Positions 1-60,000 of a stretch of DNA of 60,000 nucleotides are shown here, piece after piece; position 1 is the stretch's first letter; each line of letters begins with the position of its first letter. This DNA comes from Bolinopsis microptera. Its lineage: Eukaryota; Ctenophora; Tentaculata; Lobata; Bolinopsidae. A program made the position numbers and the translations under genes. The notes beneath the pieces were generated by a model, which saw only the letters and a program-made list of their open reading frames with translations, was not told the origin of the DNA and made no database searches. Location of the stretch: contig NC_087082.1 in the NCBI RefSeq assembly GCF_026151205.1, positions 14,109,365 through 14,169,364 on the forward strand, read 5' to 3'.

Positions 1-1045
1 GAATCCCACGAGCTTAAGATGGATAGGTACAGCAACCTTCAGACAGTTTCGCTGTGGAAGTGGGAGCTAGTGGGATAGTTGGTCGTAGTTGGGAGGGAGC
101 TGCTAGGAGGATAGGGTTTGGAGGAAGGGAGTTGAAGATGTTGGTTAGGGAGAGTGGTAGAGAAGCGGCCCACTGCTCCAGTTGGATTTATTTGCTGTCG
201 AGGAAGATGGAATGGGAGTTTAGGAAGGTAGGAACTTAGGGAACACTAACAGCTAGAAGAACCATAACGTTATCTCGTCGTCAATTGCGAGGCCTAACAG
301 GTTACTTCAAGTGTTTGCCTAGTCGGAAAGTGGTCTAAGATCAGACTCGACTGCTGGGGCGCCTGGTACAGAACCGTCCTGCGATTAAAGCCCCGAAACG
401 GGTACCAGGTTTGTGGCTGATGATTCCGATGAAAGTTCCGGTGAGGGAGAGATGTTTTGGTGAGAGAGTAGCTGGTTTGGGAGTTTGATTGGTGTGGTGT
501 TTGGTTGGTTGTTGTGTGATTACTAGTGTGGTTCGTTTGTTCGCAGTTATAACTGTGTTTCACCCCAGAGCCATGAGTAATGGGAAACTTCTCCAAAAAA
601 ATGAAACATTTTGTCAAACACTGTCACTTATAAAGATAAGTTTACAAGTTTTCAGTATAATTGAACCGAACATTTTATTTTGATATTTTCGTGAATATTT
701 GAAATAACTTTTTGAAATTCATAGCTTTCTAAATTATATTGAAATAACGTGTGTTATTATCCTCATGAGTTGAGGTTGGTATCGATTGATTAAAAGACTA
801 AATTGATTCTTCCCGTCTTCTCTTTTGAGAAGATGACAAGCAGCGTCATTTAATTGATGGTAAAATTGGTGCATATAATCAGATATAAATCCCTGTAGCA
901 ATCATTTTTCCAGTAGCAATCATTTTATCTCCAGTAGCAATCATTTTATCTAGCTTATGCAACGGTTTAAATCGTCTCTTATCAGCTGTTTTATCAACTT
1001 TAACACAGCACCGTGCTGTACAGCCCGTTTGTTGTACAATTGACA
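1..1045. other. Unassigned upstream stretch
   Basis: I recognise no gene, RNA or element here. Short frames on both strands look like chance. It could be the 5' untranslated part of whatever carried the reading frame beginning at 1046, but nothing in the sequence proves this. Confidence 0.4.
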
Positions 1046-1894
1046 ATGGAATTCAACGTAGCAGATCTACACACACAAGAGGAAGCTTTGCATTCATCAG
1101 TGGAAAAAGTTTTAAAAGCTGTCAATACTGCAAATACTGCGAAGAACGCTGTCAATATTGAAAAATTTGAGGAACTGAATCATGCAGCACTCATGAAATG
1201 TAACAAGGACACGATGGCAAAACTCATTGAGAACTTAACCAAATCACTGATCAGTAACATTGTTTTATGCAAATCTGCAGCCGGTACCATCGATTATGTT
1301 AAGTCAGAACTGATAAAAGTGCAGAGAGAGCAGCTAAAATCTGTGCAGGAGACTGTTCAAACTGAGATTAAAACGGAGATGAAGACATGGAGCGAAATTG
1401 CCAGGAAAAACTGCGACAATAAAGCTCCAACTTTGAAGACAGTGAAGAAAGCAGTACAGTCTGCTGTTCAAGACGACGCTCGGAGCAGGAACTTCATCGT
1501 CCACGGAGTTCCGGAGGATTACTCCACGTGCCCCGCTGATTTAGCAGATGAAGTACTGGACAAGATTTTGCAACACAATAACCACTCTGATATTGTAGCT
1601 GCTAATCGTATCGGTGTGAAGAAACGGGAGGATGGTAGGCCGAGGCCAATCAAAGTGACTATGAATAGTAACGAATCAGTGAAAGAGGCTCTCTCGAGAG
1701 CAAATCATTTGAAAAAGTCCCTCTGTACAACCTACCACAGCTGGTTCGTTGCTCCAGATAGAAACCGAGAGGAACAAGCAACACATAAAAAACTTGTAGC
1801 TCAATTAAAGGAGAAAATATCTGCTGAACCGTCGAAGTATCACTATATTAACGACGGAAAAGTTTTGAGTGTAGTGAATGCATATAAGAGATAA
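1046..1894 (+). CDS. LINE ORF1-like protein (orphan)
   Basis: An intact 282-residue frame. I chose the ATG at 1046 because the frame upstream of it has only a GTG. The first ~130 residues are charged and helical, likely coiled coil, and end in a WSEIARKN segment. A compact region follows with SRNFIVHGVPED, then NRIGVKKREDGRPRPIKV, then APDRNREEQATHKKL and a closing INDGKV. This order (coiled coil, RRM-like strand, basic loop, a D-R-x-x-E-E-Q helix) is typical of ORF1-type nucleic-acid-binding proteins of non-LTR retrotransposons and of host genes derived from them. No reverse transcriptase follows within 1.7 kb, so it is a truncated element or an isolated gene. An AATAAA occurs at 1962-1967. 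The retroelement assignment is inferred from motif order, not from a search. Confidence 0.5.
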   Translation: MEFNVADLHTQEEALHSSVEKVLKAVNTANTAKNAVNIEKFEELNHAALMKCNKDTMAKLIENLTKSLISNIVLCKSAAGTIDYVKSELIKVQREQLKSVQETVQTEIKTEMKTWSEIARKNCDNKAPTLKTVKKAVQSAVQDDARSRNFIVHGVPEDYSTCPADLADEVLDKILQHNNHSDIVAANRIGVKKREDGRPRPIKVTMNSNESVKEALSRANHLKKSLCTTYHSWFVAPDRNREEQATHKKLVAQLKEKISAEPSKYHYINDGKVLSVVNAYKR

Positions 1895-3606
1895 TTAACT
1901 CGATTAATCTGTTATCTTCTTTGTTGATTTGTGTGCAATTGGGCTGAGTTTAAGAGTTTAGAATAAAGTGCGTGATTTCGCTGAATTTCAAATTTGGTAT
2001 AGCAACTCGAAGTGCAGACTTTTTGAGATCTGATGAAGTATGGCCAACGGGATTGTTACTCATATAATTTCCCGTGATGATTTTTGGACCATACATTGCT
2101 GAATAGCAATCGTGAAGGAAGTCTCACCAGTAGGTTTTATTTAACTAGGCTAAGTTTTCATACGCATATTCTATAGACTATACATTTACTTACTATGATT
2201 TATTAAAGGTTAATTTCTGCCCGATGGGAGTGAGATATTGTTTGGTGTGTGAATTTTTTGATTTTATAAGTTGACTTGAAATCCCTTAAGGGTACCGGCA
2301 AAAAAAAAGCTGGTTTCACAACAACATAAACTTCGGTGCGCAGTCATTTTACTTCTTTCTCCTTGGCCTTAACGAGATTCTTGTATTGTCAAGTCAAGAG
2401 TGTTAGCCGTCAGGGCTCCCGTTGACCAATTTACGTTTAATCCGTTAAATTGGACAACAGGAGTCCTAACGGAGCCCTAAACTTTCGGCCCTGGTGTTAC
2501 TGATCGCAATATAGCGGCGTGGATGTGGATTTAGGCAACGATGGGAAATTGGATAGTGTTTGCTCTCTGGTAGGTTTGACGGTCGTGACCATCAATTTCT
2601 ATAATTTCCACCTGTGGACGTCAGAGCTTGATACAATATAGATAGTATCGTGTGCATATGCTTAGGGTTATGTTCGTATCATTGGAACCCTCTCTGGAGT
2701 GTATCTGTAAACAGGGGAGATGTAGGTCTAGACCTAGTGTTCTGTGTTCTTTCATATTTGTGGAGACTGGAGATGAGACGATGGTGCTAACTGCTCAAGA
2801 TGTAGAGGAACGGAGAAAGGGCTAAACGAACCATGGATTTAACGTTGAAGAAACGCAGATGACTTATACTTACAATCAGACTTTTTTAAATAGTTATTTT
2901 TCTTATGGCTTATGAATAGAACTTCGATCTTAATTTCGCTTTTAGTTTATAAACTTTTTCTTTAATGTATAACAGTATTAGTTGTAGTAGTCATTTTAAA
3001 ATTCTAATAAAACTGTTTTTCTTTTAACTTCAAAAATATCAATAGCTATAAAAACAGTTATATATAAATCTGATTTATTTTTATTGTTACCCTTACTCAC
3101 TGACCAATAGACTCCGACTTCCACCTGTCCACCTACCTCCCAACTCCCATTCTCTTTAACTAATTCAGTTCGAATATTCCAAAATACCCTTTCTATTTTA
3201 ATGAATTTCCGTTTATGAAAGCTTTCTTTGATAATACTAATATTGCTTTTGTAGCTCGGTTTAAAAGTTGAAAGGGGAATTTTGAGTGGAGGCTCTGGGC
3301 TTATACTTTGCGTTTACTTGAGCGATAAATGTAGAGATTGAATGAAGACTGTGGATATATGTGACTAGAAAGACACTTCTTTGTGCTCCAAATGGACTAC
3401 TGATTGTGTTTCATAATCACGTTCCTTTATACGGAAAGCGCCTGAATTGACAAAAGCACGAGATGACAATCTCTCTGCTTGTTTTCCCAAATATAGCAGA
3501 GGGATATAAAATATCAAACACATGTGGAGAGTATACATATTGGAGACAGATATTAATTTTAATAATACCCCCTTAAAAACCAACAATCGTTAATATTAAA
3601 AAACTG
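1895..3606. other. Intergenic stretch, nothing recognised
   Basis: AT-rich sequence with no supportable reading frame. It holds a possible polyadenylation signal, AATAAA at 1962-1967, about 70 bases after the stop of the ORF1-like frame. It separates that frame from the 3' end of the SLC6 gene, which is read from the other strand. Confidence 0.4.
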
Positions 3607-3623
3607 TAAAAATATAAAACTAA

Positions 3624-3993
3624 TTATTTATTATTATTTATTAAATCATACTTCTAGTTTCGGGATAGCCTGTAGCAGGCAACGCCCGATATCTACTGAC
3701 TTACACAAGTGCAAGTAAGCATGTAAATATTATGCCAGGCATGTGGCACCCATTGCGGTAACCATCTATTAAAGTTTTTGATTTTCGCTGTATTACATTG
3801 CACAGCCCCCCATTCCTAAAACACGATTTATCGAGCATTTGGCTGAGTGGACCGGGAGGCTGCATAAATTCTATGGGATCCTTATGCAGAACGTCGACAA
3901 CGCTCACCCCACGACCAGGCAGACAGTGGTATTCGAACTCGCAACCTCACGATTGCAAAGCTGGTGCTCTAACCAACTGCGCTACCTGGCCAT
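3624..3993 (-). mobile_element. tRNA-derived SINE
   Basis: A 370-bp insertion read on the minus strand. It is flanked by a perfect 17-bp target duplication (taaaaatataaaactaa at 3607-3623 and 3994-4010). Its head resembles a tRNA. The box A sequence TAGCGCAGTTGG (3973-3984) matches the consensus fully, and a box-B-like AGTTCGAATAC lies at 3929-3939. The anticodon-loop region reads TTTGCAA. The acceptor stem does not pair, so it is not a working tRNA gene. The body has no homology I recognise and the tail is AT-rich. It inserted across the stop codon of the SLC6 gene and now forms that gene's 3' flank. Confidence 0.8.
3627..3642 (-). promoter_or_regulatory. Candidate polyadenylation signals inside the SINE tail
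   Basis: Two AATAAA hexamers on the minus strand (3637-3642 and 3627-3632) lie about 370 bases after the SLC6 stop codon, within the AT-rich SINE tail. They are the first canonical signals I see downstream of the stop. The present transcript end may therefore be supplied by the transposon. Inference only. Confidence 0.4.
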
Positions 3994-4006
3994 TAAAAAT
4001 ATAAAA

Positions 4007-4273
4007 CTAAGGTACATGGAATTGGATCACTTCACAGTTCCTATCACCACTAAAAAAACGTTCGCTCAGGAAATGCCAAGCTGCAAAGAGAGGCATGGGA
4101 AGAACTGGTAGCATGACCATCACAGCACCCAGAATCTGGGACCACCAAGTGAAGGGCACGTCCTTGGTCCAGTCTTTAGAACCGGTGGGGTTTAGGGGGT
4201 CGCACCCCACGTATGTGGTGTACTGCGGTGGGTTCAGACACGTTTTCACAAGACTCGCTATCAGAATTATTGT
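4007..4273 (-). CDS. SLC6 last exon: TM11, TM12 and stop
   Basis: 88 codons and a TAG at 4007-4009. TM11 is [10 protein letters not shown], followed by [17 protein letters not shown] and W-rich TM12 [21 protein letters not shown]. The tail is short. The stop codon lies in the 17-bp target duplication of the SINE, so the insertion hit the coding end without changing it. Acceptor ATTTCAG. Confidence 0.92.
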   Translation of the reverse strand, partial: TIILIASLVKTCLNPPQYTTYVGCDPLNPTGSKDWTKDVPFTWWSQILGAVMVMLPVLPMPLFAAWHFLSERFFSGDRNCEVIQFHVP

Positions 4274-7200
4274 CTGAAATTGAGCATTTGTCAATGGAGT
4301 AATTTTCGATGAATTAATTGGCAACGAATTAATTGTCAACGAAGTTTAAGTGGAAACCATTGAGTTGTTTTGACTTACAATGACTGCAGGTGATACGAAC
4401 TTCCAGCAGATTTTCCAGTAGACGTGCGGCTGGGACCCCGTCATATACTCTATATCATCACAGATTTTATCCAATCCGTAGAACCACCCTATAGCTATAC
4501 ACTCCGCTACACCTGTGTGGATGGGAATTGTAACTATAGTAACTTGGTAACCTGGATGAGAATTGAGAAGGAAAATGTATTACTAAGCTTAAAATTAAAT
4601 GAGCTTACAATGCAGTAACATATTTTCGTGGTCACACTAGTAATTATAATGAAAAAAGTAAATAAAACACCTATAAAGAGGAGAGGGAGAGCCACGGAGA
4701 AGGTATCCCACAAAACAAAGACATACAGTCCCGACTGGGTACACATGGGTAGTCCAACTAGACAAAGAAATAGACACACCAGTAGACACAGAATCTGAAG
4801 TTAAAGAGTGAGTTCACTACAATTATTATTTCGAGTATTGTTGTCGAAAGACGGTTTATCGGGTGTCAATTGTGCAGATTATTCCACAAATTTTACTGTG
4901 GAGATGTTAATTTGCTTGCCTTCCGCGGTGCTCAATCAATCTAATAATTCTCGCTGCTCAATTTGAATACCTTTATAATATCAATGTACATTGTACAATG
5001 TACGCTATACATACCTCTTTTCTAACTTGACGGAAGAAAGGGTAATCCTGTAAAGGTCCAACACAAGCCTCAATGACCCCAAACTCCGAGTCTATAGCAA
5101 GGAGAATCATCATAAAGAAGAAGGCAGCTGCCCACATCTGAGATAACGGCATCTCTGCTACTGCTGTAGGGTAGGCGATGAAAGCGAGACCTGGACCCCC
5201 CGTCATGTCCTCGACTGGGATTCCTAATTTTGCCTGCAGGAACAAAGTTGAATTTTTTGTGTGATCAGAAAGGTGGTTAAATTTCAAAGCATAACTTTTT
5301 GTAAGCTTCATTTTGCATAATTTTTGAAAAATTCTGTTTTGCCAAGATCGAGAATTTTTAAATTATTTTCAAAAGCTATGCAATTTATGAAATTAAAAGT
5401 GGTGGACGTATAGAAAAACGAAACTGCTTACCTCTCTAAACCCGAGGACAGAGTACACCACTATGCCAGCAAAAACAGAAGTCCCACAGTTGACTAAGGA
5501 AATGATCAGGGCATCTCGCGAGCAGTTGTTCTTTACCGGGTTGTAGGACCCGAAACAGATTATAGCTCCAAATCCTACACCAATACTGAGGGTGTGACAT
5601 TTAGGAGATTTAAAGACCAGATCCTACACCAATACTGAGGGTGTGACATTTAGGAGATTTAAAGACCAGATCCTGCACCAATACTGAGGGTGTGACATTT
5701 AGGAGATTTAAAGACCAGATCCTACACCAATACTGAGGGTGTGACATTTAGGAGATTTAAAGACCAGATCCTACACCAATACTGAGGGTGTGACATTTAG
5801 GAGATTTAAACACCAGATCCTACACCAATACTGAGGGTGTGACATTTAGGAGATTTAAAGACCAGATCCTGCACCAATACTGAGGGTGTGACATTTAGGA
5901 GATTTAAAGACCAGATCCTGCACCAATACTGAGGGTGTGACATTTAGGAGATTTAAACACCAGATCCTGCACCAATACTGAGGGTGTGACATTTAGGAGA
6001 TTTAAAGACCAGATCCTGCACCAATACTGAGGGTGTGACATTTAGGAGATTTAAAGACCAGATCCTGCACCAATACTGAGGGTGTGACATTTAGGAGATT
6101 TAAAGACCAGATCCTACACCAATACTGAGGGTGTGACATTTAGGAGATTTAAAGACCAGATCCTGCACCAATACTGAGGGTGTGACATTTAGGAGATTTA
6201 AAGACCAGATCCTGCACCAATACTGAGGGTGTGACATTTAGGAGATTTAAAGACCAGATCCTGCACCAATACTGAGGGTGTGACATTTAGGAGATTTAAA
6301 GACCAGATCCTGCACCAATACTGAGGGTCAAGGTTGTTTAATACGTATTTGGAGGGACTACGTATTGGAATACGAATACGTATTAATCCTCGAAAATTGA
6401 CGTATTACGACGTATTCTTTATTCAAAAAATTCAAAAATTCAAATATGTTGAGGGGACTGAACTTTAGAAAATGGTCTTAAACTTTGATAATTGCGAGAT
6501 CGTTTTAGGAGCAGCCTCTAATCCCTAATTAGTAATTACTGACGGCTAACAAACTGAAAAATTAATTCCCAGACCGGAGTAGTGCACTGTGAAGCTGACT
6601 GATCTTGACGAACTTCTCGCTCTCTGAACATCAAAATCATTAAAATTAAATATGTATTAATATGTAATTGATAATTTCGCAAAAATTGTTAGCTTATCGG
6701 ATTATCCATGAAATTTGATTACAAATTTAAGTTATCATGTATAACTGCACTCCTTTAATGCATGATCAATGATGAGGGTGGCGCGCAGCTGTAATGTTTA
6801 ATTTTGACAAATCAGCGTATTACGGCGTATTATGGCGTATTCTTGGACGTATTTAACAATCCATAGAAATTACCGTATTCCGGCGTATTACGACGTATTC
6901 TTTATTAGAACCGAATACGTCGTATTCTTTCACGAAAATTTGACGTATTTAACAACCTTGCTGAGGGTGTGACATTTAGGAGATTTAAAGACCAGATCCT
7001 GCACCAATACTGAGGGTGTGACATTTAGGAGATTTAAAGACCAGATCCTGCACCAATACTGAGGGTGTGACATTTAGGAGATTTAAAGACCAGATCCTGC
7101 ACCAATACTGAGGGTGTGACATTTAGGAGATTTAAAGACCAGATCCTGCACAAATATTGAGGGTGTGACATTTAGGAGATTTAAAGACCAGATCCTGCAC

Positions 7201-10200
7201 CAATACTGAGGGTGTGACATTTAGGAGATTTAAAGACCAGATCCTGCACCAATACTGAGGGTGTGACATTTAGGAGATTTAAAGACCAGATCCTGCACCA
7301 ATACTGAGGGTGTGACATTTAGGAGATTTAAAGACCAGATCCTGCACCAATACTGAGGGTGTGACATTTAGGAGATTTAAAGACCAGATCCTGCACCAAT
7401 ACTGAGGGTGTGACATTTAGGAGATTTAAAGACCAGATCCTGCACCAATACTGAGGGTGTGACATTTAGGAGATTTAAAGACCAGATCCTGCACCAATAC
7501 TGAGGGTGTGACATTTAGGAGATTTAAAGACCAGATCCTGCACCAATACTGAGGGTGTGACATTTAGGAGATTTAAAGACCTGATCCTGCACCAATACTG
7601 AGGGTGTGACATTTAGGAGATTTAAAGACCAGATCCTGCACCAATACTGAGGGTGTGACATTTAGGAGATTTAAAGACCAGATCCTGCACCAATACTGAG
7701 GGTGTGACATTTAGGAGATTTAAAGACCAGATCCTGCACCAATACTGAGGGTGTGACATTTAGGAGATTTAAAGACCAGATCCTGCACCAATACTGAGGG
7801 TGTGATATTTAGGAGATTTAAAGACCAGATCCTGCACCAATACTGAGGGTGTGACATTTAGGAGATTTAAAGACCAGATCCTGCACCAATACTGAGGGTG
7901 TGACATTTAGGAGATTTAAAGACCAGATCCTGCACCAATACTGAGGGTGTGACATTTAGGAGATTTAAAGACCAGATCCTGCACCAATACTGAGGGTGTG
8001 ACATTTAGGAGATTTAAAGACCAGATCCTGCACCAATACTGAGGGTGTGACATTTAAGAGATTTAAAGACCAGATCCTGCACCAATACTGAGGGTGTGAC
8101 ATTTAGGAGATTTAAAGACCAGATCCTGCACCAATACTGAGGGTGTGACATTTAGGAGATTTAAAGACCAGATCCTGCACCAATACTGAGGGTGTGACAT
8201 TTAGGAGATTTAAAGACCAGATCCTGCACCAATACTGAGGGTGTGACATTTAGGAGATTTAAAGACCAGATCCTGCACCAATACTGAGGGTGTGACATTT
8301 AGAAGATTTAAAGACCAGATCCTGCACCAATACTGAGGGTGTGACATTTAGGAGATTTAAAGACCAGATCCTGCACCAATACTGAGGGTGTGACATTTAG
8401 GAGATTTAAAGACCAGATCCTACACCAATACTGAGGGTGTGACATTTAGGAGATTTAAAGACCAGATCCTGCACCAATACTGAGGGTGTGACATTTAGGA
8501 GATTTAAAGACCAGATCCTGCACCAATACTGAGGGTGTGACATTTAGGAGATTCAAAGACCAGATCCTACACCAATACTAGGGTGTGACATTTAGGAGAT
8601 TCAAAGACCAGATCCTGCACCAATACTGAGGGTGTGACATTTAGGAGATTTAAAGACCAGATCCTGCACCAATACTGAGGGTGTGACATTTAGGAGATTT
8701 AAAGACCAGATCCTGCACCAATACTGAGGGTGTGACATTTAGGAGATTTAAAGACCAGATCCTACACCAATACTGAGGGTGTGACATTTAGGAGATTTAA
8801 AGACCAGATCCTGCACCAATACTGAGGGTGTGACATTTAGGAGATAAATCCTACACCAATACTGAGGGTGTGACATTTAGGAGATTTAAAGACCAGATCC
8901 TGCACCAATACTGAGGGTGTGACATTTAGGAGATTTAAAGACCAGATCCTACACCAATACTGAGGGTGTGACATTTAGGAGATTTAAAGACCAGATCCTG
9001 CACCAATACTGAGGGTGTGACATTTAGGAGATAAATCCTACACCAATACTGAGGGTGTGACATTTAGGAGATTTAAAGACCAGATCCTACACCAATACTG
9101 AGGGTGTGACATTTATGAGATTCAAAGACCAGATCCTGCACCAATACTGAGGGTGTGACATTTAGGAGATTCAAAGACCAGATCCTGCACCAATACTGAG
9201 GGTGTGACATTTAGGAGATTTAAAGACCAGATCCTACACCAATACTGAGGGTGTGACATTTAGGAGATTCAAAGACCAGATCCTGCACCAATACTGAGGG
9301 TGTGACATTTAGGAGATTCAAAGACCAGATCCTGCACCAATACTGAGGGTGTGACATTTAGGAGATTCAAAGACCAGATCCTGCACCAATACTGAGGGTG
9401 TGACATTTAGGAGATTCAAAGACCAGATCCTGCACCAATACTGAGGGTGTGACATTTAGGAGATTTAAAGACCAGATCCTGCACCAATACTGAGGGTGTG
9501 ACATTTAGGAGATTTAAAGACCAGATCCTACACCAATACTGAGGGTGTGACATTTAGGAGATTTAAAGACCAGATCCTGCACCAATACTGAGGGTGTGAC
9601 ATTTAGGAGATTTAAAGACCAGATCCTGCACCAATACTGAGGGTGTGACATTTAGGAGATTTAAAGACCAGATCCTGCACCAATACTGAGGGTGTGACAT
9701 TTAGGAGATTTAAAGACCAGATCCTGCACCAATACTGAGGGTGTGACATTTAGGAGATTTAAAGACCAGATCCTGCACCAATACTGAGGGTGTGACATTT
9801 AGGAGATTCAAAGACCAGATCCTGCACCAATACTGAGGGTGTGACATTTAGGAGAATTAAAGACCAGATCCTGCACCAATACTGAGGGTGTGACATTTAG
9901 GAGATTTAAAGACCAGATCCTACACCAATACTGAGGGTGTGACATTTAGGAGATTTAAAGACCAGATCCTGCACCAATACTGAGGGTGTGACATTTAGGA
10001 GATTTAAACACCAGATCCTGCACCAATACTGAGGGTGTGACATTTAGGAGATTTAAAGACCAGATCCTGCACCAATACTGAGGGTGTGACATTTAGGAGA
10101 TTTAAAGACCAGATCCTGCACCAATACTGAGGGTGTGACATTTAGGAGATTCAAAGACCAGATCCTACACCAATACTGAGGGTGTGACATTTAGGAGATT

Positions 10201-13200
10201 CAAAGACCAGATCCTGCACCAATACTGAGGGTGTGACATTTAGGAGATTTAAAGACCAGATCCTACACCAATACTGAGGGTGTGACATTTAGGAGATTCA
10301 AAAACCAGATCCTGCACCAATACTGAGGGTGTGACATTTAAGAGATTTAGAGACCAGATCCTGCACCAATACTGAGGGTGTGACATTTAAGAGATTTAAA
10401 GACCAGATCCTGCACCAATACTGAGGGTGTGACATTTAGGAGATTTAAAGACCAGATCCTGCACCAATACTGAGGGTGTGACATTTAGGAGATTCAAAGA
10501 CCAGATCCTGCACCAATACTGAGGGTGTGACATTTAGGAGATTTAAAGACCAGATCCTGCACCAATACTGAGGGTGTGACATTTAGGAGATTTAAACACC
10601 AGATCCTGCACCAATACTGAGGGTGTGACATTTAGGAGATTTAAAGACCAGATCCTGCACCAATACTGAGGGTGTGACATTTAGGAGATTTAAAGACCAG
10701 ATCCTGCACCAATACTGAGGGTGTGACATTTAGGAGATTTAAACACCAGATCCTGCACCAATACTGAGGGTGTGACATTTAGGAGATTTAAACACCAGAT
10801 CCTGCACCAATACTGAGGGTGTGACATTTAGGAGATTTAAAGACCAGATCCTGCACCAATACTGAGGGTGTGACATTTAGGAGATTTAAACACCAGATCC
10901 TACACCAATACTGAGGGTGTGACATTTAGGAGATTTAAAGACCAGATCCTACACCAATACTGAGGGTGTGACATTTAGGAGATTTAAAGACCAGATCCTG
11001 CACCAATACTGAGGGTGTGACATTTAGGAGATTTAAAGACCAGATCCTACACCAATACTGAGGGTGTGACATTTAGGAGATTTAAAGACCAGATCCTGCA
11101 CCAATACTGAGGGTGTGACATTTAGGAGATTTAAAGACCAGATCCTGCACCAATACTGAGGGTGTGACATTTAGGAGATTTAAACACCAGATCCTGCACC
11201 AATACTGAGGGTGTGACATTTAGGAGATTTAAAGACCAGATCCTGCACCAATACTGAGGGTGTGACATTTAGGAGATTTAAAGACCAGATCCTGCACCAA
11301 TACTGAGGGTGTGACATTTAGGAGATTTAAAGACCAGATCCTACACCAATACTGAGGGTGTGACATTTAGGAGATTTAAAGACCAAATCCTGCACCAATA
11401 CTGAGGGTGTGACATTTAGGAGAATTAAAGACCAGATCCTGCACCAATACTGAGGGTGTGACATTTAGGAGATTTAAAGACCAGATCCTGCACCAATACT
11501 GAGGGTGTGACATTTAGGAGATTTAAAGACCAGATCCTGCACCAATACTGAGGGTGTGACATTTAGGAGATTTAAAGACCAGATCCTGCACCAATACTGA
11601 GGGTGTGACATTTAGGAGATTTAAAGACCAGATCCTGCACCAATACTGAGGGTGTGACATTTAGGAGATTTAAAGACCAGATCCTGCACCAATACTGAGG
11701 GTGTGACATTTAGGAGATTTAAAGACCAGATCCTGCACCAATACTGAGGGTGTGACATTTAGGAGATTTAAAGACCAGATCCTGCACCAATACTGAGGGT
11801 GTGACATTTAGGAGATTTAAAGACCAGATCCTGCACCAATACTGAGGGTGTGACATTTAGGAGATTTAAAGACCAGATCCTGCACCAATACTGAGGGTGT
11901 GACATTTAGGAGATTTAAAGACCAGATCCTGCACCAATACTGAGGGTGTGACATTTAGGAGATTCAAAGACCAGATCCTGCACCAATACTGAGGGTGTGA
12001 CATTTAGGAGATTTAAAGACCAGATCCTGCACCAATACTGAGGGTGTGACATTTAGGAGATTTAAAGACCAGATCCTGCACCAATACTGAGGGTGTGACA
12101 TTTAGGAGATTTAAAGACCAGATCCTGCACCAATACTGAGGGTGTGACATTTAGGAGATTTAAAGACCAGATCCTGCACCAATACTGAGGGTGTGACATT
12201 TAGGAGATTTAAAGACCAGATCCTACACCAATACTGAGGGTGTGACATTTAGGAGATTTAAAGACCAGATCCTACACCAATACTGAGGGTGTGACATTTA
12301 GGAGATTTAAAGACCAGATCCTGCACCAATACTGAGGGTGTGACATTTAGGAGATTTAAAGACCAGATCCTGCACCAATACTGAGGGTGTGACATTTAGG
12401 AGATTTAAACACCAGATCCTGCACCAATACTGAGGGTGTGACATTTAGGAGATTTAAAGACCAGATCCTGCACCAATACTGAGGGTGTGACATTTAGGAG
12501 ATTTAAAGACCAGATCCTGCACCAATACTGAGGGTGTGACATTTAGGAGATTTAAAGATCAGATCCTGCACCAATACTGAGGGTGTGACATTTAGGAGAT
12601 TTAAAGACCAGATCCTACACCAATACTGAGGGTGTGACATTTAGGAGATTTAAAGACCAGATCCTACACCAATACTGAGGGTGTGACATTTAGGAGATTT
12701 AAAGACCAGATCCTGCACCAATACTGAGGGTGTGACATTTAGGAGATTTAAAGACCAGATCCTGCACCAATACTGAGGGTGTGACATTTAGGAGATTTAA
12801 AGACCAGATCCTGCACCAATACTGAGGGTGTGACATTTAGGAGATTTAAAGACCTGATCCTGCACCAATACTGAGGGTGTGACATTTAGGAGATTTAAAG
12901 ACCAGATCCTGCACCAATACTGAGGGTGTGACATTTAGGAGATTTAAAGACCAGATCCTGCACCAATACTGAGGGTGTGACATTTAGGAGATTTAAAGAC
13001 CAGATCCTGCACCAATACTGAGGGTGTGACATTTAGGAGATTTAAAGACCAGATCCTGCACCAATACTGAGGGTGTGACATTTAGGAGATTTAAAGACCA
13101 GATCCTGCACCAATACTGAGGGTGTGACATTTAGGAGATTTAAAGACCAAATCCTGCACCAATACTGAGGGTGTGACATTTAGGAGAATTAAAGACCAGA

Positions 13201-16200
13201 TCTTGCATCAATACTGAGGGTGTGACATTTAGGAGATTTAAAGACCAGATCCTGCACCAATACTGAGGGTGTGACATTTAGGAGATTTAAAGACCAGATC
13301 CTACACCAATACTGAGGGTGTGACATTTAGGAGATTTAAAGACCAAATCCTGCACCAATACTGAGGGTGTGACATTTAGGAGATTTAAAGACCAGATCCT
13401 GCACCAATACTGAGGGTGTGACATTTAGGAGATTTAAAGACCAGATCCTGCACCAATACTGAGGGTGTGACATTTAGGAGATTTAAAGACCGGATCCTGC
13501 ACCAATACTGAGGGTGTGACATTTAGGAGATTCAAAGACCAGATCCTACACCAATACTGAGGGTGTGACATTTAGGAGATTTAAAGACCAGATCCTGCAC
13601 CAATACTGAGGGTGTGACATTTAGGAGATTTAAAGACCAGATCCTACACCAATACTGAGGGTGTGACATTTAGGAGATTTAAAGACCAGATCCTACACCA
13701 ATACTGAGGGTGTGACATTTAGGAGATTTAAAGACCAGATCCTACACTTAACTAGGATTTTTCGTATATTAGTATTACTATATCAGTAAATATATATGTA
13801 TATATAATTGTTATATAATTGTACAGCTACAAAATATATATATATCAACGCAGCCTAGCGGGTGGAACAATATATCACTAGATATATAATATGTACTTAT
13901 ATAATATACGTGCTCTCCAAAGCATACACGAAAAATTCACATCAGGAAATTGTAAAATTTTAAAGATCAAATAGAATTCGACTCCATCTATCTTCTTATA
14001 CAATAATCATAATGCTTAATTTTGTCTACAATTTCAAATGACTTGAGTGAAGTAGAAATTAATTTATACTCTTCCAGTACCTGTAAAAAATCTGACCAGC
14101 AGCATCCATCCAAATAAAAGGATCCAGCAGTTTCTCAAAATCGGGTGTGAAAAACACTTTAATACCATTACCTGACGAAGAGTATGTGAAAAACACTAAT
14201 ATTTCTAGCAGTATTATACTAGAGTATTTCCAGCAGTATTATACTAGAGTCATTGAAATGATCATCAAATCAAACTTCAGAAGGGAGGACTGTTAACTGG
14301 CTTAGAAAAAGTGAATCAATTGATATCTAGTCCACCCCTTGTCCCATTCACTCTGGCGACTAGTTCCCTTGTCCCATTCGCTCTGGCGACTAGTTCCCTT
14401 GTCCCATTCGCTCTGGCGACTAGTTCCCTTGTCCCATTCGCTCTGGCGACAAGTTTCCTTGTCCCATTCGCTCTGGCGACTAGTTCCCTTGTCCCATTCG
14501 CTCTGGCGACTAGTTCCCTTGTCCCATTCGCTCTGGCGACTAGTTCCCTTGTCCCATTCGCTCTGGCGACTAGTTCCCTTGTCCCATTCGCTCTGGCGAC
14601 TAGTTTCCTTGTCCCATTCGCTCTGGCGACTAGTTTCCTTGTCCCATTCGCTCTGGCGACTAGTTCCCTTGTCCAATTCGCTCTGGCGACTAGTTCCCTT
14701 GTCCCATTCGCTCTGGCGACTAGTTCCCTTGTCCCATTCGCTCTGGCGACAAGTTTCCTTGTCCCATTCGCTCTGGCGACTAGTTCCCTTGTCCCATTCG
14801 CTCTGGCGACTAGTTCCCTTGTCCCATTCGCTCTGGCGACTAGTTCCCTTGTCCCATTCGCTCTGGCGACTAGTTCCCTTGTCCCATTCGCTCTGGCGAC
14901 TAGTTTCCTTGTCCCATTCGCTCTGGCGACTAGTTTCCTTGTCCCATTCGCTCTGGCGACTAGTTCCCTTGTCCAATTCGCTCTGGCGACTAGTTCCCTT
15001 GTCCCATTCGCTCTGGCGACTAGTTCCCTTGTCCCTACCTGCTCCTTCCAGAGTGACACCTCTGATGAACAGTGCTATGAGTACTACGTAAGGGAATGTA
15101 GCTGTGAAGTACGCTGCTTTACCACTCGACTGTATACCCTGTTGATATCATTTAACTCAACAACACTGACGCAAAGTTGAGAACAAGCTAGGTAGTCAGC
15201 TGTTCTGTAAAATCTTTATCATGATCATAATTGTCATGTCAATTGTATTTTATAATTGTTTTATCGTGACTGATGTAAGAGAAATTAAACTGACAGTAAT
15301 TTGATACCTTAAACAAACACATGTAAGTAAGGACCCATCCAATGAACCAACAGCCAGCTATTGCCGGGATAAACTCTCCCGTATCATCAATACTTGGGGT
15401 CGCTTGAAGGCTTGATTCGTACCACAGGTGCCTAATAATACAACCTGGATTAGTTTGACTGTCTACTGGAAAGGAGACGTATATATTCGGAAAGGAGACT
15501 TAGATATTCGTCTTGAAATTAACAGGACAAATTAGGAACGCAGGTTGCCGACTGATCTTAGAACAGTCAGTCAATTCGAGCGGTTTAATTTAAAAGTAAT
15601 TCCTGAAACTTGACCATTTGAATTCAATAAGATTTTCTTGTGCTAAATGTTCAGTGCTGGTCCATTACCTTAACCTCTTAACATTGTACTGAAATACATA
15701 ATACAATTTACTCACGCGGCAGAGTCGTTCATACAACACATATCGTTTTTATCCGCACACTCTTGCCACGGAAGGGGACTCTGGTGAATATTTTTAATAT
15801 TAATATTAATATTAATATTAATATTAATGATATAATATAATTTTATTATGCATAAAATTGTTTAATTGATACTGTCGGATCGCCTTTTATCTTGAAGCTA
15901 ATGATTACTTATAATGATACAAAAAAATCGATATAACAACTTGTTTTTCAGATTATTCTGAGCTAAAATGTTATTACAACAATTCTTAACCAAATTGGTT
16001 AATTAAAAATAAAAAGCGATATTTTTTTCGAAAGTGGGAATGGTAACATTTAAAAAAACATATTTCATCTGCCGATGCCCGGGAATAATCATAAACAATT
16101 GTTGCATGTCCCCTTAAGAGAGATCTTACCGAGAATGACAAGTAGAAATAGTACATACACCAGGTCATCACCATAGGAAAATAGGCTGTCATTTGTAAAC

Positions 16201-17989
16201 AAACGATTAACTGGCCTATACCAATACCCTGCAGAAAGTTTCGTGAACTACTGTGATGAAGTAATTGTTGTGATTAAATAACTGTCATAAAACAGACTGC
16301 TTGCATTCTGTACCAGTACAACAGATTTATCAGTAGTCAATGACTAGACAGGGTTATTGAAAATTACAAAGAATAAAATGGCGTCTGGACTTGGGACCAG
16401 CTCATAGTACATTTCATTAATGCCCTCTGAAAACCATTCTGCTAGCTCAAAATATTTGTTATATAGTAGTGTTGAAAGTATTAATTTATTAATACTTAAT
16501 AGTATTTATCTCTCAGTTCATACAGAGGATCAATAACTCATGTTCTTACCTTAAAGTAAGGTCGAATACTTGTCCATATTTTTATAAATCCCATTTGCAT
16601 TTTCTGGCCTAAAGCCAGTTCTAGATAGAACAGAGGTAGCCCTTCAACCAATAACATGATCGCATACGGAAGGAGAAAAGCTCCGCCTCCATTTTTCTGT
16701 GCTAGATATGGAAACCTGAAAGAAAATAAAATTTCGGATAAGTAAACCTCCTATATAAGTAAACCTCCTATAACCTCCTAACTATAAACTTAAAGGGGAA
16801 GTTGGTCGTTTAGCTCCGGACAGTCTATGCACGGTCCCTGCACGGTCCCTGCAAATGAACACTTGATGCACTACTACAAACTTAAAGTTAAACTACTATA
16901 GTGTATAGGCAGAAAAAACTTGAACCTAAAATTGTTCCAAAAATAATTTAAGAGGTCATTAGTATCATCAACGATATAAAACGTGTATGAACTTTGTGAG
17001 ATCCAAACATTCCCTTAAAGGGCTTAAAAGCCACAACAAACCACAACACCAATGACCAACGACCAGACGTGGGCGCCGCCGCCGGTACGCCGCCGCCGCC
17101 GATAAATTCGACACGCCGCCGCCGCCGATAAATTTCGATCGGCGCGCCGAATGTCAAATTTAACATCAGTTGTGCCGTTATCGTAGCCAAATATCTGCTT
17201 GTTGCTGAACAGAGTATAAATAGTTGCTCTTTCAAATCGTCATTCAATTTTGAAATGAACCTTAGCATACAAAGTGTACATTAGCTTATAAGATGTCAGT
17301 CAGTGGTACAATGACTATGTTGCCAAAAAATTGGTTCCAGCCGCCGATACGCCGCCGAGTGAAATACGGCCTCACGCCGCCGCTGCAGCATTTTCGGCGG
17401 CGCCCACGTCTGCCAACGACCTAACCAAGTACCGACCTCCAAACGTTGCCAGTACCCACAGCAAAACCAATAGCAGCCAGTAGGAACTCCATGTGGTTAC
17501 CCCATCTCTCTCGGGGCTTTCCCTCCTCTTCTTCCTCTTTCTTCTCTAACTCGGTCTCCTCTTCTTCCTCTTTCTTCTCTAACTCGGCCTAGAGAGGAGT
17601 ATGTAGAGTGAGAAATTAAGAACTGAGAGAGTGTTTCTAGGATTATAGTGTAATGATGTTTTCTGATTTGAAGTTACCGGTTACGATTTCCCGTATTCAC
17701 TATTCATGGCGTTGAGGGACGAAAATTTATCGTGATTTTAGGCAAATATTCGCGCAAAGGTAAACGTATAAATAAAGGAAATTGCGGAAAAATTTAAATC
17801 TCACGGGGTATCCAGTATCCACCGGTTAAATTTCAAATGAAATGTTACAAAATGCCGAGGCAGTGGAATAGTCAAAGTTCTAATTCCGAATATATATTCA
17901 TAAGTTATGAAGTCTCCAGACATGTTTACCATTTGCATCGGAGTATCTCCATTTTCCCGGAGTTGTCCCGAATTTTGTAATACAACCAT
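4007..17989 (-). CDS. SLC6-family Na+/Cl- dependent transporter, whole gene (spliced)
   Basis: A plasma-membrane symporter of the SLC6/SNF family. It uses Na+ and Cl- gradients to import a small amine or amino-acid-type substrate. Exons on the minus strand: (17989-17930, tentative), 17588-17437, 16715-16550, 16228-16130, 15780-15716, 15458-15308, 15138-15039, 14171-14081, 5585-5432, 5233-5015, 4794-4671, 4512-4379, 4273-4007. All introns are GT-AG and all phases agree. This gives 573 residues without the tentative first exon and about 593 with it, which is normal for the family. All twelve membrane segments can be placed. The chloride-site residues are present: Tyr in FLLPY, Gln and Ser in GQIFYS, Asn and Ser in VNCGTS. 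So is the Na2-site DS in AIDSEFG. The TM1 position that is Asp in monoamine carriers is Gly (AVGTGN), which suggests an amino-acid-like substrate. Oddities: AVGTGN instead of AVGLGN, a Glu-rich duplicated N-terminus, and minisatellites in two introns. Confidence 0.92.
4379..4512 (-). CDS. SLC6 exon: TM10
   Basis: It begins with GT completing Gly, then [32 protein letters not shown] and [12 protein letters not shown]. This is the family's WFYGxxxFxxDIxxM and WxxCWxxxSP. Acceptor CCACACAG, donor ATT|GTAAGT. Confidence 0.95.
4671..4794 (-). CDS. SLC6 exon: TM9
   Basis: 41 codons plus one base. [16 protein letters not shown] matches the family's FLxGLPMVTxGGxYV, and [12 protein letters not shown] follows. 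Acceptor AACTTCAG, donor ATAG|GTGTTT. The Gly codon is completed by the next exon. Confidence 0.94.
5015..5233 (-). CDS. SLC6 exon: loop 4 and TM8
   Basis: 73 codons, phase 0 at both ends. [17 protein letters not shown] is the family's loop-4 signature. [14 protein letters not shown] is TM8 with the Na2-site Asp-Ser, and FFRQVRKE is the loop before TM9. Acceptor TTCCTGCAG, donor GAG|GTATGT. Confidence 0.97.
5432..5585 (-). CDS. SLC6 exon: TM6 to TM7
   Basis: Begins T ATT GGT GTA GGA, completing Ser and then [15 protein letters not shown], the unwound TM6 region. It continues with [18 protein letters not shown] and TM7 to LGFRE. The Asn and Ser of VNCGTS are chloride and Na+ site residues. 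The true acceptor, CACACCCTCAG ending at 5586, is the unit from which the neighbouring 49-bp array was copied. Donor GAG|GTAAGC. Confidence 0.96.
5568..13748. repeat. 49-bp minisatellite copied from the SLC6 TM6 intron-exon junction
   Basis: About 150 head-to-tail 49-bp units, over 95% alike by eye. They fill the intron between SLC6 exons 14081-14171 and 5432-5585. Read on the minus strand, a unit holds 31 bp of intron end (TAAATCTCCT...CACACCCTCAG) and the first 18 bp of the next exon. The unit nearest the gene is the real junction (acceptor at 5586). Variants: A or G in ccTRCACC, ttTaaag or ttCaaag, aaaGacc or aaaCacc. A 9-bp-deleted unit occurs twice, near 8841 and 9028, 187 bp apart, showing local duplication of blocks of four units. 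A 632-bp MITE interrupts the array. Confidence 0.97.
6329..6960. mobile_element. hAT-type MITE inside the 49-bp array
   Basis: 632 bp with terminal inverted repeats CAAGGTTGTTTAATACGT and ACGTATTTAACAACCTTG. The flanking 8-bp target duplication is ctgagggt (6321-6328 and 6961-6968), the hAT superfamily size. There is no coding capacity. ACGTATT and GCGTATT motifs recur densely near both ends, as in hAT subterminal transposase-binding regions. A near copy of the terminal repeat lies internally near 6849. It split one 49-bp unit at its decoy splice acceptor. Confidence 0.88.
13749..14080. other. Remaining non-repeat part of the 8.5-kb SLC6 intron
   Basis: AT-rich sequence with TA microsatellite stretches near 13790-13850. 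It is the original 5' part of the intron, ending at the donor of the exon at 14081. No gene or element recognised. Confidence 0.6.
14081..14171 (-). CDS. SLC6 exon: extracellular loop 3 to TM6 start
   Basis: 29 codons, [17 protein letters not shown] through [10 protein letters not shown], plus two bases of a Ser codon. It matches the family's TPDFxKLLDPxVWxDAAxQIFFS. The Gln is a chloride-site residue. The donor ACAG|GTACTGG opens the 8.5-kb intron that carries the 49-bp array. The Ser codon, a Na+ and Cl- ligand, is completed by the first base of the next exon. Confidence 0.95.
14207..14250. repeat. Two-copy 25-bp tandem duplication in an SLC6 intron
   Basis: agcagtattatactagagt occurs at 14207-14225 and again at 14232-14250. 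A small intronic slippage duplication upstream of the exon at 14171. Confidence 0.85.
14328..15036. repeat. 30-bp minisatellite at the SLC6 TM5-exon donor, with 300-bp higher order
   Basis: About 23.5 units of 30 bp (core CCCATTCGCTCTGGCGACTA) run through the intron up to two bases from the 5' splice site of the exon at 15039. Variants repeat every 300 bp: gtccAattcg at 14671 and 14971, and gacAagttt near 14449 and 14749. The array therefore grew as 10-unit blocks. Because 30 is divisible by three, long open frames appear in several frames on both strands. They are by-products. Confidence 0.97.
15039..15138 (-). CDS. SLC6 exon: intracellular loop 2 and TM5
   Basis: It begins [17 protein letters not shown], matching the family's KGxKxSGKVVYxTATFPY, and ends with [10 protein letters not shown]. 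Starting at 15138 restores the conserved Gly-Ile after the Lys of the previous exon. An in-frame AG nine bases later is possible but would delete them. The donor G|GTAGGG lies two bases from the 30-bp minisatellite, so the array starts at the splice site. Confidence 0.95.
15308..15458 (-). CDS. SLC6 exon: loop 2 and TM4
   Basis: One base completes an Ala codon, then 50 codons run from [12 protein letters not shown] to [10 protein letters not shown]4 is [19 protein letters not shown] later AG at 15445 would break the frame, so I chose the acceptor just before 15458. Donor AAG|GTATCA. Confidence 0.87.
15716..15780 (-). CDS. SLC6 exon: start of extracellular loop 2
   Basis: It encodes [21 protein letters not shown], with the family's LPWxxC motif and the second cysteine needed for the loop-2 disulfide. 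Donor GC|GTGAGT. The upstream polypyrimidine tract is weak because the intron end is a TAATAT microsatellite. The remaining two bases pair in phase with the next exon only if that exon begins at 15458. Confidence 0.88.
15792..15828. repeat. TAATAT microsatellite
   Basis: About six copies of a taatat hexamer in the intron just upstream of SLC6 exon 15716-15780. It replaces the usual polypyrimidine tract of that acceptor. Confidence 0.9.
16130..16228 (-). CDS. SLC6 exon: TM3
   Basis: 33 codons from [10 protein letters not shown] to YYFYLSFS. The family pattern is a GIG start, TM3 and a W-x-x-Y-Y pair, here WCMYYFY. Acceptor TTCTGCAG, donor TCG|GTAAGA, phase 0 at both ends. TM3 lines the substrate pocket in SLC6 proteins. 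Confidence 0.92.
16550..16715 (-). CDS. SLC6 exon: TM1 second half and TM2
   Basis: It continues the split Arg codon into [17 protein letters not shown], the most conserved stretch of the family. The chloride-site Tyr is in FLLPY. TM2 follows, with [14 protein letters not shown]. Acceptor TTTCAG at 16716, donor AAG|GTAAGA at 16549. 166 bp, ending in phase 0. Confidence 0.96.
17064..17412. mobile_element. GC-rich hAT-type MITE in an SLC6 intron
   Basis: 349 bp with 18-bp perfect terminal inverted repeats CAGACGTGGGCGCCGCCG and an 8-bp target duplication ccaacgac (17056-17063 and 17413-17420). The ends are packed with gccgcc triplets and gccgataaattcga motifs, which contrast with the AT-rich surroundings. 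It sits about 24 bp from the splice donor of the exon at 17437. No coding capacity. Confidence 0.88.
17437..17588 (-). CDS. SLC6 exon: acidic N-terminus and TM1 first half
   Basis: Acceptor CTCTCTAG at 17589, donor AG|GTCGGT at 17436. It encodes two tandem copies of [10 protein letters not shown], produced by a 33-bp direct duplication, then [16 protein letters not shown] and AVGTGNVW(R). In the family the last motif is nearly always GLGNVWR and forms the unwound part of TM1 that holds Na+ and substrate. Here the Leu is Thr. The monoamine-type Asp is absent (Gly). Confidence 0.93.
17930..17989 (-). CDS. Tentative SLC6 first coding exon
   Basis: An ATG at 17987-17989 opens 20 codons ending ...DTPMQM, followed by the donor ATG|GTAAAC. 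The exon ends in phase 0, which is what the next exon needs, and the intron would be 341 bp, like its neighbours. The SLC6 N-terminus is not conserved, so homology cannot confirm it. Another upstream exon is possible. Confidence 0.3.
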
Positions 17990-18424
17990 AAACTGAAACG
18001 ATTCCTTGCTGTGTTGCGGCAAAGTATAAGGAACTTAACTATGGGCTGGTTTTGCAACTATCCATTCGTTTGAAATAAAAAATAAAAGAATTCGTAAGCA
18101 AAAAATCGGATTTATTAAACATACATTTTAAAACATCGATTGAGATGCTTGTTGAGCTTGATAATTTAAAAAAATTAATAAAAGAATTTTGATGATATGA
18201 TAAGAAATGTCAATAACGTAAGAAATGGTAATAAGAATTGTTGATACGAAATATTAATAATGTTGAAGAAAACTTCAAAGATAGAGACTTGGCCATGAAA
18301 AGAAGTCCAGCCTTTTCTATTATGACAATTAGGAGAATTATTGATTTAACCGATAAATTTTAACTATATTAAAGTAATCTTCATTCAATCCTTAATTTTA
18401 CTTTTAGAGCACAGTAAGCTCATT
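17990..18424. other. Region upstream of the SLC6 gene
   Basis: AT-rich sequence that should include the SLC6 5' untranslated region and promoter if the tentative first exon is right. I see no convincing promoter element or other gene. Confidence 0.35.
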
Positions 18425-18732
18425 GTCTATCTTACTATATATATATAAAGCGAGACGATATATATATATATGGTTCCGTGCCATTTTACTGACACCATGG
18501 CATCAACTTTAACACGACTTTCCGCAAAAACCGTAAAAGATATACAACTGAAACTTTTTTGACTGGGTCAAATGCCTTAATGGCCTTCAAATCAGCATGA
18601 AAATATAAAAGGAGTTTTAGAGCCCAAAATTTGGACCCCCAAGTGGTGTCAAAAACGCGAATTAAATAGGTAATAATTATTTTAGTCTCTTGAGTCTTGA
18701 CACCACTTTAGGGTTAGACGGGTTCCTGCTAG
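18425..18732 (+). mobile_element. Helitron-like element (diverged)
   Basis: It starts TCTATCTTACTATATA and ends ACGGGTTCCTGCTAG followed by T. This end resembles the clearer element at 20228-20711, which ends ACGGGTTACACTAG. Both share a similar internal order (an aaaccgtaaaagatat-like stretch, then a gtcaaatg block). The terminal hairpin is not intact. An inverted repeat, aagtggtgtcaa (18641-18652) against ttgacaccactt (18697-18708), lies inside. No coding capacity. Confidence 0.5.
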
Positions 18733-19051
18733 TAAATCTATTATTAAACATCGCTTAATTTAAGTCGATATTAATTTCTGTCCTAAAAGTATCAAATCTT
18801 TTAGATTTTAATACATAAAGAATGTAATGAATGTAGCACTAGCATGATTATCTTCGGGCACTGTAATAATTTAAATTGATCTACTAAATATCATTGTGGT
18901 TTGCAGCAATCTGGACTCTGGTTCATGCATAATTTACACGACCAAGGTGTGCATATCAAATAGAATTACTAGCATATTTAAAATTTTAATCTAAATTCGA
19001 TAAGATTATAATTTTTATGCTCTGCAGATCAGCGTCACGATCGTAATTTGT
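18733..19051. other. Intergenic stretch, nothing recognised
   Basis: AT-rich sequence between the Helitron-like element and a small open frame. No feature supported. Confidence 0.4.
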
Positions 19052-19345
19052 ATGGTAATTTATTCGGTGTTTCAGATCCCTCTGCTCGGCGTAAGCGTCG
19101 GAGACATGTTTGAGGAGATTCAGTTATGTTTGAGGAGAAATTGGACTGAAACCAGCAATGGAGCTCAGTATATAGAGTTGGCAAGTCGAAGGAGAAAACT
19201 ACTCGGCCAGTCAAGGTTACTCTGTCCAGTTCCAGTACAGCCTATCAAATACTCAGTCAAGCTCGAAAGCTGCGACAATCAGAGAAGTTCGGCTCAGTCT
19301 TCATTAGTCCAGACCGCTCTTTGGAAGTTTGAAGGATCGAGTTAA
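19052..19345 (+). CDS. Doubtful 97-residue open frame
   Basis: An ATG-initiated frame of 97 residues with ordinary composition (GDMFEEIQLCLRRNW, then a basic ELASRRRKLLGQ segment). I recognise no domain. An AATAAA at about 19490 could be its polyadenylation signal. Low hydrophobicity and no splice context. It may be a fragment of a retroelement or chance. Confidence 0.2.
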   Translation: MVIYSVFQIPLLGVSVGDMFEEIQLCLRRNWTETSNGAQYIELASRRRKLLGQSRLLCPVPVQPIKYSVKLESCDNQRSSAQSSLVQTALWKFEGSS

Positions 19346-20227
19346 GCACAGACTTCTTGTTCAAAACTTGCATAAGAAGAAAAACGCCGAGCCAAACAAG
19401 CACCACTACATCAAAGGAGGGAGAAGTCATACTGAAGACAAATCAGTGAGATGAGTGTGGCTTTTAGTTTTACTAGAGTGTATTTTTACAATAAATGTCT
19501 TGCTATTATATTAGGGACGATAGTGTTTGTAAGAGGATGGGGACTTGTCCCGTTGTGATTAAAAATGTTGTTTGTTGAGTCATTCATTCTGGCCGTTGGG
19601 GCATACAAAACTTTAAAATTTCGCGATATTTGTTAGATGAGGTTTAAATTCCATCGTAAAGTTGCTGATCTACACAGTGTGGCATTTTCTTATTAAGAGT
19701 GCAGTGCCCTTGTGAGGGATTATTACTATTTTTATTATATATTTGTTAAGATTAAAATTGGTCATTAGAACCACCCGGGCACCGTTTCGGTTAACAATTA
19801 ATTTTTTTGTATAATTTATGATATAATATGAAATTCAACTCAATATACCTTCTTGCTGTTTTCCTGTGGGACTAACTGATAGGATGCCATCCAGAGAGAC
19901 GCCGAGTAGTTTCAGGTCAGTTTCAGGTCTTGTTAGTCCTGTGTAGCCATTTTCTAGCTGCAAGTAAGATTTTCACATAGCCATGTGTATATATACGCGT
20001 ATATTATATACGCGTACTATACTGCGTGACGCGCATGTTTCGCGCGCTACTGCAAGCGAGAGGGCTCTGGTTAGAGCAAAGTAAGATTCAATTGATTCAA
20101 TTGACTGCACCAAAGATTGTTATCAAAGTTATTCAGTTATAGTGAGCTTATATATTAATATTATTATTATATTAAGAGGAAGTAAGTGCCGAATTGGACG
20201 ATTCTTCTTTATCAACAAAGATGATGA
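19346..20227. other. Intergenic stretch with ATACGCGTA repeats
   Basis: No gene recognised. Around 19985-20020 a tatatacgcgta motif is directly repeated and partly palindromic, followed by a CpG-rich patch (gcgtgacgcgcatgtttcgcgcg). Confidence 0.4.
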
Positions 20228-20711
20228 TCTATACTAATAATCTCAATAAATGTGTCTGTCTGTAATTTACGAATAGTTGAATCAAGAAAACGGTAAGAGA
20301 TATGGGACTGGTTTTTTCGGTATAGTGCCGAATAAACTCTGACGAAGTCAAATGATTAAGGGTTTTCAAATCGGTCGGTAAGTGATTTATTTGATAATTT
20401 TGTGACCCAAATGTGATACTAAAAGTGTTTCACGTACACTCCTTCTCTCCCACTCTAGCTCTCTCTTCCCCCAAAACAGATTTGCTATATAATTAGGTAG
20501 TTTGGCAGGGGACCCCAAGATTGGCTATCAAGTATTACTATTAGATACGTGAGGGGCATACAGAATTAAATTGCGGTGTGTTTGGACTGAGCGAGTTTTA
20601 ACTACGAAAATGTGATGCATTTTTTTAGAATATAATAGGCGGCCGCGGGTTTATACTTTTGCATTTCAACTGCAATAGTGAAGTCCCGGGCGTAGGCACG
20701 GGTTACACTAG
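20228..20711 (+). mobile_element. Non-autonomous Helitron
   Basis: 484 bp starting TCTATACTAATAAT and ending CTAG, inserted between A (20227) and T (20712) as Helitrons do. About 10 bases before the CTAG is a GC-rich hairpin, CCCGGGC-GTAG-GCACGGG, a seven-pair stem with one mismatch, which is the family's 3' terminator signature. No Rep/helicase is encoded, so it would rely on an autonomous partner. Confidence 0.78.
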
Positions 20712-22117
20712 TTATAAGATAATAATAATAAGAACTGGCTGAAAATCATGTGAAACTGAGAAGTGCCAAAAACATTTTTTGGAGAATGTGGCCTTTTATA
20801 GTTATACTATGATAATTCTGTCGAAAACAGAGATACAAATGAAATAAAATTTGCGAGAATGAGAGATATAGTGCTATTAGTATTTTCATTATTCACCTCT
20901 ACAATTACAAGCAATTGAATTAAAAGCTCAAGTCTCGAACTTTGGGAGCAAAGTACAAAATGTATGACTAACGAAACAATTAGCAATAAACAATTAGCAA
21001 TAAACAACAATTATCACAATAAATAGAGAAATACTGAATCATAACGTCTGCAGCTTTGTGTTCGCAATGAATATGATCTTAACCGAATAGTACCGCTCTC
21101 TCCTCAAGCTGAGTATAAAAAGGGGTGACTGACAACTGAACCCAATTGAACCTAGTTCCCACGCAGTTAACAGGCACCCAATCAGCTAAAGTCTTGATCA
21201 CGTGCCATAGTACTGAATCACGTGATGCAAGTGTTATGTGTTACTTCCCTAAGGGTGGGGCTTGAAACTATACCACGGTTAATCAGCAATATGTCTATGA
21301 ATCTTATTAGGAAGTGTTAGGTTACGAGTAACGACGTGAACTGCACTGCTTGCTAATAAGCAACAATTATATAGACCCTTCGAAGACTGACGGACAACTT
21401 CACCCAATTAACTAATAAATTTAAAAACTTTTAGCTGCGCGGGAGCTCTGTTTCTAATTCATGTGCGATGTTATCGGTTGAAACATAAGGCCCACGGTAA
21501 TACTAATATTAATAAGCCATAAGAGATGTATAATGTAGGTACACATTACACATTATGAATAATCAATCGGACACTCATCAAAACATAGCAAGAAGCAAGA
21601 AGCTACCACGTGTGAAACCGAGATATAGAGCTTATAGTTATAGTTATATCAGTGCAGAAACTATGTATCGTTTCAATATAATATAGAATAATTTCAACAT
21701 AGAATAATACTACATACACAGTAATGTGATTCAACATCCTGAATATCCTTTGCGAGATTTACAATCCCCATGATGGCATTCTGTAAATAGAATTAATAGA
21801 TTATGTTATATTTTAACACAGATTTTACACAAAATTGTGATTCCACTTATGAAATTGCACGAACAGGGATAAAAATGTAACATTTCTGCAGCAGTGATGG
21901 CAATACAATGAAAGCATATTAGGGGTCGGGTAACAAATAATAGTTATGAACAGTAGCTGGTAAAATGGTATGCAGTCATGAAACTCAATTATATTCAGAT
22001 AAAAATAGGCGTCGAAATTTCACTATAACGATTAATGATATAGTTTCTGTCTGCGTAAACCCGTTTCATAAATAAAAAAAAGCTTAGGGGCTTTTTAACT
22101 TAGTATAGGGGCCAACT
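20712..22117. other. Intergenic stretch before the satellite
   Basis: AT-rich sequence with no supported gene. A TATAAAAAGG sequence near 21113 resembles a TATA box but has no recognisable gene behind it. Confidence 0.4.
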
Positions 22118-23282
22118 TACAGTCAACTATAGATGGCAAATGACACGATTGGGTGCTGGAAGTTTGATTTGGGTCGGAGGAAGCTTACAACAGACAGTTT
22201 GGACGAAATTTTTGCCCACAAACCAATAACTCAATTAAATGATGATGGTATCATACCAAATTAGAGTGCTGGAAGTCAAAATCTCGAAATATTACACTGT
22301 CCCATACTCTGTCCCATTTTCAGTTTTTGAAGCTGAAATTTCCAGGGCCGAAATTTTACAGTTTCTACCGAATTTCTGATCTGCAACCAATTAGTCAGTC
22401 AACTATAGATGGCAAATGACACGATTGGGGTGCTGGAAGTTTGATTTGGGTCGGAGGAAGCTCACAGCAGAAATCTTAACAAAACGAAACGTTGTATTTT
22501 CAAAACTCTGTCCCATTTTCAGATATGAAATTTTCTGAACACACATTTGACAGTTTGGATGAAATTTTTGTCCACAAACTAATTAGTCAGTTAATTGATG
22601 ATGGTATGATACCAAATTGGAGTGCTGGAAGTCAAAATCTCGAAAAAAATTGGAAAATCATAATGTCCCATACTCTGTCTCATTTTCAGTTTTTGAAGCA
22701 GAAATTTCCAGGGCCGAAATTTTACAGTTTTTACCGAATTTCTGATCTGCAACCAATTAGTCAGTCAACTATAGATGGCAAATGACACGATTGGGGTGCT
22801 GGAAGTTTGATTTGGGTCGGAGGAAGCTCACAGCAGAAATCTTAACAAAACGAAACGTTGTATTTTCAAAACTCTGTCCCATTTTCAGATATGACATTTT
22901 CTGAACACACATTTGACAGTTTGGATGAAATTTTTGTCCACAAACTAATTACTCAGTTAATTGATGATGGTATGATACCAAATTGGAGTGCTGGACGTCA
23001 AAATCTCGAAAAAATTGGAAAATCATAATGTCCCATACTCTGTCCCATTTTCAGTTTTTGAAGCTGAAATTTCCAGGGCCGAAATTTTACAGTTTTGACC
23101 GAATTTCTGATCTGCAACCAATTAGTCAGTCAACTATAGATGGCAAATGACACGATTGGGGTGCTGGAAGTTTGATTTGGGTCAGAGGAAGCTCACAGCA
23201 GAAATCTTAACAAAACGAAAAGTTGTATTTTCAAAACTCTGTCCCATTTTCAGATATGAAATTTTCTGAACACACATTTGAC
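22118..23282 (+). repeat. 366-bp satellite, first block
   Basis: About three tandem units, starting at cagtcaactatagatggc. The first unit has an internal deletion of roughly 100 bp. The unit is an ancient dimer. Its two halves share ctctgtcccattttcag, tgaaattt, acagttt, the pair gatgatggt or gatggca, and ggagtgctggaagtcaaaa or ggggtgctggaagtttga. The spacings of 167-174 and 192-199 bp average 183 bp. Each unit holds a 97-codon open frame that is not conserved as protein. Confidence 0.95.
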
Positions 23283-24564
23283 ATCAAATAACGGAGTAGT
23301 TCGCTGTTTATTAGTCTCATGATTGAAATACTGATATCTGGATATTATCCGGTTGGAAGAGACAAGGACAAGTGAAACAAGGAAGTTAGGAGTAAGGGCA
23401 AATTTTCGGCGTCAACGCCATCTTCAGGCTAAAATTGTTATAAATGTTAGTATATAATAAATGCTTCTATACTAGTTAAAATGCTAAATTAAAATTACAC
23501 ACACTGAATACAGGTTACATCAAATGGTATTGTACATTACATTGAAAATAGTGATGTACACACGTTTTACACTCTGTCCAAGTACATAATATCTACTGAA
23601 CAGCAGGGTCGTGTGCTATTTGTTTAAATTTGTCTTTGAATATGTTGTAAAAGAAATCCCTTAAGCTTCTCGCACTCTTCTTTGTTATTGATACTAGGTT
23701 TAAATAAATTAATGTAGTAAGCTTCTGTCACTTTACGTTTAATGGTGCTATATAAGTTAATTTCTAAAATATCGAAGGAAATATCTGGTTCTATGTTATC
23801 GTGAAACTCTGAATAATGAGCAGCCAACGCATTATCAGGATAGGTTAAAGGCCTGTTGACTGCTCTTCGATGCTCTGAAAATCTATCGTGTGCTGTTCTA
23901 CTCGTTTCCCCTATATATAGCTCTTGACATAATTTACACGTAACTTTGTATATGACACATTTTGGTTTGCAGTCGTGATTTGTTGTGATGAGTGGACATA
24001 TGATACAGTTTGGTATGGTGCAGTGTGGTTTGTCGTGTGGTCGTGATTAACATAAGATCTCTGAGAGTTTCTTACCTGGTGTGAATATGAATTTGACCGG
24101 TAAGTTGTGTGAGAGGGCAAATTGAGTGACTTCTTTGGAAAATGGCTCGTTGATGAATGGTAGAGTGCATGTTACGTGGTCGGTATCTTGTATGATGTAG
24201 TCCATCTCAAACGAGGACCCATACCAGTTGCTCAAATGGGAAATTGACTATCTTCTTTAAGAGAATTTAAACAAATAGCACACGACCCTGCTGTTCAGTA
24301 GATATTATGTACTTGGACAGAGTGTAAAACGTGTGTACATCACTATTTTCAATGTAATGTACAATACCATTTGATGTAACCTGTATTCAGTGTGTGTAAT
24401 TTTAATTTAGCATTTTAACTAGTATAGAAGCATTTATTATATACTAACATTTATAACAATTTTAGCCTGAAGATGGCGTTGACGCCGAAAATTTGCCCTT
24501 ACTCCTAACTTCCTGGTTTCACTTGTCCTTGTCTCTTCCAACCGGATAATATCCAGATATCAGT
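23283..24564 (-). mobile_element. Penelope-like element, inverted pair, copy A
   Basis: A 1.28-kb insertion in the satellite, flanked by an 11-bp duplication acacatttgac (23272-23282 and 24565-24575). The left arm reads on the minus strand and carries the GIY-YIG end of a Penelope-like retroelement. From about 24262 the sequence switches to the plus-strand 3' tail of the same element, so the two ends form a long inverted repeat of about 290 bp with a ~640-bp loop. Compared with copy B the plus arm has lost about 900 bp. Confidence 0.85.
23624..24235 (-). pseudogene. GIY-YIG endonuclease fragment of a Penelope-like element, copy A
   Basis: Minus-strand coding remnant running from a MDYIIQDTDHVTCTLPF segment through the cysteine-rich linker and GIY-YIG domain to the C-terminus ending IQRQI. 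It matches copy C almost base for base. A TCA-to-TAA change just after SEILC stops the frame. It has no start and lacks the reverse transcriptase. Confidence 0.85.
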
Positions 24565-27480
24565 ACACATTTGACAGTTTGGATGAAATTTTTGCCCACA
24601 AACCAATAAGTCAATTAAATGATGATGGTATGATACCAAATTGGAGTGCTGGAAGTCAAAATCTCGGAAAAAATTAGAAAATCATAATGTCCCATACTCT
24701 GTCTCATTTTCAGTTTTTGAAGCTGAAATTTCCAGGGCCGAAATTTTACAGTTTCCGAATTTCTGATCTGCAACCAATTAGTCAGTCAACTATAGATGGC
24801 AAATGACACGATTGGGGTGCTGGAAGTTTGATTTGGGTCGGAGGAAGCTCACAGCAGAAATCTTAACAAAACGAAAAGTTGTATTTTCAAAACTCTGTCC
24901 CATTTTCAGATATGAAATTTTCTAAACACACATTTGACAGTTTAGATGAAATTTTTGCCCACAAACCAATAAGTCAGTTAAATGATGATGGTATCATACC
25001 AAATTGGAGTGCTGGAAGTCAACATCTCGAAAAATCACACTGTCCCATACTCTGTCCCATTTTCAGTTTTTGAAGCAGAAATTTCCAGGGCCGAGATTTT
25101 ACAGTTTTTACTGAATTTCTGATCTGCAACCAATTAGTCAGTCAACTATAGATGGCAAATGACACGATTGGGGTGCTGGAAGTTTTATTTGTTTCGGCGG
25201 AAGCTCACAGCAGAAATCTTAACAAAGCGAAACGTTGTATTTTCAAAACTCTGTCCCATTTTCAGATATGAAATTTTCTGAACACACATTTGACAGTTTG
25301 GATGAAATTTTTGCCCACAAACCAATAAGTTAGTTAAATGATGATGATATGATACCAAATTGGAGTGCTGGAAGTCAAAATCTCGAAAAAAATTGGAAAA
25401 TCATAATGTCCCATACTCTGTCCCATTTTCAGTTTTTGAAGCTGAAATTTCCAGGGCCGAAATTTTACAGTTTTTACCGAATTTCTGATCTGCAACCAAT
25501 TAGTCAGTCAACTATAGATGGCAAATGACACGATTGGGTTGCTGGAAGTTTGATTTGGGTCGGAGGAAGCTCACAGCAGAAATCTTAACAAAGCGAAACG
25601 TTGTATTTTCAAAACTCTGTCCCATTTTCAGATATGAAATTTTCTGAACACATTTGACAGTTTGGATGAAATTTTTTCGCCCACAAACCAATAAGTCAAT
25701 TAAATGATGATGGTATGATACCAAATTGGAGTGCTGGAAGTCAAAATCTCGGAAAAAATTGGAAAATCATAATGTCCCATACTCTGTCCCATTTTCAGTT
25801 TTTGAAGCTGAAATTTCCAGGGCCGAAATTTTACAGTTTTGACCGAATTTCTGATCTGCAACCAATTAGTCAGTCAACTATAGATGGCAAATGACACGAT
25901 TGGGGTGCTGGAAGTTTGATTTGGGTCGGAGGAAGCTCACAGCAGAAATCTTAACAAAACGAAACGTTGTATTTTCAAAACTCTGTCCCATTTTCAGATA
26001 TGAAATTTTCTGAACACACATTTGACAGTTTGGATGAAATTTTTGCCCACAAACCAATAAGTCAATTAAATGATGATGGTATGATACCAAATTGGAGTGC
26101 TGGAAGTCAAAATCTCGGAAAACATTGGAAAATCATAATGTCCCATACTCTGTCTCATTTTCAGTTTTTGAAGCTGAAATTTCCAGGGCCGAAATTTTAC
26201 AGTTTTTACCGAATTTCTGATCTGCAACCAATTAGTCAGTCAACTATAGATGGCAAATGACACGATTGGGGTGCTGGAAGTTTGATTTGGGTCGGAGGAA
26301 GCTCACAGCAGAAATCTTAACAAAACGAAAAGTTGTATTTTCAAAACTCTGTCCCATTTTCAAATACGAAATTTTCTGAACACACATTTGACAGTTTGGA
26401 TGAAATTTTTGCCCACAAACCAATAAGTCAATTAAATGATGATGGTATGATACCAAATTGGAGTGCTGGAAGTCAAAATCTCGGAAAAAATTGGAAAATC
26501 ATAATGTCCCATACTCTGTCTCATTTTCAGTTTTTGAAGCTGAAATTTCCAGGGCCGAAATTTTACAGTTTTTACCGAATTTCTGATCTGCAACCAATTA
26601 GTCAGTCAACTATAGATGGCAAATGACACGATTGGGGTGCTGGAAGTTTGATTTGGGTCGGAGGAGGCTCACAGCAAAAATCTTAACAAAACGAAAAGTT
26701 GTATTTTCAAAACTCTGTCCCATTTTCAGATATGAAATTTTCTAAACACACATTTGACAGTTTAGATGAAATTTTTGCCCACAAACCAATAAGTCAGTTA
26801 AATGATGATGGTATCATACCAAATTGGAGTGCTGGAAGTCAACATCTCGAAAAATCACACTGTCCCATACTCTGTCCCATTTTCAGTTTTTGAAGCAGAA
26901 ATTTCCAGGGCCGAGATTTTACAATTTTTACCGAATTTCTGATCTGCAACCAATTAGTCAGTCAACTATAGATGGCAAATGACACGATTGGGGTGCTGGA
27001 AGTTTTATTTGGGTCGGTGGAAGCTCACAGCAGAAATCTTAACAAAGCGAAACGTTGTATTTTCAAAACTCTGTCCCATTTTCAGATATGAAATTTTCTG
27101 AACACACATTTGACAGTTTGGATGAAATTTTTGCCCACAAACCAATAAGTTAGTTAAATGATGATGATATGATACCAAATTGGAGTGCTGGAAGTCAAAA
27201 TCTCGAAAAAAATTGGAAAATCATAATGTCCCATACTCTGTCCCATTTTCAGTTTTTGAAGCTGAAATTTCCAGGGCCGAAATTTTACAGTTTTGACCGA
27301 ATTTCTGATCTGCAACCAATTAGTCAGTCAACTATAGATGGCAAATGACACGATTGGGTTGCTGGAAGTTTGATTTGGGTCAGAGGAAGCTCACAGCAGA
27401 AATCTTAACAAAGCGAAAAGTTGTATTTTCAAAACTCTGTCCCATTTTCAGATATGAAATTTTCTGAACACACATTTGAC
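24565..27480 (+). repeat. 366-bp satellite, second block with higher-order structure
   Basis: About eight tandem units, a few percent apart. A shortened variant with catctcgaaaaatcacactg occurs at ~25024 and ~26844, 1820 bp apart, which shows a five-unit higher-order repeat. Units next to the Penelope insertion share private variants (gggtcagagg at 23181 and 27379), so insertion and satellite were duplicated together. Confidence 0.96.
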
Positions 27481-27821
27481 ATCAAATAACGGAGTAGTTC
27501 GCTGTTTATTAGTCTCATGATTGAAATACTGATATCTGGATATTATCCGGTTGGAAGAGACAAGGACAAGTGAAACAAGGAAGTTAGGAGTAAGGGCAAA
27601 TTTTCGGCGTCAACGCCATCTTCAGGCTAAAATTGTTATAAATGTTAGTATATAATAAATGCTTCTATACTAGTTAAAATGCTAAATTAAAATTACACAC
27701 ACTGAATACAGGTTACATCAAATGGTATTGTACATTACATTGAAAATAGTGATGTACACACGTTTTACACTCTGTCCAAGTACATAATATCTACTGAACA
27801 GCAGGGTCGTGTGCTATTTGT

Positions 27822-28404
27822 TTAAATTTGTCTTTGAATATGTTGTAAAAGAAATCCCTTAAGCTTCTCGCACTCTTCTTTGTTATTGATACTAGGTTTA
27901 AATAAATTAATGTAGTAAGCTTCTGTCACTTTACGTTTAATGGTGCTATATAAGTTAATTTCTAAAATATCGAAGGAAATATCTGGTTCTATGTTATCGT
28001 GAAACTCTGAATAATGAGCAGCCAACGCATTATCAGGATAGGTTAAAGGCCTGTTGACTGCTCTTCGATGCTCTGAAAATCTATCGTGTGCTGTTCTACT
28101 CGTTTCCCCTATATATAGCTCTTGACATAATTTACACGTAACTTTGTATATGACACATTTTGGTTTGCAGTCGTGATTTGTTGTGATGAGTGGACATATG
28201 ATACAGTTTGGTATGGTGCAGTGTGGTTTGTCGTGTGGTCGTGATGAACATAAGATCTCTGAGAGTCAGTAAGTTGTGTGAGAGGGCAAATTGAGTGACT
28301 TCTTTGGAAAATGGCTCGTTGATGAATGGTAGAGTGCATGTTACGTGGTCGGTATCTTGTATGATGTAGTCCATCTCAAACGAGGACCCATACCAGTTGC
28401 TCAA
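27822..28404 (-). pseudogene. GIY-YIG fragment of a Penelope-like element, copy B
   Basis: Left-arm coding remnant identical in plan to copy A. It is frameshifted by the ~31-bp deletion after FALSHNL (near 28266), which removes the LPVKFIFTPGK segment. It carries no nonsense mutation at the position broken in copy A. Confidence 0.85.
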
Positions 28405-29329
28405 ATGGGAAATTGACTATCCGGAAAGCCGTCAGGATTTCACCCCATTCCTCGACACCCAGATAAAGATCGACGAACAGGGAACACTACACCACAAATT
28501 CTACAGAAAGAAGCAGAAAAAGAATATCACACTGCACGCCAACAGCCACCACAATGAGGGAACTAAAGTAGCCACAATCAAGAACTTCTACAAAACGGCT
28601 GCTTTTTGCTCATCAACACCAGAGTATAAAGAAGAGTCCATGAAGATAGTAGACAACTTGTTGGTCAACAACGGTTATCAAGACCCACGACGTATAAACA
28701 AAACAGGACGACTTCACCCTCTCTCACCTACAACACGTCATAACCCTTCATCATCAAACATACAAGATACCGACCACGTAACATGCACTCTACCATTCAT
28801 CAACGAGCCATTTTCCAAAGAAGTCACTCAATTTGCCCTCTCACACAACTTACCGGTCAAATTCATATTCACACCAGGTAAGAAACTCTCAGAGATCTTA
28901 TGTTCATCACGACCACACGACAAACCACACTGCACCATACCAAACTGTATCATATGTCCACTCATCACAACAAATCACGACTGCAAACCAAAATGTGTCA
29001 TATACAAAGTTACGTGTAAATTATGTCAAGAGCTATATATAGGGGAAACGAGTAGAACAGCACACGATAGATTTTCAGAGCATCGAAGAGCAGTCAACAG
29101 GCCTTTAACCTATCCTGATAATGCGTTGGCTGCTCATTATTCAGAGTTTCACGATAACATAGAACCAGATATTTCCTTCGATATTTTAGAAATTAACTTA
29201 TATAGCACCATTAAACGTAAAGTGACAGAAGCTTACTACATTAATTTATTTAAACCTAGTATCAATAACAAAGAAGAGTGCGAGAAGCTTAAGGGATTTC
29301 TTTTACAACATATTCAAAGACAAATTTAA
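28397..29329 (+). CDS. Penelope-like element C-terminal half: RT end and GIY-YIG endonuclease, copy C
   Basis: An open 310-codon frame with no ATG at its start, truncated at the inverted junction. It opens with the end of the reverse transcriptase (QDFTPFLDTQIKID). A basic linker follows, then VTCTLPFINEPFSKEV and a cysteine-rich segment (CTIPNC, CPL, DC). Next is the GIY-YIG endonuclease: VIYKVTCKLCQELYIGETS, the RTAHDRFSEH helix with catalytic Arg and His, and VTEAYYINLFKPSIN with catalytic Glu and Asn. In intact elements this nuclease cuts the target DNA for retrotransposition. The copy is dead because the catalytic RT core is missing, but the endonuclease frame is whole. Confidence 0.9.
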   Translation: MLKWEIDYPESRQDFTPFLDTQIKIDEQGTLHHKFYRKKQKKNITLHANSHHNEGTKVATIKNFYKTAAFCSSTPEYKEESMKIVDNLLVNNGYQDPRRINKTGRLHPLSPTTRHNPSSSNIQDTDHVTCTLPFINEPFSKEVTQFALSHNLPVKFIFTPGKKLSEILCSSRPHDKPHCTIPNCIICPLITTNHDCKPKCVIYKVTCKLCQELYIGETSRTAHDRFSEHRRAVNRPLTYPDNALAAHYSEFHDNIEPDISFDILEINLYSTIKRKVTEAYYINLFKPSINNKEECEKLKGFLLQHIQRQI

Positions 29330-29623
29330 ACAAATAGCACACGACCCTGCTGTTCAGTAGATATTATGTACTTGGACAGAGTGTAAAACGTGTGTACATC
29401 ACTATTTTCAATGTAATGTACAATACCATTTGATGTAACCTGTATTCAGTGTGTGTAATTTTAATTTAGCATTTTAACTAGTATAGAAGCATTTATTATA
29501 TACTAACATTTATAACAATTTTAGCCTGAAGATGGCGTTGACGCCGAAAATTTGCCCTTACTCCTAACTTCCTTGTTTCACTTGTCCTTGTCTCTTCCAA
29601 CCGGATAATATCCAGATATCAGT

Positions 29624-32600
29624 ACACATTTGACAGTTTGGATGAAATTTTTGCCCACAAACCAATAAGTCAATTAAATGATGATGGTATGATACCAAAT
29701 TGGAGTGCTGGAAGTCAAAATCTCGGAAAAAAAAAAAATTAGAAAATCATAATGTCCCATACTCTGTCTCATTTTTTCAGGTTTTCTGAAGCTGTGAAAA
29801 ATTTTCCAGGGCCGGAAATTTTTTTTACATTTTTTGAACCGGAATTATTTCTGATCTGGCGCACATACCAAAATTTTAGGGTCAGTCAAAACTATAGATG
29901 GCCCAAAATGGGGGGGGGTGACACGATTTTTTGGGGTTTGCGGAAGTTATTTTTTTTTTGATTTTGCGGGTCGGAGGAAGCTCCACCGCAGGAAAAAAAA
30001 ATTCTTAACAAAAGCGAAATAGTTGTATTTTTCACAAACTCTCCTGTCCCCATTTTCAGCATTGGGAAATTTTTATGACAACAAACACATTTGGGAACCC
30101 CAGTTTTTGGATGAAAATTTTCTGCCCACCCAATACCCAATAAGGTTTCAATTAAAATGGATGGGATGTTTTTATGGGATACCCCCAAAAAAAAAATTTG
30201 GGAGTGCTGGGAAGTCAAAAAATCTCGGATAAAAAAAAATTCCCCCGGAAAAATTTTTTCCATTTACATTTGTCCCATTTAACTCATTGTCTCATTTTCC
30301 AGTTATTTGATGGATTTGTTGTTAATTTTTTTCCCAGGGGGGCCGGAAAAATTTTACAGGTTTTTTTACCGAAATTTTTTCTGATCTGCAAACCAATTTA
30401 GGTCCAGTGTTTTTCAATAAACCAAAAAAAAAAACTTTAGATGGCCAATAATGGGGGACACCGATTGGGGTTCTGGGAAGGTTTTTGATTTGGGGTTAGG
30501 AGGAAAAGCTCACCCCCAGCAGAAAACATCTTAACAAAAAAACGTAAAATCGTTTGACGTTTTGTATTTTTCAACAATACTCTGTTCCACCAATTTCCAA
30601 AATATGAATTTTTTCTGATCAACACATTTGGGGACCAAGTTTTGAGATGAAAAATTTTTATGTCCACCAAAATAAAAATATAAATTAAGTTCAGTTAATT
30701 GAGGTAATTGGTATTGATTTACCCAAAATTTTGGGAGAGTGCTGGAAGTTTTCCAAAAAAAAAATTCTCGGGAAAAAAAATAAAATTGGAAATTCTAAAT
30801 TTTTCCCATTTTACCTCTGGGTTCCCCATTGTTTCAGTTTTGAAGCTGAAATTTTCCCACAGGGGCCGGAAATTTTTTTATAACCCAGTTTTTACCGAAA
30901 TATCATTTTCTGGAATTCTTGACAAACCCAATTTAGTCAGGTCACTATACTTTTTATAGGAATGGGCAAATTGACACGATTCTGAGGGCTGCTGGGAAGG
31001 GTTTTATTTTGTTTTCGGGCGGAAGGCTCACAGCAGGGGGGGGGAAAATATCTTAAAATCAAAAACCAAAACGCGAAAACCGTTGTTATTTTCAACCAAT
31101 ACTCTGGTCCCCATTTTTCAGATATGAAATTTTTCTGAAAAAACACCACAAATGGGGGAAAAAGTTTTTGGATTTGAACAAATTTTTGCCCACAAAAAAC
31201 CCAAATAAGTAAGTTAAAATTGGATTGATTAGATATGATACCAAAATTGGGAAGTGCTGGAAAGGTCAAAATCTCGGGGAAAAAAATTGGGAAATAAATT
31301 CATAATGTCCCATTCTAGGGGTTTTTTCCCCCCATTTTTCACGTTTTTGGTAAAGGGCTGGGGAAAATTTCCAGGGGGGCCGAAAATTTTTACCAGTTTT
31401 TAAACCGAATTTTCTGTATTCTTGCAACCAATTAGTCAGTCTAACTATACGATGGCGCCACAAAATGACCACGATTTGGGGTTGCTGGATGTTTTTGGAT
31501 TTGGGTCGTAGGGGAATGCTCCACAAAGCAGAAAATCTTAAAACAAAAGCGGAAAAACGTTGGTATTTTCAAAAAAACTCTGTTTCCCATTTTTCAGATA
31601 TGAATTTTTTACTGACATAAAAACACAAATTTATTTGACAGTTTTGGGATGAAAAAATTTTTTCTGTCCCCCAACAAAACCAAATAAGTCAATTTAAATG
31701 ATGGATGGGTTTTATGGATACCAAAATTGGGGAGTTTGGCTGGGGGAAGTCCAAAGATCTTCGGAAAAAAAAACATTGGGGGGTAAATTCAATATTTGTG
31801 TTTTTTTCCCCCATACTCTGTTCCCTTTTTCAGTTTTTTGGAAGCTGGAAATTTTCCAGGGCCGGGGAGATTTTTTTACAGTTTTGGGACCGGAAAAATT
31901 TTCTGATTCTCGCAAACCCAATTAGTCCAGTCAACTTATAAGATTTGGTAAAAATGACCACGTGTGGGGTGCTGGAAGTTTGGATTTGGGTACGGGAGGG
32001 GGAAAAAGGGCTCACAGGGGCAGAAAATCTTAACAAAACGAAATAAACGTTTGTTATTTCAAAAACTCTGTCCCCATTTTTCTTAGGATATGGATAATTT
32101 TTCTGGAAACCAACCTCATTTGGGGGGCCAGTTTGGATGAAAATTTTTTTTGCCCCACCAAAACCCCCAATAAGTTCAATTAAAATTTTAGATGATGGGG
32201 CTGTCTTATTGGATTTCCAAATTTGTGAGTTGGCCCGGAAGTCAAAAATCTCGGAAACAATGGAAAAATCCATTTTTTTAATAGTTCCCATAACTCCTGA
32301 TCTTTTCATTTTTTCTGTTTTTTGAAAGCTGGAAAAATTTCCCAGGGGGCCGAGAAAATTTTTTACCAGGTTTTTTACCGTAATTTTTCTGGGATTCTCT
32401 GCAAACCCCAATTTAGTCAGTCAAAAAACTATAGTGATGGTGCAAATGTACACGATTGGGGTTGGGGTGCTGGGGGAAAGTTTGGTTTGGGTCGGAGGGA
32501 AAAAATGCTTCCACAGCAGAAATCTTAAACAAAAAACGTTATAAAAAAGGTTTCTTTGTTATTTTCAAAAAAAAAACTCTGTCCCATTTTCAAATTAACG

Positions 32601-34190
32601 AAATTTTCCTCTGAACAACCACCAATTTGAACAGTTTTGGGGATGGAAAATTTTTGCCCACACATAAACCAATAAAAGTCCAATGTAAATGATGTTTGGG
32701 TTATTTGATTAACCCCAAAAAATTGGAGTTGCTGGGAAGTCCAAAAATCTTTCGGAAAAAAAAAAAATTGGGAATTTCATTATGGTATTCCCCATTACTC
32801 TGTTGTTTCTCTTTTTCAGTTTTTTGAATCTGAAATTTCCAGATACAACGTAAATATTAACAAGTGGTTTTTTTACCGAAATTTCTTGATCTGCAACCAT
32901 ATTTTTAGTCAGTCAACTATAGATGGGCAAAATGAACACAACGATTGGGGTTGCGGGGGAAGGTTTTGATTTTGGGTTCGGGAGGGATGGGGGGGCCTTC
33001 CCACACGGCCAAAATATTCTTAAACAAAAAAATACGGTTATAGGGGGGGTTTTTGTATTTTCAAAAATAATTCTGTTTTTCCCTTTTTTCCAGAATATGG
33101 AAAATTTTCTAAAAAACAATGACAAATAATTTTGACAGTTTTAGTGATGAAATTTTTTTGGCCCAACAAAAAAACCCAAATAAGTTCAGTTGTTACAGGA
33201 TTGGATTGGGTTATCAATTATCCAAAAAATTGGGAGAGCCTGGAAGATCAATACACTCTCGAAAAAAAAAAATTCACACTCTTTGTCCCATTGTACTCTG
33301 GTCCCATTTTCAGGTTTTTTGAAGCAGAAAAAATTTTTTTGTATTCCAAGGGGCCCGGGGGATTTTTTACCAATTTTTACCGAAATGTCTTGATCTGGCA
33401 AAACCATATTTTAGTCAGTCAAAAACTGTATTAGATGGCAAATGGACACCGATTGGGGAGCTGGAAAGTTTTTATGTATTTGGGGGTCGGTGGGGAAAAG
33501 CCTTTCACAGCAAGTGAAAAAATCCTTAAAAAAACAAAGCGTTAATACGTTGTATATTTTCAAAACCTCTGGGCGTCCATTTTCAGATATGAAATTTTTT
33601 AATGAACGAACAACATTTGTGGGACCAAGTTTGGATGAAAAATTTTTGGCCCCACAAAAACTAAAAAGTTAATGTTTTAGATTGATGGGATGATTATTGT
33701 ATACCCAAAATTTGGGGAGTTTTTGCTGGGCGGGAAGTCAAAATCTGCGAAAAAACAAAATATGGGGAAAAATTTTCATAATTGTTCCCATACTTCTGTT
33801 CCCATTGTTCAGTTTTTGAAGCTTGAAAGATTTTCCACGGGGGGGCCGAAAAATTAATTTTTTACCTGTTTTTTTAACCGGGAATTTTCCTGGATCTGAC
33901 AACCCAATTTTAGTTCAGTCCAAAATTTAAAGAATGGCAAATTGGCGGAAAACACGGGATTGGGGGGGTTTTGCTGGAGTTTTGATTTTGGTCGGAGGAA
34001 GCTCACCCGGCAGATAATTTCTTAACCAAAACGAAACAACGTTCTGTAGATTTTTCAAAAAAAATATAACTCTGTTTTCCCAATTCCCTATTTATGAAAT
34101 ATTTCGCTTGAACACAACACAGTTGACATTTTTTGCGATGGGAAATGTTTTTGTCCCACAAGGGGGGGGGGTCCCAAAACTACCAAAAAA
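29624..34190 (+). repeat. 366-bp satellite, third block in low-quality sequence
   Basis: It begins as normal satellite, then from about 29730 every unit is swollen by runs of extra bases. Equivalent points (gatatg) fall at 31131, 31597 and 32088, spacings of 466 and 491 instead of 366. Roughly ten units. The landmarks gtcccattttcag, gctggaagt and aggaagctcacagcag remain readable. Confidence 0.9.
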
Positions 34191-37140
34191 ATTTCGATAC
34201 GATTCTTCAAAAAATTTTAGGGGTTTTTTTTGCGTATCGTTATTTTTTTTCGTATTTTTTTTGGTATTTTTTTAACCAAAATGTTTTTTACCTACTAGGA
34301 AAAATAAAAACGGAACAATTATTCCAGAGGAACATGGATCTATACCATCCAATTGGTTTTCTTCCGTTGGTATCTTTGGTTTATTTACCACTGTATGGGG
34401 CCAATTCAGGAGAAGGATAAATAAGGGGGGGACGAAGCAATAAAAAAAAAAAAATGCAGTGAACAAATTAATGAAAAAATGCAACAAAATTTACTCGATT
34501 ACCTATACAATTAATAAATTGGGGAAGTTTAGTGCTTGTCAAATTTTTCACACGTAAGGCGTTAATATGTCAAAATCCCACTGGGGGTATTATCACCCAA
34601 ATTTTCAGGATATTATGATTGTATTAATTTTGTGGAATTTATGAAGGTATCTTCTTTTGAATGGCTTACATCCAAAAGAATTTTATTTTGCCAAAATACG
34701 CATACTTTTAAAAAAAATCTGGTAAGTTTGGGGTTCCCTAAAAAACGAAAAAATTTAATCGGGCTTCGGGGCTGGAAACCCATGTTTTTTTGAAAACGGG
34801 GGTGGGGCCCAAAAAAGTCAGTACCCATACGTTAGCCTTTTATAGAGCTCCGCCGTGTAGTATTTATTTGAAGAAAGCTGTTGGCTTTTTGGCAGGAAGA
34901 TGGGCATACTGTATTTATTAACTTATGGTTCGAGGATTCCGTCGGGTCAAAAATTTGGATAAAAAATTCGGGGAAATATTTTTTAGAACCACCACGTTGG
35001 CCCATTTTTTCAATTTTCCAAAAAAACACCTATATTGTTTTTCTCTGGGAACTTGCTCTTGAAAACCCCCTTAATTTTTTGTTTTCAGGAAGGTACGGTT
35101 AGTTAGATTATTACCAAATGTTGCATATGGATCTGAATAACATGAGGCAAAAAACGGGATTAGAAATGGACGGAAAAGGTTAATTTTTTTCAACGGCAAT
35201 TTTTTCTGTATTCGGTTACACAAATTTATTTGGACCAGGGGTGATTTATGTTGGGGGGAACCCCCCCCACCGTGGGGGGGATGACCCACGGGACAACCTT
35301 AAATTGGGGGGGGGGGGGTGGACCCTTTAATACATTTTCTTCATTTTAAATGTTTTACGGGGGGTAGTAGTGTTAAAACGGGGGACACTTTTATCCACGT
35401 GGATTAGGTAAAACCAATTCACCTGATCCCACACGTATACACGAATAAAAAAACTTCGTTATTATTTATGGGCTTTTCATATTCGGTCTTCTGAGGAAAG
35501 CTGTGTTATACTGGTGTCGAATTTCTTTTTCATGGGGGGGGACAAAACGTAAATTTCGGGAAATAGGGCCAAAACCACATTTCCCTATAAAACATTATTT
35601 TAGGACTGTTCCGGGACTATCCCAAAAAACTATCAAAAATAAAAATTGTGAAAATTGGGAACCTCCCATTTGGGAAAAAAAAAAAAATTTAAAAACGCGT
35701 ATATTTTTTCCAAAAGTTTGACAAATTTTCCTCGATAACCAGTGGTGGTACTAAGGTTTCTTTACCAGAAAGGGACTAAGTATTTAAAAATTGGGTGGCA
35801 CTCAGTGGGGGGGGGACTGAGCTATAAAGGCCAACGTTGGGTTAAATGACATGTGTGCCCACCCTGTATATTTTATTTAATTTATATAGGGAATTAAGGG
35901 GGGGGGGTGGGGGACTATTTATATGGGCAGCACCCAAAACATTTCATTGTATTATATATTTTCTAATTTTCAGATCTCTCTTTAGGATTAAAAATAACTT
36001 TATTACACAAATTGAGGTTATTTGTTTTATATAGTTAACAAACTTAAGTTCTTAGGGATTAACAAATAAGAGGGGAAAAAATAACTTTCAAATGTTCTTC
36101 TTTTAGGTGATCATCTTCAAAAAGTTTTCTTTTGAAGGTAAATTATCTCTACCATCTACCATCGGTCTTCCAACCAACACACATATTATGGTTTCTGATG
36201 GGTAGTAGGAAATCAAATAGGAAGTTAGTGGGGTTACACGGGCCCAGTACAGACGGACTGTTTCGGCTGTTTCGCATTGCGACTATTATTTGCGATGTTG
36301 ACATGATATCAGGAGGCCTGCCCCGGCGGAAAACTTGGCCCATGCTTGCTTGAATTTTTTTTTTTGGTTTCGAACCCATACCCTGGGGTCACCAAGGCAC
36401 GGAACTTACACGGAGTTTTTACAGTCTTTTACCCAAAGGCGATTCACATGGCCGGAGAAAGTGAAAACACCCTGGGCCGGGATACTGTTAGCCTTTGGGA
36501 TTTCCGTCCTTTGGGGGGGCGTTTGTATGGGGACCTATGCCATTGATGACCGACCGGTCCGGTTTTCCTTTGAACTTCTCAGCAGCAAGTATACAACATT
36601 ATGGTACCAGGGCGGCCCGTCGGTTGTGAGGGAAACTCCAGGTGGAAACTGGGTTATTAAATTCTTCCATTTTTCCATACATTTACATCATTCATTGGGG
36701 GCCCTTCCAGCTCAGCATCTTTTCCCTGTAATCATCATCAACACTTAGAGGTAACAGTATTTCGGGTTTCAAGGTAGGTAATTCGAGTTTTCCGCACCAA
36801 ACGTGGGGAACAGCCTTTGTTGTTGGAGCCCACGAAAAATTCATAAGTTCCTTTCCCCCATGTCGGATTTTGCCTTCCCTGAGTGCTTTCCTATGTTTTT
36901 CTGGAGGGGCTGGTTTGGTCTCTGCACCTTTGTTATCCACCCGGTGTTTTGGCTTGGGATTTCAGGAAATTTCAGTTGTTCTTTTTTCCACCGAGTGTGT
37001 TTTGGGCAACGGTCATAGTTTCGCAAAAAACAAAAGATGGGCTTGGCCCTTTCGCATCAAAGCTCAAGGAGACCGATTTTTTTCCTTGGCTGCCCCCGTG
37101 CACCAAAACCGGGAAGCACCTCGGTATGGTTTTGGTCGGC
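34191..37140. other. Unique-looking stretch in the low-quality block
   Basis: Not satellite. No protein family recognised on either strand, and reading frames are unreliable here. A real gene exon could be hidden by frameshifts. Confidence 0.4.
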
Positions 37141-39180
37141 GTCCCTTTCCTTTTCCTTTGTGGGAAGGAAAGGGAGGGAAGGGGATGGGGGGTACTGAGG
37201 GGATTTTACTGAGGAGGGGAAGGGGGGGGAGGAGGAGGGAGGAGGAGGGAGGATGGAGGGAAGGAGATCAAAAGGACGAGGGGGGGGGTGACGGAGGGAC
37301 GGGAGGAAGGGGACGGGGACCCATTGGGTGGGGAGGGACTCTGGTAGGGGGGGGCGGAGGGGGGGGGGGGGGTGGGGACCTGGAGGGGAGAGGCGAGAGG
37401 GGAGAAAACTGGGGGATGGGACTTTTTGAGTGGGGGACAGAATTAGGGAAAGGGAACTTGAAAAGAGGACTGAGGAGGATGTCGTAATTAACGGGGCGAT
37501 GGGGTGGGACTAATGAGGGGGAAGGGACGGCCCCCCGGGGACTGATAAGAAAGGATGGGGAAGGAAGGAGGAGGAGGGAGGAAAAAGGACTGGCGGGGAA
37601 AGGGGGGACTGGAATGAGGGGGAGGAGGTCTGGGGGGGAGGGGGGGGGGGAGGAACTGATGAGGGAGGGGATTGATGGGGGGACTGAGGGGGGGGAGGGT
37701 AGGGGAGGGGGAGGGAGGAGGAGGGGATGAGGGAAACAGAGGAGGGGACTGAGTGGAGAAAGGGAGGAGGTGGGAGGGGAGTGGGGGGGGGACTGAAGGA
37801 GGGTTGGGGACTTGGGGGTAAGGAGTAAGGAAGGGACGGGAGAAACTAGGAGGATAAGGAGTGAGGAAGGAGGGGGGGGGTGAACGGGGGAGGGGGTGTG
37901 GGGGGGAACTGGATGAAGAGGAGGTACTGAGGGAAGGTGGAAGACAGGGGGGGGGGGGGGGCTGTGGTGGAGGGGGGACTGAGGGGGGAAGGAGGAGGAA
38001 GGAAGGGATGGCAGTACTATGGGGGGAGAACGGAGGGAGAGACGACTATTAGGGGATATGGACCTTGAGGGAGGAAAGGGGGGGGGGGGGTGGTCTGATT
38101 GAGATGAGGGGGGAGGTGGGAGGAAGGGGAGGAAGAAAAGGAGGGGGAGGAGGATTGAGGAAACCTGGCGAGGGGAGGAGGGTTGAAGAGGATAGGACTC
38201 AGGAGGGAGGGGGGATGAAGGGGTAATTTTTTAACTTTAAGGAGGAGGAAAAGGAGAGGGGGGGGGGTAAAACTTGAATGAGGAAAAGGAGTTAGGAGGG
38301 GAACTTCCGGAGGGAGGAGGGGGAGGGGGGGGGACTTCAGGAGGAAAGAAGACTAAGGGAGGGAGGAGGGGAGGGAGGGGGAGGGAGGAGGAGGGGAGAG
38401 GAGGGGAGGGGGGGGACGGGGGATGGGTGGGACTTGATGGAGGGCGGGAGGAGGTCTAAAGACGGAGGTAGGGGGGGACTGGGAGGTGACGAGGAGGACC
38501 TGGAGGAAAAAAAAATTTGAAGGAAGGGACGATAGACGAGGGAGGGGGGACAACTTATAGAGGGAGGGGACTGAGGGGACCGAGGGGGGGGGGGGGACTG
38601 GAGGGAGGGGGGGTGGAAGAATAGAGGGAGGGGGGAGAACAATGGGGGGGGATGGGGGGGGATCTGAGGAGGGAGAAGGACTGAGGGAGGGAGGGAGGGA
38701 GGAGGGTAAAAAGGGTGAGGTGAATACGGGGCGAGGAGGGGGAGGGGACTGAGGGGACGAGAAAGCGAAGGGACGAGGAGGAGGGGGCCGGACTGATTAG
38801 GGAAGGAGAAGGGAGGGGAGGATTTTGAGGGGAAGGCTGGGGGAAGGACTTGATTGAGGAGGAGGTCTGGGGGGAGGACTGATTTGAGGAGGAGGAGGGG
38901 GAGGGGGGGACTGAAGAAGACTTGAGGAGGAGGGGAGGGATAGGGGGGACTGGGGGAAGTAGGAGGGAGGAGTGAGGGGACTGAGAGGAGGAGGAGTTTT
39001 TGTTTATTTTTACTGGGAGTGGGAGGGGGAGGAGGGGACTGGAGGGGTAGGAGGGAACCTGGGAGGAGGACGAGGAGGAGGGAGGGAGGGACTGAGGACT
39101 GAGGGAAAGGGGAGGATGGAGGGGGGACTTGAGGGAGGGACTGATGAGGGAGGACTGGATTTGACTTTAGGCAATGTGTG
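37141..39180 (+). repeat. Purine-rich, G-dominated repeat tract
   Basis: About 2 kb almost free of C on the plus strand, built from gggactgagg, gaggagg and ggggagg motifs, probably a short minisatellite blurred by sequencing error. Long open frames on the opposite strand (Pro/Ser-rich) are composition artefacts. Many G runs suggest G-quadruplex potential, though run lengths are not trustworthy. Confidence 0.75.
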
Positions 39181-40264
39181 GACGATACCCACCCCCACCC
39201 CCAAATGTAGATGATTATAAACATTTAAGGGGTTGCAGTGTGTTTTTACTATCCCCCCCACAGTGGGCTATTTATTTGTTTTGTCATAAAAGACCGGACT
39301 CCAAAATATAAAACACCGGTTATACTAGTGGGTTGTACTAAAACATAATAATACAAAAGTAAAAAATACCAGAATAAAAAATTCATTTGGAGCAGGAAAA
39401 CCAACTTCGATTTTTCACAAGAGGGGGGGCGGAAAAGGCAACTTCGGGTTTCTGGGGGGAAGTTAACCATTCGATAAACTCCAACTAGTAGGTGGAAAGG
39501 GCATACTTGCCCCTGCAGTGGAAAAAACACATATAAATACTTATTTCTAACTAATGGGGAATGTCCCTTTGTGGTTCGTTTTCTCAATCCCAACCCCAAT
39601 TATATAGCATTTACGTATTATGTAGGGGGGGGTTTGCTGGTTAGAAAATTATATCACCCTCTTCTGAAGAGGTTTTTAAGGTAGGGGGAATTTTCAATTT
39701 TTCGTAAATTTCTCAATTTTTTTCGATTTTTCCGATTTTCGATTTGTGGGGGGGGCCCTCATCAAAAACCTTTCCATATCGGGAAAAATTTCCACGAATC
39801 GGGTTGGGGTGACCAATTTACCAATTTTATAAAAAAATAAAAATTTTGGAATACCCCAAATAAATCCCAAAATTTTTAATAAAAAAAACAAAAAAACGAT
39901 TATTTAACAAAAAGGGAGCGTAATTTTTCATAATTTTTGTGTTGGGTTTTTTTCTGGGGGGTTTCAATCCGTGTTATGTGTTTGGCACCCCCCAGGTTTT
40001 ATGTATGATACCATGGATTGGTTTTAACCATAATATAATTTTTACTTGTTTTTATTCTGCTAATAGTTTGAAAAGCTTAGATCTGATTAATTACGAAAAA
40101 GGATGTGTGATTCCTTCTATTTAATCCAAAAAAAATTGGGGGGGGACCGAATTTGTAAAAAATTACGAAAAAAAATTTTACGGGAAAAAAAAATTTACGA
40201 ATCACCGAATTTGGAAATTTTAGGGGTTGTTTTTGTCTTTGTAAATTCTTTTTGTTAGGGTTGG
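39181..40264. other. Unassigned low-quality sequence
   Basis: AT-rich, error-laden sequence between the purine tract and the next satellite block. No feature supported. Confidence 0.4.
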
Positions 40265-43200
40265 GAACCCCCCCCACCAAAAAACTAAAATTTAGTTCAG
40301 GTTTAATGATGATTGGTTTAATGATTACCAAATTTTGGAAGTTTTTGCTGGAAGTTTCAAAAATCTCGAAATAAATAAAAAAAATTGGAAAATCATAAAG
40401 TTTCCATTAACTCCTTGTTCCCCTATTTTTTCAGTTTTTTGAAAGCTGAAATTTCCAGGCCGATCAATTTTTAACCAGTTTTTACCGAAATGTTCTTGAT
40501 CTGCATAAAAAACCAATTAGTCAGTTCAATAAATATATGGGATGGCAAAATTGACACGATTTGGGGGTGCTGGGTGGAAGTTTGATTTTGGGGTTACGGG
40601 AGGGGGGGAAAAGGCTCACAGCAAGGGGAATTCTTAACCACAAAAAACGTATAAAATACGTTTGTTTATTTTTCAAAAACCTCTGTTTCCCATTTTTTTT
40701 CCCAAAATATGGAAATTTTTTTTTTCTGAACCCCAACCCATTTGGGGACCAGTTTGGATGGAAATTTTTTTGTCCACAAACTATTAGTCAGTTTTTAATT
40801 GGGGATTGATGGTATATGATTTACCAAATTGGGGAGTTGGTCCTGGAAGTCAAAATCTCGAAATAAAAAATTCGGGGAAAATTTTCATAATTGTCCCAAT
40901 GTTTACTTTCTGTCCCATTTTTTTTCAGTTTTTGAAAAGGCCTGAAATTTCCAGGGCCGGAAATTTTAATCAGTTTTTTACCGGGGAAATTTCTGATTCT
41001 AAGCATCCAATTAGTCAGGTCAAAAACTATTAGATGGGCTAAAATGGAACGATGGGGGGTTTGCTGGGGAAGTTTGATTTGGGGTTCGGGGAGGAAAGCT
41101 CCTCAGCAGAAATTCTTAAAAACCAAAACAGGAAAAAAAATAAACGTTGTATTTTTCAAAAAGTCTCTGGTCCCCATTTACCAAATATGAAAATTTTTCT
41201 GAAACAAACACCACATTTGGGGGGTACCTGTTTTGGGATGACAATTTTTTGGGTTCCACTGCAAAAAATAATAAAAAACTAAATTTTAGGGTCAGTTTTA
41301 ACATTCGTGGGGTTGGTTATGATACCAAATTGGAGTGCCTGGGAAGTTCAAAAATCTCGAAAAAATAACAAAATAAAAAAAAAAATTGGTAAAAGAAAAA
41401 TTCTCATTAATGGCCCATACTCTGTTCCCATTTTGTTCAGTTTTTTTAGAAAGGCTGGAAATTTCCCAGGGGGCCGGGACAAAATTTTACAGTTTTTTAC
41501 CGAATTTTCTGATTCTTGGCAAACCCAAATTTTAGTTTCAGTAAGTCTAAACTTATAGGATGGCAAAATTTGGAGGGGGGGACACGGGATTTGGGTTGGC
41601 TGGAATAGTTTTTGATTTGGGGTCGGGAGGGGGGAAGCATCACAGCAGTAAAATCTTAAACCAAAAAACGTAACGGTTGTTATGTTGTTTCAAAAAAACT
41701 CTTGTCCCATTTTTTCCAGATATGAAATTTTTCTTGATTCCAACACATTTGGGGACAGTTTGGGATGGGAAAAATTTTTTTGCCCACCAATAAAACCAAT
41801 TAGTCAAATTAAATTTGGGATGAATTGTTTGAATAACCAAAATATTGGGGGAGTTGGCTTGGGAAGGTCCCCAAATTCCTCGAGGGAAAAAAAAAAATTT
41901 GGGGGGAACAAAATTCATAAAATAATGGGTTTCCCCATTACTTCTGGTTTCTTCATTTTTCCTGTTTTTTCGAGCTGGAAACAATTTCCAGGGGCCGTAA
42001 ATTTTCTTTTTACAGGTTTTTTTACCGTATTTTCTGATCTGCAAACAATGTAGGTCAGTCAAACAAACTATAGGTGGGCAAATGGACCACGATTTTGGGG
42101 GTAGCTGGGAATGTTTTGTTTTGGGGGTCGGAGGGAAGCTCACCAGCAGGAAATCTTTAAACAAAAAAAAACGATAAAGTTGATATTTTTCAAAAAAACC
42201 TCTGTCCATTTAAATTTTTGTTCAAAATATTTGAAATTTTCTTGAACCACCAACATTGACAGTATGATGGAAGGAAAAAATTTTTTGCCCAACCCAAAAC
42301 CAAGTAAGGTCATTTAAAATTTGTGATGAGATTGTGATTTTACCACCTACAATTGGAGTTTTGCGTGGAAGGTTCCAAAAAATTCCTCGGGAAAAGAAGG
42401 AAAAAAAAAAAAAAAAATTTGGAATAAAAAATCATAAAATAGGGTCCCAATACTACTGTTTACCCATTTTTCAGTTTTTTTTGAATGCTTGAAAAAATTT
42501 TTCCCAGGGCCGAAATTTTTTATTACGGGTTTCTACCCGAATTTTCTGATCTTGCAAAATACAAATTTTTAGGTCTGTCAACTTTTTAGGATGGGCAAAA
42601 AAAAATGGGTCCACGGATTAGGGGTGCTCGGGAAGGTTTTTGATTTTTTTGGGGGTCGGGAGGGGAAGCTCCCCAGGTAGAAAAATTCTTAACAAAAAAC
42701 GAAAAAAAGTTTGGTATTTTTTTCAAAACAACTCTGTTCCCATTTTTCTAGGATATAGGGAAATTTTTTTCTAAACCACCATTTGAACAGGTGGTGTTTA
42801 GGATGAAAATTTCTGTGCCCTACCAAAAACCACTTAAGTCTGTTAATTAGGATGGATGGGTATCATTTTTACCAAAATTTGGGAGTGCTGGAAGGTCATT
42901 ACATTCATCGAAAACAAAAATTTCACCCCCCCACTGTTCTTCCATATTGGACTCTCGTGTCCATTTTTTCCAGTTTTTGATAGGCTGAAAAATTTCCAGG
43001 GGGGGGGCCGAGATTTTTACAGTATTTTTAACTGGAATTTTCTGATCTGGGCAAATATAACCCAATTAGGGCCAGTCAAATCTATAGGATGGGGCCCAAA
43101 TGGGACACGATTGGGGTGGCTGGAAGTTTGATTTTTGGGGTCGGGGAGGGAGGGGGGAGGAAGCTTTCACAGTAAGAAAAATTCTTAATCAAAAACGGAA

Positions 43201-46200
43201 TAAATAGGTTATTGTATTTTCAAAAACTACTGTCCCTTTTTCCAGATATTGAAATTTTCGTAAATACACCTACATTTGGGACAGTTTTAGAGATGAAAAT
43301 TTTTTGGGGGCCCACCAAAAACCCAAATAAGTTTCCAGGTTTAAAATTGGATGATGGTATTCCATTACCAAATTTGGAAGTCTTGCTGGAAAAGGTTCAA
43401 CATCTTCGAAAAATTTGTTCCAACCCCCCCCCACTTGTTTTTGTCCCCATTACTTCTGGTCCCCCATTTTTTCAGTTTTTTGAAGCAGAAAATTTTCAAG
43501 GGGGCCTAGATATTTTTTACAGGTTTTTACTGAATTTCTGATCTCGCAAAACCAATTTAGTTCCACAGTTCATTCACTTAGATGGCAAAATGACCACGAT
43601 TGGGGTGCTGGAAAGTTTGATTTTGGGGGTCGGAGGAAAGGGGCTCACAGGCAGGAAATCTTAAACAAAAAACACGAAAAAGGTTGTATTGTTCCAAAAC
43701 TCTGTCCCATTTATAATTTTCAATTATGAACATTTTCTGTCAACATCAAAATTTGGACTGTTTGGGAATGGGAAAAAATTTTTTTTGCCCCACAATAACC
43801 AAATAAGGGTCATTTAAAAATGATGATAGGTATTGGATTTACCCAAAACATTGGGAGTTTGGGCTTGGAAGTCAAAAAATCTCGGGAAAAAAATTGGTAG
43901 GGAAAATCATTATGGTCCCCATAACCTCTGTCCATTTTCAGGTGTTTTGAAGGCTGAAAATTTTTTTTCCCAAGGGGCCCGGAAAATTTTTCACTGATTC
44001 TACCGGGAATTTTCTGATTCCTGCAAAACCAATTTAGGGTCAAGTCAAAAAACTTTAAGAGTGGCAAATGACACGGATTTGGGGGTGCTGGGAAGTATGG
44101 ATTTTGGGTCGGAGGAAATGCTCACAGTAGAAGAAAATCTAAAAAACAAAAACGACAAGGTTTGGGTATTTTTTTCAAAAACTCTGGCTTTGTCCATTTT
44201 CAAGATATTGATAAATTTTTTCTTAAACCCCAACAAACATGTGTGGGGACCAAGTGTTTAAGATGAATATTTTTTGCCACAAAAACCCATTAAGTCCAGG
44301 GTTTAATAAATTTGGTTAGATGGTTTTAATTATTTACCAAAATTTGGGGGGAGTGGGGCTGGGAAAAGTCAAAAACCCAATCTCGAAAAACATTCACACT
44401 TGGGTTGCCCAGTACTTCTGGTCCATTTTTCTGTTTTTTTTGAAAGCAGGAAATTTCCCAGGGGGCCGTTGGGGATTTATACAGTTTTTTTACTGGAAAT
44501 GTTCTTGATTTCTTGCAACCAATTAGTCAGGTTCCCATTAACTCTAAAGATGGCAAAAATGGGACCCCCAATCCTCCGATTGGGGTGCTGGGGAAGTTGA
44601 ATTTGGGGTCGGGAGGAAAAGGGAAAGCTCACAGTAGAAAAAAAATTTTCTTTAACAAAACGAAAATATAGTTGTATTTGTCAACAAAACTCCTTGGTCC
44701 CATTTTTCCCAATAGAATATCGAAAATTGTTCTTTTTACAAAAAAACACACAATTTGACCTGTTCTAAGGATGAAATTTTTTGCCCCACCCCAAAAACCA
44801 TTAAGGTCAGTTAAAATTAGGATGATGGTATCATTTTACCAAACATCTCTGGCAGTGCTGGAAGTCATACAATTTCATCGAAAAATTTTGTTCCACACTG
44901 TCCATTTAACTACTGTCCTATTTTTTCAGTTTTTGAAGCAGAAAATTTCCAGGGGGCCGAGATTTTACCAGGTTTTACTTTGAATTTTCTGATCTGCCCA
45001 AAATCCCAATTTTAAAGTCAGTCAAAACTATAGATTGGCAAATGTCCACCGATTTGGCGGTGCTGGGGGAAAGTTTTTTTTGGTCGGTTGGGAAGCCTCA
45101 ACAGCAGGAATCTTTAACAAAACAGGTGCGAAAAGTTGTATTTTCCAAAAAAATGTTGTTCCATTTTCAGATATGAAAATTTTACTGAAACAAACCCTCA
45201 ACACACATTTGACAGTTTATGGATGAAATTTTTTTTTGCCCCCCACCCCAAATCCAATAAGGTTGAGGTTATAATGTGATGATTTGATGATACCAAATTG
45301 GAGTTTAGCTGGGGAAAGTCAAAACAAAAATTCTCGGAAAAAAAAAAAAATTTTGGAAAAAAACTTAAATTGTTCCCATACTTCTGTTCCCCATTTTTCA
45401 GTTTTTGGGAGCTGAAAATTTCCCAAGGGGCCGAATTTTTTTACAGTGTTTTGGGCCGGAAATTATTCTGGATCTTGGCAAAAAACCCAAATTTAATGTC
45501 CAGTTCATAAAATTTAATAGATGGGCCAAAATAGGGGGGGGGGGGGCACGGATTGGGGTTTGCTGGAAGTTTTAATTTTTTGGGTCGGGGAGGGGGAAAA
45601 CAGCTCCAACCAGCAGAAAATCTTAACAAAAAACTGCGAAAAACGTTGTTATTTTTCAAAAAAAAAACTCTTGTCCCCATTTTTCCAGGATATGAAAAAT
45701 TTTTCTGAAAACAACCACCTACATTTTGTGGGACAGGGGTTTTGGATGAAAAAATTTTTGTTCCACCTAAAAAAATAACTTAATTTTAAGTCAGTTTAAT
45801 TGGATTTTTTATGATGGTAATTGTATTTGATTAACCAAAATTGGGAGTGGCCTGGAAGGTCCAAAAAATCTCGAAAAAAAAAAAAATTGGAAAATAAAAT
45901 CCATTTAATTGTCCCATTTTACTCTGTTCCCATTTTTTTTTCCAGGTTTTTTGAGGCAGTAAATTTCCCAAGGGGCCGAACGTTTTACAGTTTTTTTCCG
46001 AATTTTTGATTTCTGCAAAACCAAAATTTAGTCAGGTCAAACTTATAGGATGGGCCAATTGGGTCCACATTGGGGGAGCTGGAAGGTTTTGAATATTTGG
46101 GTTCGGAGGGAAGCTCACAGGCAGGATAATTCTTTAAACAAAAAACCGAATAAAAGTTGGTATTTTCAAAATACTCATGTACCATTTTCAGATAATGAAA

Positions 46201-46890
46201 ATTTTCTCTGGAAAAAACCCCACAAACATTTGACCAGGTTTGGATGAAATTTTTTTGCCCCACCAAAAATTAATTAGGTCCCAGGTAATTGATTTTGATT
46301 GGGGTATGGATTACCAAAATTGGGGAGTAGCTGGTGAAAAGTCAAAAATTTTCTCCGAAACCAAATTGGAAAAAAATCTTTAATGTCCCATACCTCTGTT
46401 TTCCCCATTTATTGTCAGTTTTTTGAAAGCAAAAGGGGAAATTTTCCAGGGCCGGGGCGAAATTTTTACCAGTTTTTCCCGAATTTTCTGATTCTGCAAA
46501 ACCCCAATTAGTCAGTCCATATATAGATTGGCAAAAAATTGGGGACACGGATTGGGGTGGCTGGAAAGTGTTGTTTTTGGGTCGGGAGGGGAAAGCTTAC
46601 ACAAGCAGAATCTTAACAAAACGACGGAATACGTTGTATTTTCAAAAACAAAAAACTCTGTTCCCATTTTTCAGATAATGGGAATTTTTCTTTTGAACAC
46701 CAACATTTTGGGGGACCAGTTTTGGATGGAAATTTTTGCCCCACAAAAACAAATAAAGTCAGTTTAATTGATGTATGGTATCAATACCAACTTGGAGCAT
46801 ATAGTGGCTGGGGGGAAGCCAAAAATTCTCGCAAAAAAATCAACACTGTCCCCATGCTGACTCTGTCCACATTTTCGTTTTTTTGAAGGC
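40265..46890 (+). repeat. 366-bp satellite, fourth block in low-quality sequence
   Basis: Same landmarks and orientation as the clean blocks (ccattttcag, gctggaagt, tcacagcag, cagtcaactatagatggc), inflated by insertions. About 14-16 units. Whether it is truly separate from the block ending at 34190, or joined by misassembly, cannot be decided here. Confidence 0.88.
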
Positions 46891-46940
46891 CCGTTTTATT
46901 TTTTGGGGCTTAGGAATAAAACAATGATTTGTTTTTCCAT

Positions 46941-46972
<32 letters not shown>

Positions 46973-49290
46973 ACCAATAAAAGCAAGCTTGGATTTAAAG
47001 ATATCTATAACTTCCCTCTTATTTCCAGAAAAAAAAACAATTAATAGGGAAGGGTCCCGATTTTCTTTTCGAGTGGAATGTTTGATTGAAGGGGGGGGGA
47101 CCCCCCCCCCCCCCCCACCCCCATCACCCCCTTGTAAAAAAAAACCAATTTAAAAGCGCTGCTGTTGATTTTAAAAAACGTGTTTAAGTGAGCGTTTTAA
47201 AAATAATGTTACAATTGAAAAGTAGTAAATTTAACGGGAAATCAATTGCCCGGCAGTATTACTACCCAGTAGGGTTTTAGGCGGGCCAAATTGCACAAAA
47301 AAAAATACCTCAATTTAATAAAATAAGGAAAAGATTTAACCTGATGCCCATTATTAACAGTATAATACAAAATTTTTGGTTCGGGGGAGAGGTTAATAAA
47401 TAACATATCCTGGTTCATATAAGTACACAAAAAGCCAAATAACTTTAAGGATTTAACCTTCCTGGGTTTGTTACCAAATGTTTGAAGCGTGGTTAAATTT
47501 TAATTTTTGGGGGGGGAATTTATTTGGATTTCTGAGGGAATTTGACCATTTTTTCGCCGGGAATACTCAAAAAAATGTCGGAAATTTTATTTTTTGAATC
47601 TGGAGAAAATATTTTCAAGCAGGGATTTTTCTCAGTTTTTCTCAACCCATAAATTTTCCACTCATAAAAACATTCATTTTTTGAATTGAGGAAAATATTC
47701 AGGGCATAGGATTTTCTCATTGTTTCTTTTTCAAAAAAACTGGAAAAAAAAAAAACTGTTTTCCCCCATTTTTTTATTTAGATTGCGGATCTGAATTTCT
47801 TGATAATTCAGCCTATCGGGCAGGGTGGACCGGCGTTTTGGGGGGAAAAGTTGGCGGGCCCACATGTTACATAAAGCATGAATGTAGTAATGGTTTAGCG
47901 TTAATTATTTATATAAACTTTAGGTACCCCATTGTTTTAAAAACCCAGGAATTTACAAATTGTTTTTGCTAAAAAAATACTTAAAATAAACTAAAAATCG
48001 ACTTGTTCTTTAAATTTCGCGGATATTTTTGTCGATTGAATTTAAAAATTATGTTTAATCACTGTTTCGTTAAAACTTTTCTTAATAATCTTCTAAACCA
48101 TAAGGTTTTTCTTCGAGCTTTAGTTGGAAATTTGGGGCGTTTTTCAAAAAAGGGGAAAAAAAACATTCTATAATTCCCCTCTTAAAAAACTTAAATGGAT
48201 AAAAAGGCAGTAATATTAATTATTCTGGTCGCGTAAATAACATCAAATACATGAGTTTGCCATTGGTAAACCATAGTTTTTGCCCAGAGTTAAAAATACT
48301 AACTTAACTCATACATCAAAACTCCTAGCTCCCGAACCCCCAAGGCCCGTTTTCAGTCTCCTCCAAATTGTTAAATACAAATTACATTTATCCCCACTCC
48401 CTCTACAGTTATTTGTGTCATGGATCTGTGGGTTTTTTTCCCCTCCCCACTTGGCGCCTTTCCAAGGGATGTGCGCGCTGCAAAAGAAATATTATTATTT
48501 TTCCAGTAAAATAATTACATATCATGTAACATGGGTGTGTTAAAGTGGTAAAATTTATATCGTATTTACTTTACATACATGACATTGGGTAAAAACATTG
48601 CCAATGGTAGCAATTTTATGGGCCAGTTTGTTTCCAACGAGGATTTTTTTTTTGGCGTATAAACACCCGGAAAGTAATTAGTGTTTGGGAGAGGTATTAA
48701 AAATAAAATTTGGAAAATTTCAAGTCTATCTTACACAGTTGGACAGAAGGTGGAAGGCACGTGGCATGGTTTATCAGGGGGGGAGGGGGGAGTTGAAGTA
48801 GAAAAAATCGAAGCAAACTTTGTCCCAATTCCATGTTCTATCGTTTTCTCTATTTTCGGGTTTTTCTTTTTTCACTTCTGTCTAGCTTTACCCCCACTAA
48901 ATCGAACTGTGGTTTTATCTAAACCCTCAAGGGGAATCTTGAGGACCACTATTTCCAGTCTGAAATTAAAAATTACTTTATATACCAGGGATTTAAAATT
49001 TTATAATGGCATAAACATGTATAATTGTTTAAAAAAGTATTAATAAAATAACCACTTTGACAGGTAATTAATACCTAATTTTTAGATAAATTTTGGCGGG
49101 GCCTTGGGGGGAAATAAAAGTAATTGGTTATACAAAAATACATTAAAGGACCAATTTTCGAACAGGGGGGGTTGGGACTCTGGGGTTTTACATATAAAAA
49201 TAACCAAAACCTTCAAATTTGGTTTCCTGAATGTAGATAGCTTTTTCAGGTTTAGGTGTTTTCCCAATGCCTCCTTTAGGAGGCCAAACT
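46891..49290. other. Unassigned low-quality stretch with long G and C runs
   Basis: It contains a ~30-base poly-G near 46941-46970 and a G-run/C-run pair near 47090-47120. No gene recognised. The sequence is somewhat less inflated between 47.9 and 49.2 kb but still unreliable. Confidence 0.4.
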
Positions 49291-49429
49291 GGTAAATTCT
49301 CAGTTTTTCGAGTGGGGGGGGGGACTTTTCTCAGCGCCCTGGGGAAAATAAAAGGTGTTTAAAAATATAAAGCTGGCCTGGGGGGAATTTAATAGAATAA
49401 CCCATGTTTTTCTAGGGGACAGAAAAAAG

Positions 49430-50045
49430 GGCCGGGGGGGGGGGACGGTAGGTATGCGAGTGAGGGGAAGGAAGTTGAAAACTTCCACCTAGGGAAAAGC
49501 GGGGGTCGTGGGTTATGCGAGTGAGGGGGGTAAAGGAGTTGAAACTTCACCTGGGAAAGCGGGGACGTGGTATGCGAAGAGTGAGGGGGGGGAAGGAGTT
49601 GAACTTCCCACAACCTTGGAAAGGGGCGGGGAAGTCGGTGGTTTTTTGGATGGTGTGGGGGGGTAAAAGGGAGTTGAAACTTTTTTCCCCACCTGAAGGC
49701 GAGGGGGACGTTGGTTTAATGCCGAGGAGGGGATGTGAGGGTGGGGAAGGAGTTTTGAAAACTCACCTAGTAAAAGGCGGGAGGAACGGTTATGGTTATG
49801 GCGAGGTTGGGGGGGGGAAAGGGAAGTTGAACGCTCAACCTGGGGGGGATAATCGCGGGGACCCGTGGTATGGCGGAGTGAGGGGGAAGGGGAGTTTGAA
49901 CTCCACCTGGGAAGGCGGGGACGTTTTTGGTATTGCGAGTGAGGGGGGAAAAAGGGGAGTTGATATAACTCCACCCTGGAAAGCGGGGGTACGTGGTTTG
50001 GTAAAGCGAGAGTGGGGTGGGGGGAAAGGGGGGGAGTATTAGAAA
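49430..50045 (+). repeat. ~54-bp minisatellite, low-quality copy
   Basis: About a dozen blurred units with the core ggtatgcgagtgagggg, aaggagttgaaact, cacctgggaaagcgggga. Unit length is estimated from the recurrence of tatgcgagtgag and is uncertain because of inserted bases. Confidence 0.8.
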
Positions 50046-53000
50046 CCTTCCTCCTCGGCTGGAACCACAATGGTCCTTATGGTCAACGTTTCTGCCTTCG
50101 TATTATTACCATTTTAGTCGGTCTTAAATGCGTATATCCCCACATGGGGAAGGGGGGGGACCCTGCGGGGTTATATATAAACGTTAAAAAAAAACTGGGT
50201 CAACAAAAAAAACTGTTATGTAGGTTGTTAGTGGTTGAGGGGACTGGTAAAAGGGGGAGGGTTTAAATTATACTCGTTAAAAAAAGTTTCAATGGATGAG
50301 GGTAAAATTCTTTTCAAAGATAAGGGATACTTCTTCAAAAGATAAGGTATAATCCGAGGCTTCAAAAGGGAGCTTACGTTATAGTTTGCCCCACCACCAC
50401 TTTTTGATGTGAGACTATAAGAGGTTTAAGGGATAAGCCAAGGTTTATCTCTAAAAAGAAGTAACGTGTGTCCCAAAAAAAAATTTCGGAAGGGGGTTGT
50501 CTACCTTCCGGCGAGGAGATTTTTTAAAGAAAATCGTGTGCAACGGGCCCTCCCAAAGCTCAAATTGTTTGATTAAAAGTTATTGTGATTGAGTAAAACT
50601 CGGGATTAATAAAGGCTGTGTATTTTAGGAATTTCCGTGAATTATTCGGTTACTTAAAAAAAGGGGCAGTGGACGGGAAATTTTAGCGTCCGCCTTATAG
50701 GGCCTAATCCGGGAGCCAATTTCTGTTTGTTTCCCATAGTTGGGGCGTAGTCACTTTATTACCCGCATAATGTATTTCCCACATTATCATTTTTTCACAT
50801 TTTTATTAATTTAATATTTACGCATATCCACATTTTTTTGGGACAACTTTTTGTAATTAACCCCCCCCCTGCCCCCTTTCGTTATCTGGTTTATTACATG
50901 GTTTTTGTTGGTTTTTAGGAAGAAAGATTATCCGTATCCCAAATTAATATAAAAGCAAATTTTACGATTTCATTGGTTAATGGGCTATAAGTGATGGGTC
51001 ATAAATATAGTAATTTAATATTTACTTTTGTGAAACTGGTTTAATAATGAATGGAAAAGGATAGGGGTTTTATAATTTTTCATTATTTTTTTGGATCTTG
51101 GGATTGATTCAGGGGGAAAGTTTTTGATGGTCGATGGGGAGTTGTTTGAACTAGGCTCTGTTGGCAACCAGTAGCTCTCTTTTGGTGGTTGGACCTAACA
51201 ACACATTGTTACCCAACCTCTTGTTTTTTAGGCCAATTTTCAATACCAGCACCCCTTTTTTTTCTTCTGATGGGGGGTCCCGGTTAGGTGTGTGGGTGGG
51301 CTCATAAATGCCTCCCTCCCCACTTGCCCTTTTGGTAAAGTGGGCTGGTTTTTAGCAACGGAAATTATCCTGTCATATTTCTCTTTTCATAGGTTGAAAA
51401 ACGTGGATAGGGAGAGGGGGAAAGTGTTTGCCTTGTAATCTTTACTTTCCAGAATTTTCTTTCATCTTTTACTTCCTGTTTTGGTTTCCGCATTTCCCAC
51501 CATTTTTGTTTTTACTGTAGCAATGGGCGTCTTTTTTTTTTCTTTGCAATCTAAATAAATGCTCTGTCTTTCATTCCATTTCCATGCGTTTGACTTTTTC
51601 TTTGTAGGTCCACTGGGGACCCGTTTAACCTTTGGTTTGGTTTTCCGGGGAAAATAAAACCTTATTGGCGATTCTGCTTTGGCCATTCTTTTTTCCCAAT
51701 GCTTGAGGACTCCGGGAAGATTTTTCCCGGCTTTTTCTGGCTCCTTTCCAGGGCATGAAATAACTAACTTCCAAATTAAATTAGGTGGTTGAGCAACTTT
51801 GGTGGGTAAAAAACATTATTTCATCAAAAGTCAGTATGGCAGTCAAGGGCAACAACTAAACACCAAGGACGAAATGTTTAATGGAAAAAAAAAAGCATCC
51901 CCAACCAGTAGGGTAATTTACTGGAAACACACAAATAATTGTAGAAATTGTTCTTGACTTATTTGCACCATGTGGTTCATTGTGTGATGCTAGATTTGGT
52001 GTTTGCACTGAAACCCAATAAAAAAAACATATTTCCAGTCCATAAATAAAAAAAAATACCATATTTAATTGTAATAAATTTTAATTGCCTTTATGTGTTA
52101 ATGTTTCAAGGAATTATGTTATGACCCTTAATTGGAACCACACACCCCACCGGAGGTATTTTTTAAAAAGGGAAATATTACCAAAAAAAAACTGGTAATT
52201 GGCCCATTTAAACATATTTTTGTAGGGAAATTGGAAATTAAAATCCCATGGGAATTTTATTACTTGATTTTTTCTCTTTCATTAACTCAAATAGTAAAGT
52301 AAGGTTTTACAAAAGGGGGGGGGGCAGGGTGCAATCCAAGAAAACCTCTTATAGCAGCATAAATCTGGACACCTTTGGGTAAAAAAAGGGCCACAAACAG
52401 TGAATTTATCGGGGGGACCACCTAGGGGGAAGGTGGACTTTACTTGAATGTTTGCTGATAAACCTGGTAATATATATAACAATTTGGTGGGTGGGTTTTT
52501 ACAGATGTTAACTGTAAACTATTACTATTCTTGGGCAATAAATCTTTTGATGGTGTGTTGGATGGTTTTTACCAATTTCCGCTTATTAACCACCATTCAG
52601 TGTACCACTACATGGGCACAAAAAAAAACCGTTGATGTTTTTTTCTTGCAGAATTATAAAATTAGTGTAAATTTTCCCTGTGGAATTAAACTTGGGGGGG
52701 GGGGACTTTTTTAAAATTGCCCAGAACTTCAGGTAAATAAACCTAAAAACACATAAAAAGGGGTTGTGTGTGGTTCTTTTTTGGCTCATTTTTTCTCAAA
52801 AGTGCGCAAAATTGGTTTCCCACACTAGGGCTTTATTTCACCTTTTCATTTTGCCTTGTATAGATATTCCAGGATGGGGCCTTGTGGGGGACCATTATTT
52901 AATAATAGGAATTTCTAATTTGCAAATGGGTTGAAATTACTTGACACGGAAATTTGGGGCCCCAGTTACAATTGTGTTAATCTCCAAATCTTTCTGGGGG

Positions 53001-53540
53001 CCACCAATTGTACTGGGAAATGTCTTTAAAGAAAATAAAATGTTAAAAAAAGTGGGGTTCATATATAAATAAAATCAACGGATTTTTAATTGTTAGGAAG
53101 GGGTAAAAAATTTTTTTTCCCTGGTTTCTTCAAGTTTCAGCTTTTAAGTCAGAAGAAATTGAAAAGTGTATGTTTGTTTAAACGTCGGACGATAACCCAA
53201 AACCGAATTATTGAGCGGGTTGATAAACATGAGTTAATTGATTCATGGGTTGGCAGGAGTCCTTCCAGAAAGATTTTTTCCAGTCTTAGAAATGTGGTTT
53301 TTTTGTTCTTGTTCAGTGCTGTTCCATATTTCCTCGTTGTTTATGTTCAAAAGGTTGGGTAGTGTATGTTGTTCCCACAATTCTATTTCAGCGGGGGTCT
53401 TTTTTGTTGTTTTCTGTGATTCGTTATAAAAGGGTTCCTCAATGATTTGATTTACCACCCCCCCCCCAAGGTTAGCACCTTTCTTTCTTTCATTTTTATT
53501 AACGTCGTGTTTCCCCCCCCCACCATCCAGGATTACTATG
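50046..53540. other. Unassigned low-quality stretch
   Basis: No recognisable repeat or family. Two short minus-strand frames look more protein-like than their surroundings: 51462-51686 (Lys-rich, 74 residues, ATG start) and 53243-53458 (polar, 71 residues, with NQIIEEPFYNESQ and ELWEQHTLPNLL). I cannot assign them. They may be exon or transposon fragments. Confidence 0.3.
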
Positions 53541-53544
53541 CTAA

Positions 53545-53780
53545 GGGAGGGGTGGGTCTCAAAACATAGTGCTAAAGTTACTTAGGCCAAAATCGGCCCC
53601 CTTCCCTCCAGTAAACGATGTCTTAGGTCTCAAAAAACATAAAGTGCTAATACTTTAGCCAAAATCGCCTTACTTCCAGTAGTTATCGGAAGGTCTAGGG
53701 GTCTCAAAGAGTGGAATCATAGGTTGCCAAAAAATCATTAAGGGGCCAAAATTCGCGCTTCCTTTTCTTCCATAAAGAGG
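53545..53780 (+). repeat. ~70-bp tandem repeat, three copies
   Basis: Three blurred units with ggtctcaaaacatagtgc, ttaggccaaaatcg, cttccctccagt. They lie just before the longer 44-bp array. Confidence 0.7.
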
Positions 53781-53899
53781 GGGGGACAGGTATTAAACAT
53801 ACAAGGTCTAAATGTGTCATATTTACACTAGGCGTAATCATTTGGAAATAAACCCTCCCTTCCCCTCGGCGTGATTTACGTAAATTTTAGTTGAAATAC

Positions 53900-56650
53900 C
53901 CCGAGCGGCCTATATAATTTGGACGGGGCTTTTCCACCTTTCCCAGGAGGACTTGGGAGGACCTTTATTTATTAAATTGGAGGGGGTTTTTACTTTCCAA
54001 CCTTCAAGCAAGGGGGGGGGGAACTAAAAAACCCTTTATTTATATCTGAAGGGGAGGCTACTCCTCCTCCTGCGGGACTAAAACCCCTTATTTATAAATG
54101 ATGGTTACTCTTTACCTTTCCAAGCAGGGACTAAAAAAAAAACCTTTTTTTTATAATTGAGGCTTACCTACCGCCTAGCAGGAACTTTTTGGTGGACCTT
54201 TTATTTATAATTGAGGGGTTACTTTTCACCTACCAGCAGGAGTACTTGGACCCTTTATTTAACATATAATTAGTTACTTTTCACCTCCAGCCATGACTTT
54301 CTAAAACCTTTATGTTTTATAACTGAAGTTACCTCAACCCCCCTTTCCAGCAGACTAAAAACCCCTTTTTTTTCCAATAATTGTTGTTACTTCCACCTTT
54401 CCAAGGCAAGTAACTAAAACCCTTTAATTTATAAAAAACTGGGAGGGGCTTACTTCATACCTCCAGCAGGGGACTTACTAAAAACCCCTTCTATTATAAA
54501 CTGGGGAAGTTTTTCTCCCAATCCAGCCAGGGACTAACACCCTTTTTTTTAACAAATAATGTTAACCCTTTTTCCACCCTCCAGCCCCAGGGACTATTAC
54601 CCTTATTTGTTAATAATAAAACTGAGGGCCTACCTCCCATCCTCCCCCAGGCAGGGAAACTAAAAACCTTATTCTTATTAATTTGACGGTTGACTTTTTC
54701 ACCTCCAAGCAGGTGGACTAAATCCCTTTTATTTTTATAAATTGGTGTGATCCACCCTCCCAGGCAGGTGACTTGGACCTTTAATTTATAATTGAGGGGT
54801 TACTCCCCACCTCCGGCTGGGGTGGGGGACTGTTTAAACCTCTTATTTATAACTTGTGGTTAACTCACCTCCCAGCAGGTGGGACTTGGGCCCGTATTTT
54901 TTTAACCATTTAATGTTTTAACTCACCTCCCAGCAGACTAAACCCTTATTTTTAATTTGGTGGGTTTTTTTTTATAACCTCCAAGCAGAACTAAACCCTT
55001 TTTTTTTTTTACAATAAACATGTTCTTATCTATTACCCTCCTATGCAGGGTACTTGAAAAAACCCTTATTTTATAAATTGAAGGGCTACTTCACCCACAG
55101 CAGGGGACTAAAAAACCCTTATTTATATAAAAACTGAAGGGTTTATACTCATCCTCCGCGATTAAACCCTGTATCTGTATAATTTGGTAAGGTTGACCAC
55201 CTCCAGCAGGGAGGGGACTTAATAAAAAAAAAACCCTTATTTATAAATTTTTGGGGGGAAGGTTATACTCACCGCTCCAGCGGGGGGACTTGACCCCTTA
55301 TTTATAATTGATGTACTTCCCTCCCAGCAGGGGGGGGGGTGGACTAAAAAAAAAAAAAAAACCTTATTTATTTAATTTGGATGCGGTTTACTCCACCTTC
55401 CAGCAGGGTTGGGGACTAAACCCTTTATTTATACTTGAGGGCTTACTCACCTTTCCAGCAGGAACTTGACCTTATTATTTCTTAATTGGAGGTTTACTCA
55501 CCTCCCAGCCAAGGAAAACGTGGGGGGATCCTTTTTTTATAAGTGAGGTTTACTTCACCTCCAGGCAGGGGGACTAAACATCCCCCACCCCCCTTTTATT
55601 TATTAATTTTTGAAAAGGGTACCACCTCCAGCAGGGGACTTTGACCTTTATTTATAATTTGAAGGTACTCCCTCCCTCCCAAGGCCAGGGACTTCTGGGT
55701 CCCTTTATTTTTACAATAATTGTTTACATTCACCTGTCCAGCAGGACTACTAAAAAAACCCTTATTTATTTTGGGAGGTTACTTCCAACCTCCCAGCAGG
55801 GGGACTTGACCTTACTTTACAAAATATGTTTTTTACTCAACCTCCAGACAGACTGACTAATCTAAAAACCTTATTTATAAATTGAGGGGGCTTACTCACC
55901 TCCCAGCAGTGGGGGGGTCGGGGGTCTTAAAAACCTTTATTTTTAATAATTGAGGTTTTAATCACCCTCCAAAAGCGGACTAAAAAACCCTTATTTATAA
56001 TTGGAGGGTTACCTCACCTCCAGCAGGGACTAAAAAACCCTTTATATATACAATAATTGGGTTGAACTCCACCTCCAGCAGACTTTAAAAAAAAATAAAT
56101 ACCCCTTATATATTAATTGGGAGGTTTACTTTCACCCCTTCCAGCAGGGGGACTAAAAACCCTTATTATAAACTTTGGAGCGTTACTCCCAACCCCCTCC
56201 AGGCGGGGGGGGGGGGGGGGGGTAATGAAACTCCCTAAAAACCCCTATTATTATTTAATTTTTGCGGTTACATTTAAACTTCCCAGCAGGGGGGGGGGAC
56301 TAAAACAAAAAAACCCTTCTTTTATCCAATAATTGTTTTACTTCCACCTCCTGCAGGGGGGGGGGGACTAAAAACCTAATTTTTATAATTGGATGTGCTA
56401 CATTTCACTCAGCAGGAACCTAAAAACCCTTAATTATCGTTAAATAGGAGGGTTACTTCAAACCTCCAGCAGGGGGTGGGGGGGGGGATACTATACCTTA
56501 TATTTTATAAATTGAGGGCTTGGACTCACCCTCCAGGCAAGGGACTTTGGACCTTTATTTATAATTGGAGGTTACCTAACCTCCAAGGACTAAAACCCTT
56601 ATTTATTATTGAGGTACTCAACCTCCCAGCAGGGGGTGGACTAAACCCCT
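53900..56650 (+). repeat. ~44-bp minisatellite, low-quality copy
   Basis: Roughly 55-60 units with the core cttatttataattgagg, ttactcacctccagcag, ggactaaaacc. Some units carry ggacttggacc instead. The true unit is probably 43-45 bp and appears as ~48 because of inserted bases. Confidence 0.85.
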
Positions 56651-56689
56651 TTAAATCCTGGTATCTGGTAAAAAAAAAAACAAAATAAA

Positions 56690-57680
56690 AAAAAAAATTT
56701 TTCCAATTTGGGGGAAAAGCCCAACTTTTGGGGAAATTTTTGTTTTTTCCCCAAAATTAAAGAAATTTTTCTTTTTTGGGAAAAAAGGGGTTTAAAACCT
56801 GGAATTGCAAAAAAAAGGGGGGGGGGTTCGGGGGGTTTTTTTAAAAAAAAACCTAAAAAAGGTTTTTAAAAAAAAAAAAAAAATTTTTAAAAAAAAAAAA
56901 ATTTAAAAAAAAAACCAAAAAAAAAATACAGTCTTTTAATTTTCTTTTTTTTTAAAAATGCCAAAAAAAAAACCTTTTTCCCCCCCCCCCCCCCAAAATT
57001 TTTAAAGCCCCCCCCCCCCTTTTTTTTAAAAACGCCCTTTTTTTTAAAAAAACCCTTTTTTTTGGGGGGGGGCTTTTTTAAAAAAAAGAACAATTTTCCC
57101 CCCCTTTTTTTGGAAAGGCCTTTTGTGATTTTTAAAACCAAAAAAAATGGTTTTTTTTTAAAATTGGGGGGGAAAAACCCCAAGGGTTTGAAACCCAAAA
57201 AAGGGGGCAAAAAAAACCTCCCCTTTTTTTTTTTCCCCCCCCCTTTAAAATTTTTGAATTAAAAGGGGAAAAAATTTTTTTCCAAAAACTTTTTTCCCCT
57301 TTCCCCAATTTGGGGCCCCCTGGGCTTCTTTTTTTTTTGCCCACACATTTTCCCCGCCCCCGCTTTTTGGGGAAAATTTAAAATGTTCCCCCAGGTTCTT
57401 GAAAATTTTTTTTCCCCCCTCCCCTTTTCCCCCCCCAAAATTTTTCAGTTTTTTTTTTTGGGATTTTTTAAAAGGTGCCCCCCTTTTGTTTCCCCAAAAA
57501 TTAGTTCTCAAAAACCCCCCCCCAAAAAAGGGTTTTTTAAAAAGGGGCCCCCTTGAAAAATTGTTTTTCCCCAAGTTCAGATCAATTGTATGTATAGGAA
57601 AAAAATTCTTTTTTTGTTTGCCCCCCCGGCCCCTTCTGAAAAGGATACAGTTTTTTTGTAGGTCCTTTTTTGGGGCCCAA
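56690..57680. other. Homopolymer-dominated junk
   Basis: Almost entirely runs of A, T, G and C with no readable signal. It marks the right edge of the low-quality block and should be treated as unknown bases. Confidence 0.8.
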
Positions 57681-57804
57681 AAATGGTTTGAAAGAGAAAC
57701 AGCCAAAAAAGTAATCAAGGACATCCCAATTTCATCAGAAAAATTACAGTGACAGAAGGAAAAAGTGAACAGTTTGATGACCCTCCCAAATTGAATTGTT
57801 GGTA

Positions 57805-60000
57805 TTAACCCTCATATCCGCCTCTTTCAAATGGTAGTTTGAAGTTCCCCCATAATTCATCAATATCCAAGCGCGCTGTTTCAGATGTTGGAGTGGGGAT
57901 TGGAATCTTTCCCTCCCATCTACAGTGGCCCGCTAAACTATCAATTGTTCTATTTACCTTTTTGCCAAAATGGTAGCAAAATATGAACTTGGCGAAATTC
58001 CCTTGGGGAAATTTCACCGGTTCTCACTTAGTGGGCCAAAATCCTTTCCCCCTTTTTTTTCCGGTTTAAACCTTTTGTGTTTTTCGTTGATTCATGGCAA
58101 ACTCTGAATCACACCCTATTGCTTCAAAAAGCCTTATTCGTTCCCCTTCACACCATCTTTAGAGATGAGTCCCCCCCAAAATAAGCTATCAAAATTATGA
58201 ATAATGAAAATCACCTCCCCCAGAAGGGTTTTTTTTTCAAAAGGTCTCGCAAAAAAACGCTTCAGGCAATCATGGAACAAATGTCAAGAGACATGCTTCC
58301 AAGTTTGATTAAACAAAGTGGCGCAGAATGGGTCTAGACAGCCTTGTCACGACTCTGGCCTCTGATGTAAGACATAAAGTCAATAACAACAGCATTGGTT
58401 TTCACCTGGAATGGTAGTTGTAATCGTCTACTGTCAGCTTTGCACGGCTTTCAACGTCTCCGCGACATTCATGTTTCTGGGCTTCTCCATGAAGCATGCC
58501 ATCAACAGAGGACTATACCTTGTAAGATCATACTTTAATACTTCACGTAATAACCTTTCTTTTCTTTGGCTATGTTTAAAGTTTTAATTGCCAACCTTGA
58601 AGACTTTTCATTCTTTTTGACTGCTTTTGAACTGTCGTCAAATTTAACTGATGGTACGTGATCAATGGGTAAGAGATTGTGCTTTGTGATCTTATCTGCA
58701 GGAAGCCTGGTTCTTATTCAACAATCAACAACAAGCTTGTGAAAATTCACTATATTTTTCCTCTGCTTGTTCGAAGAGAAATGGCAATGTTTGATCAGCG
58801 ATATATTTATCTGCAAAAACTTGCGTTACAAATGTTTTTAACTTGGGACCAGATTTTTCTTGGGAGGAAAAGGATTACCCTGTAAGCTTGATGTATTCGG
58901 CAAGGCTTTGAATATGGACCATTAATCTCTTTTAGTTTTTTCGATGGACGAAGATGATGATGAACTTGCATTTCAGAGTTGCCTAACTGATTGGAGTTTC
59001 GTTATCTCTCTATATGCGTTTTGTTATTGCGAGTCTTCGGGTGGTATAATCAGGCACCACTCCGCAAACATAATCAGCTGATTTTTAGTGTTGCCAATTA
59101 TCCCATGAGAAAACTTCTTGGCACTCTTATTGATAGTCTGCTCAAGAGCTAGGTCTGGGGATACGGCATTAAACGTCCCAGGTGTTCTCTTAACAACGAA
59201 ATTTCTTTTTATGAATGAATCATAAAGTTCAGGGTGAGTTATCTTTGCCCCTTTTTAGGAGTCAAGATGAAAAGATCCGTAGCGCCAAATAATTCAACGC
59301 ATCACAGCCCAAAAATATTGGAAGGATGTGTTCAAAGTTTTCATGTTAAGGAAGAAGTCCCCATCTCTCTCAGAAAGCACAAAATCTTTAATCGTGTCTA
59401 TGAATTTTACAAAGTTGAGCCCAAAATCTACATTGTGGTGATTTTTCACCACATTTGATTGAGAAACACTCTATGTCGTCCCATTAGTCGCTTCACCTCT
59501 TTACATGTGAGTTCCGAATTAAAATCGTCGACTCTGTCTTACTGTTCTGCACTAGAGCCACATTGCAGTCTGAGTCAAGTTTTCTGTATTGCTCTTGAGT
59601 AGTCGTTCGTACGCTTTCTCTTTCTCCAAAAAGCTTCCATTCTTAGCTTAGTAAGTGGCATCACCTAACATCAATCAAACCATCCAAATGGACCGGTAAT
59701 AATGAGAAGGGCCACTCATTACAAGCTTCGCAGTTTTTTTCGGTCCAAATATGTTACACTTCGAGTTAAAGCCATCTTCTACCCCAGAGCCCCGAATTAA
59801 AATTACCAGCACATCGGAAACGCAGACTTTGTCAAATGAAAACCGCCGAGGAAAAGGAAATAACCGCTCAAAGGCCGGGCAGGTTTTGAAGAATAAAATC
59901 TTCCACTAGGTGATAGAAATCCTTCCCTCGCATATAAACAGGCAGGTGTCCTTCCCGTTTCAAGAGTGCTGCAAATGCTAGCACAAGTTCTGCAAAAAGG
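57805..60000 (-). pseudogene. Decayed copy of a multi-copy uncharacterised invertebrate protein family
   Basis: Minus-strand blocks in shifting frames keep the order of a large uncharacterised family that I recall as multi-copy in cnidarian and mollusc genomes. They are: FIDTIKDFVLSERDGDF (~59430); ILPIFLGCDALNYLALR (~59330); HPELYDSFIKRNFVVKR then FNAVSPDLALEQTINKSAK (59240-59080); LPFQVKTNAVVIDFMSYIR (~58410); EAIGCDSEF (~58110); and a C-terminal IPTPTSETARLDIDELW (57870-57910). In the family these correspond to a loop ending NYARYLP, a THPxx..GxF segment, an xxDQxxEExxNK motif, an xxxIDGMALVQ motif, a FTGCDSxSAF motif and a LPPTxDAxxxHxxRANYQ motif. Stops and frameshifts separate the blocks. 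Function unknown; transposon association is inferred from copy number. Confidence 0.5.

Follow-up and report, generated by a model that had tools for sequence, protein, structure and literature searches.

A minisatellite carrying about 150 copies of a splice-acceptor junction within an SLC6 gene of Bolinopsis microptera

The question raised by this locus is how an SLC6 gene of the ctenophore Bolinopsis microptera can be spliced correctly when about 150 copies of one of its acceptors are transcribed ahead of the true one. The gene occupies the minus strand at 4007-17565 of the window (the 60,000-nt stretch of contig NC_087082.1 that was analysed), with 12 exons placed and an open frame; the upstream end of exon 1 is approximate, and the donor of exon 10 was picked by frame. 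A full-length SNF domain is encoded by exons 2-12 (PF00209, positions 25-523 of 524, E 6.6e-162), and the best solved-structure relatives are GABA transporter 1 entries. Exon 7 (14081-14171, donor GTACTG from 14080) and exon 8 (5432-5585, donor from 5431; by family, presumably the TM6-TM7 region) meet in phase 2 at AG/T (the slash marks the junction), reading ...FYS/IGVGFG...; the first-pass annotation had placed the donor at 14080, the exon start at 5585 and the donor at 5431 identically. Intron 7 between them (5586-14080, minus strand) measures 8495 bp, of which 333 bp lie outside the array and an insertion described below, versus 169-867 bp for the other measured introns of the gene. With 8495 nt upstream and 198 nt downstream, exon 8 falls into the class of exons with a long intron before them and a short one after. 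Intron 6 contains a second minisatellite (14336-15035, minus strand, 30 bp x 23) that starts at +4 from its donor. A tRNA-like SINE considered near 3920-3990 was rejected, ARAGORN finding 0 tRNAs in the window.

The array has the structure of a minisatellite (10-100 bp class), with 49-bp units repeated head to tail and matching one another at 97-98%. TRF places it at 5568-6328 and 6961-13747, both on the minus strand: an exon-side part of 15.5 units, the last of which holds the true acceptor and nucleotides 1-18 of exon 8, and a main part of about 139 units (TRF and fuzzy scan), which ends distally in a partial unit, GTGTAGGATCTGG, that matches exon 8 at +6 to +18 with one difference. Each unit joins 31 bp of intron end to 18 bp of exon start. 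The first-pass annotation had recognized this content, but its formula of 31 bp plus CAG plus 18 bp would give 52 bp, because the CAG lies inside the 31. Its proposal that about 150 decoy acceptors were amplified from the gene's own junction, with the true acceptor the last one transcribed, agrees with the fuzzy scan, which found 153 junction copies: 152 decoys (including one half of a unit split by the insertion) and, as copy 153, the true exon start at 5585. The A of the junction AG is kept in 153/153 copies and the G in 152/153, the true copy included, leaving AG intact in 151 of the 152 decoys; the array thus runs over a junction at which its host gene is spliced, with the site carried in each unit. 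Decoys identical to the true junction number 116/152 at -31 to +8 and 148/152 at -15 to +6, and 89/153 units are identical over all 49 bp. Variation comprises 24 unit variants in mixed order plus deletion variants; a higher-order period of 147 bp reported by TRF was rejected, since the variant string has no clear three-unit period. A 23-base core, allowing up to 3 mismatches, has 155 matches genome-wide and 0 in a reversed control, which excludes a chance origin; 154 of the 155 lie within the window, all on the gene strand, and the remaining one, with 3 mismatches, is on contig C3.

One unit is interrupted by the 632-bp insertion (6329-6960), which has terminal inverted repeats of about 18 bp, beginning CAAGGTTGTT, and an 8-bp target duplication, ACCCTCAG, and which we describe as MITE-like and hAT-like. 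Its family, with six further full-length genomic copies at 98-99% identity, looks young; the array is older than the insertion. Intron gain by tandem duplication does not describe this site: the intron position is shared with a paralogue (L001), whose equivalent phase-2 intron is about 280 bp and is without the 49-bp unit, and the array lies inside this old intron. A search for retrocopies of the spliced exon 7/8 junction returned two matches, both being the two exons themselves.

The acceptor that was copied is a weak one. The true exon 8 acceptor scores 2.0, which puts it at the 5th percentile among 112 acceptors placed automatically in this genome, and the decoy median is the same; the exon 8 donor, at 10.6, is above the 75th percentile. 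The term decoy overstates the strength of the junction copies, which reproduce a weak site. The scored GTs of the unit (-3.4 to 1.7) all fall short of the weakest among 66 true donors (3.1), and the unit reads AG/TATTGG, lacking the AG plus GTRAGT-like donor of a ratchet point. Of the splicing modes suggested in the first-pass annotation, stepwise (recursive) splicing finds no support in these values, as AG/TATTGG regenerates no donor, and dependence of exon 8 on the donor at 5431 through exon definition fits the combination of weak acceptor and strong donor. A C at exon +9 in 124/153 units creates a second AG at +11 that scores 5.97 versus 2.0 for the true site; in the true exon, which has T at +9, the AG at +11 scores 2.8. 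Joining at a decoy would apparently be ruinous: conceptual joins to decoys 1, 2, 3 and 10 reach a stop 8 codons past the junction codon. The decoys that would yield exons of 203 and 252 nt still give an ordinary exon length.

Similar arrays recur in the genome. The first-pass annotation had treated this one as unique, but the sampled genes hold more, one with 112 acceptors: junction-spanning arrays are present in 7/16 other SLC6 loci and in 5/19 kinesin loci, which were chosen before any look at repeats (maxima 112 acceptors and 52 donors), and in 0/6 CCT loci. Near-identical donors or acceptors beside real exons form a series of 2, 3, 7, 10, 13, 19, 25, 28, 35, 52, 112 and ~150 copies, and related arrays of paralogue pairs differ in copy number (19 vs 5, 3 vs 10, 12 vs 7) in three of four array pairs compared, the fourth having equal counts (3 and 3). 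Other acceptor arrays carry average or strong sites (87th percentile at L035, 63rd at L003), so that tolerance of such arrays cannot in general be put down to a weak acceptor. Units of the form AG/GT occur at L003 (CACTACAG/GTATG x13) and L037 (TTGTAG/GTA x112).

That junctions attract arrays is not claimed. By area, they are less repeated than intron interiors: kinesin 24-mers repeated within their own locus number 3493/13724 in introns, 7/118 at junctions (including L026, repeated through an exon copy and not an array) and 9/3728 in exon interiors. By seed, 9/23 arrays touch junctions, or 7 versus 3.5 expected (P about 0.07) once two are discounted because the match to the domain extended past the exon (in gene orientation, L037 881-943 and L026 502-563), in a count that uses a rough array-collapsing rule, approximate exon ends and only 23 arrays. 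The arrays are consistent with general minisatellite seeding in introns, running across junctions. Sparing of essential genes is likewise unsupported (CCT 0/39 junctions vs kinesin 7/118, Fisher P 0.19). Over 9 arrays, the AG and GT cores contain 1 variant type vs 3.8 by rotation, with 12% of rotations as low, and a wider window contains 6 vs 11.6 expected, with 9% of rotations as low; the decoy AG and GT thus appear neither purged nor clearly preserved. A hand tally that had pointed more strongly to selection on decoys was dropped, its column means being driven by a few variable columns.

The account that we favour, with reasonable though far from full confidence in it as a whole, begins with a 49-bp tandem duplication spanning the boundary of intron 7 with exon 8. 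Its probable site is a 13-bp near-repeat that reads GTGTAGGATCTGG on the intron side and GTGTAGGATTTGG on the exon side, and unequal exchange would then have expanded the duplication to the minisatellite of about 150 units. The array is one of many: minisatellites abound in the introns of this genome and cross junctions where the exon stays whole. Splicing to the last acceptor would survive by definition of the site across the exon, the weak acceptor needing the real exon and its donor 154 nt away; exon definition should favour the last acceptor because the acceptor is weak, the unit is without a donor-like GT and the exon donor is strong. The decoys would be mostly inert, lacking a close donor of their own as well as the remaining exon. 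As the array grew, the intron would have gone from about 0.36 kb (the 333 bp and the 31 bp of one unit) to 8.5 kb, and since a longer intron itself favours exon definition, small arrays should do more harm than large ones. In human data, exons with a long upstream and a short downstream intron behave as under exon definition, and when both introns are long, the preference for upstream 3' sites is described as reduced, not reversed (PMC9225289). The last point counts against the account, as do the ordinary lengths of the 203- and 252-nt exons, the higher-scoring second AG of most units and the average or strong acceptors of other arrays. The threshold between intron and exon definition may differ in a ctenophore.

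Some transcripts may instead join decoys, stop 8 codons on and be degraded, so that array length would set the dose of the transporter and vary between individuals. We regard this as unlikely, though not negligibly so: the stop is reached at one and the same codon from all four decoys translated, AG is kept in nearly every decoy, the decoys are transcribed ahead of the true site, and copy number differs in the paralogue pairs, but the copied acceptor is weak, its unit has no donor-like GT after it, the decoy cores are without clear conservation, and one of the four compared array pairs is equal in count. That the array has silenced the gene, or that the gene is dying from it, is improbable; 152 decoy junctions stand beside the true one in an intron far outside the range of the others, yet every placed exon is open, the SNF match is intact, and the frame is clean even though the array predates the young-looking insertion.

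A role of the array in aiding splicing, whether by offering branch points and AGs as a landing strip or through recursive (ratchet) steps across a long intron, could draw on the AG/GT units of L003 and L037, but the AG/TATT unit of the window offers no usable donor and it is the array that makes the intron long, so that we consider such a role very improbable. Equally improbable is a copy number that is mostly an artefact of assembly: long homogeneous arrays assemble poorly, and more than half of the units are identical, but the mixed order of the variants, the deletion variants, the insertion within one unit and the like arrays at other junctions argue against it.

A broader conjecture may be offered, tentatively and with low expectation: splice junctions in this ctenophore would be a standing source of minisatellites; array growth would switch the flanking exon from intron-defined to exon-defined; decoy harm would peak at 2-5 copies and then fall, letting arrays ratchet to 50-150 copies of a working splice site in functional genes; and residual decoy use would make copy number a heritable dial of output. 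To our knowledge, most studies of how a cell chooses between identical splice sites have set two or three of them in competition. The arrays, with their series from 2 to ~150 copies and the unequal paralogue pairs, are natural tests of how the right splice site is chosen. Bolinopsis Iso-Seq data exist and are described as used for annotation (PMC10232365); they could directly probe exon definition, first-come choice and the NMD load. At the present locus an intron has grown about 25-fold with the frame of its gene left intact.

A literature search on ctenophores and minisatellites returned no title on the subject, and one on intron-exon duplication gave, among the matches listed, a potato intron paper and nothing on arrays. 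In human IFI6 (6-16/G1P3), a minisatellite reportedly provides several splice donors (Turri et al., in 1995). Two downstream repeat units of IFI6 are named as donors (PMC4526556). As there, a minisatellite at an exon-intron junction carries the splice signal of its host gene in its units; unlike IFI6, where donors of one gene are described, the Bolinopsis arrays lie in several genes of one genome and hold candidate acceptors as well as donors, in as many as about 153 copies. Use of the IFI6 sites was shown in RNA. In human duplicated genes, variable internal tandem repeats located where exon and intron meet, on average 30-bp units x4, account for 27 intron modifications as reported and can form novel introns (PMC2812944); minisatellite expansion alters introns at exon-intron boundaries in both cases, but here the old junction stays at the array end. 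The first-pass statement that no case of a minisatellite built from a functional acceptor at such copy number had been described accordingly needs qualifying, given the IFI6 donor minisatellite and these human boundary repeats (PMC4526556, PMC2812944). The proximity rule for exon versus intron definition (PMC9225289) governs the choice between sites of like strength, and rests, as presented there, on natural pairs of alternative sites in human, not on arrays. The potato RdRp gene is described as having gained an intron via tandem duplication over an intron-exon boundary; there, as here, a junction-crossing duplication copies the branch site, tract and AG, but the potato event as reported was one duplication, without an array, and produced a new intron (PMC4974935).

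Units of 49 bp, each joining the last 31 bp of the intron (CAG included) to the first 18 bp of the following exon, occupy 5568-6328 and 6961-13747 of the minus-strand SLC6 transporter gene (TRF; 97-98% matches). When the junction is taken as the unit centre there are 153 copies, 49 bp apart in 148 of 152 steps, and the last of them marks where exon 8 truly begins (5585), in agreement with the first-pass annotation, which had described about 150 near-identical acceptors with the true one last. The A of the acceptor AG is retained in 153/153 copies and the G in 152/153, and positions -31 to +8 (numbered from the exon start) are the same as at the true junction in 116 of the 152 decoys. A 23-base core searched with up to 3 mismatches against the 264.65-Mb genome gave 155 matches among those listed (reversed control, 0), of which 154 fall inside the window, all on the gene strand; the remaining one, on contig C3, has 3 mismatches. 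The true exon (5568-5585) has T at +9 and +15, whereas most units (5586-13747) have C at both (124/153 and 147/153, respectively).

The host gene (4007-17565) has a single open frame when exons 2-12 are joined to the 3' portion of exon 1; the product of exons 2-12 is 524 aa, with SNF positions 25-523 of 524 covered, and the end of exon 10 is not certain, three possible donors keeping its frame, of which the first (4671) was chosen. Exons 7 (14081-14171) and 8 (5432-5585) join in phase 2 (AG/T) to give FYS/IGVGFG. Measured introns are 721, 321, 349, 257, 169, 867, 8495 and 198 bp long; array and insertion leave 333 bp of intron 7 (5586-14080). Within the 867-bp intron 6 sits a second, 700-bp array (14336-15035; 30 bp x 23) starting at intron position +4, which is open in the exon 6 frame (a 281-aa stop-to-stop frame), such that loss of exon 6 donor function would add a 10-aa repeat. 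Elsewhere in the window, 366-bp tandem repeats (22193-23283 and 24565-27481) lie close to a set of three nearly identical open frames (23624-24046, 27822-28265 and 28370-29329), which we take to resemble the GIY-YIG end of Penelope-like elements.

In the paralogous locus L001 the same intron is about 280 bp (3044-3326) and lacks the 49-bp unit, and no match to the 49-bp core with up to 5 mismatches was found in any of 49 fetched loci, L001 included. From this intron and the L001 exon start, TGTTGGGGTGGGATTTGG, we judge that the exon 8 sequence predates the array. The intron-distal array end, GTGTAGGATCTGG, is one letter off exon 8 +6 to +18 (GTGTAGGATTTGG), and the C at +15 is the intronic letter; the array probably began by slippage involving two near-repeats of 13 bp that lie 49 bp from each other. 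One unit was later split by a 632-bp insertion, of which the genome has six more full-length copies (98-99% identity). Exon 8 of L001 is itself tandemly duplicated (3327-3480 and 3534-3687, with a 53-bp intron in between); both copies are open, and their mutually exclusive use, altering the TM6-TM7 part, is possible.

Arrays called by inspection as junction-spanning were found in 7 of 16 other SLC6 loci (within L001-L018, picked from part of the family matches after the window array had been seen), or 8/17 including the window, making 7 independent arrays with paralogue pairs counted once. They comprise acceptor arrays in L003 (13 copies), L016 and L017 (3 and 10 copies; donor, 3 and 3), and donor arrays in L004 (28 copies), L005 (2 by pattern, 2.4 by TRF) and L002/L013 (19 copies; 5 in the paralogue L012). 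Among 19 kinesin loci, a part of those available, chosen like 6 CCT loci (single-exon genes excluded) from family matches before any look at repeats, 5 hold 7 junction arrays: L034 (donor, 2 copies; acceptor, 35), L035 (acceptor, 7), L037 (donor, 52; acceptor, 112, with just 3 exon nt per unit), L041 (donor, 2) and L042 (donor, 25). The 6 CCT loci inspected gave 0 junction-spanning arrays and hold 3 arrays, one stopping 3 nt and one about 20-25 nt short of a likely exon start. For the other 14 arrays tabulated, every copy picked up by fuzzy patterns retains its AG or GT; these patterns tolerate no more than 2 substitutions, and heavily changed copies could escape them.

The 53-bp unit of L004 (781-2282) combines an acceptor (TTACAG), an exon end of ~27 nt and a donor (GTACTA), giving 28 micro-exon-like units. 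In L037 (2687-5597) the 26-bp unit TTACTTGTAG/GTA x112 precedes a kinesin exon, with GT directly after the acceptor, a ratchet-like arrangement. A 66-bp array in L007 (4484-5263, 12 copies) and L008 (3066-3517, 7 copies) carries what appears to be the gene's start codon together with the codons that follow it (ATGGGCGATGTTGACATA), placing rows of short upstream frames ahead of the real one. The copies L014 (1327-9437, contig C10) and L015 (C53) are 96% identical across 8.2 kb, and C53 may be an unplaced haplotype.

Whether junctions attract arrays can be judged from repeated 24-mers. In kinesins a second copy within the locus exists for 3493/13724 intronic, 9/3728 exon-interior and 7/118 junction 24-mers (4/41 donors, 3/77 acceptors; one of the 7 due to an exon copy in L026), the 118 junctions having been placed automatically and being fewer than the exon ends; in CCT the figures are 594/2477, 0/2480 and 0/39, respectively. 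Random unit seeding predicts 3.5 junction-touching arrays among 23; 9 were counted, 7 after discounting two (P 0.07; the undiscounted 9 would give 0.01). The repeat counts and the seeding test lead us to conclude that these are minisatellites of introns in general, not halted by junctions; their remarkable aspect is tolerance and scale. TRF repeats account for 13% of the genome of the related Hormiphora (PMC8527503). As to affinity, two of four iGluR loci retrieved from this genome were compared with the PDB, and for each the top three entries are the iGluR ML032222a of Mnemiopsis; 4zdm, from Pleurobrachia, ranks fourth for one locus and far lower for the other.

A matrix was built from 112 acceptors, 10 of them from the host gene and 102 automatically placed in kinesins and CCT; on it the acceptor of exon 8 and its decoys alike score 2.0 (5th percentile), and 74% of the remaining intronic AGs fall below that. 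With C at +9, in decoys only, a second AG at +11 scores 5.97, above the true site; in the true exon this second AG scores 2.8. The GTs scored in the unit, its T variant and the unit boundary range from -3.4 to 1.7; no true donor among 66 scores under 3.1, and that of exon 8 scores 10.6. Decoys are transcribed first, yet every unit lacks a donor-like GT ahead of the real donor. Exon 7 joined to decoys 1, 2, 3 or 10 runs into the same stop, 8 codons past the junction codon. Site weakness, to judge by these scores, cannot account for tolerance in general, since several other acceptor arrays carry average or strong sites (L035, 87th; L003, 63rd; L034, 48th percentile). Clear evidence of purging or preservation of decoys was looked for and not found.

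No title among the literature matches listed, which covered few subscription journals, concerned acceptor arrays of such size or ctenophore junction minisatellites. In human (PMC9225289), intron proximity decides between equal competing 3' sites when introns are short; the preference weakens where both are long, and an exon preceded by a long intron and followed by a short one behaves as exon-defined. Exon 8 is flanked by introns of 8495 and 198 bp, and from these lengths and the human proximity data decoy use is predicted to peak at low copy number. Repeats at human exon-intron boundaries have a mean unit of 30 bp and 4 repeats (PMC2812944); in IFI6, downstream repeat units serve as splice donors (PMC4526556), and in potato a new intron arose from a junction-crossing duplication (PMC4974935).
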